NCBI GenBank assembly: GCA_024304985.1
Contig: JAMWZC010000010.1
Span: 62,001 to 126,000, forward strand
DNA: 64,000 nt
Reading direction: 5' to 3'
From: Paracoccaceae bacterium
GTDB taxonomy: Bacteria > Pseudomonadota > Alphaproteobacteria > Rhodobacterales > Rhodobacteraceae
Shown: in pieces, positions 1 through 64,000 of the stretch
Layout: every line of letters begins with the position of its first letter
Position numbering within the stretch: the stretch's first letter is position 1
Translations under genes and position numbers: made by a program
The notes under the pieces: generated by a model
Told to the model about the DNA's origin: nothing
The model's database searches: none
The model's input: the letters and a program-made list of their open reading frames with translations, nothing else

Positions 1-1
1 C

Positions 2-523
2 GCCAGCCTGATCCTGACCCACCGTCTGGATGGCGAGGTGCCGGGCCTCAACGATTTCGTGGCCGAAGATGGCACCGTCCTGCACCCGCCCGTCACAGCC
101 GTCTTCTGGTCCTTCCGCGTGATGGTCGGCACCGGCATGGCGATGCTCGTGCTGTCATGGGCCGCCCTCTTCTTCATGCGCCGTGGCCGTGGCATCGAGG
201 GGCTGCCCCGCCCCGTGCTCTGGGCCTTCCTGCCCATGGCCTTCTCGGGCTGGCTCGCCACCCTCGCGGGCTGGTACACGACCGAGATCGGCCGCCAGCC
301 CTGGCTCGTCACCGGTGTCCTCAGCACAGATGCGGCGGTGGGTGACGTGCCCCCCGCGCTGGTCGCCTCGACCCTGATCGCCTATCTGGTGATCTACGCC
401 GCGCTGCTGGTCGCCTATATCGGCGTGCTGGTCTATCTGGCCCGGCGCAAGGCCAAGGGGCAGTCCACCGTCGAAGCTGGCCGCCCGGTCAGCGGCGCCA
501 TCCAGTCCATCCCGGCGGAGTGA
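2..523 (+). CDS. cydA: cytochrome bd-type quinol oxidase subunit I, 3' part only
   Basis: Only the last 173 or so codons are in the window; the gene starts upstream. Subunit I of the bd (cyanide-insensitive) oxidase carries the quinol site and haems in the inner membrane and reduces O2 without pumping protons. The motif GWYTTEIGRQPW is the signature of the C-terminal part of CydA, and three strongly hydrophobic membrane segments are visible. The frame is open from base 2. It is followed immediately by cydB, the usual gene order for the enzyme. The subfamily (CydA versus CioA) cannot be decided from the fragment. Confidence 0.93.
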   Translation, partial: ASLILTHRLDGEVPGLNDFVAEDGTVLHPPVTAVFWSFRVMVGTGMAMLVLSWAALFFMRRGRGIEGLPRPVLWAFLPMAFSGWLATLAGWYTTEIGRQPWLVTGVLSTDAAVGDVPPALVASTLIAYLVIYAALLVAYIGVLVYLARRKAKGQSTVEAGRPVSGAIQSIPAE

Positions 524-528
524 CCCCC

Positions 529-1542
529 ATGACCGACATGCTTGGCGATCAGACCCTCACCCTGCCCGTGATCTTCGCCGCCCTGATGGGCCTCTCGATC
601 CTGATCTATGTCGTCCTCGACGGCTTCGATCTGGGCGTGGGCATCCTCACCCCTCTGGCGGATGAGGCCCAGAAAGACCGCATGGTCGCCTCGATCGGCC
701 CCTTCTGGGACGCGAACGAGACATGGCTGGTGATGGCCGTCGGCATCCTGCTGGTGGCCTTCCCGGCGGCGCATGGCGCGATCCTGACCGCGCTCTACCT
801 GCCCGTCGCGATCATGCTGATCGGCCTGATCCTGCGCGGCACCGCCTTCGAGTTCCGCGCCAAAGTCGCCCTGCCCAAGAAGAACGCATGGAATATCGCC
901 TTCTTCGCAGGCTCGATCATGACCTCGATGGCGCAGGGCTACATGCTGGGCTTTTACGTGATGGGTCTGGAACACAGCCTCGCCGCGCATGGCTTCGCGC
1001 TGCTCTCGGGCGTGTTCCTGACCGTGGGCTACAGCTTCATCGGCGCCTGCTGGCTGATCCTCAAGACCGAAGGCAGCCTGCAAAGGAAAGCCGTGTCATG
1101 GGCGCGCGGCGGCATCTGGGGCGTGATCCTGGGCGTGGGGGCCATTTCTCTGGCCACCCCGCTGGTCAGCGCCCGCATCTGGGAGCGGTGGTTCTCCGTG
1201 CCCGAATTCTTCCTCCTCGCCCCCCTGCCCCTGATGTCCGTCGCCGTCATCGTGGCGATGTGGGTCGTGCTGCGCCGCCTGCCCACCGAGAATGACAGCT
1301 TCGCATGGCTGCCCTTCGCGGGGGCCAGCGTGCTCTTCGTGCTGGCCTTCACGGGGCTGGCCTATTCCTTCTACCCCTATGTGGTGCCCGAAAGGCTGAC
1401 CATCTACGAGGCCGCCTCCGCGCCCGAGAGCCTCTTCATCATCCTGATCGGCGCATTGGTCGTCTTCCCGATCATCGCGGCCTATTCGGCGCTCGCCTAT
1501 TACATCTTCCGCGGCAAGGCCCGCGACCTGCGTTACGACTGA
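529..1542 (+). CDS. cydB: cytochrome bd-type quinol oxidase subunit II
   Basis: Membrane subunit II of the bd oxidase, 337 residues, with about eight or nine hydrophobic segments. The N-terminal stretch VLDGFDLGVGIL and the following GPFWDANETWLV are the diagnostic CydB motifs. ATG 529 is chosen because GGCGGAG (514-520) lies 8 nt upstream. An in-frame GTG at 520 overlaps the cydA stop and is the alternative. It forms an operon with cydA (5-nt gap). No cydX-like small ORF with a good ribosome site was recognised just downstream. Confidence 0.95.
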   Translation: MTDMLGDQTLTLPVIFAALMGLSILIYVVLDGFDLGVGILTPLADEAQKDRMVASIGPFWDANETWLVMAVGILLVAFPAAHGAILTALYLPVAIMLIGLILRGTAFEFRAKVALPKKNAWNIAFFAGSIMTSMAQGYMLGFYVMGLEHSLAAHGFALLSGVFLTVGYSFIGACWLILKTEGSLQRKAVSWARGGIWGVILGVGAISLATPLVSARIWERWFSVPEFFLLAPLPLMSVAVIVAMWVVLRRLPTENDSFAWLPFAGASVLFVLAFTGLAYSFYPYVVPERLTIYEAASAPESLFIILIGALVVFPIIAAYSALAYYIFRGKARDLRYD

Positions 1543-1558
1543 GCCCGCGCCCTGCAAC

Positions 1559-1587
1559 GGTCACAGCACCGACAAGACGTTGTGACC
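1559..1587. other. inverted repeat downstream of cydB
   Basis: GGTCACA (1559-1565) and TGTGACC (1581-1587) are perfect complements around a 15-nt loop, and two further weak pairs extend the stem inwards. It begins 17 nt after the cydB stop. No T-run follows, so it is not a classical terminator. It may stabilise the cydAB 3' end or be a protein site. This is structure seen in the sequence only. Confidence 0.35.
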
Positions 1588-1638
1588 GGACCGATCCGGG
1601 CGTAAGCTTCCGGCGTGCCGACAGGGATCAAAGCCAAG

Positions 1639-2217
1639 ATGCGCCGCCCCACCAATCCGATGGCAATGACGATGGCGGGGATCGTCGCAGCCTTCCTGTC
1701 GGGGAATGCGCCTGCACAAACCCCTTGCACCACCCTTGCCCTCCCGGTCCTGCGCGTCGATCCCCCTCCCTCCCAATATGTCAGGTTCTGCACCGACCAC
1801 CCGTCCGAATGTGCCCTGACGGGCGCGGCCGTCCTGCCCTTCAACCCCGCGCTGATCCGCCTGTTGTCCAGCGTGACCGCAGCGGTCAACAGCGACATTG
1901 ATCTGGTTCCGGACCCTGATCGCGGGATCGAGGAATACTGGAATCTGCCGCATGACTGCCAAGGTGACTGCGAAGACTTCGCTCTGGAAAAACGCCACCG
2001 CCTTGTCCAGTCCGGACTGCCCAGCGCCTCCCTTACAATGGCCATCGTCCAGCACGAAACGCGGCATTTCCCCCATGCCGTCCTCTTGGTCGAAACCGAT
2101 GCCGGCACCTGGGTTCTTGACAACCTGTCCGACACCGTCATGTGCTGGGATGCCGTGCCCTACCACTTCGACAGACGCGAACAGCCGGGCGGGCAATGGT
2201 TGCGCTTCGCGCCTTAG
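1639..2217 (+). CDS. transglutaminase-like cysteine proteinase (BTLCP family)
   Basis: 192-residue exported protein with a hydrophobic signal region ending near the Ala-rich NAPAQ. The core DCQGDCEDFALEKR holds the predicted catalytic Cys in GDCEDFAL. The later HFPHAVLLVETDAG followed by WVLDN supplies the His and Asp of a papain/transglutaminase-like triad, which matches the bacterial transglutaminase-like cysteine proteinase family (LapG relatives). LapG-type enzymes cleave adhesins, but no LapD or adhesin gene is nearby, so the substrate is unknown. Start: ATG 1639 gives a clean signal peptide; GTG 1615 is an upstream in-frame alternative. It is followed 63 nt later by a beta-lactamase gene on the same strand. 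Confidence 0.8.
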   Translation: MRRPTNPMAMTMAGIVAAFLSGNAPAQTPCTTLALPVLRVDPPPSQYVRFCTDHPSECALTGAAVLPFNPALIRLLSSVTAAVNSDIDLVPDPDRGIEEYWNLPHDCQGDCEDFALEKRHRLVQSGLPSASLTMAIVQHETRHFPHAVLLVETDAGTWVLDNLSDTVMCWDAVPYHFDRREQPGGQWLRFAP

Positions 2218-2280
2218 CCACCGATGGACGGCCCGCGCCTTGCCCGCCATCCGACACGGCTCATCAACAGGAGGGTCGCC

Positions 2281-3081
2281 ATGCGCGCAGCGGTTACTGT
2301 CATCGCCCTCATCCTCTGGGCAACCGCGCCCCTGCCCGCGCAGGCCAGCACCCTCTGCACGCTTCTGACAGACGCGCAGACAGGCGCCACCCTGCTGGAG
2401 CAGGGCGATTGCGCCACCCGCGTCACCCCGGCCTCGACCTTCAAGATCCCGCTCGCCGTCATGGCCTTCGACGCAGGAGTGCTGACCAGCCCCGACAGCC
2501 CCATCCTGTCCTTTCGCCCCGGCGACCCGGACTGGGGCGGCGCGCTGTGGATGCGTGACACATCCCCCGCCGACTGGATGCGTCATTCGGTGGTCTGGTA
2601 TTCGCAACGCCTGACCCGCGCGATGGGCGCCGACAGCCTCACCCGCTACGCGCAGGACTTCGGCTATGGCAATGCCGATCTCTCCGGTGATCCCGGTTTC
2701 GACAACGGGCTGGAGCGGGCGTGGATCGCCTCCTCCCTGACCATCTCTCCACGCGAGCAAGCCGCCTTCCTGCGCGCGCTTCTGCGCGACGCCCTGCCCG
2801 TGACGCGCGCCGCCATGGCCCAAAGCCGCGCCCTGCTTGAAACCCATCAAAGCGCGGGCTGGAACCTGCACGGCAAGACCGGCACCGCCTATCCCCGCCG
2901 TGCGGATCGCAGCTTTGACTATGCGCGGGGCTGGGGCTGGTATGTCGGCTGGGCGACGCAGGCCGACCAGAGCGTGATCTTCGTCCGCCTCACACAGGCC
3001 AGCCACCGCAGGACCGTGTCCCCCGGCATCCTGACCCGTGACGGCTTCCTGCAAGACTGGCCGAACCTCGCCCCCCGCTAG
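2281..3081 (+). CDS. class D (OXA-type) beta-lactamase
   Basis: 266-residue periplasmic serine beta-lactamase with an N-terminal signal peptide ending near AQA. All class D landmarks are in order: STFK (S52, K55; nucleophile and the Lys that is normally carboxylated), SVV (from S103), YGN (Y129), the WIASSLTISPREQ helix, and KTGT (K199). ATG 2281 follows the ribosome site AGGAGGG at 2269-2275. The base composition is like the neighbours, and no integron or IS is adjacent, so this looks like a resident chromosomal gene. The substrate range cannot be read from sequence. A BlaR1-sensor-like origin is excluded because there is no membrane sensor domain. Confidence 0.9.
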   Translation: MRAAVTVIALILWATAPLPAQASTLCTLLTDAQTGATLLEQGDCATRVTPASTFKIPLAVMAFDAGVLTSPDSPILSFRPGDPDWGGALWMRDTSPADWMRHSVVWYSQRLTRAMGADSLTRYAQDFGYGNADLSGDPGFDNGLERAWIASSLTISPREQAAFLRALLRDALPVTRAAMAQSRALLETHQSAGWNLHGKTGTAYPRRADRSFDYARGWGWYVGWATQADQSVIFVRLTQASHRRTVSPGILTRDGFLQDWPNLAPR

Positions 3082-3165
3082 GGCGAAACCCGCCGCGCCC
3101 CCTTCACCGTTCCCCAAATACTCACAACTGCTCAGGGGGCGGTTCAGGCGCGACGGGGCTTTGCG

Positions 3166-5535
3166 TCACGCCGCCTGCGACAGCCCCGTGCCATGCGCCA
3201 GCAGGGTCCATCCGCCCGCCTCATAGCGGCGCACGGCGCCCTCGGCCGCATCCGATGCCATCAGCGCCAGCCAGCCATTGTCGAACAGCGCCTTCACGCC
3301 GGGATGACGCTCCAGAACGTCCGAAATCGCCGCAACCGGGGCCTCGATCATCACGGTCAGCCGCAGCGGGTCGTGGCGCAACATCTCGCCGTCATGCACC
3401 GATTGCCACGGCAGGCCCGCGCGCAGCATCCCGCCATTGCCCTCGATCACCCCGATCCCGCCGGTCACGTTATGCAGCAGCTTGTTGCCCGCACCATAAG
3501 CCGCGGGTGCCACCGAAGATCCGTAATACTGCAACGAGATCCAGCTCGCCACCACCACAGGCGCGGTCATGATCAGTTCCAGCACGCCAAAGCCGGTGTC
3601 CGCCTGCCAGTCATAATCATGCAGGAAGGCCCGCCCGCCCAGATCAACGCCCAGCGTATGGCCGCGCGGGGCCGCGATGAAGGCGGCACAGCCCGCCAGA
3701 CCCCATTCCGGCCGCAGCTCCGACCAGTCACCGCCGCGCAGGGCCATCGCCTCGGGACTGTGCGCCCGTGGCAACCGCGCGGCGCGCTCGGTCCGCGCGA
3801 TGGCCCCGGCCCGGTCCAGCGCCACCCGCAGCCGCGCCAGATCGGCGGCATGCTCCGGCAGGGGCGCATCCTCGAACAGCGTCACCTTGTCCGACACCGT
3901 GTCATGCAGCCCCGCGACAAAGCGCGTCTCCTGCGGAACCTCGATCCCTTTCGCCACCAAGCCCGCGCGCACCGCATCATCGTTCAGCAGCCCCGCCAGC
4001 AGCCGCGCGTTCACATCGCCCGCATGCCCGCCACAGGCCCCGCATTGCAGCGCGCTGGCATGGGGCGCATTGGTCACCCCGGCACCATGCCCCGCGATCA
4101 GCACCAGCCGTGCGAACCCGGTCGTCAGCGACATCGCCCCAAGGATCGCCGCCGCCGCATCGACCTGCGCGGCCAGCGGCAGATCGGCCACCGGGGCCGG
4201 GTCCTGCGCCACCGGCTTGGCCCGCGCCACGGTATCCTTCAGCAGCTTGCCCACATAAAGCGGCCCCGCCGCCTCGACAAAGGCAAAGGCCGAGACCGAG
4301 GCCATGCGGAACCGTCCCCAGGCGCGCGTGGCACGGGCACTGATCCGCTGGCCCAGATCATCATCCGCCCAGCCGCGCGATTCCGTGGCGACACCGGGCT
4401 TCAACAGCACTGGCGCCCGCGCCTCGATCACATCCGAGGCAAAGCCGCGATGCGCCGCCGCCAGCCCGAAGAACCCGGCAAAACCGATGGTCTGGATGCC
4501 CGCATCCACCCCTTCCAACGCCCGCCGGAACACTTCTGACCGCACGTCGATGCAGAAGGCCGCCTGCAACGCCGGTGCCACCTCGACCGCGGGGCTGGGT
4601 TGCGCCGCCAGCCGCGACAGAAGCCGCGCCTCCTCGGACCGCTCCAGCGCATCCTGCAACGCCTCGTCGATCAGATCGTCCTGATCGGGAACCACTGGGG
4701 TTGCAAAGCGGACCAAGGCCCCCTCCCACCCTTTGGCCAATTGCGGGCCATGGGCCTCCAGCAGCAGCATGTCCCAGATCATCCGGATCACCAGCATCTC
4801 GAACAGCACCGTGTCGCGCCCGCCATCCCGCGCTGCCAGCCAGTCGATATGCCGCGCATATTGCCCCCAGCCCTGCAAATCCATCAACAGCCGCTGGAAA
4901 TAGGTCCGCGCGTTCCACGGCGTCACCCCCAGGGCCTGACAGGTCTGGGCAAAGGCCGCGCGCGGGTCCTGCGGCAGCGCCGCGACGCGACCGCATATCC
5001 CCGGCAGACCCGCGATCCCCGGCAAAAGATCCCGGGTCGCGAAGGCCTTCCACGAGGCATAGGCCGATCCATCCGGCGCCGGCCACAAGGCTTGCCCCTG
5101 ATCGAAATGCGCCGCCGCCCATGTCCCGATCCGGTCCTCGACCAGTTCCGCCAACCGCTGCCCCGTCTGCGCCGCAGCCAGTTCGGCCACCGTCGGCAAG
5201 GGCGCGGGCTGCGGCGTGGTCCGTGTCAACGCGGCCTCGATTTCGGCCATGCGCAAACCGCGCGCCTGCGCCGCGGCTTGCAGCGTGGCCCGGTCCATCC
5301 GGCCCTCGGCCAAAGCGGCGGCATAATCCGCCCGGTCGCGGAAGATGCGGATACCCGCCACCCGCGCCAGAAGGGCCGCCGTCTGCGCCCGCCCCTGCCC
5401 GGCCTGCCCCAGAAACGGATTGACCGCGACCGTCGCCGCCAAGGGAAAGGCGGGCGGGATCAGCGTGGCGGCCTCATGCGCGGCGGCAAAGATTTCCAGC
5501 TGAGGCCCGGTGAAAAGCTGCGAAGGGGTCGTCAT
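3166..5535 (-). CDS. dabA: DabA, zinc-dependent inorganic carbon uptake subunit (DUF2309)
   Basis: 789-residue cytoplasmic-face subunit of the DAB dissolved-inorganic-carbon accumulation complex, a beta-carbonic-anhydrase-like protein proposed to hydrate CO2 vectorially with DabB. The expected zinc-site residues are visible: C328 and D330 in AFCIDVRSE, H483 in AGHGAGV and C498 in LQCGACGGH. The spacing of 2 and 15 residues is the same as between the ligands of characterised DabA. It is transcribed with dabB, with 4 nt between the dabB stop and the dabA start. ATG 5535 is preceded by an AGGATGATGCC ribosome site. No truncation is seen. Confidence 0.92.
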   Translation of the reverse strand: MTTPSQLFTGPQLEIFAAAHEAATLIPPAFPLAATVAVNPFLGQAGQGRAQTAALLARVAGIRIFRDRADYAAALAEGRMDRATLQAAAQARGLRMAEIEAALTRTTPQPAPLPTVAELAAAQTGQRLAELVEDRIGTWAAAHFDQGQALWPAPDGSAYASWKAFATRDLLPGIAGLPGICGRVAALPQDPRAAFAQTCQALGVTPWNARTYFQRLLMDLQGWGQYARHIDWLAARDGGRDTVLFEMLVIRMIWDMLLLEAHGPQLAKGWEGALVRFATPVVPDQDDLIDEALQDALERSEEARLLSRLAAQPSPAVEVAPALQAAFCIDVRSEVFRRALEGVDAGIQTIGFAGFFGLAAAHRGFASDVIEARAPVLLKPGVATESRGWADDDLGQRISARATRAWGRFRMASVSAFAFVEAAGPLYVGKLLKDTVARAKPVAQDPAPVADLPLAAQVDAAAAILGAMSLTTGFARLVLIAGHGAGVTNAPHASALQCGACGGHAGDVNARLLAGLLNDDAVRAGLVAKGIEVPQETRFVAGLHDTVSDKVTLFEDAPLPEHAADLARLRVALDRAGAIARTERAARLPRAHSPEAMALRGGDWSELRPEWGLAGCAAFIAAPRGHTLGVDLGGRAFLHDYDWQADTGFGVLELIMTAPVVVASWISLQYYGSSVAPAAYGAGNKLLHNVTGGIGVIEGNGGMLRAGLPWQSVHDGEMLRHDPLRLTVMIEAPVAAISDVLERHPGVKALFDNGWLALMASDAAEGAVRRYEAGGWTLLAHGTGLSQAA

Positions 5536-5539
5536 GGCA

Positions 5540-7090
5540 TCATCCTTTCGACGCGCGCCACTGACCGATCAGCCGGTCCGTCAGCGCATTGAGGTAAAGT
5601 CCGTTCATCAGATGCACCCGCAGGCCCATGGCCGCCGGATGCCCCGCCCATAGCGGGAAAGTCGCCTGCGCGACCGAGGCCAGCCCGAAACTGGCCAGCG
5701 CCAGCACCAGGGTCGCCCAGATCAACCCATCAGGGGCCGGCGGCAGCGGCAGCGTGCCCGCCGCCAGCGCCGTGATCCCGGTCTGCAGCGAGAAATAGGC
5801 CACCGTCGCCGCCCCCGACATCGCCACCGTGCGGATCGTCAGCGGCCACGGCGCCAGATCCGCCAGACCCTGCGCGATCAGATAGGCCACCCCGAAGATC
5901 AGGATCGCCCCCAGCGCCACGGTCTGCGGCGGCTTGTCCATGATCCCGAACAGCACCCCGACCGCGCCATAGATCACGAGCGCCAGCCCAAAGGCCCGCA
6001 TCACCGCGCGCAGATCAGGCACCGCCACCGGACCGGGTCGCCGGATGCGCGCCACCTGCTCGACCGCCCCGCCCGAAGCCAGAAAGGCATGCGCCTTATA
6101 CAGCGAATGGGCCACGATATGCAGCAGGGCCAGCGGGAACAGCGCCAGACCGATCTGCAAGACCATGAACCCCATCTGCGCGCAGGTGGACCAGGCCAGC
6201 GCCGTCTTGACCGATGGCTGCGTCAGCGCCACCGCCGCGCCCACCAGCGCGCTGAACCCGCCGATCAGCGCCAACAGCGCCAGCACACCGGGGGCCGCCA
6301 GCAACACATCGGCAAAGCGGATCAACAGAAAGCCTCCCGCATTCACCACACCTGCATGCAGCAGGGCGGATACAGGGGTCGGCGCCTCCATCACTTCCGT
6401 AAGCCAGCCATGCGTCGGGATCAGCGCCGACTTGAACACCGCCGCCACCGCCAGCAGCAGCGCCGCCAGCCACAGCGTGCCCGGCACCTGCCCCGCCTGC
6501 ACGGTCGCCGCGATCACGCCGATATCGGCCGTCCCGAAGCCGTGGATCAGCACCCCGGCCGCAACCAGCAAGGCCGTCGTGCCCGCAATCCCGCTCAGGG
6601 TCTTTTTCCGCGCCGCCCGCTGCGCGCGGGGCCGGTCCGGATAGAACAGCAACAGACGATGCAGCCCGACACCCACCATAGCCCAGGCCAGCACCAGTTG
6701 CACCAGATTGCCCGCACTCACCAGCAGCAGCACCGCCGCCAGCGTGGCCGACATCGTCGCCATGAAATGCCCCTGTCCGCCCTCGCCGTCCAAGGCGGTG
6801 CGCGCATAGCGCAGCACGATCCAGCCCACAAAGGACACCGTGCCCAGCATCGCGACCGACACGATGTCGATCCGCACGGAAAACGCCAATCCCAGCGGAC
6901 CGGGCAGACCGGCTGTCGACGGCCCCTGCAACGCCAACATCACCGCGGCCCCGACAGCCGCAAGGATCGCCACGCAGGCCGCAGCTTCGGGCAGGCGCAG
7001 CCGCGCGCCCTCGCGCGCCACCGGCCGCAGCACCAGATCAAGGGCCACCAGCGCAAGGACAAGCGGGCCAAGGTAGGGAAGAAATGTCAT
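5540..7090 (-). CDS. dabB: DabB, NuoL/MrpA-like membrane subunit of the inorganic carbon uptake complex
   Basis: 516-residue polytopic membrane protein of the proton-conducting NADH dehydrogenase/Mrp antiporter family, with more than a dozen hydrophobic segments. It includes HGWLTEVMEAPTPVSALLHAG, shown here in family context as the NuoL-like TM7/TM8 region with its conserved Lys/His. Partnered with DabA it is thought to use the proton gradient to drive CO2 hydration. A true respiratory subunit is unlikely because no other nuo or mrp genes are adjacent. ATG 7090 follows an AGGAG ribosome site. It is divergent from a LysR gene across a 95-bp spacer. Confidence 0.9.
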   Translation of the reverse strand: MTFLPYLGPLVLALVALDLVLRPVAREGARLRLPEAAACVAILAAVGAAVMLALQGPSTAGLPGPLGLAFSVRIDIVSVAMLGTVSFVGWIVLRYARTALDGEGGQGHFMATMSATLAAVLLLVSAGNLVQLVLAWAMVGVGLHRLLLFYPDRPRAQRAARKKTLSGIAGTTALLVAAGVLIHGFGTADIGVIAATVQAGQVPGTLWLAALLLAVAAVFKSALIPTHGWLTEVMEAPTPVSALLHAGVVNAGGFLLIRFADVLLAAPGVLALLALIGGFSALVGAAVALTQPSVKTALAWSTCAQMGFMVLQIGLALFPLALLHIVAHSLYKAHAFLASGGAVEQVARIRRPGPVAVPDLRAVMRAFGLALVIYGAVGVLFGIMDKPPQTVALGAILIFGVAYLIAQGLADLAPWPLTIRTVAMSGAATVAYFSLQTGITALAAGTLPLPPAPDGLIWATLVLALASFGLASVAQATFPLWAGHPAAMGLRVHLMNGLYLNALTDRLIGQWRASKG

Positions 7091-7150
7091 GTCATCTGCT
7101 CCTGAAGAAACTGCCCTCAGGTAACATCGCCAGATTGCTTTAAAAAATTC

Positions 7151-7164
7151 ATTGTTTTTACAAT
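7151..7164. promoter_or_regulatory. candidate LysR operator in dabB-lysR intergenic region
   Basis: ATTGT-TTTT-ACAAT is a perfect 5-bp-arm inverted repeat in the AT-rich 95-bp spacer between the divergent dabB and LysR-type genes. LysR regulators usually bind interrupted dyads in exactly this position. The site is only a motif-level prediction. Confidence 0.4.
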
Positions 7165-7185
7165 ATCGTTCTGTTTAGTAAATAT

Positions 7186-8049
7186 ATGGCTGATCTCAAC
7201 TATCATCATCTGCGCTATTTCCGCGAAGTCGCGCATGAGGGAAATCTGACCCGCGCGGCCGGGCGCCTGAACCTGTCGCAATCCGCTTTGTCCATCCAGA
7301 TCAAACAGTTGGAGGATCGGCTGGGCCATCCTCTCTTCACCCGTGCCGGGCGGCGGCTGACTCTGACCGAAGCGGGGCGGATCGCGCTCGACCACGCCGA
7401 CCGCATCTTCGGCGCGGGCGAGGAACTGATCGCCACCCTGCGCCAGACGGGCGAGGCGCGCCAGACCCTGCGCATCGGCGCCCAGTCGACGCTCTCGCGC
7501 AACTTTCAGCTGGCCTTCCTGCGCCCCGCGCTCGCCTCCGGCGAGACCGAGATCATCCTGCGGTCCGGCAGCAATGCCGTGCTGATGGAGGCGCTGGCCG
7601 ATCTGGCGCTCGATGTGGTGCTGACAAACGAGCCGCCGCATCGCGAGGGCGGGCTGGACCTCATCACCCATCGCCTCGACGAACAGCCTATCGGGCTCTA
7701 TGGCACACCCGCGCGCATGCACCATCCCTCACTGGCCGCGATGCTGACGCATGAGCCTGTCATCCTGCCATCCGAAAGCACGATCCGCAGCGGCTTTGAC
7801 AGCCTTGTCGCACGGCTGGGCATCACCGCCCGCATCGTGGCCGAGGTGGACGACATGGCCATGGTCCGCCTTCTGGCGCGCGAGGATGTGGGCCTCGCCA
7901 TCGCCCCCGCCGTCGTTCTGACCGACGAGATCCGCGCAGGGCTTCTGCAATCCGCCCCCTTCGCGCTCGACATCGTCGAAGGCTTCTACGCCGTCACCGC
8001 GCGGCGCAGCTTCCCCCATCCCCTGCTGCGGACCCTGCTGGACGGCTGA
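7186..8049 (+). CDS. LysR-family transcriptional regulator, probable regulator of dabAB
   Basis: 287-residue regulator. The N-terminal winged HTH has the classic LysR form (NLTRAAGRLNLSQSALSIQI, about residues 20-39), followed by a linker helix and a periplasmic-binding-protein-like effector domain from about residue 90. It is divergent from dabBA, the arrangement typical of a LysR regulator controlling its neighbour. LysR/CbbR-type regulators accompany several dab operons, so it probably senses carbon or redox status. That is inference. The effector is unknown. Confidence 0.88.
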   Translation: MADLNYHHLRYFREVAHEGNLTRAAGRLNLSQSALSIQIKQLEDRLGHPLFTRAGRRLTLTEAGRIALDHADRIFGAGEELIATLRQTGEARQTLRIGAQSTLSRNFQLAFLRPALASGETEIILRSGSNAVLMEALADLALDVVLTNEPPHREGGLDLITHRLDEQPIGLYGTPARMHHPSLAAMLTHEPVILPSESTIRSGFDSLVARLGITARIVAEVDDMAMVRLLAREDVGLAIAPAVVLTDEIRAGLLQSAPFALDIVEGFYAVTARRSFPHPLLRTLLDG

Positions 8050-8219
8050 TCCCCGCTGTCAAGGACCAACCCCGCTCTCTGGTTGAGAATTATCCCCCTG
8101 ATCAAGGCGAAGAAACCGTCTGGGTTGAATTGCGTCCCCCCGGCTGGTCGCCTATATACGGCCCGTCCTTGGTCTCGGGACGTCACGAGACCGTGTCCTG
8201 ATAGGGAGAGAGTAACATC

Positions 8220-9317
8220 ATGGATCGTCGTTCATTTCTGAAAACCTCGGCGCTGGGTGGCACCGCTGCCGCCGCAAGCACCCTGGCCGCCCCCGCCATC
8301 GCACAGGGCAACATCACCTGGCGCATGGTCACCACATGGCCCAAGAACTTCCCCGGCCTTGGCATCGGCGCGCAGCGTCTGGCCGACCGCATCACTGCCG
8401 CCACCGATGGCGCGCTGACCGTGCAGCTTTTCGCCGCTGGCGAAATGGTCCCCCCGCTGCAAGCCCTGGACGCCGTCATCGACCAGACCGCCGAGATGAG
8501 CCACGGTGCCGCCTACTACTGGCAGAACAAATCCGTCGCCCTGTCCTATTTCACCGGCGTGCCCTTCGGCATGACCTCGCGCGAACTGACGGCCTGGGTC
8601 CGCCACATGGGCGGTCAGGAACTCTGGGACGAGATCTATGACCAGTTCGGCCTGCAAGGCTTCCTGTCGGGCGACACCGGCACACAGGCCGGCGGCTGGT
8701 TCCGCAACGAACTGACCGGCGTCGAAGACGTGCAGGGGCTGCGCTTCCGCACCCCCGGTCTGGGTGGTCAGGTCTGGCAGAAGATCGGCGCATCCGTGAC
8801 CAACATGGCCGCCGGCGAGATCTTCGCAGCCCTGCAATCCGGCGCGCTCGATGCCGCCGAATTCGTGGGCCCCTACAACGATCTGGCCCTCGGCTTCCAC
8901 CAGGTCTGCAAACACTACTACACCTCCTCCTTCACCGAGCCGGGTCTGGCGACCGAACTCGTCGTGGATAAGGCCAAGTTCCAGGCCCTGCCCGCGAACA
9001 TTCAGGAGATCGTGCGCAGCTGCTGTGCCGCCGAATATGACAACACCGCCGCCGACTTCGCCGCGAACGACCCGCGCGCGCTGCAAACGCTGGTGAACGA
9101 TCACGGTGTGACGCTGCACTCCTCCTTCCCGGACAGCATCCTTGAAGGCGCCGCCAAGGCCGCAGCCGAGATCATCACCGAACTGCGCGACAGCAGCGAC
9201 CCGCTGGTCAAGCGCACCACCGAAAGCTTCATCGAATCGCTGAACATCGTGCGTCAAAAGACCGAAGGCACCGATGCGGGCTTCGTCGCCGCGCGCGAGA
9301 AGTATTTCAAGATCTGA
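8220..9317 (+). CDS. TRAP transporter solute-binding protein (DctP/TakP type)
   Basis: 365-residue periplasmic receptor. It begins MDRRSFLKTSALGG, a twin-arginine signal, and the signal ends near APAIAQG. The body is the DctP fold. The opening WRMVTTWPKNFPGLG and the stretch EFVGPYNDLALGF resemble the alpha-keto-acid / mannitol-chloroaromatic TRAP receptors. Ribosome site GGGAGAGAG precedes ATG 8220. Its partner permease genes lie downstream on the opposite strand, an unusual tail-to-tail layout. The ligand is probably an organic acid (family-level inference). Confidence 0.9.
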   Translation: MDRRSFLKTSALGGTAAAASTLAAPAIAQGNITWRMVTTWPKNFPGLGIGAQRLADRITAATDGALTVQLFAAGEMVPPLQALDAVIDQTAEMSHGAAYYWQNKSVALSYFTGVPFGMTSRELTAWVRHMGGQELWDEIYDQFGLQGFLSGDTGTQAGGWFRNELTGVEDVQGLRFRTPGLGGQVWQKIGASVTNMAAGEIFAALQSGALDAAEFVGPYNDLALGFHQVCKHYYTSSFTEPGLATELVVDKAKFQALPANIQEIVRSCCAAEYDNTAADFAANDPRALQTLVNDHGVTLHSSFPDSILEGAAKAAAEIITELRDSSDPLVKRTTESFIESLNIVRQKTEGTDAGFVAAREKYFKI

Positions 9318-9339
9318 TCCGTTCAGGTCACGCAAACAA

Positions 9340-9368
9340 AAGGCCCGGAGGAAACTCCGGGCCTTTTT
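9340..9368. terminator. bidirectional rho-independent terminator
   Basis: An 11-bp GC-rich stem (AAGGCCCGGAG at 9340-9350, CTCCGGGCCTT at 9355-9365) with loop GAAA is followed by T's on the plus strand. The minus strand also has a T-rich tail (TTTTGTTTG). It sits between the convergent TRAP receptor and TRAP permease genes and can stop transcription from both sides. Confidence 0.85.
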
Positions 9369-9396
9369 CCGTGTCACACGATCCCGCGCGCCTGCG

Positions 9397-10785
9397 TCAA
9401 TACAGAACCGACGGCAGCCATGTCACGATACCGGGGAAGATGAACAACAAGGCAATCGCCACGATCTGCAGGATCACGAAGGGCACCGCGCCGCGATAGA
9501 TCTGCATGGTCGAAATCGAATTCGGCGCCACGCCCCGCAGGTAGAACAGCGCAAACCCGAAGGGCGGCGTCAGGAAGGATGTCTGCAGGTTCACCCCCAC
9601 CATCACCCCCAGCCAGACCGGATCGATCCCCAGCCCCAGCAGCACCGGCGCCGTGATCGGGATCACGATGAAGATGATCTCGAACGTGTCCAGAATGAAG
9701 CCCAGCACGAACATGATCACCATGACCGCGATCATCGCCCCCGTGGCGCCACCGGGCAGCCGTGTCAGGAACTCCTCGACCAGATTGTCGCCCCCCATCT
9801 GGCGGAACACGATGGCAAAGATCGACGCCCCGAACAGGATGACAAAGATCATCGAGGTGATCGTCGCCGTCGCCACCGCCGTCTGGCGCAGCACGCCAAA
9901 GCTCAAACGCCAGCGCAGCGCCGCCAGAAGCGTGGCCCCCACAGCCCCGACCGAGGCCGCCTCGGTCGGCGTGGCGATCCCGCCCAGGATCGACCCCAGC
10001 ACGGCCACGATCAGCGCCAGCGGCGGCACGAAGGCGGTCATAATCTCGCGCCCCAGATCCTTGCGATCCTCGGGCGCCACGGGCGTCGCCGGGCAGCTTG
10101 TCGGATCGGTGATCGCCTTGAACACGATGAAGCCCAGATACAGCCCCACCAGCAGCAGCCCCGGAAAGAACGCCCCCGCGAACAGATCCCCCACTGACAC
10201 CGACGTGGGCGCGAAATTGCCCTTGGACATCTGCACCTGCGAATGGATGCCAGCGATCATGTCGCCCATGAAGATCAGCACCGTGGAGGGCGGAATGATC
10301 TGCCCCAGCGTGCCGCTTGCACAGATCACACCCGTCGCCAGCGCAGGCCTGTAGCCCGCCTTCAGCATCGCCGGCAGCGAGATCAGGCCCATCGTGACCA
10401 CCGTCGCGCCCACCACCCCCGTGGATGCCGCCAGCAGCGCCCCCACGATGATCACCGAAATGCCAAGCCCGCCACGCAGATTGCCGAACAGCTTGCCCAT
10501 GGTCAGCAGCAATTGCTCGGCGATGCTGGACCGCTCCAGCATCACGCCCATGAAGATGAACAGCGGCACCGCCACCAGCACCTCATTGGTCATGTAACCG
10601 ATATACCGTCCCGCCAGCGCGCCGAAATTGGACGGATCAAAGACGCCATATTGCATCCCGATCAGCGCAAAGATCAACGATGTGCCGCCAAGGGTGAAGG
10701 CCACCGGAAAGCCCAGCATGAGCATCCCGATGACACCGAAAAACATCAGACCCGCAAGGATCTCGCCGATAAGCACAGGATCCAT
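9397..10785 (-). CDS. TRAP transporter large permease (DctM)
   Basis: 462-residue 12-TM-type permease of the DctM family. Typical segments are visible (GFPVAFTLGG near the start, IPPSTVLIFMGD, and the C-terminal LTPPFGFALFYLRG). It moves the receptor-bound substrate inward using the Na+ gradient together with the small DctQ subunit. ATG 10785 is chosen because GGAGTGA sits about 6 nt upstream; GTG 10794 overlapping the dctQ stop is the alternative. It forms an operon with the upstream dctQ gene. It most likely serves the receptor encoded at 8220-9317 on the other strand. Confidence 0.93.
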   Translation of the reverse strand: MDPVLIGEILAGLMFFGVIGMLMLGFPVAFTLGGTSLIFALIGMQYGVFDPSNFGALAGRYIGYMTNEVLVAVPLFIFMGVMLERSSIAEQLLLTMGKLFGNLRGGLGISVIIVGALLAASTGVVGATVVTMGLISLPAMLKAGYRPALATGVICASGTLGQIIPPSTVLIFMGDMIAGIHSQVQMSKGNFAPTSVSVGDLFAGAFFPGLLLVGLYLGFIVFKAITDPTSCPATPVAPEDRKDLGREIMTAFVPPLALIVAVLGSILGGIATPTEAASVGAVGATLLAALRWRLSFGVLRQTAVATATITSMIFVILFGASIFAIVFRQMGGDNLVEEFLTRLPGGATGAMIAVMVIMFVLGFILDTFEIIFIVIPITAPVLLGLGIDPVWLGVMVGVNLQTSFLTPPFGFALFYLRGVAPNSISTMQIYRGAVPFVILQIVAIALLFIFPGIVTWLPSVLY

Positions 10786-10790
10786 TGCGA

Positions 10791-11342
10791 TCACTCCGTC
10801 TCGTATTTGTAGCGGAAATCTTCCGGGATCAGATCCTCGCGCCGCGCCAGGATCAGGATCGACCGGATCAGCATGGCGATCCCCTGCATCGCAACCAATC
10901 CGGCAAAGGCCAGAATGAAGCTCCGCAGCACGAACAGCCCCGGCATCCCGCCGACATTGGCCGAGGCCTCGAACCGCCCCCAGGACCGCATCACATTGGT
11001 GAAGGAATAGGTCCAGACGATATACATGAAGGGCAACAGGAAGATCAGCACGCCGATCAGGTCCATGATTGCCTTCGCCCGGGTCGAGGCCGTGCGAAAG
11101 AAGATGTCCACCCGCACATGATCATTGCGATACAGCGCAAAGGCCGCCACGGCCGTGAACATGGCCCCGTTCATCCAGACATACAGATCCTGCATCCAGA
11201 GCCGCGTGTTGCCAAAGAAATACCGCTCGATCACCACCCAGAAACACACAGCGAAAATGCCCACGGCCAGCCACGAGAATGTATGGCCCACGATGATGTT
11301 GATCCGGTTGATCACCCGCATCAGGATGGCAAGATATGCCAC
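10791..11342 (-). CDS. TRAP transporter small permease (DctQ)
   Basis: 183-residue membrane protein with four hydrophobic segments, the DctQ layout. The conserved region CFWVVIERYFFGN and LYVWMNGAMFTAVA fits the family. It forms the small integral subunit that pairs with DctM. It is first in the dctQM operon, and its stop falls just before the dctM start. A GGAGGAACC ribosome site precedes ATG 11342. Confidence 0.9.
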   Translation of the reverse strand: MAYLAILMRVINRINIIVGHTFSWLAVGIFAVCFWVVIERYFFGNTRLWMQDLYVWMNGAMFTAVAAFALYRNDHVRVDIFFRTASTRAKAIMDLIGVLIFLLPFMYIVWTYSFTNVMRSWGRFEASANVGGMPGLFVLRSFILAFAGLVAMQGIAMLIRSILILARREDLIPEDFRYKYETE

Positions 11343-11716
11343 GTCGGTTCCTCCTTCTGATCCCCTCGGCAGCCCGCGCCACCTTGGGAAAGGGACAGTG
11401 CCCCTTCCCGCTCGGCCCCAGCGTATGGGCTGTCTGGCCCCCTCTCGTCAACCGCAATCCGACTGAAATCATCGGCTTTCCGGGCTGCCACGCGGCGCGC
11501 CTCAGGTGCGGGACAGGGCAGATGGGCTGGCCACGCGCGGGCCGTCTTTCACCGACAAGGACTGTCGCGGCCCACAGGATGCGACACCCCGAAACTGCCT
11601 GAAAAACAGGCAACACCGCCACAGAACAAGGCAACGGTGCCGCGTCCCCCCTTGCCTTGGCAGGCCGGGTCACGCCATCCTCTGCCCGGAACAGCAGCCA
11701 CGCCATCAGGTCCGCC
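11343..11716. other. 374-bp intergenic region, divergent promoters
   Basis: Spacer between divergent dctQ and a hypothetical gene. No convincing small gene, tRNA or terminator was found. It must hold the dctQM promoter on the minus strand, but no clear -35/-10 pair is identified by eye. Confidence 0.5.
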
Positions 11717-12328
11717 ATGACATCCCCGTCCACGCCGCCCGGCATCGGGCACAATCAGGACCCCGCCCCGGTCAGCCTGTGGCATAAGCACATGTGGGAA
11801 CGCGCCCGCGCCGAACAGCCGGACCGACGCCTGCCGCTGGCCGTGGTCAGGATGCGGATGGCGCGGGCCGCGGAACTGGGAATGGGCTATGCCGAATATG
11901 CCGCCCTCTATCGCACGGCGGGGCGCGATCCGGCGGGGCTTCTCTTCACCCCCGGCGCGCTGCACCTGCGTCTGAAACGGCGGCTGGAAATCCCCGATAC
12001 AGTGCGCAGCCATCTGGCGCGACTGGGGACCTGTCATCTGCTGGCCCTCGCGCCCGAGGGCGAACACCCCACGGAATTTCTGGAAGAACTGCGCGAGGTG
12101 TCGAACCTGCCCTTCGCGGCGGCGGCGGCCATGCCTGCGGCCACGGCGCCCTGGCCGGTGCTGGCCAGCGTCGTGCGCGCCGCACTCGACCCGCTGCGCC
12201 TGCCCGGCACGGCCATCGCCCTCATCGGCGCGGCGGCCTCCGAGGCGCGGCTTTGCGACAGCCTTGTCACGGCGGGGCGGCTGGCAGGCGTGCTGGACCG
12301 CGACACCTATTTCCGCCCCGCCGCCTGA
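11717..12328 (+). CDS. conserved hypothetical protein
   Basis: 203-residue predicted cytoplasmic protein without a signal peptide or membrane segment. The N-terminus MTSPSTPPGIGHNQ is followed by an alpha-helical region rich in Arg/Ala and a C-terminal Ala-rich part. I do not recognise a domain. The codon use is typical of the genome, with G/C at third positions, which supports it being real. Earlier in-frame starts exist (11657), but ATG 11717 is preferred because the protein-like composition begins there. It is followed tail-to-tail (4 nt) by the YghU-like gene. Confidence 0.6.
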   Translation: MTSPSTPPGIGHNQDPAPVSLWHKHMWERARAEQPDRRLPLAVVRMRMARAAELGMGYAEYAALYRTAGRDPAGLLFTPGALHLRLKRRLEIPDTVRSHLARLGTCHLLALAPEGEHPTEFLEELREVSNLPFAAAAAMPAATAPWPVLASVVRAALDPLRLPGTAIALIGAAASEARLCDSLVTAGRLAGVLDRDTYFRPAA

Positions 12329-12332
12329 CGGA

Positions 12333-13199
12333 TCAGGCTGTTTCGTTCGCGATCTTGTCCTGCGTGCGCAGATCGAAATCGCTGGCGTCATGGCGCTCGT
12401 GCAGTTGCAGCTCCGGCTCGCCGAAGGCCCGGTTCACCATCCGCCCGCGCTTGACCGCAGGGCGCGCGTCGATCTTTTCCGCCCAGGCGACAACATGCGT
12501 GTACGAGGCCACGTCCAGGAACTCGGCCGCATTGTAAAGCCGCCCCAGCACCAACTGCCCATACCAGGCCCAGATCGCCATGTCGGCAATCGTATACTCA
12601 TCCCCCGCCATATAGGCATGTTCCGCCAGATGCCGGTTCAGCACGTCCAGCTGGCGTTTGGCCTCCATCGCGAAACGGTCGATGCAATATTCGATCTTCT
12701 CGGGCGCATAGGCGTAGAAATGGCCAAAGCCACCGCCCAGATAAGGCGCGCTGCCCATCTGCCAGAACAGCCATGACAGGCACTCGGTCCGCGCCGCGTG
12801 ATCCAAAGGCAGGAACGCCCCGAATTTCTCCGCCAGATACAGCAGGATCGCCCCGGATTCGAACACCCGCTGGGGTTTGTCGCCACTGTGATCCATCAGC
12901 GCCGGTATCTTGGAATTCGGATTCACCTCAACGAACCCGCTGCCGAACTGGTCGCCCTCGTTGATGCGGATCAGCCAGGCGTCATACTCGGCCCCCGTGT
13001 GACCTGCGGCCAGCAATTCCTCGAACATCACCGTGACCTTCACGCCATTGGGCGTGGCCAGCGAATACAGCTGGAACGGATGCTTGCCGACCGGCAGCGC
13101 CTTGTCATGGGTCGCGCCTGCGGTGGGTTTGTTGATATTGGCGAACTGGCCGCCATTGCCGGGTGTCCATGTCCACACTTTGGGGGGGGTATAGCTCAT
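12333..13199 (-). CDS. yghU: YghU-type glutathione S-transferase / disulfide-bond oxidoreductase
   Basis: 288-residue Ure2p-like GST. The N-terminal extension (MSYTPPKVWTW, then GGQFANINKPTAGATH) and the thioredoxin-like core with VEVNPNSKIPAL and FESGAILLYLAEKF are characteristic of YghU, which binds two glutathiones and reduces disulfides or hydroperoxides. The C-terminal helical GST domain follows from about residue 140. The length equals that of the E. coli protein. It is monocistronic, tail-to-tail with a hypothetical gene. The physiological substrate is unknown. Confidence 0.9.
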   Translation of the reverse strand: MSYTPPKVWTWTPGNGGQFANINKPTAGATHDKALPVGKHPFQLYSLATPNGVKVTVMFEELLAAGHTGAEYDAWLIRINEGDQFGSGFVEVNPNSKIPALMDHSGDKPQRVFESGAILLYLAEKFGAFLPLDHAARTECLSWLFWQMGSAPYLGGGFGHFYAYAPEKIEYCIDRFAMEAKRQLDVLNRHLAEHAYMAGDEYTIADMAIWAWYGQLVLGRLYNAAEFLDVASYTHVVAWAEKIDARPAVKRGRMVNRAFGEPELQLHERHDASDFDLRTQDKIANETA

Positions 13200-13291
13200 C
13201 TCTCACTCTCGCTTCGTTACGGGGTCTGGCCGCAACCTAGGCCAAGCTGCGACAAAGTGCACCCCTTCCCCGAACGCAGTTGCGTGAGGAC

Positions 13292-13732
13292 TCAGTGCTC
13301 CCTTTCCGGATGCCAATAGCGCTGCATCATCAGATAGGTGAAAGAGGCCGACCACGTGATCAGCAGGAACCCGTTCAAGGCTTCCAACCCCACGATGATG
13401 CGGATGGGCCCGACAGGGTGCACCTCGCCAATCCCCAGCGTGGTGTAACTTGTCAGCGAGAAATAGAAATAATCCGTCACCGTCCCGGTAAACAGCCCCT
13501 CGATGCTGCCGAACACCGGAAAGTGCAGCAGCGCGGCATAGGCCGCCGCATATAGACCCACCTCAAGGATATGCCCGATCAGACAGGCCACGATCACCAC
13601 CAGAACGCGCTGCCGCGCCCGGATGGGCAGATCCGGCAGCATCTTGCCCGTGATACGCAGAACCTCGTAATGGATCAGAACGGTGGCCCCGATCAGGACC
13701 AAAGCCACCAGCCCGGTCACCAGCAGGATCAT
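13292..13732 (-). CDS. small ion-channel-domain membrane protein (potassium-channel-like)
   Basis: 146-residue membrane protein. A hydrophobic N-terminal segment (2-22), a second segment (about 43-70), a pore-helix-like stretch FYFSLTSYTTLGIG (filter TTLGIG at 97-102) and a last segment (110-135) match the two-TM ion channel domain (Ion_trans_2). The usual TVGYG filter is replaced by TLGIG, so K+ selectivity is uncertain. There is no cytoplasmic RCK domain. It lies between the GST and acyl-CoA synthetase genes on the same strand (34 nt from the latter's stop). Confidence 0.75.
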   Translation of the reverse strand: MILLVTGLVALVLIGATVLIHYEVLRITGKMLPDLPIRARQRVLVVIVACLIGHILEVGLYAAAYAALLHFPVFGSIEGLFTGTVTDYFYFSLTSYTTLGIGEVHPVGPIRIIVGLEALNGFLLITWSASFTYLMMQRYWHPEREH

Positions 13733-13766
13733 GCAGCCCGCCCCAACACCTCAGGCCGCGGCCTGA

Positions 13767-15650
13767 TCACTCGGCCCATTCCCAAGGCCGGGTGAAGGCC
13801 CCCAGAACATGCCCCACTTCCTCGTCATGCACCACGCCGGTGCGCCGCACCCGCGCCACCAGACCGCGCTTCTTGTCGTCCACGACCTCCACGACCTGCG
13901 CGTTCATCTTCGCCTCGTCCAGCGCGGCATTGTAGACACGCGTGATCGCACGCTTGCGCAGATCGGGCTTGAACACCTTGCCCACCGCCGTTTTCGGCAG
14001 TTCCGCCAGAACTTCGACATGTTTCGGCTGCGCCGCCCGCTCATGCACATGCACGCGGCAATGCTCGACCAGTTCCGCCCCCGTCACGGTCGCGCCCGCC
14101 ACCAGTTCGACATAGGCGCAGGGCAATTCCCCCGCATGGGCATCCGGCTGTCCGATCGCGCCCGCAAAGGCCACGTCCTTATGCGCCAGCAAGGCCTCCT
14201 CGATCTCGGCGGGGTCGATATTGTGCCCGCCCCGGATGATCAGATCCTTGGCCCGCCCCGTGATCCACATATAGCCATCCGGGTCGATCCGGCCCAGATC
14301 GCCGGTCCGCAGATACTTGCCATAATGGTAAAGATCGCGGTTCTTGTCCTCTTCGGTATAGGTGTTGCCCGCCCAGACACCGGGGCTGGCGATACAGATC
14401 TCGCCCACCTCGTCCACCGCGCAATCCACCACATCGCCGCCCACGGTCTTGAGGATCTTCACATCCGTATAGGGGAAGCGGATACCGACCGACCCCACCT
14501 TCTTCTCGCCATCCACCGGGTTCACGGACACAAGGCAGGTCGCCTCGGTCAGACCATAGCCCTCGACGATGGTCACCCCCGTCGCCGCCTCGAACCGCTT
14601 GAACAGTTCCAGCGGCAGCGGCGCCGAGCCCGAGAACGAGGTCTTCACACTCGACACATCCGCATTGACCGGCCGCTGCATCAGCGCCGAAATCGCGGTG
14701 GGCACGGTGATGATGAAGGTGATCTTCCAGCGCTCGATCAGCTTCCAGAAATTGTCGAACACGCCTTCCCCGCGATATCCCGCAGGTGTCGGAAACACCA
14801 CATGCGCGCCGGATTTCACCACCGCCATCAGGATCACATGACAGGCGAACACATGAAACAGCGGCAAGGGGCAGATCACGTTATCCTCCGGCGTGAACAG
14901 CAAGGTGCCCCCCAGCCAGCCGTTATAGATGATCCCCGAATAGCGATGCTGCGCCACCTTGGGCATGCCCGTCGTGCCGCCCGTGTGGAAATAGGCCGCG
15001 ACCCGGTCCCCCGCACTGTCGGCAAAGGACAGCGTCTTGGACTGGCGCGCCACCTCGGCGTTGAAATCCTTGACATCGGCATGATGGTTGCCGGGGTTCT
15101 TGGGCCGCACCAGCGGCACGATCCACGATTTCGGCGGCGTCAGATAGCGGTTCAGATCGACCTCAAGCACCGTATGCACGCCGGGTGCATGGCGCACGGC
15201 CTCGGCCGTCTTTTGCGCCACATCGGTCTTGGGAAAGGCTTTCAGCGTGACCACGACCTTCGCCTTCGTCTCCCGCAGTATCGAGGCGATCTGTTCGGGT
15301 TCCAGCAGCGGGTTGATCGGGTTGATGATCCCCGCAATCGCGCCCCCCAGAATGGTCAGCACCGTCTCGTTGCAATTGGGCAGGACACAAGCGACCACAT
15401 CCCCCTCGCCGATCCCCAATGACCGGAACAGGTTCGCCGTCTGACAGGTCTTCTCATGCAGCTGCGTCCATGTCAGCGTCTCCGCCTTGTCGGTCGGCCC
15501 GCTCAGCAGTTGAAAGGTGACAGCCTTGCCCAAAGGCACCTTGTCCCGCGTCTGGGACAGCATCTGGTAAAGCGTCTTGGGCACGTCCCGGTCAGCCCAG
15601 GGCATTTCCTGCTCAAGCGCAAGCGTATCGGCAACAGATGCAAAACCCAT
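13767..15650 (-). CDS. AMP-forming acyl-CoA synthetase
   Basis: 627-residue member of the ANL (adenylate-forming) family, which activates a carboxylic acid to acyl-AMP and then acyl-CoA. Visible motifs are the phosphate loop YFHTGGTTGMPKVAQH, the aromatic/YGLTEAT motif, TGDLGRIDPDGYMWITGRAKD, and a C-terminal Lys in PKTAVGKVFKPDLRK. ATG 15650 is selected because GGGAGGACCGAG lies just upstream and the open frame before it encodes low-complexity sequence. Length and the C-terminal half resemble fatty-acid-type ligases, but the substrate cannot be stated. Confidence 0.88.
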   Translation of the reverse strand: MGFASVADTLALEQEMPWADRDVPKTLYQMLSQTRDKVPLGKAVTFQLLSGPTDKAETLTWTQLHEKTCQTANLFRSLGIGEGDVVACVLPNCNETVLTILGGAIAGIINPINPLLEPEQIASILRETKAKVVVTLKAFPKTDVAQKTAEAVRHAPGVHTVLEVDLNRYLTPPKSWIVPLVRPKNPGNHHADVKDFNAEVARQSKTLSFADSAGDRVAAYFHTGGTTGMPKVAQHRYSGIIYNGWLGGTLLFTPEDNVICPLPLFHVFACHVILMAVVKSGAHVVFPTPAGYRGEGVFDNFWKLIERWKITFIITVPTAISALMQRPVNADVSSVKTSFSGSAPLPLELFKRFEAATGVTIVEGYGLTEATCLVSVNPVDGEKKVGSVGIRFPYTDVKILKTVGGDVVDCAVDEVGEICIASPGVWAGNTYTEEDKNRDLYHYGKYLRTGDLGRIDPDGYMWITGRAKDLIIRGGHNIDPAEIEEALLAHKDVAFAGAIGQPDAHAGELPCAYVELVAGATVTGAELVEHCRVHVHERAAQPKHVEVLAELPKTAVGKVFKPDLRKRAITRVYNAALDEAKMNAQVVEVVDDKKRGLVARVRRTGVVHDEEVGHVLGAFTRPWEWAE

Positions 15651-15859
15651 CTCGGTCCTCCCACTAGGGCCGCATGGCGGCCCGCACCTCATCCTCGGGG
15701 TATAATGTGAAAGGGTTTGCGTCAGGTTACAAGTGTTCAGCGCCAAAGGTGGCGTGACGTTAGCATGGCTTGCGTCATCCGGAACGGCCCGCCGCCCCCT
15801 CTCGCGCCCGGTGTTGCGCCATGCTACCACGACCCCATCAGCAAGAGGAGGAAGACCCC

Positions 15860-16396
15860 ATGACCCCATCCCGTGTTCCCGAAGCCCTGTTTCGCACGCG
15901 GGTGCGCAATCCCGCACTGCCCGGTGACAACCCCTTTGAATGGCGCGACGTCACCACCGCCGAGGTTTTCGCAGGCAAGCGCGTGGTCCTCTTCGCCGTC
16001 CCCGGTGCCTTCACCCCGGCCTGTTCCGAAAGCCACCTGCCCGGCTTCGAACGGCTCCATGACGACTTCATCGCCCTTGGCGTGGACGAGGTGATCTGCC
16101 TTGCCGTCAATGACGCCTTCATCATGCACCAATGGGCGCGCAGCCAGAGCATCGCAAAGGTCCGCATGCTGCCCGATGGAAATGGCGAATTCACCCGCAA
16201 GATGGGCATGCTGGTAGACCGCTCCAGCACCGGCATGGGCCTGCGCAGCTGGCGCTACGCCATGCTGGTCGAGGATGGCGAGATCGTGAAACTCTTCGCC
16301 GAACCCGAGCTGCGCGACAACCCGCCCGGCGTGCCGGTCACCGTCTCGGACGCGCAAACCATGCTGGATTTTATCCGCAGTCGATACGCACCGTAG
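15860..16396 (+). CDS. peroxiredoxin, Prx5-like
   Basis: 178-residue thioredoxin-fold peroxidase. The peroxidatic motif PGAFTPACSESHLPGF carries C55, and the later segments VNDAFIMHQWA and RSWRYAMLVEDGEI are typical of the Prx5/glutaredoxin-dependent peroxiredoxin group, which reduces H2O2 and alkyl hydroperoxides. ATG 15860 follows GAGGAGG (15845-15851). The last two codons (CCG TAG) lie inside the 78-bp repeat at 16391-16468, so the repeat supplies the final Pro and the stop. Confidence 0.93.
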   Translation: MTPSRVPEALFRTRVRNPALPGDNPFEWRDVTTAEVFAGKRVVLFAVPGAFTPACSESHLPGFERLHDDFIALGVDEVICLAVNDAFIMHQWARSQSIAKVRMLPDGNGEFTRKMGMLVDRSSTGMGLRSWRYAMLVEDGEIVKLFAEPELRDNPPGVPVTVSDAQTMLDFIRSRYAP

Positions 16397-16468
16397 GGTG
16401 CGTGCTTGCACGCACCATTTGTTGATGCGGAGGGCGGGACGTGGTGCGTGCAAGCACGCACCCTACGG
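16391..16468. repeat. 78-bp double-hairpin repeat, copy 1
   Basis: The outer 26-nt arms (16391-16416 and 16443-16468) are perfect inverted repeats. Each arm is itself self-complementary around a TT or AA centre (GGTGCGTGC / GCACGCACC), so the element can fold as one long cruciform or as two small hairpins. The 26-nt middle (16417-16442) is not symmetrical. An identical copy is at 17025-17102. It looks like a REP/BIME- or MITE-like palindromic element. It overlaps the 3' end of the peroxiredoxin gene. Confidence 0.9.
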
Positions 16469-16752
16469 CTGCTGTCACCCGGCAATGCCAGCGGATCGGC
16501 AAGGTTGCGTCACCGCGGATATGGGCATCGTGGCCACAAAACACCCGTGACACGCTGGCCGCCCGCCCCCCACCCCGCAGCACAGTCCACCGGTTGATCC
16601 GATGCCGCCAGTTGGGACTCGTGACCACGCCTGACCGGCGGCTGATCGCGCGGCCGCTCGCGGATGTTTCACCCAATCAACCGTTGAAAACCCGCAGCCA
16701 CTCCTTACCTGCAAAGGGACAAAAAGTTGTATGGTTGAGGAAGGGAAATCAC

Positions 16753-17001
16753 ATGCAATGCCCTGTAGACGGAGAAGTGCTCGTCATCGCCGAACGTAGC
16801 GGTGTCGAGATCGACTATTGCCCCAAATGCCGTGGCGTCTGGCTTGATCGTGGCGAGTTGGACAAGATCATCGGCGCGGCAGCGCAAGCGGCTCCGCAAC
16901 CCCCGCAAGCCCTGCAGGGCGGCTATGATCGCGGCTATCAGGACTCGCGCCCGCACAAGAAAAAGCGCGAATCCTTCCTGAGCGATCTTTTCGACTTCTA
17001 A
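16753..17001 (+). CDS. small zf-TFIIB-type zinc-ribbon protein
   Basis: 82-residue cytoplasmic protein. MQCPVDGEVL and YCPKCRGVWLDRGELDKI form the zinc-ribbon typical of the zf-TFIIB family, in the common CPxD...CPxC variant. A basic, Gln/Pro-rich linker and an acidic-aromatic C-terminus (SFLSDLFDF) follow. The function of this family is not established. ATG 16753 is preceded by GAGGAAGGGA. The gene is bracketed by the two identical 78-bp repeats, with 284 bp of apparently non-coding sequence upstream. Confidence 0.8.
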   Translation: MQCPVDGEVLVIAERSGVEIDYCPKCRGVWLDRGELDKIIGAAAQAAPQPPQALQGGYDRGYQDSRPHKKKRESFLSDLFDF

Positions 17002-17024
17002 GGCGGCACAGACCAAGGGATCAG

Positions 17025-17102
17025 CCGTAGGGTGCGTGCTTGCACGCACCATTTGTTGATGCGGAGGGCGGGACGTGGTGCGTGCAAGCACGCACCCTAC
17101 GG
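17025..17102. repeat. 78-bp double-hairpin repeat, copy 2
   Basis: Identical over all 78 bases to the copy at 16391-16468, and the two following bases (CT) also match. The outer 26-nt arms are 17025-17050 and 17077-17102. It starts 23 bp after the stop of the zinc-ribbon gene, so the two copies bracket that gene in direct orientation, 634 bp apart start to start. Confidence 0.9.
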
Positions 17103-17278
17103 CTACTTATGCCCCTGCCAAGACTGCCGCTTCAGGGTGCAGGTTTGCCAAGTCGTCCCTGACCTGCAAGCCCGCGCCCGTGCTGCATCAGACCCGCGAT
17201 CAGCGGCCAGATCACCTTGGATTCGTTAAAAAATTACTAACGCGAGCTACCAAGCTATTGAAATCATTCAATCTGGAG

Positions 17279-17299
17279 AATGTCCCACGATGGGACATT
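17279..17299. promoter_or_regulatory. perfect palindrome, possible operator
   Basis: Nine-base arms AATGTCCCA and TGGGACATT are separated by CGA, in an AT-rich stretch just outside the kbp-like terminator. The size and symmetry suit a dimeric repressor site. There is no T-run after it, so it is not a terminator by itself. The binding protein is unknown. Confidence 0.4.
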
Positions 17300-17303
17300 C
17301 CCC

Positions 17304-17330
17304 AAAACAAAAGGCCGCCCCAAGGCGGCC
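17304..17330 (-). terminator. rho-independent terminator of the kbp-like gene
   Basis: On the minus strand GGCCGCC-TTGG-GGCGGCC forms a 7-bp GC stem (17313-17330) followed by TTTTGTTTT. It begins 23 nt after the stop of the LysM/BON gene. Confidence 0.85.
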
Positions 17331-17353
17331 CCCTGCCCGTCATGCTCTCAGGA

Positions 17354-17782
17354 TCAGGCGGATTTGCCGCCCGGAATCCGCAAGACCTGCCCGGGATAGA
17401 TCTTGTCCGGATGGGTCAGCATCGGCTTGTTGGCCTCGAAAATCTCGTTGTAGCGGTTGGCATTGCCCAGCGTCTTCTTCGCGATGGCCGACAGGGTATC
17501 GCCCTTCTCGACCGTGTGGAACACCGCGTCCTCGGCCTCATCCGCCTCGACCGCCGCGACCCCCTCGACATTGCCCACAGCAAGGATCACCTTCTCACGC
17601 TCCTCGGCGGACAGGGTGCCCCCCGACACCTTGACGGTGTCGCCCTCGACCGTGATCTCGGCGCCCTTGGTATCAAGGCCCAGATCGGCCACTTCCTTCT
17701 TCAGCGCCTCGGCACTGGGCGCAGCCTCACCGCCCCCAGCCACCTTCTTGCCGGATTTCTTCCAGAAATTGAATAGTCCCAT
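17354..17782 (-). CDS. kbp: BON-LysM domain protein, Kbp/YgaU-like potassium-binding protein
   Basis: 142-residue soluble protein that matches the layout of E. coli Kbp (YgaU): start MGLFNFWKKSG, a BON domain (about residues 25-85, with EEREKVILAVGNVEGV), then a LysM domain (VEKGDTLSAIAKKTLGNANRYNEIFEANKPML...KIYPGQVLRIP in segments to the C-terminus). E. coli Kbp is a cytoplasmic K+-binding protein. ATG 17782 is preceded by AGGGGAGGAAC. The length is within a few residues of the E. coli protein. It has its own terminator downstream. Confidence 0.9.
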   Translation of the reverse strand: MGLFNFWKKSGKKVAGGGEAAPSAEALKKEVADLGLDTKGAEITVEGDTVKVSGGTLSAEEREKVILAVGNVEGVAAVEADEAEDAVFHTVEKGDTLSAIAKKTLGNANRYNEIFEANKPMLTHPDKIYPGQVLRIPGGKSA

Positions 17783-17878
17783 ATCTTTGTTCCTCCCCTG
17801 ACCAATACCCGCGAAATGCCGGGTCACATTGCACCGGGCAAAGTGTCTGCCACCCCGCAGTGTCAGGCAAGTCCTATT

Positions 17879-19672
17879 TCAGGCCGCAAAGGCCCCGTCG
17901 GTGAATTGCAGCCGAGCAAGGCGCGCATAAAGCCCGCCTTCCGCCACCAGCGCGTCATGGGTGCCCTGCGCCACGATGCGGCCCCGGTCCAGCACGATGA
18001 TGCGATCGGCCTTCTTCACCGTCGCCAGACGATGCGCCACGATGATCGTGGTCCGCCCCTTGGACAGCGCGTCCACCGCCTGCTGCACCGCCCGCTCGCT
18101 TTCCGCGTCCAGCGCGGATGTGGCCTCGTCCAGCAACAGCACCGGCGCGTCGCGCAGGATCGCGCGGGCAATCGCGATGCGCTGCTTCTGCCCCCCCGAC
18201 AGCATCACGCCGCGCTCACCGACCTGCGCGTCATAGCCGTCGGGCAGCGCCATGATGAAATCATGCGCCGCCGCAGCCCTCGCCGCCGCCTCGACCTCGG
18301 CATCGGAGGCATCGGGGCGCCCGAAGCGGATGTTCTCGCGCGCGGTGGTGGCGAAGATCACCGGGTCCTGCGGCACCAGCGCCATGTGGTGGCGGAAATC
18401 CTCGCGCCGCATCGTGTCCAGCGCGACACCGTCCAGCAGGATACGGCCTGCGGTCGGATCGTAGAAGCGCAGCAAGGTCTGGATGATCGTGGTCTTGCCC
18501 GCCCCCGAAGGACCGACCAGCGCCACGGTTTCGCCGGGTTCGATCACCAGATCGACCTGATCCAGTGCCGGGATCTCGGGGCGCGCGGGGTAACGGAAGC
18601 TGACCCCCTCATAGGTGATGCGCCCGCGCACCGGCGATGGCACAGCCACGGGGCCGGCCGGGTCCTTGACCGGATCGTCGGCCTGCAACAACTCGGCCAG
18701 ACGCTCTGTCGCACCCGCCGCGCGCTGCAATTCGCCCCAGATCTCGGACAGGGCCGCGACCGCCCCGGCAACCATCACCGCATAGATCACGAACTGGATC
18801 AGCGCGCCCGCCGTCATGGTGCCGGCCCGCACGTCCAGCGCCCCCATCCAGAGAACGCCGACAATGCCGGTAAAGACCAGAAAGATCACGATCACGGTCA
18901 TGATCGCCCGGGTGTTCACCCGCTTGCGCGCCGCCTCGAAGCTGAGTTCGGTCACGTCGCCGAATGTCTTGCGCGCGGCCCCCTCGTTGGTGAAGGCCTG
19001 CACGGTCTGCACGCTCAACAACGCTTCGGAGGCATTGCCGGAACTGGCCGCGATCCAGTCCTGGTTCTCGCGGCTGAGGACGCGCAGACGGCGGCCCAGC
19101 ACAAGGATCGGCACGATCACGGCAGGCACGATCAAGAGCACCAGCCCCGTCAGCTTGGCCGAGGTGAACAGCATCAGGATCAGCCCGCCGATGAACAGCA
19201 GCAGGTTGCGCAGCGCGATCGAGACGGATGAGCCGATGACCGACTGGATCAGCGTGGTATCCGTGGTGATCCGGCTGAGAACCTCGCCGGTCATGATCCG
19301 CTCGAAGAAGGCGGGGGACATACCCAGAACGCGGTTGAACACAGCCTTGCGGATATCGGCCACGACCCGCTCGCCCAGCTTGGTGACCAGCAGGTAGCGC
19401 AGCCCCGTGCCCAGCGCCAGAAGGGCCGCTATACCCAGTGCCGCCGTGAAATAGAGGTTCAGCAGCGCGCCATCCTCTGCGTTGAAATTATCCACCACGC
19501 GACGCACCGCCAGCGGCAGCACCAGCGAGACGCAAGCCGTCAGCACCAGCGCCAGGACAGCCGCGGCCAGCAGCCGCCGATAGGGTTGCAGGAACGGCCA
19601 GAGGGCGGCCAGCGCGCCGATGTCTTTCGATTTCGCGCGTTCCTGCTCGGCGGTGATCCCCGGTGCGGCCAT
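17879..19672 (-). CDS. ABC exporter, fused permease-ATPase (ABCB/MsbA type)
   Basis: 597-residue half-transporter. The N-terminal six-TM exporter domain (about 25-320) is followed by an ATPase domain with Walker A GPSGAGKTT, Q-loop LVPQDP, signature LSGGQKQR, Walker B VLLLDEATSALD and switch His in IVAHRL. It probably acts as a homodimer exporting a lipid or hydrophobic compound; the substrate is not deducible. ATG 19672 gives a short cytoplasmic lead (MAAPGITAEQERAKSKD). It is monocistronic, with a 96-bp gap to the kbp-like gene. Confidence 0.92.
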   Translation of the reverse strand: MAAPGITAEQERAKSKDIGALAALWPFLQPYRRLLAAAVLALVLTACVSLVLPLAVRRVVDNFNAEDGALLNLYFTAALGIAALLALGTGLRYLLVTKLGERVVADIRKAVFNRVLGMSPAFFERIMTGEVLSRITTDTTLIQSVIGSSVSIALRNLLLFIGGLILMLFTSAKLTGLVLLIVPAVIVPILVLGRRLRVLSRENQDWIAASSGNASEALLSVQTVQAFTNEGAARKTFGDVTELSFEAARKRVNTRAIMTVIVIFLVFTGIVGVLWMGALDVRAGTMTAGALIQFVIYAVMVAGAVAALSEIWGELQRAAGATERLAELLQADDPVKDPAGPVAVPSPVRGRITYEGVSFRYPARPEIPALDQVDLVIEPGETVALVGPSGAGKTTIIQTLLRFYDPTAGRILLDGVALDTMRREDFRHHMALVPQDPVIFATTARENIRFGRPDASDAEVEAAARAAAAHDFIMALPDGYDAQVGERGVMLSGGQKQRIAIARAILRDAPVLLLDEATSALDAESERAVQQAVDALSKGRTTIIVAHRLATVKKADRIIVLDRGRIVAQGTHDALVAEGGLYARLARLQFTDGAFAA

Positions 19673-19891
19673 GCCAGTGTTCCTTCTTGTCCTGCGAAAT
19701 CGGTTTAAGCGCTGGCGCGGCGCGGGGCAAGCGGCTGTCCTGTCGCGGGCAGGTTGCAGGGTTGGCGGGGGCTTTCTTGGGTTGATTTCCCGGTTCGAAC
19801 CCGCAGAATGACCCCCCGGACGGGGGTTTGCCTACCCTGACGCATGGCAGACCGACCGTTTCCATCTGCGTTCAAAGGGGGAGGAGACCCA

Positions 19892-20905
19892 ATGACGACA
19901 ATTTCACGCCGCGGGGCCATTGGCCTGTTGGGCGGGGCCGCCGCCCTGCCGATGCTGGGCCGTCCTGCCCTTGCCAATTCCAAACTCAATATCGGTGCGC
20001 TGAATTTCACCAGCCATGCGGCCAGTTTCATCGCTTTCGAGCGGGGCTATTTCGCCGAAGAAGGTTTCGACGTCGAGTTCAAATTCTTTCAGGCGGCCCA
20101 GCCGATGGCCGTCGCCATTGCATCGGGTGATGCCGATTATGCCGTCACCGCGATTTCGGGCGGGCTGATCTCTCTGGCCGAAAAAGGGGCGGTCAAGGTG
20201 ATCGGCGGCTCTTTGTCCGAGGAGAAGGGCGTGGATGGGCAGAAGATCCTTGCCTCGGATGCGGCCTTCAAGGCGGGGCTGACCAGCCCGGCCATGCTGG
20301 ACGGCAAGACATTCGGGATCACGCAGGCGGGGTCGTCCTTCCATTACATGGGCGCCAAGATCGCCGCCGCCGAGGGTGCGACGATGGAATTCGTACCGCT
20401 GCAAAAGGTGGGCTCGGTCATCGGTGCGCTCAAGACAGGGCAGATCGACGCCTGGACCATCGTGCCGCATATCGCCAAGCCTTTGGCCGCAGGTCCCGAG
20501 GTGCATATCATCGGCGATGTGGCCGATTACCTGCCTGACTATCAGGTCACGACCATCTTCACCTCGCAAAGCAACGCCAGTGCCGAGCGGGCCAAGACCG
20601 AGGCCGTGCTGCGCGCCCTGTCGAAAGGGGCCGATGATTTCAACGCGGCCCTGATCGACAAGACCACATCCGAGGCCGAGATGGAGGAAATGGTCAAGCT
20701 GATCCACAAATACGTCAACGCGGATCAACCCTATGACAAGGCGCGCGGGTCCATCGTCAACGGGGCGATGCGGTTGAACGCGGGGGCGGCGCTGAACACG
20801 ACATCGGTAAAGGATCAGCTGGACTGGTTCATCGCCGAGGGGCTGGTCAAGGACAGCATCACCATGGAGATGCTGGTCGATCCGTCCTACGTGCAGACGA
20901 TGTAA
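19892..20905 (+). CDS. ABC transporter substrate-binding protein (SsuA/ThiY/NMT1 type)
   Basis: 337-residue periplasmic receptor. It starts MTTISRRGAIGLLGGAAALP, a twin-arginine-like signal ending near ALA, and then the NMT1/SsuA fold begins with LNIGALNFTSHAASFIAFERGYF. This cluster-16 receptor family includes sulfonate, taurine and thiamine-precursor binders. ATG 19892 follows GGGGGAGGAG. It is first in a three-gene operon with an ATPase and a permease. The ligand is unknown, and no sulfonatase or thiamine genes are adjacent. Confidence 0.88.
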   Translation: MTTISRRGAIGLLGGAAALPMLGRPALANSKLNIGALNFTSHAASFIAFERGYFAEEGFDVEFKFFQAAQPMAVAIASGDADYAVTAISGGLISLAEKGAVKVIGGSLSEEKGVDGQKILASDAAFKAGLTSPAMLDGKTFGITQAGSSFHYMGAKIAAAEGATMEFVPLQKVGSVIGALKTGQIDAWTIVPHIAKPLAAGPEVHIIGDVADYLPDYQVTTIFTSQSNASAERAKTEAVLRALSKGADDFNAALIDKTTSEAEMEEMVKLIHKYVNADQPYDKARGSIVNGAMRLNAGAALNTTSVKDQLDWFIAEGLVKDSITMEMLVDPSYVQTM

Positions 20906-20968
20906 GTCTGCACGATCACGACAACCGGGCGGTGCGTCTCTGCGTGCCGCCCCTTGGGATGGACCAAC

Positions 20969-21736
20969 ATGGATTTGCACCTTGACCGCATCTCGCACCG
21001 CTATGGCCGGGTCGAGGTTCTGTCCGATATCTCCCTCACGATCCCGCAGGGGCGGATCGTCTGCATCGTCGGGCCGTCGGGCTGTGGCAAATCCACCTTG
21101 TTGCGGATGATCGGCGGGCTGGAACGGCCCGATCAGGGCGCGGTGCTGCAACAGGGATTGGCACCTGCCGATTGCCTGAACCCGCTGACCTTCGTGTTTC
21201 AGGATTTCGCGCTGCTGCCGTGGCGGACGGTGGCGGGCAATGTCGAACTGGTGCTGGAGGATCATCCGCTGACGCGTGCCGCGCGCGACCGGATCGTGGC
21301 CGATGTTCTGGCGCGCACGAAGCTTTCGGATTTCCGCGATGCGCTGCCCAAGCAGTTGTCGGGCGGCATGAAGCAGCGCGTGGCCATTGCCCGCGCGCTG
21401 GCGGTCAACCCGGCGGTGATGCTGATGGACGAGCCGCTCTCGGCGCTGGACGCGCAGACCCGCGAATTGCTGATGGATGACCTGATCGCGTTGTGGACCC
21501 GCGCGCCCTTCACAGCTGTTTACGTGACGCATAATCTGGCCGAGGCGGTGCGTCTGGGGCATCGCATCGTGGTGCTGTCGCGCCGTCCCGGCCGTATCCG
21601 CGAGGTGCTCAGCATCGACACGCCCTTGTCGGACCGGCGGGCGGGTGATCCGGCGCTCGAGGCGCATCAGGCGCGGCTGTGGCAATTGATGCGCGATGAG
21701 GCCGAGGCCGCCGATATGGAGCTGAGCGATGTCTGA
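20969..21736 (+). CDS. ABC importer ATP-binding protein (SsuB/TauB type)
   Basis: 255-residue ATPase: Walker A GPSGCGKST, Q-loop VFQDFALLPW, signature LSGGMKQR, Walker [13 protein letters not shown] and switch His in YVTHNLAEA. The fold and size are those of nitrate/sulfonate/taurine importers. ATG 20969 is used (TTG 20954 is an upstream option). The 3' end overlaps the permease start by 8 nt, indicating translational coupling. Confidence 0.92.
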   Translation: MDLHLDRISHRYGRVEVLSDISLTIPQGRIVCIVGPSGCGKSTLLRMIGGLERPDQGAVLQQGLAPADCLNPLTFVFQDFALLPWRTVAGNVELVLEDHPLTRAARDRIVADVLARTKLSDFRDALPKQLSGGMKQRVAIARALAVNPAVMLMDEPLSALDAQTRELLMDDLIALWTRAPFTAVYVTHNLAEAVRLGHRIVVLSRRPGRIREVLSIDTPLSDRRAGDPALEAHQARLWQLMRDEAEAADMELSDV

Positions 21737-22556
21737 GCTGCCCCTGACCGGCCAAGGCGGCGTGCGCGATGACGCGCGCCCGGTGCCCTTTCGCGGCGGC
21801 GGGTTCAAGCCGGTGCGCCTGCGCTTTCTGGGGGCCGCCGTGATCGTGGCGCTGATCCTGTTCGTGGAATGGGGCACGCGGGCGGGGGTGATCTCGAACC
21901 TGACGCTGCCGCGTCCATCGGATGTGCTGGGCACGTTCCGCGACCTCTGGACCACCGGGATGTTGTGGGACCATCTGATCCCCTCGCTGACCCGGCTGGC
22001 GGTGGGATCGGCGCTGGGGGTCAGCACGGGCATCGCGGTGGGGGTGATGATCGGGTTGTTCTCACTGGCCCGGGCGGGGCTGGTGCCGCTGGTCGCGGCG
22101 ATCTTCCCTATTCCCAAGATCGCGCTGCTGCCCCTGTTCGTGATCTGGTTCGGCATCGACGAGGGGTCGAAATACGCGCTCATCGCCTTTGGCACCTTCA
22201 CGCCAACGGTTGTGTCGACTTATGGCGCGGTGGACAATGTGGACCGCACGCTGATCCGCATGGGGCAAAGCTTCGGCCTTGGCTGGTGGTCCATCGTGCG
22301 CAAGATCGTGCTGCCCGGGGCCCTGCCCGGCATCCTGTCGGGTCTGCGGATCGGGCTGTCGATCGGGATCATCCTGCTGGTCGCGGCCGAAATGCTGGGC
22401 GCGCGCTACGGCATTGGCGCCTATATCCTTGAAGCCGGCTCGCTTTACGATCTGGAACGGCTTTTCGCGGGCGTGGTGATCCTGTCGGCCCTGGGCGTGC
22501 TCACATCGGGTGCCATCGGCTGGGCCGAGCGGCGCCTTCTGGCCTGGCGCGTCTGA
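21729..22556 (+). CDS. ABC importer permease (SsuC/TauC type)
   Basis: 275-residue membrane protein with about six hydrophobic segments. The EAA-like loop is visible in the stretch RMGQSFGLGWWSIVRKIVLP (two-thirds along). It forms the channel of the importer whose receptor and ATPase are encoded just upstream. A GGAGCTGAGCG ribosome site lies within the ATPase gene. The gene ends 19 nt before a large hairpin that probably terminates the operon. Confidence 0.92.
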   Translation: MSELPLTGQGGVRDDARPVPFRGGGFKPVRLRFLGAAVIVALILFVEWGTRAGVISNLTLPRPSDVLGTFRDLWTTGMLWDHLIPSLTRLAVGSALGVSTGIAVGVMIGLFSLARAGLVPLVAAIFPIPKIALLPLFVIWFGIDEGSKYALIAFGTFTPTVVSTYGAVDNVDRTLIRMGQSFGLGWWSIVRKIVLPGALPGILSGLRIGLSIGIILLVAAEMLGARYGIGAYILEAGSLYDLERLFAGVVILSALGVLTSGAIGWAERRLLAWRV

Positions 22557-22574
22557 GGACGACCGACCATTTTT

Positions 22575-22634
22575 TGAGTATTTTTGGCAAGATGAAGGGC
22601 AGGCGCGCGCTCTTCATCTTGCTTCAAATACTCA
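22575..22634. terminator. large intergenic hairpin between convergent operons
   Basis: Two collinear complementary segments are present: TGAGTATTT (22575-22583) with AAATACTCA (22626-22634), and CAAGATGAAG (22588-22597) with CTTCATCTTG (22612-22621). They give a 19-bp stem with a 4-nt internal bulge and a 14-nt GC-rich loop. It lies exactly between convergent genes, with TTTTTT upstream. It probably acts as a bidirectional terminator or mRNA end-protector. Confidence 0.65.
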
Positions 22635-22650
22635 GATCCCGACGCGGGCG

Positions 22651-23556
22651 TCAGGGGCGAACGATGCGGTTGCGCAGGACGCCGATACCCTCGACCTCAA
22701 GCTCGAACACATCATCGGGGGCAAGGCGGCGGCCGGTTTCCAGACCACAGCCGGTGCCCACTGTGCCCGAGCCGATCACCTCGCCGGGATAGAGCGTTTC
22801 CGAGGCCGAGATATGCTCGATGATCCGCGCGAATGTGTGGTGCATGGAGCGCGAATTGCCGCCCCCCCAGCGGATCCCGTTCACGCGAACCTCCATATCC
22901 AGCGCCACGGGATGCGCGAACTCGTCCGCGGTCACGATCCACGGGCCGAGGATATTGCCAGTGTCGAAATCCTTGCCCTTGGCGGGGCCCAACTGCCCCG
23001 GCATCTCGCGCATCTGGGCGTCGCGGGCGCTGACATCGTTGAGGATCGTATAGCCCCAGATATAGCCGGGCGCGTCGGCGGCGGCGATATCCTTGCCGCC
23101 CTTGCCGATGATCACGGCCAGTTCAAGCTCCACATCCAGATGTTCGGCGTAGGATGGCCAGATCACGTCCTGATCCGCCCCGATGAAGGACATGCGGTTG
23201 CCCTTGTAATAGATGGGCTGCTCGTACCAGACGGGCGGGATGGCGAAAGGGCGGCCCGTCATCTTTTCGGCCTGCGCGAAAGAGTTGAGCAGATGTTCCT
23301 CGAACACCAGACAATCGCGGTATTGCACGGGCCGGATGGGGCAGCGCATCTGGACATCCGTGCGGGCGATGGTGGCGCTGAAGGGCGGATTTGTGAGCGC
23401 GGCGCGTACCGCCTCCAGACCCTCGGCGCCGGCTTCGACCAGTTCGACCATGTCGCGCACCTTGATGCCGGCGGCGCGCAGGTCCAGAAGCGTGTCCTCG
23501 CCCATCACGGCGACAGGCTTTTCCACGCCCTCATGGCTGACGGTTCCCAGTTTCAT
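22651..23556 (-). CDS. fumarylacetoacetate hydrolase (FAH) family protein
   Basis: 301-residue enzyme of the FAH superfamily, which hydrolyses, decarboxylates or isomerises beta-diketo or 2-hydroxymuconate-type acids with a divalent metal. The core VELELAVIIGKGGKDI, YTILNDVSARD and the C-terminal PGEVIGSGTVGTGCG are family hallmarks, and the acidic metal ligands are in the ELE motif. It is the last gene of the TRAP-cyclase-FAH operon, 4 nt after the cyclase stop. The exact reaction is unknown. The context suggests degradation of an imported cyclic or aromatic acid. Confidence 0.88.
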   Translation of the reverse strand: MKLGTVSHEGVEKPVAVMGEDTLLDLRAAGIKVRDMVELVEAGAEGLEAVRAALTNPPFSATIARTDVQMRCPIRPVQYRDCLVFEEHLLNSFAQAEKMTGRPFAIPPVWYEQPIYYKGNRMSFIGADQDVIWPSYAEHLDVELELAVIIGKGGKDIAAADAPGYIWGYTILNDVSARDAQMREMPGQLGPAKGKDFDTGNILGPWIVTADEFAHPVALDMEVRVNGIRWGGGNSRSMHHTFARIIEHISASETLYPGEVIGSGTVGTGCGLETGRRLAPDDVFELEVEGIGVLRNRIVRP

Positions 23557-23560
23557 GGCG

Positions 23561-24337
23561 CTACTCCTCGATGATGGCGACCGCGCGGGTAAAGCCCGCC
23601 GATCCGCCTTTCAGCTTGACCGGAAAACAGCTGATGGTGAAGCCCGTGGCGGGCAGGTTTTCCAGATTGCTCAGCTTTTCCATGTGACAGTAGCCGATGT
23701 CGATCGAGGCGCGGTGCCCTTCCCAGATGATGCTGGGGTCATGGGTTTCGGCCCATTTTCTGGCCGTGTGCGAAAACGGCGCATCCCAGGACCATGCATC
23801 GGTGCCGGTCACGCGCACGCCGCGTTCCAGCAGATAGAGCGTCGCCTCGCGCCCCATGCCGCATCCGGAATCGACATAGTCGGGCTGGCCGTATTTTGCC
23901 CCCGCCGATGTGTTGACCACGACGATGTCCAGCGGTTGCAGGTCGTGCCCAATGCGTTCCAGTTCCGCCGCGACCTCGGCCGCGCTGACAAGATAGCCGT
24001 CGGGCAGATGCCGGAAGTCCAGCTTGACGCCGGGATTCATGCACCACTCCAGCGGCACCTCGTCGATGGTGATGGCGCGTTTGCCGCCGTCCATGGTGGA
24101 GTGGTGGTGATAGGGTGCGTCCAGATGGGTGCCGTTATGGCTGCTGATGCGCAGCATCTCGACCGCCCAACCGTCGCCGCCGGGCAGGTCATCGACCGTG
24201 AGGCCCGGAAAGAAGCCCGCAATCTGGCCTGCGGTCATCTTGTGATCCAGATAGTCGATCTGCGGCAGCATGATCGGCGGGTCGCTGGCGATCCCTGCTT
24301 CCAGCGCGACCGAAATGTCGATGAATCTGCGTGCCAT
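23561..24337 (-). CDS. cyclase family protein (kynurenine-formamidase-like metal hydrolase)
   Basis: 258-residue enzyme with the cyclase/KynB metal-binding motif HNGTHLDAPYHH (about residues 67-78) and an additional His/Glu-rich C-terminal half. Members hydrolyse amides or lactones (N-formylkynurenine, isatin). ATG 24337 follows GGAGGGTGC. It is encoded between the TRAP permease and FAH genes in one operon. Because no kynureninase or tryptophan dioxygenase is present, formamidase activity is not assumed. Confidence 0.87.
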   Translation of the reverse strand: MARRFIDISVALEAGIASDPPIMLPQIDYLDHKMTAGQIAGFFPGLTVDDLPGGDGWAVEMLRISSHNGTHLDAPYHHHSTMDGGKRAITIDEVPLEWCMNPGVKLDFRHLPDGYLVSAAEVAAELERIGHDLQPLDIVVVNTSAGAKYGQPDYVDSGCGMGREATLYLLERGVRVTGTDAWSWDAPFSHTARKWAETHDPSIIWEGHRASIDIGYCHMEKLSNLENLPATGFTISCFPVKLKGGSAGFTRAVAIIEE

Positions 24338-24361
24338 GATGCACCCTCCTGTTGTTGGGTT

Positions 24362-25672
24362 TCAGCGCCCCGGCACAAGGCCGATGGCAATGACGGGAAA
24401 GACGATGACCAGCGCCAGCACCGCCAGCATAATCAGGGCGAAGGGCGCGGCCCCCTTGAAGATCTCGGCCAGCGTGATCGTGGGGTCGTCCAGCGTGGCC
24501 TTGATCACGTAGACGGATATGCCGAATGGCGGGGTCAGCAGGCCGATCTCGACCGCGAGCACGGTGACGATGCCGAACCAGACCAGATCGACCCCCATGG
24601 GCACCACGACAGGCAGCATGAGCGGCACGAGGATGAGCATGATGGAGGAACTGTCAAGGATCATGCCCAGCGCGATCACGATCAGGACGTAGAGGATCAT
24701 AAGGCCCCAGAAGCCCAGATCCGCCCCGGCCGCCCATGCGCCCAGACCTGAGGGCACACCCGACAGGGCCAGCATCCGGCTATACATCTGCGCGGCGATG
24801 ATCAGGAAACACACCGTCGCCGTGACCAGTCCGGTTTCCACCAGCACGCGCCACAACCCCGGCAGTGTCAGGCGGCGCAGGGCAAAGCCGATCACCAGCG
24901 CGCCGATGGCACCGACGGCACCAGCCTCGACGGGAGTGAAGAGGCCGCCGTAGATGCCGCCCAGCACCAGCACGATCAGGGATGCGATGGGCAGCCCCTT
25001 GGCCAGAAGGGCGCGCGGCGGCAACGCCGCTGGCGCGCCTTCGGGACGGCCCACGAAACCGGGGGTGAACATGGCCATCAGCACGATACCGACGGCAAAG
25101 AATACCGCCAGTAGCAGGCCCGGTCCGATACCTGCGATGAACAGATCACCGATGCTCTGCTCGGTCAGGATGCCGTAGAGGATCAGCAAAAGGGATGGCG
25201 GGATCATCATGCCCAGCACGCTGGAACCTGCCACCACACCCACGGCAAAGCGCGGGGTATAGCCGTGGCGGATCATCTGCGGCACGGCGATCTTGGTGAA
25301 AACGGCGGCGGAGGCGATGGAGATTCCGGTGATCGCCGCGAAAATCGCGTTGGCCCCGACGGTGCCGACGCCCAAGCCGCCTTTGAGACGGCGGAACATG
25401 GCATTGGCCACGTCGAAAGCATCGCGGCCCAGCCCCGCCTCGGCCACGATGAAGCCCATCAGCACGAACAGGGGAACCACGCCGAAGAAATAGCTGGAAA
25501 TCGCGTCATTCGCCGCCAGCGCCATCAGTTTGGACGCAAGCAAGGGCGAGCCCTTGATCGCCCAGACGCCAAGGAACGAGCAGACCATCAGCGCGATGGG
25601 CACGAACAGCCCCGCCAACACGGTCACGAACATCGCAGCCAGCGCGATCAGGCCGATCTCAAACGGGGTCAC
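24362..25672 (-). CDS. TRAP transporter large permease (DctM), second system
   Basis: 436-residue polytopic permease of the DctM family, with many hydrophobic segments. The motifs GMMIPPSLLLILYG and the terminal LLTPPFGISVYVIK are conserved. Start GTG 25672 overlaps the dctQ stop (GTGA) and follows GGAGG. A much longer upstream open frame has no membrane-protein character and is rejected. The operon order is dctP-dctQ-dctM-cyclase-FAH. The substrate is presumably the one degraded by the two downstream enzymes. Confidence 0.92.
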   Translation of the reverse strand: MTPFEIGLIALAAMFVTVLAGLFVPIALMVCSFLGVWAIKGSPLLASKLMALAANDAISSYFFGVVPLFVLMGFIVAEAGLGRDAFDVANAMFRRLKGGLGVGTVGANAIFAAITGISIASAAVFTKIAVPQMIRHGYTPRFAVGVVAGSSVLGMMIPPSLLLILYGILTEQSIGDLFIAGIGPGLLLAVFFAVGIVLMAMFTPGFVGRPEGAPAALPPRALLAKGLPIASLIVLVLGGIYGGLFTPVEAGAVGAIGALVIGFALRRLTLPGLWRVLVETGLVTATVCFLIIAAQMYSRMLALSGVPSGLGAWAAGADLGFWGLMILYVLIVIALGMILDSSSIMLILVPLMLPVVVPMGVDLVWFGIVTVLAVEIGLLTPPFGISVYVIKATLDDPTITLAEIFKGAAPFALIMLAVLALVIVFPVIAIGLVPGR

Positions 25673-26199
25673 GGTGCGGCCTCCGGTTCCGGCAGGTCCA
25701 CCCAGCGGCGCAGGATGCGTGCGCCAAATTGCAGCGTCAGCATGGTGCCGCCCACAAGGATCGTCAGTTTCACGGGCCATGTGGGGGCGGTGAAATCGCC
25801 CATCGCGCCGATGAACTCGCCCCGTTCCCACGCGCGGGTGAAGATGGGCCAGGTGGTGGCCACGATCACCCAGACTACCGCCATCGAGATCAGGTCAAAC
25901 GCCGTTTCCAGCCAACGGCCCAGTGTCGGGCGGGTCCGCCCCAGCCAGAGCGGCAAGGCGTCCGACCGGGTGAGGCGGCCTGCGCGCAAGGCTTGAGGGA
26001 TTTGCAGAAAGACGATCGCCACGATCGACAGCGTCACCAGTTCGGGCACGCCTGCGACGGGCGCGCCCATGAGGTTGCGTCCGGCCACGTCCACGCCGAC
26101 CAGCGCCATCAGCATCAGGATCAGGACCGACCCAAGGACGTTCAGCCCTTGGGTGATCCCGTCCAAAAGGCGCAGGCACGTGGCCAGGAATGGGCGCAT
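25669..26199 (-). CDS. TRAP transporter small permease (DctQ), second system
   Basis: 176-residue protein with four hydrophobic segments in the DctQ pattern (GVDVAGRNLMGAPVAGVPELV is the conserved region after the first segment). ATG 26199 follows AAGGAA and gives a normal cytoplasmic N-terminus (MRPFLATCLRLLDG). It is coupled to dctM by a 4-nt overlap, and the upstream dctP stop is 7 nt away. Confidence 0.9.
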   Translation of the reverse strand: MRPFLATCLRLLDGITQGLNVLGSVLILMLMALVGVDVAGRNLMGAPVAGVPELVTLSIVAIVFLQIPQALRAGRLTRSDALPLWLGRTRPTLGRWLETAFDLISMAVVWVIVATTWPIFTRAWERGEFIGAMGDFTAPTWPVKLTILVGGTMLTLQFGARILRRWVDLPEPEAAP

Positions 26200-26206
26200 G
26201 ACGCGC

Positions 26207-27262
26207 CTATTCCTTGTCCCAGTCCCGCAACGGGGTGGCCCCGGCGGCGCGCATCGCCTCCATGTAAAGGCCAAGGATCAGGCTGGCGGGCTTGCCCTGC
26301 GCGTCCAGTTCCGCAGTCCATTTGGCGGCGGCATTGTCCATCCTTTCGGCCCATGCCGCCCGCATTTCGGGACTGGCCTCGGTGATGGTCGCACCAGCTT
26401 CGGCCATCTTGGTCAGGGCGACTTCGACAAAGGCTTCCAGATCGTCGTGATACCAGACCTGCGCCGCATCGGCGGCGGTCACAAGGGCGGTCTGCACTTC
26501 GGTGGGAAGACCCGCGAACCATTCCGCATTGGCGCAGATCGAACCCGCATATTGCGCGCCCAGACCCATCTTGGTGATATAGGGGGCAACCTCGAACAGC
26601 TTGCTCGGCAGGGCGGCGCTGGCAAAGACCAGAACGCCGTCATACACGCCCGCTTTCAACTCGTTGTAATAGGTGGTCAGGTTGCCTGCGACCCCCACGG
26701 CCCCCGTGCCCGACAACCAGTTGATCGCGGCTCCCGGTGCGGCGATCTTGCGCCCTTTCAGATCATCCAGCGAGGTGACGGGGAAATTCGTCATCAGCGT
26801 ATAGTCGTCAATCCCGATGGGCGCGCCCAGGTAGACCACGCCGTTTTCCGCATAGGCCAGGTTCATTTCGGTATGGGTGCGGTGCAATTCGTTCACGGTG
26901 TCCGCGATCAGACGCACGTCATCGCTGACGAAGGGCGTGTAATAGGTCACGTTCTGCACGGCCAGCTTGGCCGGGTCGAACAGCGCCTGACAGGTGCCCA
27001 TCTCGGCCAGCCCGGCCTCGACCGCCTCCAATTCCTCGCCCACCGCAGCCAGTGCGCCGCCGTATTGTTCCGAGAAGGTCATGGTGTGGCCTGCCGCCTT
27101 AAGTTCGGCCTGCACGGTGGGGATGAAGCTTTCGCTGATCATCCGCACCCAGCGGAACACCGGCGGATGGCCCGCCACCATCGTGACGTTGTAGCTTTCG
27201 GCAAAACTGGCGACAGGCGCCAGAGCGAGGGCTGCAACCAGCCCGATCCGTGTGAATGTCAT
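26207..27262 (-). CDS. TRAP transporter solute-binding protein (DctP), second system
   Basis: 351-residue periplasmic receptor with a Sec signal (MTFTRIGLVAALALAPVASFA). The mature part starts ESYNVTMVAGHPP and has DctP features, including the conserved DLKGRKIAAPG region. ATG 27262 follows GGAGATGG. It is first in the TRAP-catabolic operon. The ligand class (an organic acid) is a family inference. Confidence 0.9.
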   Translation of the reverse strand: MTFTRIGLVAALALAPVASFAESYNVTMVAGHPPVFRWVRMISESFIPTVQAELKAAGHTMTFSEQYGGALAAVGEELEAVEAGLAEMGTCQALFDPAKLAVQNVTYYTPFVSDDVRLIADTVNELHRTHTEMNLAYAENGVVYLGAPIGIDDYTLMTNFPVTSLDDLKGRKIAAPGAAINWLSGTGAVGVAGNLTTYYNELKAGVYDGVLVFASAALPSKLFEVAPYITKMGLGAQYAGSICANAEWFAGLPTEVQTALVTAADAAQVWYHDDLEAFVEVALTKMAEAGATITEASPEMRAAWAERMDNAAAKWTAELDAQGKPASLILGLYMEAMRAAGATPLRDWDKE

Positions 27263-27788
27263 GCTCCATCTCCTCCCAAAGACAGTGCCGCGGTGCGGCG
27301 TTGAGCGTTCGGCGACTTTGCCCCCTGTCACGGCTCCTCCTGCCATGGACGGGGGGCGCGGGTACATGGCGTAGCGCCCTGCATACCCCTTGCGATCTGC
27401 CCCCGCAGGACCGGCCGAAAACGGCTCTGCGGTCCGAGGTCGCGCCCTGATCCTGCATCAGAGTCGCCCCTCTCTGACGAAGTCTTACGTCCTTGCCCGA
27501 CCCCGGTCCAGCCCTGCTGCCAGACCGGCGTGATCCTGCGGAGCGGACGGGTGCGCCATACGCTCCCGTCCGATTTCTGCGTGTCGTGTTTCTGAAAGGG
27601 TGGATTTCAAGATTTAACCGCTGTGGCAGCTCCTCCTTCTGCCACAGCGTCCGGCGGAGCGTGTCTTGCCACAATGAAGGGCGCGACCATCTGAACCGCA
27701 CGGATTGTATACGATCCTAACCAGAGGACAGCACGAGTCAAGCCGCCACAACCGGGCATGCCATCAGTTCAATCATGGGAAGGGGATT
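27263..27788. other. 526-bp non-coding region with an 11-bp hairpin
   Basis: No supported gene. The open frames here have poor composition and run through the dctP promoter region. The main structure is a perfect stem, CGCTGTGGCAG (27619-27629) with CTGCCACAGCG (27639-27649), around a 9-nt pyrimidine-rich loop, not followed by a T-run. The region must contain the promoter of the dctP operon (minus strand) and the 3' flank of tRNA-Gly. It could hold a small RNA, but this cannot be shown by eye. Confidence 0.45.
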
Positions 27789-27862
27789 TGGAGCGGGCGG
27801 CGGGAATCGAACCCGCGTCTCTTGCTTGGAAGGCAAGGGTCTTACCATTACACAACGCCCGC
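27789..27862 (-). tRNA. tRNA-Gly (anticodon UCC)
   Basis: On the minus strand the acceptor stem GCGGGCG (27856-27862) pairs with CGCCCGC (27793-27799). The anticodon arm CCTTGC-CTTCCAA-GCAAGA gives anticodon TCC. The T-arm GCGGGTTCGATTCCCGC is intact. Discriminator T is followed by an encoded CCA (27789-27791). All arms are well paired. Confidence 0.95.
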
Positions 27863-27963
27863 ACTGGTGGCTCAAGTAATTCACCGGGGAAGAATGGTCA
27901 AGTAGCTGGTCTTGCCACCCGCATCCTCGGGCGCGTTCAGACCGGGCACAGCCCCGCCAAGGG

Positions 27964-28314
27964 TCAGGCGTCGACGATCACCTCGAATCCGCCAAAGATC
28001 ATCCTGCTGCCATCCAGCGGCATCGCCTCCATGGTGCCGTTCATGCGCGGGTCGGCAAAGACCTTGGCCATACCGGCATCGCGGGCCGCCCGGTCGGGCC
28101 AGGTGATCCACGAAAAGACGACCGTTTCATCCTCCTTGCGCAGAACGGCCGTGTGCATGGAGTTGATCTTCCCCTCGGGCAGATCGTCGCCCCATCCTTC
28201 CACCATCGACAAGGCGCCGTGTTCCTTGAAAATGACGGCGGCCTCGGCCGCGTGCTTGCGATAGGCCTCCTTGTTGGCCGAAGGCACGGCCAGAACAAAT
28301 CCATCCACATACAT
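27964..28314 (-). CDS. DUF1428 (YbaA-like) family protein
   Basis: 116-residue small protein. It starts MYVDGFVLAVPSANKEAYRK, with an internal WITWPDRAARDAGM and a C-terminal GSRMIFGGFEVIVD, the hallmarks of the DUF1428 ferredoxin-like (dimeric alpha-beta barrel) family. The function is unknown. ATG 28314 follows GGGAGAG. It is encoded 14 nt after a VOC protein in a two-gene operon divergent from a MarR regulator, suggesting joint control. Confidence 0.85.
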   Translation of the reverse strand: MYVDGFVLAVPSANKEAYRKHAAEAAVIFKEHGALSMVEGWGDDLPEGKINSMHTAVLRKEDETVVFSWITWPDRAARDAGMAKVFADPRMNGTMEAMPLDGSRMIFGGFEVIVDA

Positions 28315-28328
28315 CGTGTCTCTCCCTT

Positions 28329-28799
28329 TCAAGGTCCTGCGAATGCCGCTTCAAGTGCGGCAAGATCCAGTTTCACCATGCCCTGCATGGCGGTGAAGGC
28401 GCGGTCGGCGGCTGCCCGGTCCGGGTCGCCCAACATCGCGGACAGGCGTTTCGGCACGATCTGCCACGAGACACCCCAGCGGTCCGTCAGCCAGCCACAG
28501 GCCACCTCTGCCCCGCCATCGGCGGTCAGCGCGGACCAGAGTCGATCCGTTTCGGCCTGATCCTCGGTCAGCACACTGATCGAGGCGGCGTGGCCGGGCG
28601 CGGGTGCGCCCTGGGCATTCAGGATCATCATCGGTGCACCGGCCAGCGTGAATTCGATCACCAAAGGCGGGCCGCCTGCGGGACCATGCCCCCCTTCGAT
28701 GGCGCTGTCGGGCAGCAGGGAAACATAGAAATCAGCCGCCTTGTCGCCGTCGCGGGGGAACCACAGGCAAGTGCGCAGCTTGCGTTGGAGATATGCCAT
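28329..28799 (-). CDS. VOC-superfamily protein (PhnB/3-demethylubiquinone-methyltransferase-like)
   Basis: 156-residue glyoxalase-fold protein. The start MAYLQRKLRTCLWFPRDGDK is followed by AADFYVSLLPDS, and GWLTDRWGVSWQIVP near residue 110 is the PhnB-type signature. Family members bind small molecules or act as antibiotic-binding or dioxygenase-like proteins. This one has no known substrate. ATG 28799 follows AAGGAGGG. It is first in the operon with DUF1428 and its promoter faces the MarR palindrome. Confidence 0.87.
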   Translation of the reverse strand: MAYLQRKLRTCLWFPRDGDKAADFYVSLLPDSAIEGGHGPAGGPPLVIEFTLAGAPMMILNAQGAPAPGHAASISVLTEDQAETDRLWSALTADGGAEVACGWLTDRWGVSWQIVPKRLSAMLGDPDRAAADRAFTAMQGMVKLDLAALEAAFAGP

Positions 28800-28875
28800 T
28801 GTGCCGATCCCTCCTTGTCTGCCCCGCACGATCCGTTGGCCGCGCGGGAATCGCCCGGACTTGCGCCGGATGATT

Positions 28876-28893
28876 TAGGTTGATATCAACCTA
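28876..28893. promoter_or_regulatory. perfect 18-bp palindrome, probable MarR operator
   Basis: TAGGTTGATATCAACCTA is a perfect dyad ending 2 nt before the MarR start codon and 77 bp upstream of the divergent VOC gene. MarR family repressors bind dyads of this length and form (a TTGATATCAA-type core). It would allow autorepression and control of the VOC-DUF1428 operon. It also occupies the place of the marR ribosome site, so marR may be read from a very short leader. Confidence 0.75.
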
Positions 28894-28895
28894 TC

Positions 28896-29393
28896 ATGCC
28901 AGAGTCCACCCAAAGCCGCCTTGCCCCCGATGTCGTGCGACATGTCGCCGAGACCTGCCTTTGCCTGCACAGCCAGCGGGCGGCAAGGGCGCTGGGTCGC
29001 CTGTTCGATGCGGCGTTGCGGCCTTTTGGCCTGACCCACGGGCAATTCTCGCTGTTGATGGCGTTGAACCGGGCCGAGCCACCGACAATCGGCCAGCTTG
29101 CCCTTTTTCTGGCGATGGACCGCACATCGCTGACCGCCGCGCTGAAACCACTGGAGCGCAAAGGGTTGGTGCGTGTTCTGCCCTGCGCCACGGACAAGCG
29201 CAGCCGCCTTCTTGCCATCACGCCCGAGGGTGTCGCCCTGCTGCAATCCGCCCTGCCCGTCTGGCACGCGACACATGGCCGAATAGATGCCGATCTGGAG
29301 CAAGCCCCGCCGCGTGACCTGCGCGCGGCCTTGCGCCAACTGACCCAGATCGCGACACAGGCGGGCGCGCGCATCGCGGATCGCCGGACCTAG
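28896..29393 (+). CDS. MarR-family transcriptional regulator
   Basis: 165-residue winged-helix repressor. The HTH/wing region TIGQLALFLAMDRTSLTAAL, followed by KPLERKGLVRVLPCATDKRS, is typical MarR. It is divergent from the VOC-DUF1428 genes with a perfect palindrome between them, so autoregulation and control of that pair are likely. The Cys residues near the N-terminus (CLCLH) and in LPCATD might be redox-sensitive, but that is speculation. Confidence 0.9.
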   Translation: MPESTQSRLAPDVVRHVAETCLCLHSQRAARALGRLFDAALRPFGLTHGQFSLLMALNRAEPPTIGQLALFLAMDRTSLTAALKPLERKGLVRVLPCATDKRSRLLAITPEGVALLQSALPVWHATHGRIDADLEQAPPRDLRAALRQLTQIATQAGARIADRRT

Positions 29394-29494
29394 GCGGTCC
29401 GCGACAGGACGAGGGCCTGTCCAGTCAGTCGCATTGCACTGACGCCTGCAAGGATGTAGGGCAAGGGCCAACATCCTGAAGGACGACACGCCCC

Positions 29495-30187
29495 ATGACC
29501 ATGCTGGACACATTCATCAAGCCGATGCACCCCGAGGGGCGCAAGTTCGTGGCGATCTTTGCCGCGATCACGGCGGTTCTGTTCCTGATCTGGGAGCCGC
29601 TGGGATGGATCGGCGTGGGTCTGACGGTCTGGTGCTATTATTTCTTCCGCGACCCCAAGCGGACCACGCCCACGCGCGAAGGTCTGCTGATCAGCCCGGC
29701 TGACGGGGTGATCTCGCTGATCGAAAAGGCCGTGCCGCCGGCCGAGTTGGGCATGGCCGATCACGCCCTGACGCGTGTCAGCGTCTTCATGAACGTGTTC
29801 AATTGTCATGTGAACCGTGCCCCCATCGCGGGCCGCGTGACGGCCGTCGCCTATCGCCCCGGCAAGTTCTTGAACGCCTCGCTGGACAAGGCGTCGGTCG
29901 ATAACGAGCGCAATTCGCTGGCCATCGAAATGGAAGACGGTCGGCAGATCGCGGTGGTGCAGATCGCCGGGCTGGTGGCGCGGCGCATCGTGTGCTGGAC
30001 GCGGCCCGAGCATCGCCTGCTTACGGGCGAGCGTTTCGGCCTGATCCGCTTTGGCAGCCGCGTCGACGTCTATCTGCCCGATGGTGTGGCCCCGCTGGTC
30101 AGCGTCGGGCAAAGCATGGTCGCGGGCGAGACGGTGATCGCAGACCTGACCTCGACGGAAGGAGCACGCAGTGGGCGAACAGCCTGA
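29495..30187 (+). CDS. psd: phosphatidylserine decarboxylase, short (archaeal-type)
   Basis: 230-residue proenzyme that makes phosphatidylethanolamine from phosphatidylserine at the inner membrane. An N-terminal hydrophobic segment (about 20-55) is followed by the conserved [12 protein letters not shown] and [11 protein letters not shown]. Self-cleavage is expected between G187 and S188, generating the pyruvoyl prosthetic group on a 43-residue alpha chain. The length fits the PSD-A subgroup. It overlaps pssA by 17 nt, the usual psd-pssA operon. Confidence 0.95.
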
Positions 30188-30938
30188 TCCCGACCTGATG
30201 CCCCCGGTCCGGTCGCGGCGCGAGCTGCCGATCGTGCAGCTGCTGCCCAATCTGGTGACGGTCGGCGCGATCTGCGCGGGCCTGACGGCAATCCGCTATG
30301 CCACGGCCGGCAATTTCACCGTGGCGGTGCAGCTTGTCCTGTTGGCCGCCGTGCTGGACGGTCTGGACGGCAGCCTTGCGCGGCTGCTGAAAAGCGCAAG
30401 CGCGCTTGGTGCGGAACTCGACAGCCTTGCCGATTTCCTGAACTTCGGGATCGCCCCGGCCCTGCTGATGTATTTCTGGGCATTCAAGGACATGGGCAAT
30501 CTGGGCTGGATCGCCGTCGTGATCTATGCGCTGTGCTGCGTGCTGCGGTTGGCGCGGTTCAACGTCGGGACCAAGACCGCCGAAGGCGAAAAACCTGCCA
30601 GCCATTTCGAGGGTGTCCCCTCGCCCGCCGGGGCGCTTCTGGTGCTGTTGCCGCTGTTCATTGACCGCGCTCTGCCCGGTGCGCCGAGCATTCCGGATGC
30701 CATCGTGGCGCTTTACATGCTGGGTGTGGGTCTGCTCATGATCAGCCGCCTGCCCACATGGTCGCTGAAATCCCTGACCATCCGACGCGAGAATGTGCGC
30801 TATCTCTATGTCGGATTCGTCTGCTTCCTTGCGGCGTTGATCAGCTTTCCCTGGGTCACGCTGATGATGCTGGACCTTCTTTACCTGCTGTCCCTCGTCT
30901 GGGCCTTGCGCAAGATGCGGATGACAGCGCCGGACTGA
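30171..30938 (+). CDS. pssA: CDP-diacylglycerol--serine O-phosphatidyltransferase
   Basis: 255-residue membrane enzyme that makes phosphatidylserine from CDP-diacylglycerol and serine. The CDP-alcohol phosphotransferase motif [20 protein letters not shown] followed by LDSLAD holds the catalytic Asp residues, with several hydrophobic helices around it. The GTG 30171 start follows GGAAGGAG and lies inside the psd 3' end (17-nt overlap), indicating coupling. The product is the substrate of Psd. Confidence 0.94.
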
Positions 30939-30982
30939 GGTTGCCCCTTTTCCTTGGTCCGGACTCGTGGCAGTTTCACGCC

Positions 30983-31918
30983 ATGACACATATCCTGACC
31001 AGCCGTGACGGCACTCCCGCCAGCCGCCTTGCCTTTGGCACCATGCAATTCGGTGGACGCGCGGACGAAGCCGCCTCTGCCGCCATGTTCGAGGCGAGCC
31101 TTGCCGCGGGCATCACCCATTTCGACACGGCCCATGCCTATACAGGCGGTGCGTCGGAAGAGATCACGGGCCGCCTGATCGCGCCGCACCGTGACCGGCT
31201 GATCCTGGCGACCAAGGCGGGCTATGTGGGCGGATCGACGCGCGCGAATATCCTGAAAACTTTCGACATCTCGCGCCAACGGCTGGGAATGGATCAGGTG
31301 GATATCCTGTATCTGCACCGCTTTGACGACAACACCCCGCTGCGCGAAACGTTTGAGACGCTGGCAGACCTGAAACAGAAGGGCCAGATCCGCTATGTCG
31401 GCGTGTCGAATTTCGCCGCATGGCAGGTGATGAAGGCACAATGGGTGGCGTCCGAATTCGATCTGCGGATCGACATCCTGCAACCGATGTACAACATCGT
31501 TAAACGGCAGGCCGAAGTGGAGCTGTTCCCTGCCTGTGTCGATCAAGGCATTGCAATCGCCCCCTATTCTCCGCTGGGCGGTGGCCTGCTGACGGGCAAA
31601 TATGCCGCCGGGGGCAGCGGCCGTCTGGTCGAGGATCAGGCCTATGCCAGCCGCTATGCGCCCGAATGGATGCACAAGGCAGCCGTCGGGTTGCAGGAGA
31701 TCGCGGCAGATGTGGGCGTCCATGCCGCGACGCTGGCCGTCGCATGGGCCGCACGCCACAAAGCCGGGCCGACGCCCATCGTCTCGGGCCGCTCGGCTGA
31801 ACAGTTGGCGCCATCTTTGGCGGCCATGACCTATACACTTGACGACGCGCTATACGCGCGGCTGACGGCCCTTGCCCCCACGCCCGCCCCCGCCACGGAC
31901 CGGCTGGAGGAGGCATGA
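30983..31918 (+). CDS. aldo/keto reductase
   Basis: 311-residue NADP-dependent oxidoreductase with a TIM-barrel AKR fold. FDTAHAYTGGASEE carries the catalytic Asp/Tyr, LATKAGYVGG the Lys, and YLHRFDDNTPL the His. The pattern IRYVGVSNFAAWQ is conserved. ATG 30983 is selected; an upstream open frame overlaps pssA antisense-like and is ignored. The last 4 nt overlap the FAD oxidoreductase start, so the two are co-translated. The substrate is unknown. Confidence 0.88.
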   Translation: MTHILTSRDGTPASRLAFGTMQFGGRADEAASAAMFEASLAAGITHFDTAHAYTGGASEEITGRLIAPHRDRLILATKAGYVGGSTRANILKTFDISRQRLGMDQVDILYLHRFDDNTPLRETFETLADLKQKGQIRYVGVSNFAAWQVMKAQWVASEFDLRIDILQPMYNIVKRQAEVELFPACVDQGIAIAPYSPLGGGLLTGKYAAGGSGRLVEDQAYASRYAPEWMHKAAVGLQEIAADVGVHAATLAVAWAARHKAGPTPIVSGRSAEQLAPSLAAMTYTLDDALYARLTALAPTPAPATDRLEEA

Positions 31919-32994
31919 GCCGGGTCCTCATCATCGGCGGAGGCATCGCGGGCATTTCCGCTGCCGCCCGCCTCGCACCGCATGCGGATGTCACCGTGCT
32001 GGAGGGTGAGGACAGTCTGGCCTATCACGCCTCGGGCCGGTCGGCGGCGATGTTCCTGCGCAACTACGGCAATGCCACGATCAAGGCCCTGAACGCAGCC
32101 AGCGCGGATCATCATCACCATGCCGATGGCGGTGTGCTGTCGCCGCGCGGCATGATGATGGTGGCCAGCGCGGGGCATGAAGAGGCCTTTCGCGCCGACA
32201 GCGCCGATCTGGGGCTGGACGCGATCACGATGGATCAGGCGGCCTCACTGTGGCCGATCCTGAACCGCGACACGATCACCCATGCCGCCTATCGCGAGGA
32301 TGCGCAGGATATCGACACGGATCTGTTGATCCAGAATTTCGCCCGCAGTGCCCGCGCGGCTGGCGCGCAGATCGTGACCGGTGCGCGGGTCACGGGAATC
32401 GAGCGCATGGCCACGGGTTGGCGTGTGACCACTGCGGACGGGCAGACCCATGAGGGCGATCTTCTGGTGAACGCGGCCGGGGCCTGGGCCGACACCGTGG
32501 CACAGATGGCAGGGCTGACTGCCTTGGGCATACAGCCCTATCGCCGGTCGATGGCGCGGATTGCGCTGCCGCAGGGCATGTCACCCGCGGACTGGCCCTT
32601 TGTCGATGGGGTAGGCGAAAGCTGGTATTGCAAACCCGATGCGGGGGCACTGATCGTGTCCCCCGCCGACGAGGACCCTATAGAGCCGCAGGATGCCTGG
32701 GCCGATGACATGGTGCTGGCCGAAGGTCTTGCCCGCTATCAGGAGGCCGTGACCGCGCCCGTGACAAGGATGCTGGCCAATTGGGCAGGGTTGCGCAGTT
32801 TCGCGCCTGACCGTGCGCTGGTGATCGGGGCGGATGCGGAGGAGGCGTCGTTCTTCTGGTGCGCCGGGCAAGGTGGCTATGGGTTCCAGACCGCCCCCGC
32901 GGCAAGCCAGTTGCTGGCAGATCTGGTGTTGGACCGCACGCCCGCGCTGGATGCGTCGACGGTCGCGGCCCTTGATCCGAAACGGTTTGCCTGA
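31915..32994 (+). CDS. FAD-dependent oxidoreductase (DAO family, D-amino-acid/glycine oxidase-like)
   Basis: 359-residue flavoenzyme: the N-terminal Rossmann motif VLIIGGGIAGISAAARL, the substrate domain in the middle, and the FAD-closing C-terminal GQGGYGFQTAPAASQL. The family oxidises amines or imino/amino acids. ATG 31915 overlaps the aldo/keto reductase stop (ATGA). It is in an operon with that gene and the DUF938 gene. The substrate is not assigned. Confidence 0.87.
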   Translation: MSRVLIIGGGIAGISAAARLAPHADVTVLEGEDSLAYHASGRSAAMFLRNYGNATIKALNAASADHHHHADGGVLSPRGMMMVASAGHEEAFRADSADLGLDAITMDQAASLWPILNRDTITHAAYREDAQDIDTDLLIQNFARSARAAGAQIVTGARVTGIERMATGWRVTTADGQTHEGDLLVNAAGAWADTVAQMAGLTALGIQPYRRSMARIALPQGMSPADWPFVDGVGESWYCKPDAGALIVSPADEDPIEPQDAWADDMVLAEGLARYQEAVTAPVTRMLANWAGLRSFAPDRALVIGADAEEASFFWCAGQGGYGFQTAPAASQLLADLVLDRTPALDASTVAALDPKRFA

Positions 32995-32995
32995 G

Positions 32996-33652
32996 ATGTC
33001 GCGCCGCCTGAACCTCCCCGATACGGCGTCGGTCGCGCATCCTTCGGATGACGGGCGCATGTTCGCGCCATCTGCCGCGCGCAATGCGGCCGATATTGCC
33101 ACGCTGGTGGCCGATCACGCGCCCGCCACGGGGCGCGCGTTGGAAATCGCCTCGGGCACCGGAGAGCACGCGGTCGTCTTTGCCCGCGCCATGCCCGGTC
33201 TGGACTGGCAGCCCACGGATATCGACGCGGCGCGGCGGGCATCCGTCAATGCCCATGCAGCGGTCGCCGGTCTGCCGAACCTGCGGCCCGCGATCCCGCT
33301 GGATGCGACCGCGGCGGGTTGGGGTGCGGCGCATGCCGGACAGGACCTGATCGTTCTGGTCAATCTGCTGCATCTGATCAGCGTGTTTGAGGCGAAAACC
33401 CTGATCGCCGAAGTGGCGCAGGCCTTGGCCCCCGGCGGTCGCTTCGTGCTTTACGGTCCTTTCCTGCGGGATGGCCAGACCACGTCCGATGGGGATACAG
33501 CCTTTCACGCTTCGTTGCGGGCGCAGGACCCTGAGATCGGCTACAAGGACGACTGGGATGTCATCGACTGGATTCACGCCAACTGGCTGGATCTTGTGCA
33601 GGTCGTCGAGATGCCCGCCAACAACCTTGCCTTTGTCGCGCGCCGCCCCTGA
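32996..33652 (+). CDS. DUF938 SAM-dependent methyltransferase-like protein
   Basis: 218-residue protein with a class I methyltransferase motif I (RALEIASGTGEHAVVFA) and acidic loop PTDIDAARR. The overall pattern, including YGPFLRDGQTTSDGD, is that of DUF938, whose biological substrate is unknown. ATG 32996 immediately follows the oxidoreductase stop (1-nt gap). It is followed by an 84-bp gap before the carboxymuconolactone-decarboxylase-family gene. Confidence 0.86.
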   Translation: MSRRLNLPDTASVAHPSDDGRMFAPSAARNAADIATLVADHAPATGRALEIASGTGEHAVVFARAMPGLDWQPTDIDAARRASVNAHAAVAGLPNLRPAIPLDATAAGWGAAHAGQDLIVLVNLLHLISVFEAKTLIAEVAQALAPGGRFVLYGPFLRDGQTTSDGDTAFHASLRAQDPEIGYKDDWDVIDWIHANWLDLVQVVEMPANNLAFVARRP

Positions 33653-33736
33653 GCGGGTTTCATGATCAGGATCAAGGCGGGCCCGGTTGCGCCGTGATTA
33701 TCCCTTGCCGGACTGACATCAAGGCAAGGACCCATC

Positions 33737-34081
33737 ATGACATGGAATGACAAGCTCGACAGCACCCGCGACCAGTTGCGCGCCCTGAACAAGGCCATCC
33801 CCGAGGCGACACGCGCCTTTGGCGGGTTGGGCAAAGCCGTCAAGGAAGGCGGCGTGCTGGAGTTCAAGACCAAGGAATTCGTGGCCCTTGGCATCGCCAT
33901 CGCCACCCGCTGCGACGCCTGCATCGTGCTGCATGTGGAAACCCTGATCCGCGCCGGGGCCAGTCGCGAGGAAATCGGCGATGTGCTGGCGATGACCATC
34001 CAGATGGGGGGCGGCCCCTCGATGATGTATGCGGCCAAGGCACTGGAATGTTATGATGAAATGACAGCCGCCGCTGGCTGA
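33737..34081 (+). CDS. carboxymuconolactone decarboxylase family protein (AhpD-like)
   Basis: 114-residue alpha-helical protein. The AhpD-type core EFVALGIAIATRCDACIVLH has CDAC as the redox CxxC with a following His, suggesting disulfide reductase or peroxidase-partner activity rather than decarboxylation. A poorly resolved GGPSMMYAAKALE follows. It has its own AAGGAC ribosome site. It is convergent with the dimethylglycine-dehydrogenase-like gene. Confidence 0.88.
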   Translation: MTWNDKLDSTRDQLRALNKAIPEATRAFGGLGKAVKEGGVLEFKTKEFVALGIAIATRCDACIVLHVETLIRAGASREEIGDVLAMTIQMGGGPSMMYAAKALECYDEMTAAAG

Positions 34082-34120
34082 CCGGACAGGCGGGGGCGTG
34101 TCACCACGCCCCCTGCCCCT

Positions 34121-36625
34121 TTATCCGTCCTGACGGATCGTTGCGTTGGCAGGGTCATAGGGGCTGTCCTCGACCACCCGTGCATCCCACAACTGATCGA
34201 ACATCTTGACCTTCAGCACCGTGCCCGGCACCGCCAGATCGGGGCGGACATAGCCCATGCCAATGCTTTGGCCGAAATGCACCGAATAGCCGCCCGAAGT
34301 CAGTCGCCCCACGCGGGTGCCGTCGGTCGCATAAAGCGCCTCACGGCCCCAGGGATCGGCATCGGCGGGACCATCCACAAGGATCGTCACGCATTTGGAG
34401 CGAATGCCAAGCGCCTCCATCGCGGCCTTGCCACGGAAGTCTTTGGACAGATCCACGAAACGCGGCAGATCGGCCTCAAGCGGGGTGGCGTCGCGGCCGA
34501 GTTCGTTGCCGAAGGCGCGATAGGATTTTTCCTGCCGCAGCCAGTTCTGCGCCCGTGCCCCAACCAGCTTCATGCCATGATCCGCGCCCGCCTTCTCCAG
34601 CAGGTCAAAAAGGTAGTTCTGCATCTCGATCGGATGGTGCAGTTCCCAGCCCAATTCACCCGTATAGGCGACGCGGATCGCATTGACCGGGCACATGCCC
34701 AGCTCGATCTGCCGCGCGCTGAGCCACGGGAACCGCTTGTTCGACAGGGCGGTGCCGGGATCGGCATCCTTGATCACCGCTTTCAGCACATCACGCGATT
34801 TCGGCCCCGCGATGGCAAAGACGCCCCATTGCGTGGTGACATTCTGGATCTCGACATAGCCGAAATCACCCATCTTGTCGGCGGCGGATTTGCGCAGGAA
34901 ATCCGCGTCATAATCGGTCCATGCGCCCGCACTGACCAGATAATACTCATCTTCGGCCAGACGCACGATCGTGTATTCGGTCCGCGTGGTGCCGTGATCG
35001 GTCAGCGCATAGGTCAGGTTGATCCGGCCCACCTTCGGCAGCTTGTTGCAGGTGAACCAATCGAGGAACTGCGTGGCGCCCGGTCCCTTGACCAGATGCT
35101 TGGTAAAGGCGGTGGCATCGATGAGGCCCACGCCCTCACGGATCGCCGTCGCTTCTTCAACGGCATAATGCCACCAGCCGCCACGGCGGAAGCTGCGGGC
35201 ATCATGGTCAAAATTGTCCGGCGCATCCAGCGGGCCATAGTAGTTTGGCCGTTCCCATCCATTCACATGGCCGAACTGTGCGCCGCGCGCTTTCTGGCGG
35301 TCATAGGCGGGGGCGGTGCGCAGCGGGCGGCAGGCTTCTCGTTCCTCATCGGGGTGATGCAGGATGAAGACATGCTCATAGCATTCCTCGTTCTTGCGCG
35401 CGGCATATTCGGTGGTCATCCAACTGCCGTAACGCTTGGGATCAAGGGCGGCCATGTCGATCTCGGCCTCGCCCTCGACCATCATCTGCGCCAGATAATA
35501 GCCGGTGCCACCGGCCGCCGTGATGCCAAAGCTGAAGCCTTCGGCCAGCCACATGTTGCGCAGACCGGGCGCGGGGCCGACCAGCGGGTTACCGTCGGGG
35601 GTATAGCAGATCGGCCCGTTGAAATCATCCTTGAGACCCACGGATTCCGAGGACGGGATCCGGTGGATCATGGACATGTATTCCTCTTCGATCCGCTCCA
35701 GATCCAGCGGGAAGAGATCGGCGCGGAAACTGTCGGGCACACCGAATTCGAAGCGCGCAGGCGCGTTCCGCTCGTAGGGGCCCAGAATCCAGCCGCCGCG
35801 TTCCTCGCGCACATACCATTTCGCATCGGCATCGCGCAGCACGGGATGCTCCAGCCCGCCCGCCTTGCGGTAGGCGACCAGCGCCGGATCAGGCTCAGTC
35901 ACGATGAACTGATGCTCGACCGGAATCGCGGGCGATTTGATCCCCAAAAGCCGCGCCGTGCGCTGCGCGTGATTGCCCGTGGCGGTCACGACATGTTCGG
36001 CGGTGATGACGATCTGCTCGTCGGATGGCACAAGGTTGCCGCCCTTTTCCACCATCTTGGTGCAGGTCACCTGCCATTCGGACCCGGTCCAGTGATAGGC
36101 GTCGGCCTGCCATTTGCGCTCGATCATCACGCCGCGCTGCCGCGCGCCCTTGGCCATGGCCATCGTGACGTCGGCCGGATTGATATAGCCATCCGTGGGG
36201 TGATAGATCGCGCCTTTCAGATCCTCGGTCCGCACCAAGGGCCAGCGGTCCTTGATCTGGGCGGGTGTCATCCATTCATAGGGCACGCCGCAGGTCTCGG
36301 CCGTGGTGGCATAGACCATGTATTCGTCCATCCGCGCCTGTGTCTGCGCCATCCGCAGGTTGCCGACGACGGAAAAGCCCGCGTTCAGGCCGGTTTCGGC
36401 CTCCAGCGACTTGTAGAACTCGACCGAATATTTGTGGATATGGGTGGTCGCAAAGGACATGTTGAACAGCGGCAACAGCCCCGCCGCATGCCATGTCGAG
36501 CCCGATGTCAGCTCGTCGCGTTCCAGCAGCATCACATCCTGCCAGCCGGCGCGTGCCAGATGATAGGCGATCGAGGTGCCTACCGCGCCGCCACCGACGA
36601 CCAGAGCTTTGACATGTGTTTTCAT
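34121..36625 (-). CDS. FAD-dependent dimethylglycine/sarcosine dehydrogenase-like protein with GcvT domain
   Basis: 834-residue two-domain enzyme. The N-terminal DAO-type FAD domain (1-430) starts KALVVGGGAVGTSIAYHLA, with SGSTWHAAGLLPLF, whose His is the usual covalent-FAD attachment in dimethylglycine dehydrogenases. The C-terminal GcvT/aminomethyltransferase-like domain (about 440-834) would pass the released one-carbon unit to tetrahydrofolate. It fits use of betaine-derived methylamines, typical of marine Rhodobacterales. It is first of a minus-strand group but 128 nt from ggt, and probably has its own promoter. The exact substrate is not certain. Confidence 0.88.
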   Translation of the reverse strand: MKTHVKALVVGGGAVGTSIAYHLARAGWQDVMLLERDELTSGSTWHAAGLLPLFNMSFATTHIHKYSVEFYKSLEAETGLNAGFSVVGNLRMAQTQARMDEYMVYATTAETCGVPYEWMTPAQIKDRWPLVRTEDLKGAIYHPTDGYINPADVTMAMAKGARQRGVMIERKWQADAYHWTGSEWQVTCTKMVEKGGNLVPSDEQIVITAEHVVTATGNHAQRTARLLGIKSPAIPVEHQFIVTEPDPALVAYRKAGGLEHPVLRDADAKWYVREERGGWILGPYERNAPARFEFGVPDSFRADLFPLDLERIEEEYMSMIHRIPSSESVGLKDDFNGPICYTPDGNPLVGPAPGLRNMWLAEGFSFGITAAGGTGYYLAQMMVEGEAEIDMAALDPKRYGSWMTTEYAARKNEECYEHVFILHHPDEEREACRPLRTAPAYDRQKARGAQFGHVNGWERPNYYGPLDAPDNFDHDARSFRRGGWWHYAVEEATAIREGVGLIDATAFTKHLVKGPGATQFLDWFTCNKLPKVGRINLTYALTDHGTTRTEYTIVRLAEDEYYLVSAGAWTDYDADFLRKSAADKMGDFGYVEIQNVTTQWGVFAIAGPKSRDVLKAVIKDADPGTALSNKRFPWLSARQIELGMCPVNAIRVAYTGELGWELHHPIEMQNYLFDLLEKAGADHGMKLVGARAQNWLRQEKSYRAFGNELGRDATPLEADLPRFVDLSKDFRGKAAMEALGIRSKCVTILVDGPADADPWGREALYATDGTRVGRLTSGGYSVHFGQSIGMGYVRPDLAVPGTVLKVKMFDQLWDARVVEDSPYDPANATIRQDG

Positions 36626-36753
36626 GGTGCCTGCGACTCCCTTGGATCAAGCGTTGGCCGATCAATAGCAGTCACAGAAATGCGCGTGTGAACCAGCCGA
36701 CGCAATCCTGTCTGAAAGCGACCTGGCGCACGAAAGCGACGCGTGCCGCGTGC

Positions 36754-38502
36754 TTACTTGCCCAGCGCGACACCTTCACGTCGGGGATCGGCGCCGCCCT
36801 GCAAGCCATCCGCAGTAATGGCAATCGCATGCAGACCCGATATCTGCGCCCCGATCTTCACCTCATAACCCATCGCCTGCAAAGGTTCGGCCAGCGCGGC
36901 GGCATCCGTGCCGTCCTCAAGATCATAGACCCCGAAGCGGTTCAGCGCATGGCCCATGCTGACCGCTTGCTGCACATTCATGCCCCAGTCCAGATGCGCG
37001 ATCAGGGCTTGTGCCACATAGCCGATGATCGAACTTCCGCCGGGGCTGCCGATGGCCAGAACCGGCACACCGTCGCGCATGACGATGGTCGGGGCCATGG
37101 AACTGCGCGGGCGTTTCCCCGGCTCCACCCGGTTGGCAATCGGCACGCCGCCGTCATGGCTGCGGAAGGAAAAATCCGTCAATTCATTGTTCAACAGAAA
37201 CCCGCCTGCCATGACGCGCGCGCCGAAAGCGTTCTCGATTGTCGAGGTCATGGACAGCACATTGCCGTAGCTGTCCACGATTGAAACATGGGTGGTCGAG
37301 GGTTGCTCCAGCGTGTCGCCATCCGCCCAGAGCAGCGTGTGGTCGAAGTCCGGCGTGCCGGGCGTCACCTCTGGCAAGGCGTCATCCCCTGCCAGCAGGA
37401 TCGCGCGTCCTTGCAGATACGAGGGATCGAGCATCCCCTGAACAGGGACAGGCACGAAATCGCTATCGGCGACATAGCGGCCCCGGTCGGCAAAGGCCAT
37501 GCGGCTTGCATCGCCGATCAAGCGCCAGCTTTCGGGATTGTCGGGGCCAAGAGCGGCCAGATCATGGCCTTGCAGCATGCCAAGGATCTGCCCCACGGCC
37601 AGCGCTCCGGACGAGGGCGGCCCCATCCCGCAGACCTGCCAGAACCGGTAAGGCGCGCAGACGGGGGCGCGTTCCTTGACGCGGTAGATCGCCAGATCGA
37701 CCATGTCCAGCACGCCCGGATTGCCCGCAGCCCCCTGCACCGCCGCGACGATGCTTTCGGCCACCGGCCCGGTGTAGAAACCATCGGTGCCCAGTTGGGC
37801 GAACAGGCGCAGCGTGTCGGCATAGGCCGGGTTGCGCAGGGTATCACCCTCTGCCAGAGGCACGCCACCGGGCAGGAAATAGGCAGCCGTATCGGGATGC
37901 ACCGCCAGTCGTTCTGCATCGCCCGCCACCAGCGTGGCCAGCCGTGGCGATACGGCAAAGCCCTCTTCCGCCAGCCGGATCGCCGGGTCCAGAAGCCCGC
38001 TCCAGTCGCTGCGCCCCCAGCGCAGATGCGCCTGCGCCATCAGGGCGGGCGTGCCGGGAGCGCCGACGCTGCGCCCGCCGACCACCGCTTCGAAGAACTT
38101 CAACGGCTCACCCGTCGCATCCTGAAAGAGGCGCGGAGTTGCGGCCAGCGGCGCTGTCTCGCGCCCGTCCAACGTCGTGACCTGCCCGGAGGCCGCGTCA
38201 TACCAGACCAGAAAGGCCCCGCCTCCAAGGCCCGAGGATTGCGGCTCGACCAGCCCCAGCACGGCCTGCACCGCGACCATCGCATCCGCCGCCGTGCCAC
38301 CAGCGGCCAGAACATCCGCGCCCGCTTGTGACGCGAGCGGATGCGCCGCCACGACCATCCAGTCCTGCGCGACGACCGGGCGCCCCTCGGCCTTGGCGCG
38401 CGCACTCGCCGCTTCGGGTGCCACCGAATCCGCCGCCTGCTGTGCAGAGGCCGCAGCCGCCAAGCCGCAGAGCGCGACCAGCGTCAGAAGAACGTGTTTC
38501 AT
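36754..38502 (-). CDS. ggt: gamma-glutamyltransferase (glutathione hydrolase) proenzyme
   Basis: 582-residue periplasmic proenzyme with a signal peptide (KHVLLTLVALCGLAAAASA). The cleavage/nucleophile site is the first Thr of TTHVSIVDSYGN (T403), and the small subunit continues with MTSTIENAFGARVM and GSPGGSSIIGYVAQ. It cleaves gamma-glutamyl bonds of glutathione outside the cytoplasm, which supplies Cys-Gly and glutamate. The length agrees with the family. It lies between two oxidoreductase genes on the same strand. Confidence 0.93.
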   Translation of the reverse strand: MKHVLLTLVALCGLAAAASAQQAADSVAPEAASARAKAEGRPVVAQDWMVVAAHPLASQAGADVLAAGGTAADAMVAVQAVLGLVEPQSSGLGGGAFLVWYDAASGQVTTLDGRETAPLAATPRLFQDATGEPLKFFEAVVGGRSVGAPGTPALMAQAHLRWGRSDWSGLLDPAIRLAEEGFAVSPRLATLVAGDAERLAVHPDTAAYFLPGGVPLAEGDTLRNPAYADTLRLFAQLGTDGFYTGPVAESIVAAVQGAAGNPGVLDMVDLAIYRVKERAPVCAPYRFWQVCGMGPPSSGALAVGQILGMLQGHDLAALGPDNPESWRLIGDASRMAFADRGRYVADSDFVPVPVQGMLDPSYLQGRAILLAGDDALPEVTPGTPDFDHTLLWADGDTLEQPSTTHVSIVDSYGNVLSMTSTIENAFGARVMAGGFLLNNELTDFSFRSHDGGVPIANRVEPGKRPRSSMAPTIVMRDGVPVLAIGSPGGSSIIGYVAQALIAHLDWGMNVQQAVSMGHALNRFGVYDLEDGTDAAALAEPLQAMGYEVKIGAQISGLHAIAITADGLQGGADPRREGVALGK

Positions 38503-38535
38503 GACAGCCTCCCTTTCCGGGGCGTCAGAGGCCCC

Positions 38536-39522
38536 TTACAGCATGGATGGCACGACCTGATCCGGCGGGCGGTGCCCGTCGGCAAAGGTCTTGATGTTGA
38601 TGATCACCTTTTCGCCCATCTCGGCGCGACCTTCGCGCGTGGCCGATCCCATATGCGGCAGCAGCACCACATTGGGCAGCTCACGCAGGCGCGGGTTCAC
38701 ATCGGTGCCATGTTCATAGACGTCCAGACCGGCCCCGGCCAACTCACCCGCCGCCAGCATCCGGGTCAGCGCGTTCTCGTCGATCACCTCGCCGCGCGAG
38801 GTGTTCACGATCACCGCATCGGGCTTCATCAGCTTCAGCCGCCGCGCGTTCATCAGGTGGAAGGTCGAGGGCGTATGCGGGCAGTTGATGCTGATCACAT
38901 CCATCCGCGCGACCATCTGGTCAAGGCTCTCCCAATAGGTGGCCTCCAGCTTATCCTCGATTTCGGGACGCAGGCGACGGCGGTTGTGGTAATGGATCTG
39001 CATGCCGAAGGCGCGGGCGCGGCGGGCCACGGCCTGCCCGATCCGGCCCATGCCCAGAATGCCCAGACGCCGCCCGCCGATGCGCCCGCCCAACAGGGCC
39101 GTGGGGGACCAGCCGGTCCACTTGCCCTCGTTCATGATGGCAAGCCCTTCCGGCATCCGCCGGATCACCGCAAGCATCAGGGCCATAGTCATGTCCGCCG
39201 TATCGTCGGTCAGCACGCCGGGCGTGTTCGACACCAGAATCCCGCGCTGCCGCGCCGTTTCCACGTCGATGTGATCCACCCCTGCCCCGTAATTGGCGAT
39301 CAGCCGCATCCGGGCCCCGGCCTGTGCAATCAGGCCTGCGTCGATCTCATCCGTCACGGTCGGCACCAGCACATCGGCCGAAGCCATCGCCTCGACCAGC
39401 TCGGCGCGGGTCATGGGCGTGTCGTCCTCACGCAGCTGCACATCGAACAGTTCCTTCATCCGTGTCTCGACCGCTTCGGGCAAGCGTCGCGTCACGACAA
39501 CACTCAGACGTGCAGTTGGCAT
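38536..39522 (-). CDS. D-2-hydroxyacid dehydrogenase (glyoxylate/hydroxypyruvate reductase-like)
   Basis: 328-residue NAD(P)-dependent enzyme. The Rossmann motif GILGMGRIGQAVARRA, the catalytic Arg in NTSRGEVIDENAL, and the Glu/His pair region DVYEHGTDVNP...LPHMGSAT are all present. It is closest in style to glycerate dehydrogenase/GhrB proteins, which reduce glyoxylate or hydroxypyruvate. ATG 39522 is preceded by GGGAGGG. It lies 33 nt upstream of ggt and is probably co-transcribed. Confidence 0.9.
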   Translation of the reverse strand: MPTARLSVVVTRRLPEAVETRMKELFDVQLREDDTPMTRAELVEAMASADVLVPTVTDEIDAGLIAQAGARMRLIANYGAGVDHIDVETARQRGILVSNTPGVLTDDTADMTMALMLAVIRRMPEGLAIMNEGKWTGWSPTALLGGRIGGRRLGILGMGRIGQAVARRARAFGMQIHYHNRRRLRPEIEDKLEATYWESLDQMVARMDVISINCPHTPSTFHLMNARRLKLMKPDAVIVNTSRGEVIDENALTRMLAAGELAGAGLDVYEHGTDVNPRLRELPNVVLLPHMGSATREGRAEMGEKVIINIKTFADGHRPPDQVVPSML

Positions 39523-39645
39523 TCAGGCCCTCCCCTTCTTTCCAAATCAGCTGGCTGATGGCATGGTGGCGGATGAACCGGCGGGGCACAAGAACCCCAA
39601 TCCAGATTTCACCCGGTCAGAGCGGATAGAAGGCAGGCAGACGCA

Positions 39646-40188
39646 ATGAAAAAGCTGAGTTTTCGGGCGGACCGCGGGTCTGTGCGGGCAAAACGGGCCG
39701 TGGCGGCGCTTCTGGCGGTGCTGGTGATGTCACCTCTCGCGCCACAGGCGCAGGCGGCGGACAGGGGCAGCGTCACCAACCTGCCCTTGCCGCGCTACGT
39801 CTCGATCAAGTCGGGCGAGGTCAATGTGCGGCGCGGCCCCTCTCTGACGCACCGTGTCGACTGGGTCTTCACCCGCGAGGATATGCCTGTCGAGATCACG
39901 GCGGAACACGGCCACTGGCGGCGCGTGCGCGACCGTGACGGTGCGGGGGGATGGGTGCATTACTCGCTGCTCTCGGGAACGCGCACGGTGATCGTGGATC
40001 AGGACATGCTGGCCCTGCATAGCCGCCCCGACCCCGCAGCTCCTGCCAATGCGCATCTGGAGCAGGGCGTGGTGGCACGCCTGGACAATTGCACCCCCGA
40101 CTGGTGCCGCCTCTCGGCCGGAGGCTATCGCGGCTGGGCCCCCAAGACCGCGCTTTGGGGCGTCAAACCCGACGAGGTCAGGGAGTGA
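39646..40188 (+). CDS. exported SH3-domain protein
   Basis: 180-residue predicted periplasmic protein. A basic, hydrophobic signal region (residues 1-40, ending AQAAD) is followed by a bacterial SH3-like domain (SIKSGEVNVRRGPSLTHRVD) and a second SH3-like repeat (around ALHSRPDP to GYRGWAPK). Such proteins bind cell-wall components; the precise role is unknown. It has its own upstream region, divergent from the hydroxyacid dehydrogenase. Confidence 0.85.
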   Translation: MKKLSFRADRGSVRAKRAVAALLAVLVMSPLAPQAQAADRGSVTNLPLPRYVSIKSGEVNVRRGPSLTHRVDWVFTREDMPVEITAEHGHWRRVRDRDGAGGWVHYSLLSGTRTVIVDQDMLALHSRPDPAAPANAHLEQGVVARLDNCTPDWCRLSAGGYRGWAPKTALWGVKPDEVRE

Positions 40189-40271
40189 TGACCAGAAACG
40201 CGAAACCTGTCGTTTTTTTCAAGAACGGGTCTTGAACCCGTATCAATGTCAGAGTAATCAGCCCCTCACGT

Positions 40272-40346
40272 TGGGGCGTGGCCAAGTGGTAAGGCATCGG
40301 TTTTTGGTACCGTGTACCGTAGGTTCGAATCCTACCGCCCCAGCCA
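40272..40346 (+). tRNA. tRNA-Gln (anticodon UUG)
   Basis: The acceptor stem TGGGGCG (40272-40278) pairs with CGCCCCA (40336-40342), and a G discriminator plus encoded CCA (40344-40346) follow. The anticodon arm CGGT-TTTTGGT-ACCG gives TTG, and the T-arm GTAGGTTCGAATCCTAC is intact. Just upstream (40224-40240) a 6-bp inverted repeat ACGGGT/ACCCGT is visible without a T-run. The rest of the 40189-40524 spacer shows no other gene. Confidence 0.95.
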
Positions 40347-40524
40347 ACACACTGATGAAATCGCGGTTTCCTTAGGCGCATGGCTTTTCGCCATGCCGGC
40401 CTGATCCCCGGTGCCCCAGTCGGTCGTCCGATGTCCAGATATGGTCAAAGGCACGTTGCGTGCAGAATTGCGTCTAATTTCCGACGAGATTGTCTGTGAC
40501 AGTCGCAAAAAGGAAGGGCACTGT

Positions 40525-40794
40525 ATGGCGACGAGCATTGGACTTCAGGCACGCGACGATAGCTTTCCTGCGCAGGAAGTAGCACTGAACGCAGCGGGTT
40601 TTTCGGCGCAACCGTTCATCGGGCCTTTGATGGCGGAGTGTCCGAGAGGCGGCATCCTGATCGAGGTCAGTGGTCGTAGTGTCGCCCCTGACAGCGCCAT
40701 GCTCGGTCATCGCGTTCGTATGAATTTCGCGACGGGCAGTTTGCGCCGGTCAGGGCATTGCACTGCGGTCGCGCGCCTATCTGACGACCGGTGA
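40525..40794 (+). CDS. small hypothetical protein
   Basis: 89-residue protein starting MATSIGLQARDDSFPAQEVA, with no signal or membrane helix and no domain that I recognise. A strong AAAAAGGAAGGG ribosome site sits before ATG 40525. Its final 4 nt overlap the GTG start of the PAP2-like gene, so it is the first gene of a coupled pair. Base composition is slightly less GC-rich than in the neighbours. It might be a regulator or partner of the membrane enzyme, but there is no direct evidence. Confidence 0.6.
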   Translation: MATSIGLQARDDSFPAQEVALNAAGFSAQPFIGPLMAECPRGGILIEVSGRSVAPDSAMLGHRVRMNFATGSLRRSGHCTAVARLSDDR

Positions 40795-41780
40795 ACATGC
40801 GGAGATTCTCACAGACCTACCTTCTCGTTGCACTGGGGTATTGGGCTGTTGTCGTCGCCCTCTACAAGGCAACGATGGACAGTTCGAGCCAGTTGTCCAC
40901 CGCCTTCATCGCGACAGCGGCCACAACCTTCAATGCACCCAACATGGGATTGATCGCCTTCTTCGGGCTTGTGTCCCTTGTCCTGACCCGCACGCGCGCC
41001 TTTTCCGAAACGGTCGTGCCGGTTGTCTATATCCTTGTCGCGCAAGTGCCGTTCTTCGCGGCCTTCCACACGTTCAAGCTGCTAGTTCCGCAACCGGCGG
41101 GCTTCTGGGCCGATATACCACTTGCCCGGTTTGATGCATGGCTCCACGGAGGGCAATCTGCCTGGGACGCCTATGCCGCAGCATTCGGCCGCTTCATTCC
41201 GGACGATCTGGTTGTGTTGTCCTATTTCTCTTTTTGGGGGGCAATCGCCTATGTGTTTCCCGCCTGCATCGTGGCATTCGAGCGCGATCCGAAAGTGGCT
41301 ATCCGCTATGTCTGGCTGTGTGGATTGACCTGGGTGATCCTTGGCAATGTGATCGCGATTGCGGCTGCCTCGGCCGGCCCCGTCTATTTCTTCAATGTCA
41401 CAGGACAGGATGACTTCCGGTTCCTGTCGGGTTTCCTGGGTGAAAACGACGATATTTTCGGGGGGCTCATGGCCTTGCAGGATCGACTTTGGCTTCAGCA
41501 TCAGGACGGCGATCTGGGGACCGGTGTCAGCGCCTTCCCGAGCCTGCATGTTGCAGCCTCGATGTTGCCCTTTCTCTATGCTGTGGAGAAACTCGGGAAA
41601 TGGGCCGTGCCATTCGCCGTTTTTCCGTTCATCATACAGTATGGGTCGGTGCGAACGGGCTTTCACTACGCGGTCGATGGCTATTTCTCGATCCTGGTGG
41701 TGGTGGTGATCCACATCTGGCTCAAGCGGCGCGCAGACAGAAAGCCGGCAGGAACGGATCTTCTGTCCCCAATGTCCTAG
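40791..41780 (+). CDS. PAP2_3 (Aur1/Ipt1-like) membrane phosphatase/phosphotransferase
   Basis: 329-residue polytopic membrane protein with about six to eight hydrophobic segments. SAFPSLHVAASMLPF is the PAP2 C2-type motif with the catalytic His, and GFHYAVDGYFSIL is the C3 motif; C1 is weaker, as in the Aur1/inositol-phosphotransferase subgroup. Members transfer or hydrolyse lipid-linked phosphate groups. The start is GTG 40791 (overlap) or ATG 40797. A GT87 gene lies convergently downstream, suggesting a lipid-glycan role. Confidence 0.82.
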   Translation: MNMRRFSQTYLLVALGYWAVVVALYKATMDSSSQLSTAFIATAATTFNAPNMGLIAFFGLVSLVLTRTRAFSETVVPVVYILVAQVPFFAAFHTFKLLVPQPAGFWADIPLARFDAWLHGGQSAWDAYAAAFGRFIPDDLVVLSYFSFWGAIAYVFPACIVAFERDPKVAIRYVWLCGLTWVILGNVIAIAAASAGPVYFFNVTGQDDFRFLSGFLGENDDIFGGLMALQDRLWLQHQDGDLGTGVSAFPSLHVAASMLPFLYAVEKLGKWAVPFAVFPFIIQYGSVRTGFHYAVDGYFSILVVVVIHIWLKRRADRKPAGTDLLSPMS

Positions 41781-41843
41781 ACATCTGGCATACCCCCTGT
41801 GTCCGGGCTGATGCCGCAGGCAATGGTGCCCGGCGGTCGGCTC

Positions 41844-43091
41844 TCAAACAGGGGCGGCCGCCGGGTGGCGGGCAACGGCCTTGCGTTGCCCCCGTGCTGC
41901 AAACCGGATGAGCAAGGCCGCGACCGCAATATAGAAGATCGCCCCGAGTGACGGCACGACGCCGACCTTTGTCCAGGCTTCAACACGCGAAATTGTCGTT
42001 TGGGGCAGGATGTAGACCATCATCCCCGCGCCCGTGGCAAGCCAGGATGCAACGACAAGTGCCACCATCTCGTTGCGACTTGCAAACCGGGTGACATCCG
42101 GGATCAGAAGCGCCAGCGCAATGGCGAGGCTGCACAGGTCGTAATCGTAGTTATACGGGCTGATCGAAAGCGACGCCAATACGGCCAAGCCGAGCAGACG
42201 ACGGGTTTCCCATCCGTCGAAATGCACCCAGGTCAATCCACCAAGCGCCACCAGAGCCATCATGATTTGTCCGGACAGCGCGACATTGGCCTCGAAACCC
42301 CAACTGCGCAGCCAGGCATAGACTGACGTCATCCGGAATAGCGGGTATTGGGCTTCCCGCAAGTAGGTGCTTGAGTCTGACGCGCTTTGGAGAAAAGCGT
42401 CCCAGATTTCCACACCGAATACGACGGTCGAGACTGCAACCGCGAGGATCGTCGTCGCTGCGGCAATAGCCAGGACAGCGACTTTCCGTTTCAGCAAGAC
42501 CAAGATGGCAATTCCAAGAACAAGATGAGGTTTGATCGCCATCAGTCCAAGAGGAAACCCGGCGGTGTCCCTGTCTCTGAGCAGCAATAGGCAGAAAACC
42601 CCGATCAGGGACGCCGTCAAGAATCCGTTCTGACCGCAGCGAATTGTCACAAATACGACAGGAAGCACCAAGACAAAGACCAAGAAGAAATGCTCTCCGG
42701 CAAGTTTGCGCAGCACCATGATGAAAATCACAAGTGTTGCAGCCATGAACACAAGGTAGGCGAGCCAAAGTGGCAAAGGGGCCAGACCGGCCAGCAAGAG
42801 ATTGAATTGAGGGGGATAGGTCCACGGCATGAACCCTTTTTCGCCGGGGTTCAAAAGATCCTGATGCGCTTGGAACGTATCGAAATCATAAGCCTGGGCG
42901 ACGTTGCCCTGACGGACGTAATCGCCCACCAGATGGAATACATGGAAGTCGACGAATGCAGCGGTTTTCCCCAATTGCCCTGGGGCCAGAAATTCGAGTG
43001 TGGTAAACAACACTAGAACAACAATTGAGAGCATAAGAAAAATCTTCGTGCTTGGTCTTATGTCGAAAATAAATTGATTTTTGTGACTCAT
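41844..43091 (-). CDS. GT87 (DUF2029) polyprenyl-phosphate-mannose-type glycosyltransferase
   Basis: 415-residue membrane protein with about ten hydrophobic helices. Early loop FVDFHVFHLVGDYVRQGNVAQ, with an Asp for catalysis, and FMPWTYPPQFNLLLAG match the GT87/DUF2029 family of C-type glycosyltransferases (PimE relatives). The acceptor is unknown. It is convergent with the PAP2-like gene (63-nt gap). The AT-rich upstream region and relaxed codon use mark a local drop in GC. Confidence 0.85.
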   Translation of the reverse strand: MSHKNQFIFDIRPSTKIFLMLSIVVLVLFTTLEFLAPGQLGKTAAFVDFHVFHLVGDYVRQGNVAQAYDFDTFQAHQDLLNPGEKGFMPWTYPPQFNLLLAGLAPLPLWLAYLVFMAATLVIFIMVLRKLAGEHFFLVFVLVLPVVFVTIRCGQNGFLTASLIGVFCLLLLRDRDTAGFPLGLMAIKPHLVLGIAILVLLKRKVAVLAIAAATTILAVAVSTVVFGVEIWDAFLQSASDSSTYLREAQYPLFRMTSVYAWLRSWGFEANVALSGQIMMALVALGGLTWVHFDGWETRRLLGLAVLASLSISPYNYDYDLCSLAIALALLIPDVTRFASRNEMVALVVASWLATGAGMMVYILPQTTISRVEAWTKVGVVPSLGAIFYIAVAALLIRFAARGQRKAVARHPAAAPV

Positions 43092-43362
43092 GCGTCTGAA
43101 CCTGAAAAATGATCAGAAAATTCGTTCTGTTAACGCAAAAGCGTTATCAATCGACCGCCAGGATTGTAAGCCTGGATAATTTATTTCTTCTGGTTGTGTG
43201 AAAAATGCCCGCCGGAATTTGTGATGTCCAGAGTGGAAATCTAATGTGCCCCCACAAGCATACCGACCGTGATCATATGGCTAATCGCGGTCTTGCTGCC
43301 CTGTGAATGATGCAGAAGAGTCTGACGGCCACCCGTGATACGCTTTTCCGCGCTGGTTTGGG
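43092..43362. other. AT-rich intergenic region upstream of GT87
   Basis: 271 bp, conspicuously AT-rich in its first half, with a perfect hairpin TAACGC-AAAA-GCGTTA at 43131-43146 and CCAGG...CCTGG nearby. It probably holds the GT87 promoter on the minus strand. No supported gene is present. A 33-codon plus-strand frame from about 43207 lacks a ribosome site. Confidence 0.45.
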
Positions 43363-44862
43363 CTATGATCCGTGGGGCTCGCAACGCGTCTCATGGTCTG
43401 GTGCCAGAAGCATGTGGCCGATCCTCAGGACCTCGTGCAGCAACAGGTCCAGATCTTCGGTGCGGGTGCGGTGGTTGCAGATTGCGAGGCGCAGGGTGTG
43501 CTTGCCGCGCAAGGTCGTGTCCGAGATGACGGCGACACCGCCTTCCTGCAGGCGCAGCATGATCTCGGTGTTATGCGCCTTGAGGGCTGGCTCGGCCATG
43601 TCGCCGGGATCGTGGCGGAAGCAGATCACGGTGGTGGCGGTGGGCGCCATCAGGGTCAGGTCGGGTTCAGCCATGATCCGGCTGGTCAGATAGCGTGCCT
43701 GTGCCACGGTCTGATCCATGATGCGTCCGAAGGCTTCGACACCGTGATGACGCAACATCATCCAGATTTTCAACGCCCGGAACCCGCGCGAGGTTTCAAG
43801 GGTGTAGTCATGCAGGAACTCGGCCGCCGCAAGTCCGCGGGTGGTCGTCTGAAGATACTCGGCCGTTTCCGCAAAGGTCTGGCGATGTGTCCTTCGATCC
43901 CTGAGCAGGGCACAGCCCACATCGAAGGGCGCGTGCAGTCCCTTGTGCAGGTCCAGCGCAAGCGAATCCGCACGCTCGATCCCGTCCACCAGATCATGGG
44001 TGTAGGGGGCGATCTGCAGCAGGGCACCGATACAGCCATCGACATGCAGCCACAGCCCTTCGGCGCGGCACAGATCTGCCAGCGCGGTCAGGTTGTCGAT
44101 GGCGCCTGTATTCGTGGTGCCCGCTGTGGCGATCACGCAGGCCGGTGTCAGACCATAGGCGCGGTCCGCCGCAATCGCGGTTTGCAGAGCGGACACGTCC
44201 ATCCGGAAATCCGCATCAGACGGGATGCGGCACAGCGCCTTGCCGCCCAGCCCCAGCAGGTTCATCGCCTTCATATGGCAGTTGTGCACCTGGTCCGAGG
44301 CGTAGAAGCGCAAAGGCCGGGGCATGTCAGCCAGCCCCGCATGATGCAGGTCGATCCCGGCCATGGCATTGCGCGCCGCCATCAGCCCGATGATATTGGC
44401 CATCGAACCACCACTGACCAGCGTGCCGCTTGCCTCTGCCGGAAAGCCCATGATCTGCCGCAGCCAGTCGGTCACCTGCCGGTCCACCAGATTGGCCCCG
44501 GTATCGCCACCGCCAAGATTCGATCCGTCGATCGCGGCCAGAAAGTCGGCCATCGCTCCGGTCAGATTGCCTGACCCCATATACCAGGCCCAGAAACGCG
44601 GATGGATATTGCCCATTGCATGCGGCAGGACGTGGGCCATCACATCGGCATACACATCCTCAAGCGGTTCCGGCCCAAGGGGCACAGGTCCGGCGAACGC
44701 CACCCGCATGTCCTGCGGCATGGGCTGCCACACCGGACCATCGCGCAGCCCCTGAAGCCGGGCGATGCCGTCATCGACCATCCGGTGCGCCAGCTGGCGC
44801 ATCCCGTCCCAATCCTGGGGGTCAAGCGTGCGGTCGGGACTTTGCGTGAACTGATCCGTCAT
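43363..44862 (-). CDS. PLP-dependent amino acid decarboxylase (group II)
   Basis: 499-residue fold-type I decarboxylase. The PLP-binding Lys is K307 in LDLHKGLHAPFDVG, and the cofactor-binding Asp/His patterns occur in LVSGGSMANIIGL, IATAGTTNTGAIDN and LHVDGCIGAL. Relatives decarboxylate aromatic amino acids, 2,4-diaminobutyrate or glutamate. The substrate is not decided. It is the last gene of the cluster cupin - cysteine-synthase-like - DUF4242 - decarboxylase, which points to conversion of a beta-substituted alanine into an amine (inference). Confidence 0.85.
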   Translation of the reverse strand: MTDQFTQSPDRTLDPQDWDGMRQLAHRMVDDGIARLQGLRDGPVWQPMPQDMRVAFAGPVPLGPEPLEDVYADVMAHVLPHAMGNIHPRFWAWYMGSGNLTGAMADFLAAIDGSNLGGGDTGANLVDRQVTDWLRQIMGFPAEASGTLVSGGSMANIIGLMAARNAMAGIDLHHAGLADMPRPLRFYASDQVHNCHMKAMNLLGLGGKALCRIPSDADFRMDVSALQTAIAADRAYGLTPACVIATAGTTNTGAIDNLTALADLCRAEGLWLHVDGCIGALLQIAPYTHDLVDGIERADSLALDLHKGLHAPFDVGCALLRDRRTHRQTFAETAEYLQTTTRGLAAAEFLHDYTLETSRGFRALKIWMMLRHHGVEAFGRIMDQTVAQARYLTSRIMAEPDLTLMAPTATTVICFRHDPGDMAEPALKAHNTEIMLRLQEGGVAVISDTTLRGKHTLRLAICNHRTRTEDLDLLLHEVLRIGHMLLAPDHETRCEPHGS

Positions 44863-44912
44863 GTCTGCCTCTATTGCTGTGCTTTCCTTGCATCATGCGG
44901 GCGAACGGCCCG

Positions 44913-45197
44913 TCAGCCGGGATCGGGACGGATCACGGCGGTCGCGCCGATCGGCAGGACCTCATCGGCGGGCATACCCACGCAGCGCGCATGTTCACGA
45001 AGCGCCTCTGCATCGACCGCCTCATAGATGCAGCAGGTGCCAAGGCGTCCGTCCGGTTCATTGACGACATAGGACCTGATCCAGCGGACCTTGTCGGGCA
45101 TATCTTCGTTGCCGACGCGGGCCGAGACAGCGGCGGTCCTTTCCAGTTCGGCCTGATCGGCCCAGGCGCTGCTGCGCCGGATCATGTAAAGCTGCAT
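44913..45197 (-). CDS. DUF4242 family small protein
   Basis: 94-residue protein starting MQLYMIRRSSAWADQAELERT. A ferredoxin-like fold is expected: the pattern RWIRSYVVNEPDGRLGTCCIYEA followed by EALREHARCVGMPADEV is typical of DUF4242, including a His/Cys cluster that could bind metal (family member SCO4226 binds nickel). The function here is unknown. It lies 50 nt upstream of the decarboxylase and 60 nt downstream of the PLP synthase in one transcription direction. Confidence 0.8.
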   Translation of the reverse strand: MQLYMIRRSSAWADQAELERTAAVSARVGNEDMPDKVRWIRSYVVNEPDGRLGTCCIYEAVDAEALREHARCVGMPADEVLPIGATAVIRPDPG

Positions 45198-45257
45198 GAT
45201 GACTTTCCTTTGCTGTAGTGGCGCATCGTTGGCTGCCTTGCGGGAAACAGGGGCGTC

Positions 45258-46337
45258 TCACCCCATCCGGTAGCCGGGCGTGGACAGGGACAAGGCCAAC
45301 TCTGCGTCGTCCATATCCTCGGGAATGTTTTCAAACAGCGGCGTGGTCAGATAGCGCTCGCCCGTGTCGGGCAGCATGGCCAGGATCACCGTGCCCGAGG
45401 GCGCCTGTTCGGCGATCTGCATGGCCACTGCAAAGCTTGCACCGCCTGAAACCCCCGTCAGTATCCCCTCGCGCGCAGCCAGCTTGCGCGCCCAGGCGAT
45501 ACCATCCCCCCCGGCGACGGGGATCAAATCGTCATAGCCGCCGTTGTCCAACGCCTCTTGCAGGACCAGCGGGATGAAATCGGGTGTCCAGCCCTGAATG
45601 GGGTGCGGCGTAAAGGCCGGGTGGCTTTCCGCCGGGGCACCGCCCGCGCCACGCGCCTGCACGATCCCGCTGCCGACCAGCGCGGCGTTGGCAGGTTCGG
45701 CAAGGATGATGCGGGTCTCGGGCCGCTCCTTGCGCAGCACCCGCGACAGACCCGCAACCGTGCCTCCCGTGCCATAGCCAGTGACAACGTAATCCAGCCG
45801 GTCGCCTGCAAAATCGCCGATGATCTCGCGCGCGGTTGTGGCCTCGTGGATATCGGCATTGGCGGCTGTCTCGAACTGGCGGGCCAGAAACCAGCCGTGT
45901 TTCTCGGCCAGTTCGACCGCTTTCAGGTACATGCCCGTGCCCTTCTCGGCACGCGGGGTCAGCACCACCTTGGCACCCAGCATCCGCATCAGGCGCCGCC
46001 GTTCCACCGAGAAACTGTCGGCCATGGTCACGACCAAAGGATAGCCCTTCTGCGCGCAGACCATGGCCAGCCCGATCCCGGTATTGCCGCTTGTCGCCTC
46101 GACGACCGTCTGGCCGGGAGACAAGGTTCCCGACTGCTCGGCTGCCTCGATGATGTTCAACGCCAGCCGATCCTTGATCGACGCACCGGGGTTGAACGCC
46201 TCGGCCTTGACATAAAGCCTGACCCCTTCGGGTGCGAGGTTGTTCACCCGGATCGCCGGCGTATCGCCCACCGTGTCCAGGATCGAGTCATAGAGGCGCC
46301 TGCGCCCCCGTGTGCTGCGGATCGTCATCGCGTCCAT
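45258..46337 (-). CDS. cysteine-synthase-like PLP beta-replacement enzyme
   Basis: 359-residue fold-type II PLP enzyme. The PLP lysine is K55 in NPGASIKDRLALNII, the substrate loop is TSGNTGIGLA, and the PLP-phosphate loop is GYGTGGTVAG. A C-terminal extension (IPEDMDDAELALSLS...) exceeds plain CysK. It uses an O-activated serine to make cysteine or a beta-substituted alanine (compare CysK and SbnA). ATG 46337 follows GGAGAC. Housekeeping cysK is not expected in such a cluster, so a specialised nucleophile is likely. Confidence 0.86.
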   Translation of the reverse strand: MDAMTIRSTRGRRRLYDSILDTVGDTPAIRVNNLAPEGVRLYVKAEAFNPGASIKDRLALNIIEAAEQSGTLSPGQTVVEATSGNTGIGLAMVCAQKGYPLVVTMADSFSVERRRLMRMLGAKVVLTPRAEKGTGMYLKAVELAEKHGWFLARQFETAANADIHEATTAREIIGDFAGDRLDYVVTGYGTGGTVAGLSRVLRKERPETRIILAEPANAALVGSGIVQARGAGGAPAESHPAFTPHPIQGWTPDFIPLVLQEALDNGGYDDLIPVAGGDGIAWARKLAAREGILTGVSGGASFAVAMQIAEQAPSGTVILAMLPDTGERYLTTPLFENIPEDMDDAELALSLSTPGYRMG

Positions 46338-46401
46338 GAGATGTCTCCTTCCCAAATACCGGAGCTTGCATCGATCCGGCCATGTTCCAGCCCCGCACGG
46401 G

Positions 46402-46764
46402 TCAGTGCTGGTGCTCAGGCGGCGCGAAGAGGATCATTTCGACGCGCTCGTCCCCCTCGACATAGGCGTCATGTCCGGGCGGGATCTCGAAGAAATCTCC
46501 GGCCTTCAGATGCGTCTTGATGCCCGTGTCCAGCATCCGGACCACCAGATTGCCCGAAATGCAGTATCCGGTATGGCGCATCGGGCAACTGTCCGGCGAT
46601 CCGAGCAATGGCTTTTCGTCCGCCTCCCAGGTCCAGCCGGGTTCGAAAATGGCGTGCATCCCGGTCGTGCCATCGGCCATCTGGAGAATGGCGATTCCGC
46701 CGCGGGCCTTCATGTCCAGAACCTGGTCCGGGGTCTCGAAACGTCGTGTCTCAATGGCTGTCAT
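46402..46764 (-). CDS. cupin-domain protein
   Basis: 120-residue single-cupin protein. The core GTTGMHAIFEPGWTWE...CPMRHTGYCISGNLVVRM and KAGDFFEIPPGHDAYV supply beta-barrel and possible metal ligands (His in MRHTGY and PPGHD). The role could be a sensor, isomerase or dioxygenase-like enzyme. ATG 46764 follows GGGAGAAG. It is the first gene of the minus-strand PLP cluster and divergent from the TPR regulator. Confidence 0.85.
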   Translation of the reverse strand: MTAIETRRFETPDQVLDMKARGGIAILQMADGTTGMHAIFEPGWTWEADEKPLLGSPDSCPMRHTGYCISGNLVVRMLDTGIKTHLKAGDFFEIPPGHDAYVEGDERVEMILFAPPEHQH

Positions 46765-46913
46765 CTTCTTCTCCCTTTGGTCACTATCTGCGCGGTAAAG
46801 CCCCACGTCCGGACTGAACCGATCCTGACAGCCTACCGCACAAGCGCTGGATTGCTTGACGGGGGCATGAAGAAAGCATGAAGGCCTACGACCATTGTCG
46901 TGTAATATCGGGC

Positions 46914-48461
46914 ATGGCTTGGACATTCGGACATTTCCGGCTTGATCCGGAGCAGTTCCAACTGACCCGCGATGGCTCGCCCGTGCGGCTGGAACCGCAG
47001 GTCCTGTCGCTGATCATCCATCTGGTCCGCAACCGTCATCGTATGGTGCCCAAGGATGCACTGGCCACCGCGGTCTGGAACGGGGCCGTGTCCGACGCCA
47101 GTATCGCAAGCCGCATCCGATCCGCCCGTCAGGCGGTGGGTGATGATGGCACCCGCCAGAGCGTGATCCAGACCGTGCATGGCCGGGGCTTCCGGTTCAT
47201 CGCACCGGTCACGGACCTGCGCCCGGCCACCCCCGAGGTGACCCGGCCAGACGACATCGCGCAGAGCGCGGATCTTTCGCGACCCTCGATCGCGGTCCTG
47301 CCGTTCCGCCCCTTGGGCGCGATGCCCGACCTTGCCATTCTGGCCGAGGCGATTCCGCATGAGATCATCCAGGCCCTGTCACGCATGCGCTGGCTGGCGG
47401 TGATCGCGCGCGGCTCGTCCTTCCGGTTTCGCGGCCCCGAGACCGATCTTGATCTGGTGGGCACGGCGCTGGGGGCGGAATACGTCCTGTCCGGCCTGAT
47501 CGAGATCCGCGATGGCAGCATCGTCGTTGTGCTTGAACTGGCCGATGCGACACGCGGCGAGGTGATCTGGGGCGACCGTCTGACAGCACCGCCAGCAGGG
47601 ATCGAGGATCTGCGCCAAAGGATCGTCGCGCGGGTGGTCGCGGCTCTGGACCTGCAAGTGCCGCAGCACGCGGCGCGCATTGCGGCACTGGGCAGTTCCG
47701 AGCAACTGGATGCATGGGCCAACTATCATCTGGGGCTCAGCCAGTTGTACCGCTTTACGCCCGATGCGAACCGCGAGGCACAGCATTTCTTTGAACGGGC
47801 CGTAGCGCTGGACCCGCGCTTTGCGCGCGCCCATGCGGGGCTGTCCTTCACAAGTTTCCTCGATGCTTTCCTGCATCTGGGGCCGGATGATCGCGCCGCC
47901 GTGACCGCCGCACGGCGGCATGCGGAACGCGGGCTGGAGCTGGACCCGCTCGACGCCTTTACCCATTACACCATGGGCCGGTCATTCTGGCTGACCGGCG
48001 ACCCGGACGCCGCGGCCACTTGGCTGCACCGCGCCATCGACCTCAATCCCAATTATGCACAGGGTTTCTATGCCAGCGCTTTCACCGCGATGCTGTCCGG
48101 CAAGACGGATGCGGTCGCGGCAGGGCTTGACAGGGCACTGAACCTCAGTCCGCTGGATCCGCTGCTCTACGGGATGCATGGTGTGCGTGCGCTGTCCCTG
48201 ATCCAGACGGGTGACACCCGCGCGGCCGCCCGCTGGGCGGACCGGGCCGCCAACACGCCGGGCGCGCATTACCTGATCGCGATGATCGCGGTCGTCGCCA
48301 ACGGGCTGGACGGTCGTCACCAGCAGGCCGCGCGCTGGCGTCAGGATGTGCGCCGCCGCAAACCCGACGCCGCAGCCGCCCATTTCTTCGCGGCCTTTCC
48401 CCTGGTTGACACGGACACCAGAACCCGGATCGGGGATGAACTGTCCCGCCAGGGGTTCTGA
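46914..48461 (+). CDS. winged-helix (OmpR/CadC-type) TPR transcriptional regulator
   Basis: 515-residue soluble regulator. Residues 1-95 form a DNA-binding winged helix (GHFRLDPEQFQLTRDG, QTVHGRGFRFIA), followed by a linker, an FlgO-like/adenylate-cyclase-associated domain (SIAVLPFRPLGAMPDLAIL) and C-terminal TPR-like repeats (for example AGLSFTSFLDAFLHLG and MGRSFWLTGDPDAAATWLHRA). It is not membrane-anchored, unlike CadC. ATG 46914 matches the usual family start; ATG 46878, 12 codons upstream, has a better ribosome site and is possible. It is divergent from the cupin gene across about 150 bp and probably controls that cluster. Confidence 0.82.
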   Translation: MAWTFGHFRLDPEQFQLTRDGSPVRLEPQVLSLIIHLVRNRHRMVPKDALATAVWNGAVSDASIASRIRSARQAVGDDGTRQSVIQTVHGRGFRFIAPVTDLRPATPEVTRPDDIAQSADLSRPSIAVLPFRPLGAMPDLAILAEAIPHEIIQALSRMRWLAVIARGSSFRFRGPETDLDLVGTALGAEYVLSGLIEIRDGSIVVVLELADATRGEVIWGDRLTAPPAGIEDLRQRIVARVVAALDLQVPQHAARIAALGSSEQLDAWANYHLGLSQLYRFTPDANREAQHFFERAVALDPRFARAHAGLSFTSFLDAFLHLGPDDRAAVTAARRHAERGLELDPLDAFTHYTMGRSFWLTGDPDAAATWLHRAIDLNPNYAQGFYASAFTAMLSGKTDAVAAGLDRALNLSPLDPLLYGMHGVRALSLIQTGDTRAAARWADRAANTPGAHYLIAMIAVVANGLDGRHQQAARWRQDVRRRKPDAAAAHFFAAFPLVDTDTRTRIGDELSRQGF

Positions 48462-48465
48462 TCCG

Positions 48466-49125
48466 TCAGATCACCGCCAAAAGCGATATGGCACCGACCA
48501 GAATGAGGCTCAGCGCCCACAGCAGATCCAGATTGAACCATGCCCTGGACAGGAACCTCAGCCCGAACCAACGGTAAACCCCGAAGGCGATCATCCCACC
48601 CGACAGCGTCATCGCCACGCTATGCGCCAGGGCGACACCGATCGCGATCCCGGCGGTGCTGGCCATCAGATCCTGCGCGGCGGCGTGTCCGGCATCAGTG
48701 TCCACTGTCCGGCACAGACCCAGATAGATCGGCACCAGCATCAGGCCCGCACCATGCGCCATCGCCGCCAGAAAGGACCACAGCGCAAGCCGAGAGGGCG
48801 GCACACGGGCCAGAAAGCGCGGGTGCCGGCGATTCAGAAGCAGGTAAACGCCAAGCCCGATGACCAGACAGGCGGCGGCGATCTGGATCTCGCGCTGCCA
48901 TTGCGCAAGGAAAAGCAACGCGGTGAACGGAAACAGGATGGCCCCCATGGCCAGCAGATGCCCTGCGGCCAAGGCCCCGAGCGCCTTGAACAGGCTGCCT
49001 TCTGCCCGATCCATCAAGGCGGCCGAGACCGCAAGCGGCCAGCCCATCGCCGGATTGATCCCATGGTAGATGCCGGAGACAACAACGGCCCACCAAAGGG
49101 CCGCTGCCGTATCGATGCCCATCAC
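48466..49125 (-). CDS. uncharacterised polytopic membrane protein (GIYHGINPAMGW motif)
   Basis: 219-residue membrane protein with about six hydrophobic segments. The first loop reads SGIYHGINPAMGW and a later one AMAHGAGLMLVPIY, with conserved-looking His in membrane segments; I do not recognise a named family with certainty. The His motifs recall metal-transport or LysE/NicO-like proteins (inference). Only 3 nt separate it from the SBP56 gene stop, so it is likely last in that operon and may serve metal supply or efflux. Confidence 0.7.
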   Translation of the reverse strand: MMGIDTAAALWWAVVVSGIYHGINPAMGWPLAVSAALMDRAEGSLFKALGALAAGHLLAMGAILFPFTALLFLAQWQREIQIAAACLVIGLGVYLLLNRRHPRFLARVPPSRLALWSFLAAMAHGAGLMLVPIYLGLCRTVDTDAGHAAAQDLMASTAGIAIGVALAHSVAMTLSGGMIAFGVYRWFGLRFLSRAWFNLDLLWALSLILVGAISLLAVI

Positions 49126-49128
49126 GCG

Positions 49129-50529
49129 TCAGACAGAGGGGTAGCAGAAACTGTCTGTCGAGCAGTCGCCCCCTTCCAGCCTGATCTGATGGCTGCGATA
49201 CCCTTTCGGGAATGCGACATAGAAATCCTCGGCCAGGGTCAGCCCTCCGTTTTCGCCGACATGCGCCATGACCATCTGTCCGCCGTCGTCATCGGGATAG
49301 AACTGGTTGTCCCATGTCGAATAGAGAGAGTTTGTCCAGTAGACGCGTTTGCCGTCCCGGCTGATCTCGACCATCTGCGGACCGAAGGCAAAGGGCTTGC
49401 CATTTGGATGCTTGGTGCCGCGCGCGATGCCCCCCAATTCGACTTTCCCGGCAAGACGGGGCTGCATCGGGTCCGAGACGTCATATTGATGCATCTCGCC
49501 CAGTCCCCAGCACGCGACATAGAGATACTTGTCATCAAGGCTGAGGTCGATATCGGTGACCAGTGGCGGCACCGCTTCGAACCCTTTCAGCAAGGGCGGC
49601 AGGTTTTCGGGTTTCTCGGGACGCGGGTCGATGGTGAGGGTTTTCTTCGCCTCGAAGGTGCCGTCGTCCTTTTGCCACCATGTGAAGATCGCGCCCTGCA
49701 GGTTGGTCGTGTCCACGACGACGCCGCAGAACCCGTAATTCTTGGACGGGTCATGCGCCGGGCGGATTTCAAGTGCCATCTGATGGTTCTCGCCCAGATC
49801 AATGGTCTGCACGTTCTTGCGCTGACGCAGATTCCAGAAGTGGATCGAATGGCCGTATTTGTTGCTCAGCAGGTCTTCGGCGACGATGCCGTTTTCGAAT
49901 TGCGGCGGCAGTCCCCATTCCGAACTGACCATGTAGTCGCGCGGCAGGTTCCACCAGAAATCGTAGTGCTTGTCCTGCTTGCCCCTGTCCATCTCATAGC
50001 GGCCGAGGATCTCGAAGGTTTCACAATCCATGATGAAGATACCCGGCGGTCCGTCTGTCCCGTCCACGCCGCCACCGCCCAGGGTCGAGACATAGATCCC
50101 CTCGGGGCCGCAATGGATCGTGTGGGGGCGCGAATAGCCGGTTTTGGCAAAGACTTCTTCGGGCTCGATGATCTTGTGGATCTTGGCCTTCAGCGGCTCC
50201 TTCACGTCGATGACATAGATGCGCGAGGACCGGATGCCGGGAATGATCAGATAGCGCCGTTCCAGAAAGGCGTGACCGGACAGCGGCGACAGGGACGAAG
50301 AACAGGCGTTCCATCCAAAGTGGTGAAACTCGTCACCCGTGTTGGGCATGATCACCTGATGGAGGATCTGACCGTAACTTTTGGAGTTGGGGTCCACGTC
50401 GATGACCGCCAGTCCGTCGGGTTGCGATCCATCGGGGCTGAGCATCAGCGTGAAGGCCAATGTCTCGGCCGGGGCTTCCATGGCGAGCTTTGGGGTCGCA
50501 TGGAATGTAGGATCTGGTCGCAAGTTCAT
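49129..50529 (-). CDS. mtoX: selenium-binding protein 56 family / methanethiol oxidase
   Basis: 466-residue SBP56 (SELENBP1) homologue. Landmarks are FHHFGWNACSSSLSP, PHTIHCGPEGIYVS, GYGFCGVV-like NYGFCGVVVDTTN, KHYDFWWNLPRD and CWGLGEMHQYDVSD. Bacterial members oxidise methanethiol to formaldehyde, H2S and H2O2 and are copper-dependent. The expected beta-propeller length is complete. It is encoded downstream of the acyl-CoA synthetase, hydratase and DmdA-like genes, consistent with a step that consumes methanethiol from methylated sulfur compounds. Periplasmic export is not evident from the N-terminus. Confidence 0.9.
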   Translation of the reverse strand: MNLRPDPTFHATPKLAMEAPAETLAFTLMLSPDGSQPDGLAVIDVDPNSKSYGQILHQVIMPNTGDEFHHFGWNACSSSLSPLSGHAFLERRYLIIPGIRSSRIYVIDVKEPLKAKIHKIIEPEEVFAKTGYSRPHTIHCGPEGIYVSTLGGGGVDGTDGPPGIFIMDCETFEILGRYEMDRGKQDKHYDFWWNLPRDYMVSSEWGLPPQFENGIVAEDLLSNKYGHSIHFWNLRQRKNVQTIDLGENHQMALEIRPAHDPSKNYGFCGVVVDTTNLQGAIFTWWQKDDGTFEAKKTLTIDPRPEKPENLPPLLKGFEAVPPLVTDIDLSLDDKYLYVACWGLGEMHQYDVSDPMQPRLAGKVELGGIARGTKHPNGKPFAFGPQMVEISRDGKRVYWTNSLYSTWDNQFYPDDDGGQMVMAHVGENGGLTLAEDFYVAFPKGYRSHQIRLEGGDCSTDSFCYPSV

Positions 50530-50626
50530 CTGTCATCCTCCCTTGGAAAAACGTCTGCGTTTCGTGCGTGCTCGATCTCCTCACACCGACTGTGCTGCGG
50601 CTTTCACACCGCGTTCTGGGGCTTTC

Positions 50627-52324
50627 TCATTGGACACAGCCGTCTTGCCCGGCGGCGATGCCCTCTATCTCGACCGGTGCCTGCGCCAAGATCCGCGCCT
50701 GTTCGCGCAGCATGAATTTCTGGACCTTGCCCGTCGATGTGCGCGGGATCGGCATCAAGACGAAACGCCCTGGCACCTTGTAGCCCGCCAGATGGGTGCG
50801 GCACCAATCCCGCAGCGCGTCGGCATCTGTCGTGGTGCCGGCGGATAGTTCGACGAAGGCGCAGGGCGTTTCGCCCCAGCGGTCGTGTGGCATGGCGACA
50901 ACGGCGGCAACCTGAACGTCACGATGGCGATAGAGTATCTCTTCGACCTCGATCGAGGAAATGTTTTCGCCACCCGAGATGATGATATCCTTGGAGCGAT
51001 CCTTGAGCTGGATGTAGCCGTCGGGGTAAATCACGCCAAGATCGCCGGAATGGAACCAACCGCCGGCAAAGGCGTCCTGTGTCGCCTGCGGGTTGCGAAG
51101 ATAGCCTTTCATCACGACGTTGCCGCGAAACATGACCTCTCCCATGGTCTGGCCATCGCGCGGCACCGGCGTCATTGTCTCAGGATCAAGCACGTCAAGC
51201 TGCTCAAGCGGCAGATAGCGCACGCCCTGCCGGGACTTCAGCGCCGCCTGTTCGCCTGCTGGCAGATCGGACCAGGCCGCGTGCCAGTCGTTGACGACCG
51301 CGGGGCCATAGGTTTCGGTCAGCCCGTAAAGATGCGTCACCTCAAAACCCGCAGAAGTCATGTCCGCCAGAAGCTTTTCCGGGGGCGGCGCGGCTGCGGT
51401 GAAGAACTGCACCTTGCGGGCAAGCTGATGTTTGACGGGGACGGGTGCCGAAATCATCAAGGACATGACGACGGGCGCGCCGCACAGATGGGTCACGCTT
51501 TCATCGGCAAGGGCATTCCAGATCGCCTCGGCCCGGACATTGCGCAGGCAGACATGCGTGCCCACGATCGCCGACAGCGTCCAGGGAAAGCACCAGCCGT
51601 TGCAGTGGAACATCGGCAAGGTCCACAGATAAACCGCATGTTTCGGCATCGAGGTCGTCAGCGCATTGCCCTGCGCCAGAAGGTAGGCCCCGCGATGATG
51701 CGACACCACACCCTTGGGATCACCCGTGGTGCCCGACGTGTAGTTGACAGCAATCGCATCCCATTCGTCCTCGGGCATGAGCCAGACGAAATCAGGGTCC
51801 CCGTCGGAGAGGAACATCTCATAGTCGGTGGCGGCGACAGTGGCGGCAGGTCCGCTGTATTCCGGGTCATCATAGCGGATCAGCACCGGCCTGACGGTCG
51901 CAAGGGTAAGCGCCTCTTGCAGCAGCGGCATGAACGCGCGATCCACGATCACGACCTTCGACATCGCGTGATCAAGCTGGAACGCGATGACAGCGGCATC
52001 CAGCCGGGTGTTGATGGAATGGAGAACCGCGCCGCACATCGGCACGCCGTAGTGACATTCCAGCATGGCCGGCGTGTTCGCCAAGAGCGCAGACACCGTA
52101 TCCCCGCGCATGATCCCCGATCTTGTCAGGGCAGAGGCAAGCTGCCGCGACCGCAGGTAGAAATCGGCATAGCTGCGGCGCAGCGCACCATGCACGATTG
52201 CCGTATGATCGGGAAAAACGCTGGCCGCGCGTTCCAGAAAGGTCAGCGGCGTCAGAGGCTGAAAGTTCGCAGGATTGCGATCCAGACCTGTGTTGTAGGG
52301 GCTTGCAACCATCGGCTCAGGCAT
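50627..52324 (-). CDS. AMP-forming acyl-CoA synthetase, DMSP-type cluster
   Basis: 565-residue ANL ligase. The P-loop-like motif NYTSGTTGDPKGVVSHH, adenine motif HLYGLTETYGP, GDLGVIYPDGYIQLKDRSKD and catalytic Lys in PRTSTGKVQKF are complete. It overlaps the hydratase gene (start ATG 52324, or ATG 52312 twelve bases later). In a DMSP-like demethylation route an enzyme like this would activate 3-methylmercaptopropionate; characterised DmdB proteins are of a different subgroup, so substrate assignment is by context only. Confidence 0.85.
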   Translation of the reverse strand: MPEPMVASPYNTGLDRNPANFQPLTPLTFLERAASVFPDHTAIVHGALRRSYADFYLRSRQLASALTRSGIMRGDTVSALLANTPAMLECHYGVPMCGAVLHSINTRLDAAVIAFQLDHAMSKVVIVDRAFMPLLQEALTLATVRPVLIRYDDPEYSGPAATVAATDYEMFLSDGDPDFVWLMPEDEWDAIAVNYTSGTTGDPKGVVSHHRGAYLLAQGNALTTSMPKHAVYLWTLPMFHCNGWCFPWTLSAIVGTHVCLRNVRAEAIWNALADESVTHLCGAPVVMSLMISAPVPVKHQLARKVQFFTAAAPPPEKLLADMTSAGFEVTHLYGLTETYGPAVVNDWHAAWSDLPAGEQAALKSRQGVRYLPLEQLDVLDPETMTPVPRDGQTMGEVMFRGNVVMKGYLRNPQATQDAFAGGWFHSGDLGVIYPDGYIQLKDRSKDIIISGGENISSIEVEEILYRHRDVQVAAVVAMPHDRWGETPCAFVELSAGTTTDADALRDWCRTHLAGYKVPGRFVLMPIPRTSTGKVQKFMLREQARILAQAPVEIEGIAAGQDGCVQ

Positions 52325-53120
52325 CCTTCCAGTGAGGCGTGCGTTTTTCGATGAAGGCGGCGATGCCTTCCTCGGCATCGCGGGCGAGCATGTTGTCGAC
52401 CATGACCTGCGTCGCGTGCGCATAGGCGGCGGACAAGGGCATCTCGCGCTGCTCATAGAAGGCGCGCTTGCCGGTGGCCAAGGTCATGGCGGATTTCGAC
52501 GCGATCTTGCACGCCATCTGCATCGTGGCTTCGCGCAGGGCGTCTTGATGGGCGACGGTCCTGTTGATCAACCCCATCCGCGCGGCGTGATCAGCCGTGA
52601 TGATGTCGCCTGTCAGCAGCATGTCCATCGCATGTTTGCTTGCCACATTGCGGGACAGGGCGACCATGGGGGTCGAGCAGAACAAACCGATGTGAACCCC
52701 CGGTGTGCTGAATGTCGCCGACTGGGCTGCGATGGCCAGATCGCAGCTGGCCACAAGCTGGCAGCCTGCGGCGGTGGCAATCCCCGTCACCTCGGCGATG
52801 ACGGGCTTCGGGCAGGTGACAATGCCCTGCATGACATCAGAGCATAGCGTGAGGATCCGCGCGAAATAGGCGCGTCCGCCATCGGGGCCTGCCCTGCCCG
52901 CCGTCATCTCCTTGAGGTCGTGACCCGCACAAAAGGCGGGGCCGTGCGCGGCAAGGATGATCACCCGCACCGCAGGATCACCGCCGGCCCGCGCAAAGGC
53001 GCGGGACAGCTCCGTCAGCATCGCCTCTGACAGCGCATTGCGCCGTCCGGGGTCATTCAGCGTCAGACGCAGGATGCCATCCGCGTCCAGATCTTGCAAA
53101 AGGATGTCTCCGGTCTGCAT
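52317..53120 (-). CDS. enoyl-CoA hydratase/isomerase family protein (ECHDC3-like)
   Basis: 267-residue crotonase-fold protein. The motifs RRNALSEAML, GPAFCAGHDLKEMTAG and TGIATAAGCQLVASCDLAIA are typical of the ECHDC3-like group. The usual catalytic Glu pair is not evident in the second oxyanion-hole loop (AGCQLVAS), so hydratase activity needs checking. ATG 53120 is used. The next gene overlaps by 8 nt. By context it could act on a thioester-bound thioether or alkene intermediate, like DmdD in the DMSP pathway (a crotonase-fold protein). Confidence 0.82.
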   Translation of the reverse strand: MQTGDILLQDLDADGILRLTLNDPGRRNALSEAMLTELSRAFARAGGDPAVRVIILAAHGPAFCAGHDLKEMTAGRAGPDGGRAYFARILTLCSDVMQGIVTCPKPVIAEVTGIATAAGCQLVASCDLAIAAQSATFSTPGVHIGLFCSTPMVALSRNVASKHAMDMLLTGDIITADHAARMGLINRTVAHQDALREATMQMACKIASKSAMTLATGKRAFYEQREMPLSAAYAHATQVMVDNMLARDAEEGIAAFIEKRTPHWKDA

Positions 53121-53211
53121 GGCTTCGGGTCCTCACATGACGCCCATGGGACGTTGATCCACAGGCTGCTGACAAAGCTGTTGCACCGCACAAGGGGGCC
53201 GGTGCCGGTGG

Positions 53212-53245
53212 ATCAAAAGACCGGACATGTGTCCGGTCTCTTGAT
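53212..53245 (-). terminator. rho-independent terminator after the DmdA-like gene
   Basis: AGACCGGACA (53218-53227) pairs with TGTCCGGTCT (53230-53239), and after an A/C mismatch five more pairs extend the stem (ATCAA/TTGAT). On the minus strand a T-rich tail follows (TCTTTTGATC). It lies between the DmdA-like gene and the hydratase gene and would partly uncouple them. Confidence 0.75.
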
Positions 53246-53256
53246 GGGCCGCGCTT

Positions 53257-54396
53257 TCAGGCGGCGGCGAGTTTCTTTCTGGGGTCATAGAATGGACGCT
53301 CGACCACCGTCGCGCGCGTGGGTCCGGACGGGGTCACGACCTCGACCTCGGCCCCGATATGGGCATGCGCGACGGCCACCATCGACAGCGCGATGTTGCG
53401 CTCAAGCCGGGGAGAGTAGACCGCCGATGTGACCTTGCCGATATCCGTACCGTCCTTGTTGATGGCCCAGAAGGTGGTGTTCGGGCCTTTCATCGGCGCG
53501 CAGTCGATGATCAGACCCACCTGCATCCGGCTGACACCCTGCTCCTGAATGCGCCGCAATGCGGGCTTTCCGATGAAATCGGCCTCGATGTCCAGGTTCA
53601 CAAGGCGGTCCAGCCCAAGTTCATATGGGTTGGTCGTGATGTCCGCATCGGCATGGTAGGACAGCATCCCGCCCTCAATACGACGGATCGAAGAGGTGTG
53701 GCCCGGCTTCAGGCCATAGTCCATGCCGGTGGCCATGATCCGTTCCCACAACGCATCGCCATAGGCACTGTCGCGCAGATAGATCTCATATCCCAATTCG
53801 CTGGACCAACCGGTGCGGGACACAAGCAGGGGGATGCCGTCGAGGTCCATCTCGCGGTGCCAGTAATACTTGAGGTCAAGGATACTGTCGCCGAACAGTG
53901 CCTGCATGATCTGGCCCGATTTCGGCCCTTGCAACTGCAACGGGGACACGTCCGGTTCGATGATCGTGACATCAAGGCCGGAATGAACCGCCACGCCCTG
54001 CGCCCACAGCAGGATGTCGCTGTCCGCCAGCGAGATCCAGAAATGATTCTCCGCCAGCCGCAGCAGAATCGGGTCATTGAGAATGCCGCCTTCGGCATTG
54101 GTGATGAGGACATATTTGCACTGCCCCACCGCCATCTGTGACAGATCGCGCGGCGTCAGCATCTGCACGAAACGCGCGGCATCAGGGCCGGTGATTTCGA
54201 CCTGACGCTCCACCGCCACGTCACACAGGATCGCGTCATTGACCAGGTTCCAGAAATTCTGTTCCGGATCACCGAAATCGCGCGGGATATACATGTGATT
54301 GTAGACGGAAAACCCCTGCGCGCCCCAGCGGACGGTGGCGTCGAAATAGGGGGATTTCCGGATCTGCGTGCCAAAGCCGAAGTCGTCTGCTTGCAT
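53257..54396 (-). CDS. DmdA-like aminomethyltransferase-fold protein (putative DMSP/thioether demethylase)
   Basis: 379-residue GcvT-fold protein that resembles DmdA. The features seen are VYNHMYIPRDF (31-41), CDVAVERQVEITGPDAARF (58-76), QMLTPRDL, IEPDVSPLQLQGPKSGQIM, and the C-terminal SMVAVAHAHIGAEVEV. DmdA transfers a methyl group from dimethylsulfoniopropionate to tetrahydrofolate, giving methylmercaptopropionate. Whether this protein is true DmdA or a DmdA-like paralogue needs phylogeny. It is first of the minus-strand cluster with the hydratase, CoA ligase and SBP56 genes, after the Lrp gene. A terminator lies just downstream. Confidence 0.8.
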   Translation of the reverse strand: MQADDFGFGTQIRKSPYFDATVRWGAQGFSVYNHMYIPRDFGDPEQNFWNLVNDAILCDVAVERQVEITGPDAARFVQMLTPRDLSQMAVGQCKYVLITNAEGGILNDPILLRLAENHFWISLADSDILLWAQGVAVHSGLDVTIIEPDVSPLQLQGPKSGQIMQALFGDSILDLKYYWHREMDLDGIPLLVSRTGWSSELGYEIYLRDSAYGDALWERIMATGMDYGLKPGHTSSIRRIEGGMLSYHADADITTNPYELGLDRLVNLDIEADFIGKPALRRIQEQGVSRMQVGLIIDCAPMKGPNTTFWAINKDGTDIGKVTSAVYSPRLERNIALSMVAVAHAHIGAEVEVVTPSGPTRATVVERPFYDPRKKLAAA

Positions 54397-54502
54397 TTTT
54401 GTCGCCCTTGCTTGTCACCGGTCGGACTGGCCGGGATCGTTTGAACCTGCCGCAAATCTAGAGTTGGGTGATATGCGGAGGCGGGCTGAAAAACTGGTGG
54501 CT

Positions 54503-54520
54503 TTAGGCTGAACAGGCTAA
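54503..54520. promoter_or_regulatory. imperfect palindrome upstream of the DmdA-like gene, possible Lrp site
   Basis: TTAGGCTGAACAGGCTAA pairs at 7 of 9 positions. It lies 107 bp before the DmdA-like start, in the spacer after the Lrp/AsnC gene. AsnC/Lrp regulators bind dyads of this size, often near their own gene. No consensus comparison was made. Confidence 0.4.
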
Positions 54521-54539
54521 TTTTTGGGCGCTTTGCAGA

Positions 54540-55049
54540 TCATTCGGTCTGTCGGGGCGCAACGACATCATTCGAGGCCAATTTGACCAGATTTGGCAGA
54601 CTGGACTTCACGGTCCGAGTCGCGATGTAGGTCATGTAGCGATCAACCCCCAGTTCGGCATCCAGCATGGCCTGCATCAGCGCCTGAAAGCCAGTAAGAT
54701 TGGAGCAGACCACCTTGAGGACGTAATCCATACCGCCCCCCGTCGCGATACATTCCGTGAATTCGTCCCTGCTGTTCACAAAAGCTTCGAACCTGTCGAA
54801 GTCGGCCTTGCGGTGATGTGTCAGCGATACGGTCACGATGACCCGCGTGAATTCGCAGATCCGCTCAAGCGCGATGTCGGCGTGATAGCCACGAATGAAG
54901 CCCGCCGCCTTGAGCCGATCCAGGCGGGCCCAGCAGGGTGTGGCAGAGATATTGGCAATTTCGGCAAGTCTGGTCTTGCTCAACTGCCCATGCTGCTGCA
55001 CGGCGCAAAGGATACGCAAGTCAGTCGCATCAAGGCCAATCTTTTTCAT
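54540..55049 (-). CDS. Lrp/AsnC-family transcriptional regulator
   Basis: 169-residue regulator. The N-terminal HTH (LDATDLRILCAVQQHGQLSK, then ISATPCWARLDRLKAAGFI) and C-terminal RAM domain (TECIATGGGMDYVLKVVCSN, LGVDRYMTYIATRTVK) are complete. Ligand is usually an amino acid or related compound. It is directly upstream of and in the same direction as the DmdA-like gene (143-bp spacer holding a dyad), so control of the downstream cluster is likely but not shown. Confidence 0.9.
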   Translation of the reverse strand: MKKIGLDATDLRILCAVQQHGQLSKTRLAEIANISATPCWARLDRLKAAGFIRGYHADIALERICEFTRVIVTVSLTHHRKADFDRFEAFVNSRDEFTECIATGGGMDYVLKVVCSNLTGFQALMQAMLDAELGVDRYMTYIATRTVKSSLPNLVKLASNDVVAPRQTE

Positions 55050-55291
55050 GCGTCGGAAACCCTAAATTCATCAGGAACCTGACGGCGGACACACCGTTCC
55101 CCTTCTCAAGAAAGCTACCTCGAAAAGGCCGTCTTGCTGAATGGATTTGCGACCCGTTCTCCGTCAACAACGGCACGAACAGGGTCGCCCCTCGACCATG
55201 GGCATACAGCGCAGAGGAAAAACGGTTTTCCTTTGCGTGGACTGAATGACAACGTCGGACTGCACCCGGCCATGCAGAAAAGTCAGCTCAT

Positions 55292-55831
55292 TCAGGATGC
55301 GTCTCGCAAGGCTGTTTCAAAGTGGCCCTCGACAGTCCTGCAATCATCCGTGTCGGCTTCGGCAAAGAAGCTGTCCTTTCGGCACAGGGTCGCCGTAAAG
55401 CGGCCCGCGGCGGATGCCGGATCGTCAAGGGACAGGGTGTCCAGCGTGACCGCGGCCGCGCCACCCTCTTCGCTTTGAAAGAATGCGGCGTTCATGCCCT
55501 CGGGCCACCAGCTTATCGAAGGAGTCATCGGCGCAAGTGATCCATCCGCCCCCATCAGCATGAAATCGACCACCAGGATCCCTTGCAAGATGCTGTCGGC
55601 CTGCGGGTCATGGGCCTGGATCGACACCGACAGCATCGGACCGATGGACCGGACCTCGGCTGTGGAGGTGCCCTCGGACGGCACGTCAAGCGTTTGCCCT
55701 TCGTAGGTATCGCCGTCGATCGTCGCGGTCATCGTGCCCATGGGCACAGTCTCCTGAGCCAGCGCTTTCTGTCCAAAGGGCAGCAGCAGCGCGATGACGG
55801 TTGCAGAGACAAGGGCCTGTTGTCGGGTCAT
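55292..55831 (-). CDS. secreted hypothetical protein
   Basis: 179-residue protein with a signal peptide (MTRQQALVSATVIALLLPFGQKALA). The mature part is acidic and beta-rich in appearance, with IDGDTYEGQTLDVPSEG and ISWWPEGM, and ends with a Cys pair (CRKDSFF...DDCRTV) that may form a disulfide. I do not recognise the family. ATG 55831 follows GAAAGGAC. It is preceded by a 37-codon ORF that ends 17 nt upstream and may be co-transcribed. Confidence 0.7.
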   Translation of the reverse strand: MTRQQALVSATVIALLLPFGQKALAQETVPMGTMTATIDGDTYEGQTLDVPSEGTSTAEVRSIGPMLSVSIQAHDPQADSILQGILVVDFMLMGADGSLAPMTPSISWWPEGMNAAFFQSEEGGAAAVTLDTLSLDDPASAAGRFTATLCRKDSFFAEADTDDCRTVEGHFETALRDAS

Positions 55832-55848
55832 GGGAAAAGTCCTTTCTG

Positions 55849-55962
55849 TCAAATCAGGAGTTGCCATCCGTCGCGCTCGATACGGAAAATGCGGACGGGT
55901 GCGCCGGGTTGGCTTGGGTCCGGGCGCAGGCGGAAAACAGCGGTATGACGCGCGTCCTTCAT
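55849..55962 (-). CDS. candidate 37-residue small protein
   Basis: ATG 55962 follows AAGGTGA, and the reading frame codes MKDARHTAVFRLRPDPSQPG and then a stretch with VRIFRIERDGWQLLI before TGA at 55849-55851. Codon choice is G/C-rich at third positions and the C-terminal half looks protein-like. It lies 17 nt before the secreted-protein gene. It is too short for domain assignment, and without conservation data it remains a candidate. The rest of the 302-bp spacer to 56133 shows nothing else. Confidence 0.4.
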   Translation of the reverse strand: MKDARHTAVFRLRPDPSQPGAPVRIFRIERDGWQLLI

Positions 55963-56133
55963 GGTGTCACCTTACCACGAATGGACATCTGTTCGAGCCT
56001 TATCCCAAGATCCAGCGAATTTCCCCGTTCAAGCGGCGGATCAGACTGTTCCGCAACAGGATGCACCGACACGGATCTGGCCCGGCAAGGATCCGGGGCG
56101 CGACGGGTCGAGGATACAAGCCCGTGCCTTGCT

Positions 56134-57579
56134 TCAGCGTGCCAAATGCAGAAGGCTGTTCACGTCGAGATGTGCTTCCAGATGATCGGCCAGCGCATCC
56201 AGGGTCTCTTCGATCATCGCACCATGCGACCGCTGCGCCGCCGCCGCCCCCAGCATTTCCAGAAAGGCCGCGCGGAAACTGTCCGTGGCGAAAAGGCCGT
56301 GCAGATAGCTGCCCATGATCCGCCCGTCCGCGCTGACAGCGCCGTCGGCCCGGCCATCGACATGGGCAAAGGGCCGCCCGCAATCCGCGCCGGTGCTGCG
56401 TCCGATGTGGATTTCATAACCCTCTACCTTCTGCCCGGTCGCGGAATGCGTGGCGCGAACGCGCGCCAGCCTCTTCTCCGCCATCATGACCGTTTCAATG
56501 TCCAGCAGGCCCAGCCCTTTGGTTTCGCCGGGCGCCCCCTCGATTCCCTCAGGATCGCGGATGAGACGCCCCAGCATCTGGTAGCCCCCGCATATGCCCA
56601 AGACGAGTCCACCGCGCCTGACATGCGCGGCAAGGTCGATGTCCCATCCCTGCGCACGCAGAAAGGCCAGATCCGCGCAGGTGGATTTCGTCCCCGGCAG
56701 GATGACCAGTCGCGCCGTGCCGGGGATCGCTTCGCCGGGCCGCACCATCACAAGATTGACGCCCGGCTCAGCCTTCAAAGGGTCAAGATCGTCGAAATTG
56801 GCAATCCGCGAAAGGGTCAGGCAGGCGATGGTCACGCCATCCCCCGCAGGTCCCGCGGCGATCTCCAACGCATCCTCGGCCGGAAGCAGATGGGCCTGCC
56901 CGAACCACGGCAGAACCCCGAACCCACGCCAGCCGGTGCGGAGTTCGATCGCCCTGTAGCCGTCGTCGAACAGACGCGGATCACCCCGGAACTTGTTGAT
57001 CAGGAACCCCGCGACCATCGCGGCATCGGCAGCCTCCAGCACCGCCTGCGTGCCCACGATCTGCGCGATGACACCGCCCCGGTCGATATCCCCGGTCAGG
57101 ATCACAGGCACATCGGCGGCACGGGCAAAGCCCATGTTGGCGATATCGCCGGCGCGCAGGTTCACTTCGGCGGGGCTGCCGGCGCCTTCCACGATCACCA
57201 GATCATGGGCGGCCCGCAGACGCGCGAAACTGTCCAGAACATGGCTCATAAGCCGCGGTTTCAGCGTGGCGTAATCCTTTGCGTCGGTCGTGGTCAGCCG
57301 TTGTCCCTGCACGATCACCTGCGCGCCCGTCTCGCTTTCGGGTTTCAGCAGAACCGGGTTCATATCCGTATGCGCTTCAAGCCCGCAGGCTTCGGCCTGC
57401 AGGGCCTGCGCCCGCCCGATCTCGCCACCGTCCACGGTCACGGCGGCATTGTTCGACATGTTCTGCGGCTTGAATGGCGCAACAGACAGGCCCCGTCGCC
57501 GCGCGGCGCGGCACAGCCCCGCGACAAGCAGCGACTTGCCGACATTGGACCCGCAGCCCTGGATCATGATCGCCGCCAT
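56134..57579 (-). CDS. cobQ: cobyric acid synthase
   Basis: 481-residue enzyme that amidates adenosylcobyrinic a,c-diamide to adenosylcobyric acid in cobalamin biosynthesis. The N-terminal P-loop-type domain reads [21 protein letters not shown]. The C-terminal class I glutamine amidotransferase has the nucleophile C330 in [11 protein letters not shown] and a terminal HG...H region. ATG 57579 is chosen; an in-frame extension to 57666 lacks conservation-like sequence. It overlaps nothing and follows a 32-codon leader ORF by 1 nt. Confidence 0.93.
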
Positions 57580-57580
57580 G

Positions 57581-57679
57581 TCAGGTGCCGCGCCTTTGTC
57601 GCGCGACAGCGTGCAGAACCATGCCACGGCCCCCTGCAGGCAGTTCCCTGCCCGAAACGTCGTCATATCCAGCCTTCAT
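57581..57679 (-). CDS. candidate 32-codon leader ORF upstream of cobQ
   Basis: ATG 57679 follows AACAGGAG, a strong ribosome site, and the frame runs 32 codons to TGA ending at 57581, directly before the cobQ start (57579). cobQ itself has only a weak ribosome site, so coupled translation would make sense. Predicted peptide starts [17 protein letters not shown]. In the mRNA, GCCACGGC (57680-57687, just before the ATG) can pair with GCCGTGGC (57623-57630), which could mask the start. Coding status is unproven. Confidence 0.4.
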
Positions 57680-57687
57680 GCCGTGGC

Positions 57688-58058
57688 TCCTGTTCATGGC
57701 CCCCATGCCGATGCCAATTGACCTGCGCCGTCAAGCACTGGTGCCTGTCCTAAGGCAGGCCCGGAAGGATTGCGACAGGTATTCACCCGCTTGAGCGTTC
57801 CTTTGAAAACGCTTGGCCGCTTCATGGTGGTGTTGAGGCACGAAGGCCAAGGTCATTCCACAGCGTCCAAAAGACTTGACCCCCTGCAGGCTTGGGCGCA
57901 CAAAAACACAAGTTGCCCGGCGCAGGACAAGACCAGAGCGGATGATGGGGACATGAGAAAAGGCTGTTCACATGGCTGCGCCATGACCCAGGCGCCGCAA
58001 GAGCGGCCCTTCCAGATCAACCCCGATCGCCGTCAGCCATGATGGCAAGGAGAGAGAG
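57688..58058. other. cobQ-cbiM-like intergenic region with inverted repeats, no gene
   Basis: About 370 bp between divergent genes. Inverted repeats include CTTGGCC (57812-57818) with GGCCAAG (57845-57851), and AGCGTT (57794-57799) with AACGCT (57808-57813). I looked for the conserved B12-riboswitch core on both strands and did not find it. It must hold promoters for cobQ and the CbiM-like gene. A structured RNA is possible but unproven. Confidence 0.4.
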
Positions 58059-58730
58059 ATGCATATAGAACCGGGCCTCGTCGACGGCGCAAAGATCACG
58101 CTCAGCTATGCGACCGCAGCCGCGGCAGGCACCACGGGTCTGTGGTTCGCACGCCACGCGATCAAGGAACGTGGTGTGACCTCGCTGATCCTGCGCAGCG
58201 GCCTTGCCGCGGTTCTGACCTTCCTTTTCTTCGAAGTGCTGCCAACATTCCCCGTCGGCGTGTCCGAGGTCCATTTCATTCTGGGATCAACCCTGTTCCT
58301 GATCCTTGGCCCCGGCCCCTCGGCCATCGGACTGGCCCTTGGTCTGGTGATCCAGGGGCTGTTCTTCTCTCCGACCGACTTGCCACAATATGCGATGAAC
58401 ATGACCACGCTTCTGGTGCCGCTCTTTGCCCTGACCGCCTTGGCGCGGCGGACCATCGCGCCCGGAACCGCCTATGTGGATCTGACCTATGCGCAGGTCC
58501 TGACACTGTCGGCCTGCTATCAGGGTGGGGTCGTGGCGTGGGTGGCCTTCTGGGCGATCTACGGCATGGGCGCGCAGGCTGTCGCGCCCGTGGGCACCTT
58601 CGCGGTCGCCTATCTGGCTGTGATCCTGCTAGAGCCACTGGTGGATCTTGGCGTTCTGGCCGCAGCCAAGAGGGCGCGGGGCAAACTGTCACCCTTGCTG
58701 GTCACGCCCCGGCTTCACACACCCGCCTGA
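58059..58730 (+). CDS. CbiM-like energy-coupling factor permease (Co/Ni uptake)
   Basis: 223-residue membrane protein. The N-terminus MHIEPGLVDGAKITLSYAT provides the conserved His used for metal binding by CbiM/NikM proteins (the metal-coordinating Met-x-His start), and six hydrophobic segments follow. CbiM usually works with CbiN, CbiQ and the ATPase CbiO, none of which lies in the window. The location beside cobQ supports cobalt supply for cobalamin. ATG 58059 follows AAGGAGAGAGAG. Confidence 0.82.
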   Translation: MHIEPGLVDGAKITLSYATAAAAGTTGLWFARHAIKERGVTSLILRSGLAAVLTFLFFEVLPTFPVGVSEVHFILGSTLFLILGPGPSAIGLALGLVIQGLFFSPTDLPQYAMNMTTLLVPLFALTALARRTIAPGTAYVDLTYAQVLTLSACYQGGVVAWVAFWAIYGMGAQAVAPVGTFAVAYLAVILLEPLVDLGVLAAAKRARGKLSPLLVTPRLHTPA

Positions 58731-58926
58731 CGCGGCACCGTCGCGGCCCGGACCATCGCCGCGATGCGTGGCGCATGCATTCATCCGGGTTGTCGCAACG
58801 CCCGCGCTGGGGCAAGGTTGCTGTGGTGCTCTGCCCCCGGTCAGCCGGGGCGCATCGCTGTCCCGGTTCGGACAGCGCCGGTCCAGAGCACGCCGCAAAC
58901 AGGGCGCAGCACAGGAGAGAACGACG

Positions 58927-59235
58927 ATGATGGGGGAAGACGAAGCCAAGGTCTCAGGACGCCTGAACGGCGAGCAGTTCGAGCCGGAAAAGCCGGACAA
59001 CATGGCGATGCGCCTGCTCTACATGATCCTGATCGCGATCATGATCTCGCTGGCGCAAACCGTTCTGGGGGTCGCCACGCTGCTGCAATTCGTGGTCATG
59101 CTGGTGAACAACAACGAGCCGAACAAGCGGCTGGCCGATTTCGGCACCGATCTGGGCATCTGGGTCGCCAAGGCCGCGCGGTTTCAGATGGCGGCCAGCA
59201 ACGTCAAACCCTGGCCCTGGACCGAACTTGACTGA
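58927..59235 (+). CDS. DUF4389 small membrane protein
   Basis: 102-residue protein. An acidic N-terminal part (MGEDEAKVSGRLNGEQFEPE) is followed by one strong hydrophobic stretch (MRLLYMILIAIMISLAQTVL) and FVVMLVNNNEPNKRLADFGTDL, typical of DUF4389. The function is unknown. ATG 58927 follows AGGAGAGAA; a second ATG at 58930 is equally possible. The 196-bp gap to the CbiM-like gene on the same strand gives no clear sign of one operon. Confidence 0.8.
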   Translation: MMGEDEAKVSGRLNGEQFEPEKPDNMAMRLLYMILIAIMISLAQTVLGVATLLQFVVMLVNNNEPNKRLADFGTDLGIWVAKAARFQMAASNVKPWPWTELD

Positions 59236-59267
59236 CACCCGGCAAGGCCCGAGTGCCGATCACGGGA

Positions 59268-60284
59268 TCACCCGAGCAACAGATCGGATACCGCCTGTCG
59301 CAACACCGCCTCATCCGCGGGGTTCAGCGCAGGGTTGCCCGCCCGGTGACCCCAGATCGACTCGATCGGGCGGTATTCGGCATGGGGCATCATGGCGGTC
59401 TCCAGCGCGCTGTCCTCGGGCGTGAAGTAAAGATCGGTGCGCGAGGGCATGATGATCGACCTTGCCGTAATTGCCCCCAAGGCCCGCTCCCGATCCCCGT
59501 TGTAGATGGCATTGTCCGAGATGTCCGAAGCCAGCCATGTCTCCAGGCTGGCCAGCAGATCATGCGCGTCGCGGCGCAGGAAATTGGCCTCCCAAGAACG
59601 GACCAGAAAATCCTCGAGCGAGGTGAAACCAACGGTTTCATACAGTTTTTCACGGTAGAAGGCCTGTGACATGGCCCAACCCGCATAAACCCGCCCCATC
59701 GCGCGCAGGCCGCGCGTGGGATGGGCCGTAAAATGAGTGCCCGTCCAAGCAGGATCGCCTGTCAGCGTCGCCCGCACCCCTTCAAGGAAAACCCGATTGT
59801 GGATCGAGGTCCGCGCCGAACCGCAGACGGCACAGATGCGCGCCACCTGATCGGGAAAGATCGCACCCCAATGCAGCGCCTGCTGCGCGCCCATAGACCA
59901 GCCATAGATCAACGCCAGATGCTCGATCCCGAACACCTCGGCCAGCAGGCGGCGTTGGGCATGGACATTGTCCCAATGGGTGAACAGCGGGCTGCGTTCC
60001 GGCCCGAAGGGTGGCTCAAGGGTCGAGGGCGAGGATGACAGCCCGTTGCCGAACATGTTGGGGATGATGATGAACCAGTCGTCAGGGTCCAGCACGCGCC
60101 CCGGTCCGATCAGCCATTCCGTGTCATGATGCTGTGCCCCATAGGACGTGGGATACAGGATCACATTCGACTTGTCCCGCGCCAGCCGCCCATAGGTCTT
60201 GTAGACCAGCTTCGCACGCGGCAGGGTCATGCCCCGCTGCAGTTTCAGGTTTGGGATCTCGAAAACCCCTGTTTCACCGTTCAT
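59268..60284 (-). CDS. alpha/beta hydrolase, homoserine-O-acetyltransferase-like (MetX fold)
   Basis: 338-residue hydrolase-fold enzyme. The nucleophile is S130 in the motif YGWSMGAQQALHW, and the catalytic Asp/His are plausible in TDLYFTP and WGHRAGNP near the C-terminus. MetX relatives acylate homoserine, but the motif is GWSMGAQ and the context is a polyamine-type ABC operon, so amide or ester hydrolysis is also possible. It lies 52 nt after the PotD-like gene on the same strand and probably shares its mRNA. The GTG/ATG start at 60284 gives MNGETGVFEIPN. Confidence 0.82.
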   Translation of the reverse strand: MNGETGVFEIPNLKLQRGMTLPRAKLVYKTYGRLARDKSNVILYPTSYGAQHHDTEWLIGPGRVLDPDDWFIIIPNMFGNGLSSSPSTLEPPFGPERSPLFTHWDNVHAQRRLLAEVFGIEHLALIYGWSMGAQQALHWGAIFPDQVARICAVCGSARTSIHNRVFLEGVRATLTGDPAWTGTHFTAHPTRGLRAMGRVYAGWAMSQAFYREKLYETVGFTSLEDFLVRSWEANFLRRDAHDLLASLETWLASDISDNAIYNGDRERALGAITARSIIMPSRTDLYFTPEDSALETAMMPHAEYRPIESIWGHRAGNPALNPADEAVLRQAVSDLLLG

Positions 60285-60336
60285 CCCTGCCCCTCCGGAT
60301 CTGGGCGCACCCCGGACAGGGATGCGCCCCCCTCAT

Positions 60337-61365
60337 TTATTGCAGCACTTCGGTCCAGATCTGCGATTGCAGGTCATTGACCTCTTGCGAGCAAGCCGGG
60401 CTGAACCGGCCCGCCGCCATCAGTTCAGGCGCCGCCACGATCTCGGGGGCATTGCGCATCACCTCGTCCATGAACTCCTCGGAGCCGGTCACGCCATTGG
60501 CATAGCGCGCGAAGTTCGAGATCATGGCCGCGTTCTCGGGTTCGAGAATGAAGTTGATGAATGTCATCGCATTCTCGGTGTTCTGCGCATCGGCCAGCAC
60601 CATGGCGCTGTCCATCCAGATCGGATAGCCGGTGGTGGGATAGCCATAGGCCAGATCCTCGTTCTGCAGGCGCGCCCGCATCGTGGCCCCGTTCCAATAG
60701 ATCCCGGCCGAGAAATCGCCCGCCGCATGGGCATCGACTGTGCCATAGTCCAGTGCTTTCCAATGCGCCTTGGCGGACACCAGCATGTCGCGCACCTTGC
60801 GCATCACGTCCATGTCCATCGTGCAGGCTTCGCCCCCGGCATAGTAGATGGCGATGGCCATGACATCGGACATCTCGGGGATGACATTGATCTTGCCCTT
60901 CAACTCGTCAGGCGGATTGAAGATGATGCCCGCGTCATTGATGTCACCCTTGAAGACGCTGGTGTTCACGATCACGCCGGTCGTGCCCCACTGCCATGGC
61001 ACCGAATATTCCCGACCCGGATCGAAATCCACATCCACCCATTCCGGCGCGATATTGCCGTGATTGGTCACGATGGATTTGTCCAACGGCACGACCAGCC
61101 CCTCGTTGATCCATGTCTGCGTATAGGAATTCGACGGGACCACGATATCGAACCCGTGCCCTCCCTGCCGGATGCGGGCCAGCGCCGTATCATTGCTGTC
61201 GTAATCCGTGACATTGACCTTGATCCCGGTCTCGGCTTCGAACTTCTCAAGCAACTCGGGGCTGGTGTAGTTGCCCCAGTTGTAAAGGTTCACCACGCCT
61301 TCCGCGTGGACAAGGCCGCTCGTGGCCAGAAGGGCGGCAAGCCCCAGTGTGAGATGTCGTTTCAT
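60337..61365 (-). CDS. polyamine-type ABC transporter substrate-binding protein (PotD/PotF-like)
   Basis: 342-residue periplasmic receptor with a Sec signal (MKRHLTLGLAALLATSGLVHA). The mature N-terminus VVNLYNWGNYTSPELLEKFE and the GFDIVVPSNSYTQ segment are typical of spermidine/putrescine binders, and the WNGATMRARLQ and GYPTTGYPIW pockets match the family. ATG 61365 follows AGGGAGACG. The operon runs from the ATPase at the window edge through two permeases to this gene. Confidence 0.9.
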   Translation of the reverse strand: MKRHLTLGLAALLATSGLVHAEGVVNLYNWGNYTSPELLEKFEAETGIKVNVTDYDSNDTALARIRQGGHGFDIVVPSNSYTQTWINEGLVVPLDKSIVTNHGNIAPEWVDVDFDPGREYSVPWQWGTTGVIVNTSVFKGDINDAGIIFNPPDELKGKINVIPEMSDVMAIAIYYAGGEACTMDMDVMRKVRDMLVSAKAHWKALDYGTVDAHAAGDFSAGIYWNGATMRARLQNEDLAYGYPTTGYPIWMDSAMVLADAQNTENAMTFINFILEPENAAMISNFARYANGVTGSEEFMDEVMRNAPEIVAAPELMAAGRFSPACSQEVNDLQSQIWTEVLQ

Positions 61366-61394
61366 TGGTCGTCTCCCTGTGGTTGTGGTTGCGG

Positions 61395-62198
61395 TTATCC
61401 CCTTTTGCGGGTGATGAGGAAAAACAGGCTGACCACCACCAGCGACAGCGCCAGAAACAGTGTCGCGATGGCGTTCATCTCGGGGGTGACGCTGCGCCGC
61501 AATTGGCCCAGCATATAGGTGGGCAATGTGTCCTGCCCGGCGGACTTCACGAATTCGGTGATCACCACCGTATCCAGTGACACAACAAAGCCCAGCATGA
61601 ACCCCGCCACGATGCCCGGCACCAGAAGCGGCAGCGTGACATAGGTAAAGGCCTGTACCGGCGTGGCATAAAGATCGGCCGCCGCGCGTTCCAGCGTCAG
61701 GTCCATCGTCTCAAGCCGGGCCCGGATCGGCAGATAGGCGAAGGGAATGCAAAAGGCCGTATGCGCCGCCACCATATATCCCATGCCGGCATAGCCCGTC
61801 TGCACCTTGAGAAAGGCCACGAAGATCAGCAGGGCGATCCCCGTCACGATCTCGGGCACCATCAGGGGTTGGTTGATCAGCGCATAGATCATGGTCTGGC
61901 CGGGAAAGCGGCCCACCCGTGTGGTCGCCAAGGCGGCCAGCGTGGCCAGAACGGTGGCGATCCCCGCCGCCACCAGCGCCAGCCAGAGCGAGCGGACCGA
62001 CACGTCGATCACCTGGCTGTTGTTGAAAGCCGCCACATACCATTTCAGTGAAAACCCGCCCCAGGCGGATTGCGACTGCGACTCGTTGAAGGAAAAGATC
62101 ACCAGAATGATGATCGGCAGATAGAGCATCACCAGCGTGAAAATCGCCACGGCACCGAAACCCGGCAGGGCGCGGACATTGAATTCACGACTGGCCAT
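61395..62198 (-). CDS. polyamine-type ABC transporter permease (PotC/PotI-like)
   Basis: 267-residue inner-membrane protein with about six hydrophobic segments. The EAA loop LERAAADLYATPVQAFTYV is close to the family consensus. It forms one channel subunit of the importer. The start overlaps the other permease gene by 14 nt, showing tight coupling. It lies 29 nt upstream of the PotD-like gene. Confidence 0.92.
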   Translation of the reverse strand: MASREFNVRALPGFGAVAIFTLVMLYLPIIILVIFSFNESQSQSAWGGFSLKWYVAAFNNSQVIDVSVRSLWLALVAAGIATVLATLAALATTRVGRFPGQTMIYALINQPLMVPEIVTGIALLIFVAFLKVQTGYAGMGYMVAAHTAFCIPFAYLPIRARLETMDLTLERAAADLYATPVQAFTYVTLPLLVPGIVAGFMLGFVVSLDTVVITEFVKSAGQDTLPTYMLGQLRRSVTPEMNAIATLFLALSLVVVSLFFLITRKRG

Positions 62199-63087
62199 CG
62201 CGCCCTCCCGTCTCGCGGGTGGTGATGCGCAGATAGAAGACCAGCGCCACCACCACGATCACCAGCAGCACCATCGCCAGCGCCGAACCCAGCGGCCAGT
62301 TGCGCCCCTGCCCGAATTGCAGGCCGATCAGGTTGCCCATCATCATCGACCGCCCGCCGCCCAGCACGCGCGGCGTGACATAGGCCCCGATGGAGGGGAT
62401 GAAGACAAGGATCGACCCCGCGATGAACCCCGGTTTCACCAGCGGCAGGATCACATGGCGCAACACCTGAAACCGGCTGGCGTAAAGGTCATAGCCCGCC
62501 TCGACCAGCCGGAAATCCAGCTTGTCCATGGCGGCATAAAGCGGCAGCACCATCAGCGGCAGAAAGACATAGCTCATCCCCAGCAGCACTGCGAAATCCG
62601 TATACATCATCTCGATCGGTTCACCGATCACACCCAGCCACAAGAGCGCCGTGTTCAGCGTCCCGGTATTGCGGATCATCTCCTGTATCGCGAAGGTGCG
62701 GATCAGAAGGTTGGTCCAGAACGGCACGGTAATCAGGAACAGCCAGATCATGCGCCGGTTGGCCGGGCGCGTGGCAATGAACCACGCGGTCGGAAAGCCC
62801 AGCGCCGCGCAGATCACCGTGGTCTGGAGCGACAACCAGATGGTGCGCTGGAACACCGCCAGATGATCGGCGTTCAGGGTGACGTTCTCGGGCTCGAAGA
62901 TGTCACGCTTGAAGAAAACCCGGAACCACGCATCGGTTGAAAAGTCCCAGGCCACGCCCCCCATGTTGCCGGGGCTGAGGAAGGAATAGACCGCCACGAT
63001 CAGCAGCGGACCCGAGGCCGCAAGGATCAGGACCAGCAGCGCGGGACTGACGAGGATCCATTTCCAGCGGTGCGAGTCCCGTTTCAT
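62185..63087 (-). CDS. polyamine-type ABC transporter permease (PotB/PotH-like)
   Basis: 300-residue inner-membrane protein with six expected hydrophobic segments. The EAA loop is visible as LVEAGYDLYASRFQVLRHVI. It pairs with the second permease to form the channel. It follows the ATPase gene by 2 nt and overlaps the next permease by 14 nt. The ATG at 63087 gives MKRDSHRWKWILVSP. Confidence 0.92.
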   Translation of the reverse strand: MKRDSHRWKWILVSPALLVLILAASGPLLIVAVYSFLSPGNMGGVAWDFSTDAWFRVFFKRDIFEPENVTLNADHLAVFQRTIWLSLQTTVICAALGFPTAWFIATRPANRRMIWLFLITVPFWTNLLIRTFAIQEMIRNTGTLNTALLWLGVIGEPIEMMYTDFAVLLGMSYVFLPLMVLPLYAAMDKLDFRLVEAGYDLYASRFQVLRHVILPLVKPGFIAGSILVFIPSIGAYVTPRVLGGGRSMMMGNLIGLQFGQGRNWPLGSALAMVLLVIVVVALVFYLRITTRETGGRDGQS

Positions 63088-63089
63088 CG

Positions 63090-64000
63090 CTACCCCCTCA
63101 ACACCTGAAGCGCGCCGGGGGTCAGTGACAGGCCCACGGTTTCACCCTTGGCGGGGTCGGCCAGATCATCATTGTTCTGCCGCCGGACCGTAAAGGGCTG
63201 ACCATCGCTCAGCCGCAGATGGATATGGGTGTCCGTGCCGAAGAAAACCGCGCCTTCCACCGTGGCGGACAGCTCGCCCGTCCCTTGCGGAACGATCCGC
63301 GCCTGTTCGGGGCGGATCACGGCCGACACCGTGGTGCCCACCGCGGGGGTCAGACCTTCGGCCACCCGCGCGGCGATGGTCCGGCCACCGGGCAAGGCCA
63401 GATCGGCCCCGCGCCCCTGCACCGCGATCACATTCAATGTCAGGAAATTCGTCTCGCCGATGAAATCGGCCACGAACCGCTCGGTCGGCGCGTGATAGAT
63501 CTCGTGCGGGCTACCCAATTGCAGGATGCGCCCCTGATTCATCACCGCGAGACGGTCCGACATGGTCAGCGCTTCTTCCTGATCATGGGTCACAAAGACA
63601 AAAGTGATGCCGGTTTCCACCTGCAACCGCTTCAACTCCGTCTGCATCTCCTTGCGCAGCTTCAGGTCCAGCGCGCTCAACGGTTCGTCCAGCAACAGCA
63701 CACGCGGGCGCGGTGCCAGCGCGCGGGCCAGCGCCACGCGCTGCTGCTGTCCACCCGACAGTTCCGAAGGTTTGCGCGCGGCCATGGCCTCCATCTTGAC
63801 CAGATGCATCATCTCGTCCGTGGTTGCCGCGATTTCCGCGCGGGGCCGACCCAGCATCTTGAGACCAAAGCCGATATTCTGCGCCACCGTCATATGCGGA
63901 AACAGCGCGTAGTTCTGAAAGACCGTGTTCACAAGCCGCTGGTTCGGGGCCTGACCCACCACGTCCTGCCCCTTGATCCGCAGCCGCCCGCTGGTCGGAT
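63090..64000 (-). CDS. polyamine-type ABC transporter ATP-binding protein (PotA/PotG-like), 5' end cut
   Basis: The 3' 303 codons are in the window; the start and Walker A lie beyond base 64000. The Q-loop [14 protein letters not shown], signature [17 protein letters not shown], Walker [14 protein letters not shown] and switch His in [10 protein letters not shown] are visible, followed by a C-terminal TOBE regulatory domain (about the last 90 residues). This is the layout of PotA-type importer ATPases. The gene is transcribed into the permease and PotD-like genes. Confidence 0.92.

Follow-up and report, generated by a model that had tools for sequence, protein, structure and literature searches.

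DmdA is a marker in use for the methanethiol-yielding sulfur flux in the sea. The window analysed here, a stretch of 64,000 nucleotides from a Paracoccaceae bacterium, carries the gene for a relative of DmdA, called DmdL below, in a cluster of five genes on the minus strand (48466..54396). The locus raises the question of whether this cluster is a variant of the DMSP route, as a sequence-only reading proposed, or serves another compound. DmdL is kin to DmdA, the best-known sulfur demethylase of the ocean, yet distinct from it, and the cluster looks like a breakdown route. The sequence-only reading is borne out in part: the link of the cluster to methylated sulfur is likely, a simple variant of the DMSP route unlikely.

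ORF translations and a Pfam search confirm the same-strand order of the five genes, with Pfam matches (GCV_T, ECH_1, AMP-binding and SBP56) for four of the products. DmdL, a DmdA-like protein of 379 residues with the fold of THF-dependent demethylases, is encoded at 53257..54396 and matches both GCV_T and GCV_T_C. It is followed by an ECHDC3-type crotonase of 267 residues (52317..53120), an AMP-forming acyl-CoA ligase of the PRK08162 subfamily (50627..52312; 561 residues from the ATG at 52312), an SBP56 protein of 466 residues (49129..50529) and a polytopic membrane protein of 219 residues (48466..49125), which has no match in Pfam or in curated family models. The close spacing claimed earlier holds at three junctions, with gaps of 4 bp between crotonase and ligase, 97 bp between ligase and SBP56, and 3 bp between SBP56 and membrane protein. 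It does not hold between DmdL and crotonase, where the gap of 136 bp contains a terminator-like hairpin of 15 pairs with a T-rich 3′ arm (53212..53245, minus strand), at the place that osmC occupies in relatives. The 136-nt gap folds with a z-score of −2.97, and 1 of 200 shuffles was equally stable. The hairpin is absent from the listing of a consensus terminator scan.

An Lrp/AsnC family regulator of 169 residues (54540..55049, minus strand; Pfam HTH_24 and AsnC_trans_reg), overlooked by the sequence-only reading, lies 5′ of DmdL. Of the listed related loci, 85 extend 1.2 kb or more upstream of DmdL, and since 78 of these have a regulator of this type there on the same strand, it belongs with the five genes. 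The synteny counts were made on the best 80 of 588 relatives and so describe the window's close kin, and among those listed the core order is Lrp-DmdL-OsmC-crotonase-CoA ligase. OsmC and crotonase each accompany DmdL in 55 of 77 listed loci, and the ligase in 47. The recurrence of this order in related genomes, less complete in the more distant ones, indicates that it is beyond chance. The window is the only one of the 77 listed loci with the DmdL-crotonase-ligase-SBP56-membrane protein part and no OsmC; a search of its own genome, run without a control, did not find OsmC. A literature search for DmdA with OsmC returned only a SAR11 sulfur-limitation paper. No transporter keeps a fixed place across the listed DmdL loci; an ABC ATPase-like family occurs in 13 of them at mixed positions. 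The dehydrogenase DmdC is missing nearby, as the sequence-only reading had it: neither the window, searched at E 1e-5, nor any of 94 listed DmdL loci, searched at E 1e-15, has a match.

DmdL scores 377.7 bits against the DmdA model NF009133, below the cut-off of 410, whereas P. inhibens DmdA (PGA1_RS19020) scores 600.3. Against the GcvT models it scores 172.4 and 142.8 bits, with cut-offs of 300 and 235.85. In a tree whose groups had been assigned in advance from identities and scores, DmdL (31 rows) and DmdA (23 rows, P. ubique included) form separate clades, each supported at 100/100. The DmdL clade is inside a DmdA-like superclade, apart from GcvT, the sarcosine/dimethylglycine enzymes and TMAO demethylase, and outside the clade of the studied DmdA members of P. 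ubique and P. inhibens. The best solved match of DmdL, by sequence and by model, is the DmdA structure 3TFH. DmdL resembles DmdA in fold, length and the catalytic signature residues N107, D108, P109, E204 and Y206 (Y206 in 96–97% of rows, the others in all), and the alignment shows W120 and S122 to be common to both as well. It differs in its identity of 35–42% to proteins over the DmdA cut-off, in its separate clade and in its other crotonase.

N107 is found in all 31 DmdL rows. The T-protein rows have Asp in the matching alignment column, presumably the catalytic Asp of the T-protein, D97 in E. coli. The position of D97 in E. coli GcvT was taken from the title of structure 3A8K. Judged by sequence, DmdL is no glycine-cleavage T-protein and does not belong to the DmdA clade; the tree and the Asn bear out the earlier view of it as DmdA-like and no ordinary T-protein. 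Many DmdA-conserved positions are changed (W58C, Q56I, L36Y, Q200E, E238R and N235S), as expected if DmdL has another substrate, and the phylogeny agrees with the earlier suggestion of a compound other than DMSP.

The earlier reading of crotonase and ligase as variants of the DmdD and DmdB steps is not supported. The crotonase scores 395.9 bits against NF006008 (cut-off 313), and among solved chains it comes closest to 3MYB, an enoyl-CoA hydratase from a bacterium, and to 2VX2, the human ECHDC3. It shares the crotonase fold with DmdD and ECHDC3, but E122 and E142 of DmdD, which we take to be the catalytic glutamates, are replaced by Gln and Gly in all 66 copies, that of the window included. 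Lacking both, the protein is no DmdD and cannot work as DmdD does. We know of no methanethiol-releasing activity of a crotonase without these glutamates. The ligase scores 884 bits against NF006020 (cut-off 677) and 293 bits against the DmdB model NF005426, far under its cut-off of 822. It is 46% identical to the ligase adjoining P. inhibens dmdA, which is the dmdA that was knocked out, and both ligases belong to the same subfamily.

As to canonical dmd genes elsewhere, the window's own genome (98.3% complete) has no DmdA over the curated cut-off, but it does contain candidates for other steps. Contig 10 encodes a DmdB-like protein, the genome's best at 749.7 bits (cut-off 822), and a DmdD-like protein with 42% identity and both glutamates kept. 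DmdC-like dehydrogenases (40–41%) are also encoded.

The SBP56 protein (568.9 bits to Pfam SBP56) is of the Rhodobacterales cluster-1 methanethiol oxidase type. Its GWNACS, HTIHC and GGDCST represent all three cysteine motifs of that group, GWNACS, HTV(I)HC and GGDCS(T). Two members, RdMTO and RlMTO, have been purified and consume methanethiol according to PMC10936201. The protein of the window shares the motifs with them and has no signal peptide by eye. The earlier assignment as a methanethiol oxidase agrees with these motifs, and the protein probably mops up methanethiol. MtoX of Hyphomicrobium and R. pomeroyi (PMC5739008) belongs to the same SBP56 superfamily, but the cluster protein reaches only 111.5 bits against the MtoX model NF052453 (cut-off 650) and has a membrane partner in place of SCO1/MauG neighbours, none of which were seen by eye. 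The membrane protein adjoins SBP56 in all 14 genomes examined and in all 10 DmdL-linked loci.

This SBP56 pair beside DmdL is the main tie to sulfur. It is found in 10 of 78 listed loci in three arrangements, and in some of these loci the pair comes straight after DmdL while the rest of the core is missing. On a quick DmdL tree the linkage requires at least 6 changes, and about 0.1 linked cases are expected by chance under simple assumptions (28% carriage, 4 Mb genomes, kinship entering only through the tree count). The remaining 68 listed loci have no SBP56 nearby, and the sulfur link thus rests on a minority of loci. Across 61 genomes of the family, DmdA or DmdL occurs in 15 of 17 with SBP56 and in 16 of 44 without (Fisher 0.0003, or 0.0007 with the window's genus reduced to one genome; genome G014 was counted with a partial SBP56 in these sets). 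Among genomes without DmdA, the co-occurrence of SBP56 and DmdL is weak: DmdL is present in 4 of 6 with SBP56 and in 5 of 33 without (p 0.018), and p is 0.10 with the window's genus as one genome.

Tentatively, and at somewhat less than even confidence, we propose that the cluster is a regulated catabolic module in which DmdL demethylates some onium acid that is not DMSP, in all likelihood one of the dimethylsulfonio type. The favoured substrate would be a sulfonium, for instance dimethylsulfonioacetate or gonyol. By its kinship with DmdA and its residues, DmdL would move a methyl group from such an onium carboxylate to tetrahydrofolate, giving 5-methyl-THF. The ligase may then convert the left-over methylthio acid into its CoA ester. 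This ester might be acted on by the Glu-less crotonase-fold protein through other chemistry, or might pass to DmdC- and DmdD-like enzymes encoded elsewhere. By analogy with the two purified group members, SBP56 would oxidise the freed methanethiol to formaldehyde and sulfane sulfur. The small membrane protein, as its constant neighbour, may serve SBP56, and the position of the Lrp regulator suggests that it controls the module.

In PMC7221440, R. pomeroyi is reported to form methanethiol from dimethylsulfonioacetate by an unrecognised route, and DmdA is said not to accept the compound, which favours the sulfonium reading. The clade of its own, the shared DmdA signature with changed positions, the conserved core operon, the SBP56 linkage and co-occurrence, and the ligase of the subfamily found beside P. 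inhibens dmdA also count in favour of the proposal. Against it count the SBP56-free majority of listed loci, the nitrogen-related neighbours described below, the one-carbon and amino-acid locus in which a DmdL relative of 57% identity sits, the absence of a transporter at a fixed place and of DmdC, the want of a known methanethiol-releasing crotonase without the glutamates, and the weak co-occurrence in genomes without DmdA.

If instead DmdL were a divergent DMSP demethylase with the function of DmdA, the resulting MMPA would be degraded by the DmdB-, DmdC- and DmdD-like enzymes encoded elsewhere. The set of these proteins in a genome without DmdA over the cut-off is consistent with this, as are the 10 of 19 DmdL genomes without DmdA. 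The other 9 carry both genes, which, together with the SBP56-free majority of listed loci, weakens a DMSP route; the separate clades and changed positions also speak against it, and the DmdC-like proteins say little, being present in 82 of 101 genomes. A SAR92 DmdA-like protein, whose kinship to DmdL is not implied, failed to complement a dmdA mutant, according to PMC10746254. We consider a DMSP demethylase unlikely. It is hardly credible that DmdL is an ordinary T-protein of the glycine-cleavage or sarcosine type and that the fatty-acid genes next to it are unrelated. The GCV_T fold is shared, and public plasmid records annotate DmdL as a glycine cleavage T C-terminal barrel protein, but the scores far under the GcvT cut-offs, the invariant Asn, the tree and the conserved synteny contradict it.

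Nitrogen compounds are a serious rival. DmdL might act on a quaternary ammonium compound (betaine, a choline-derived or a carnitine-like acid), with ligase and crotonase degrading the carbon skeleton and the SBP56 pair as an accessory for detoxifying methanethiol of other origin. GMC choline-dehydrogenase-like genes occur near DmdL in 5 of 94 listed loci, in L058 immediately upstream; two of the 94, L060 among them, have an ammonium transporter. The more distant locus L239 has a choline dehydrogenase over its cut-off and, by eye, glnK-amtB adjoining DmdL; in L241, also more distant, a trimethylamine methyltransferase family gene lies two genes upstream. All these neighbours suggest a nitrogen compound. 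In L238 a TRAP transporter lies near DmdL together with a crotonase and a ligase, and the 56% relative in L062 adjoins MTHFR and a Rieske-like ORF (the latter by eye). In the same listed set, however, the SBP56 pair (10) is commoner than GMC (5), AmtB (2), and MttB or MTHFR (0), and some loci have the pair immediately after DmdL but otherwise lack the core. We rate an ammonium substrate as possible, if rather unlikely.

The shared signature, changed conserved residues, conserved operon and repeated methanethiol-oxidase partner make DmdL a concrete candidate for sulfonium demethylation outside the reach of DmdA. Loose DmdA-like matches in surveys may be DmdL rather than DmdA. Finding its substrate would make testable which enzyme yields methanethiol from dimethylsulfonioacetate, a question posed in PMC7221440. 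It would be an improbable extension of the sulfonium proposal that DmdL is the missing demethylase releasing methanethiol from non-DMSP dimethylsulfonio compounds (dimethylsulfonioacetate, gonyol) in marine bacteria, that Lrp-DmdL-OsmC-crotonase-ligase forms a second, parallel sulfonium demethylation pathway across roseobacters, with DmdL alone or with a part-set in SAR116-like and some SAR11-like bacteria, and that the Glu-less crotonase performs new chemistry on methylthioacyl-CoA.

DmdL is also present in small marine genomes. SAR11_1265, described in PMC3160333 as an aminomethyltransferase of unknown substrate beside metF, is like DmdL another DmdA-like marine paralogue without an assigned substrate. 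DmdL proper (71–74%) occurs in 7 of 79 genomes of the family of G357, where a different paralogue with a longer open frame is commoner. In L183, a protein similar in kind to the longer-frame paralogue adjoins MTHFR.

The host genome of 3.76 Mb carries this gene cluster on the minus strand of the window (G000:C2:62001-126000). The first gene in order of transcription encodes an Lrp/AsnC regulator (54540-55049) and the second the GCV_T-fold protein DmdL (53257-54396); they are followed by genes for a crotonase of the ECHDC3 type (52317-53120), a ligase of the AMP-forming class (50627-52312), SBP56 (49129-50529) and a small membrane protein (48466-49125). The 136-bp gap 3' of DmdL contains a 15-pair hairpin, which has no entry in the consensus terminator scan.

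Sequence comparison separates DmdL from both GcvT and DmdA. On the DmdA model, which has a cut-off of 410 bits, DmdL reaches 377.7 bits, and the P. inhibens DmdA that was knocked out in PMC11306105 reaches 600.3 bits. In a tree of 90 rows, where the tree tool flagged several long branches elsewhere, DmdL forms a single clade of 31 rows and DmdA, P. ubique included, a separate clade of 23 rows, each with support of 100/100. A DmdA-like superclade unites the two and leaves out the T-proteins and TMAO demethylase, upholding the sequence-only reading that the protein is no ordinary T-protein. The alignment places Asn in DmdL at the T-protein Asp position; D108, P109, W120, S122, E204 and Y206 are common to DmdL and DmdA, and many positions retained in DmdA are changed in DmdL. 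Eight GCV_T matches occur in the genome, including an FAD oxidoreductase-GCV_T fusion of the dimethylglycine/sarcosine dehydrogenase type at 34121-36625 (minus strand).

The scan of relatives used one genome per species, and the best 80 of 588 were retained; in all of these DmdL identity is 82-94%. The best named plasmid match to DmdL is Loktanella salsilacus, which fits a roseobacter host. With loci from further searches, and after removal of seven duplicates, the synteny set comprised 94 distinct loci. Lrp is upstream of DmdL in 78 of the 85 loci with sufficient flank. For the 77 loci whose flank downstream of DmdL is 6 kb or longer, the counts are 55 for OsmC, 55 for the crotonase and 47 for the ligase; these three occur together without SBP56 in 39 and with it in four, and all four genes are absent from 13. 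Both cysteines are retained in 66/66 OsmC copies. A search run without a control genome found no OsmC of the relatives' type in the window's own genome. Genome G045 has the crotonase-ligase pair without DmdL.

Farther afield, DmdL was found at 66% identity or more in 19 of 385 genomes drawn across the class. One small-genome family has it at 71-74% in 7/79 genomes; six of these measure 1.3-1.5 Mb, and the seventh, at 0.8 Mb, is incomplete. Isocitrate lyase, whose identity was assigned by model in one of the three cases, lies directly upstream on the same strand in three of six small-genome loci (L238, L278 and L279, SAR11-like). In distant lineages glnK-amtB is beside or near DmdL at loci L058, L060 and L239, with amtB model-named in L060 only, and a GMC choline-dehydrogenase-like gene is present at L058 and L239.

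The conserved chemistry, combined with the changes at conserved residues, suggests that the methyl acceptor of DmdL is THF and the donor an onium acid different from DMSP. A sulfonium compound of this kind is our tentative reading, put at somewhat under an even chance. DMSP itself appears improbable as the substrate. P. ubique DmdA is the top match of the predicted DmdL structure (pLDDT 63.8). Position 197, after conversion of the numbering, is presumably the residue described in PMC7487153 as key for DMSP contact. All DmdL rows have Trp here and most DmdA rows Tyr, but the position does not discriminate because P. ubique DmdA has Trp as well. Nitrogen compounds are an unlikely substrate too, if slightly less so than DMSP. 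This alternative is kept alive by GMC choline-dehydrogenase-like genes near DmdL at 5/94 loci (three at one shared position, about 4.3 kb off on the opposite strand), an ammonium transporter at 2/94, a choline dehydrogenase at distant locus L239 and a trimethylamine methyltransferase family gene at distant locus L241; trimethylamine methyltransferase and MTHFR genes were found at 0/94 loci. For a sulfonium substrate other than DMSP, PMC7221440 reports that R. pomeroyi converts dimethylsulfonioacetate to MeSH, that DmdA does not recognise this compound (citing Reisch 2008), that a pathway not yet recognised is suggested, and that gonyol is also used by tested bacteria. DmdL is a fitting candidate for that dimethylsulfonioacetate route. 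The full core is present at L079, in a genome listed as R. pomeroyi SZCCDBG043 (a strain other than DSS-3).

The link to sulfur comes from the SBP56 pair. Three motifs mark the Rhodobacterales cluster-1 methanethiol oxidases, and the window SBP56 has all of them (GWNACS, HTIHC and GGDCST). According to PMC10936201, two oxidases of this cluster were purified and consume methanethiol to give sulfane sulfur. On the MtoX model the window SBP56 scores 111.5 bits, far short of the cut-off of 650. The membrane protein adjoins SBP56 in 14/14 genomes examined, out of 16 with full-length SBP56. Of 78 loci, 10 have the pair next to DmdL, where about 0.1 would be expected by chance under simple assumptions; the pair is placed 3' of the ligase, directly 3' of DmdL (three Mameliella loci) or reversed; its linkage requires at least six changes on a quick DmdL tree. 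Loci L101 and L136 have only a copy of the membrane protein gene, partial or at an edge, and two additional loci have a distant SBP56 (40-41%) near DmdL. Genome G049 has this pair too, at a distance of about 2.7 kb from a DmdA scoring over the cut-off. Among 61 family genomes, DmdA or DmdL is present in 15/17 with this SBP56 versus 16/44 without. Against the sulfur link, SBP56 is missing from the neighbourhood of DmdL in 68 of the 78 loci. At locus L061 (genome G038), a 66% DmdL has ligase and crotonase upstream in a different order and a 40% SBP56 nearby, possibly an independent assembly of the same gene set. At 45258-46926 (minus strand), some 2-3 kb past the window's pair, a cysteine synthase that narrowly misses the CysK cut-off could use released sulfide; a small adjoining ORF is cupin-like by eye.

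The crotonase had been likened to DmdD, which does not stand, as both DmdD glutamates are missing in 66/66 copies; they are also missing in second crotonase copies (52-55%) of five genomes, the window's own among them. The window ligase belongs to the PRK08162 subfamily (884 bits), as does the ligase in the dmdA cluster of P. inhibens (773.8 bits, 46% identity). The curated DmdB model rules it out as DmdB. The proposed search for these steps elsewhere in the genome gave the following: contig 10 encodes a DmdD-like protein (42%, both Glu present) and a DmdB-like protein below its curated cut-off (749.7 against 822 bits), and contigs 3 and 8 encode DmdC-like dehydrogenases (40-41%). In another genome (G047, locus L177, 1-1411), a DmdA-sister protein from an eight-row clade, a candidate further DmdA variant, adjoins a partial DmdD that shares 65% identity with the P. 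inhibens protein.

Elsewhere in the window, 2224-3081 (plus strand) encodes a protein of the class D beta-lactamase family (296.7 bits on NF000270, cut-off 280), and 3166-7090 (minus strand) encodes DabA and a proton-antiporter-type partner, probably an inorganic carbon transporter.
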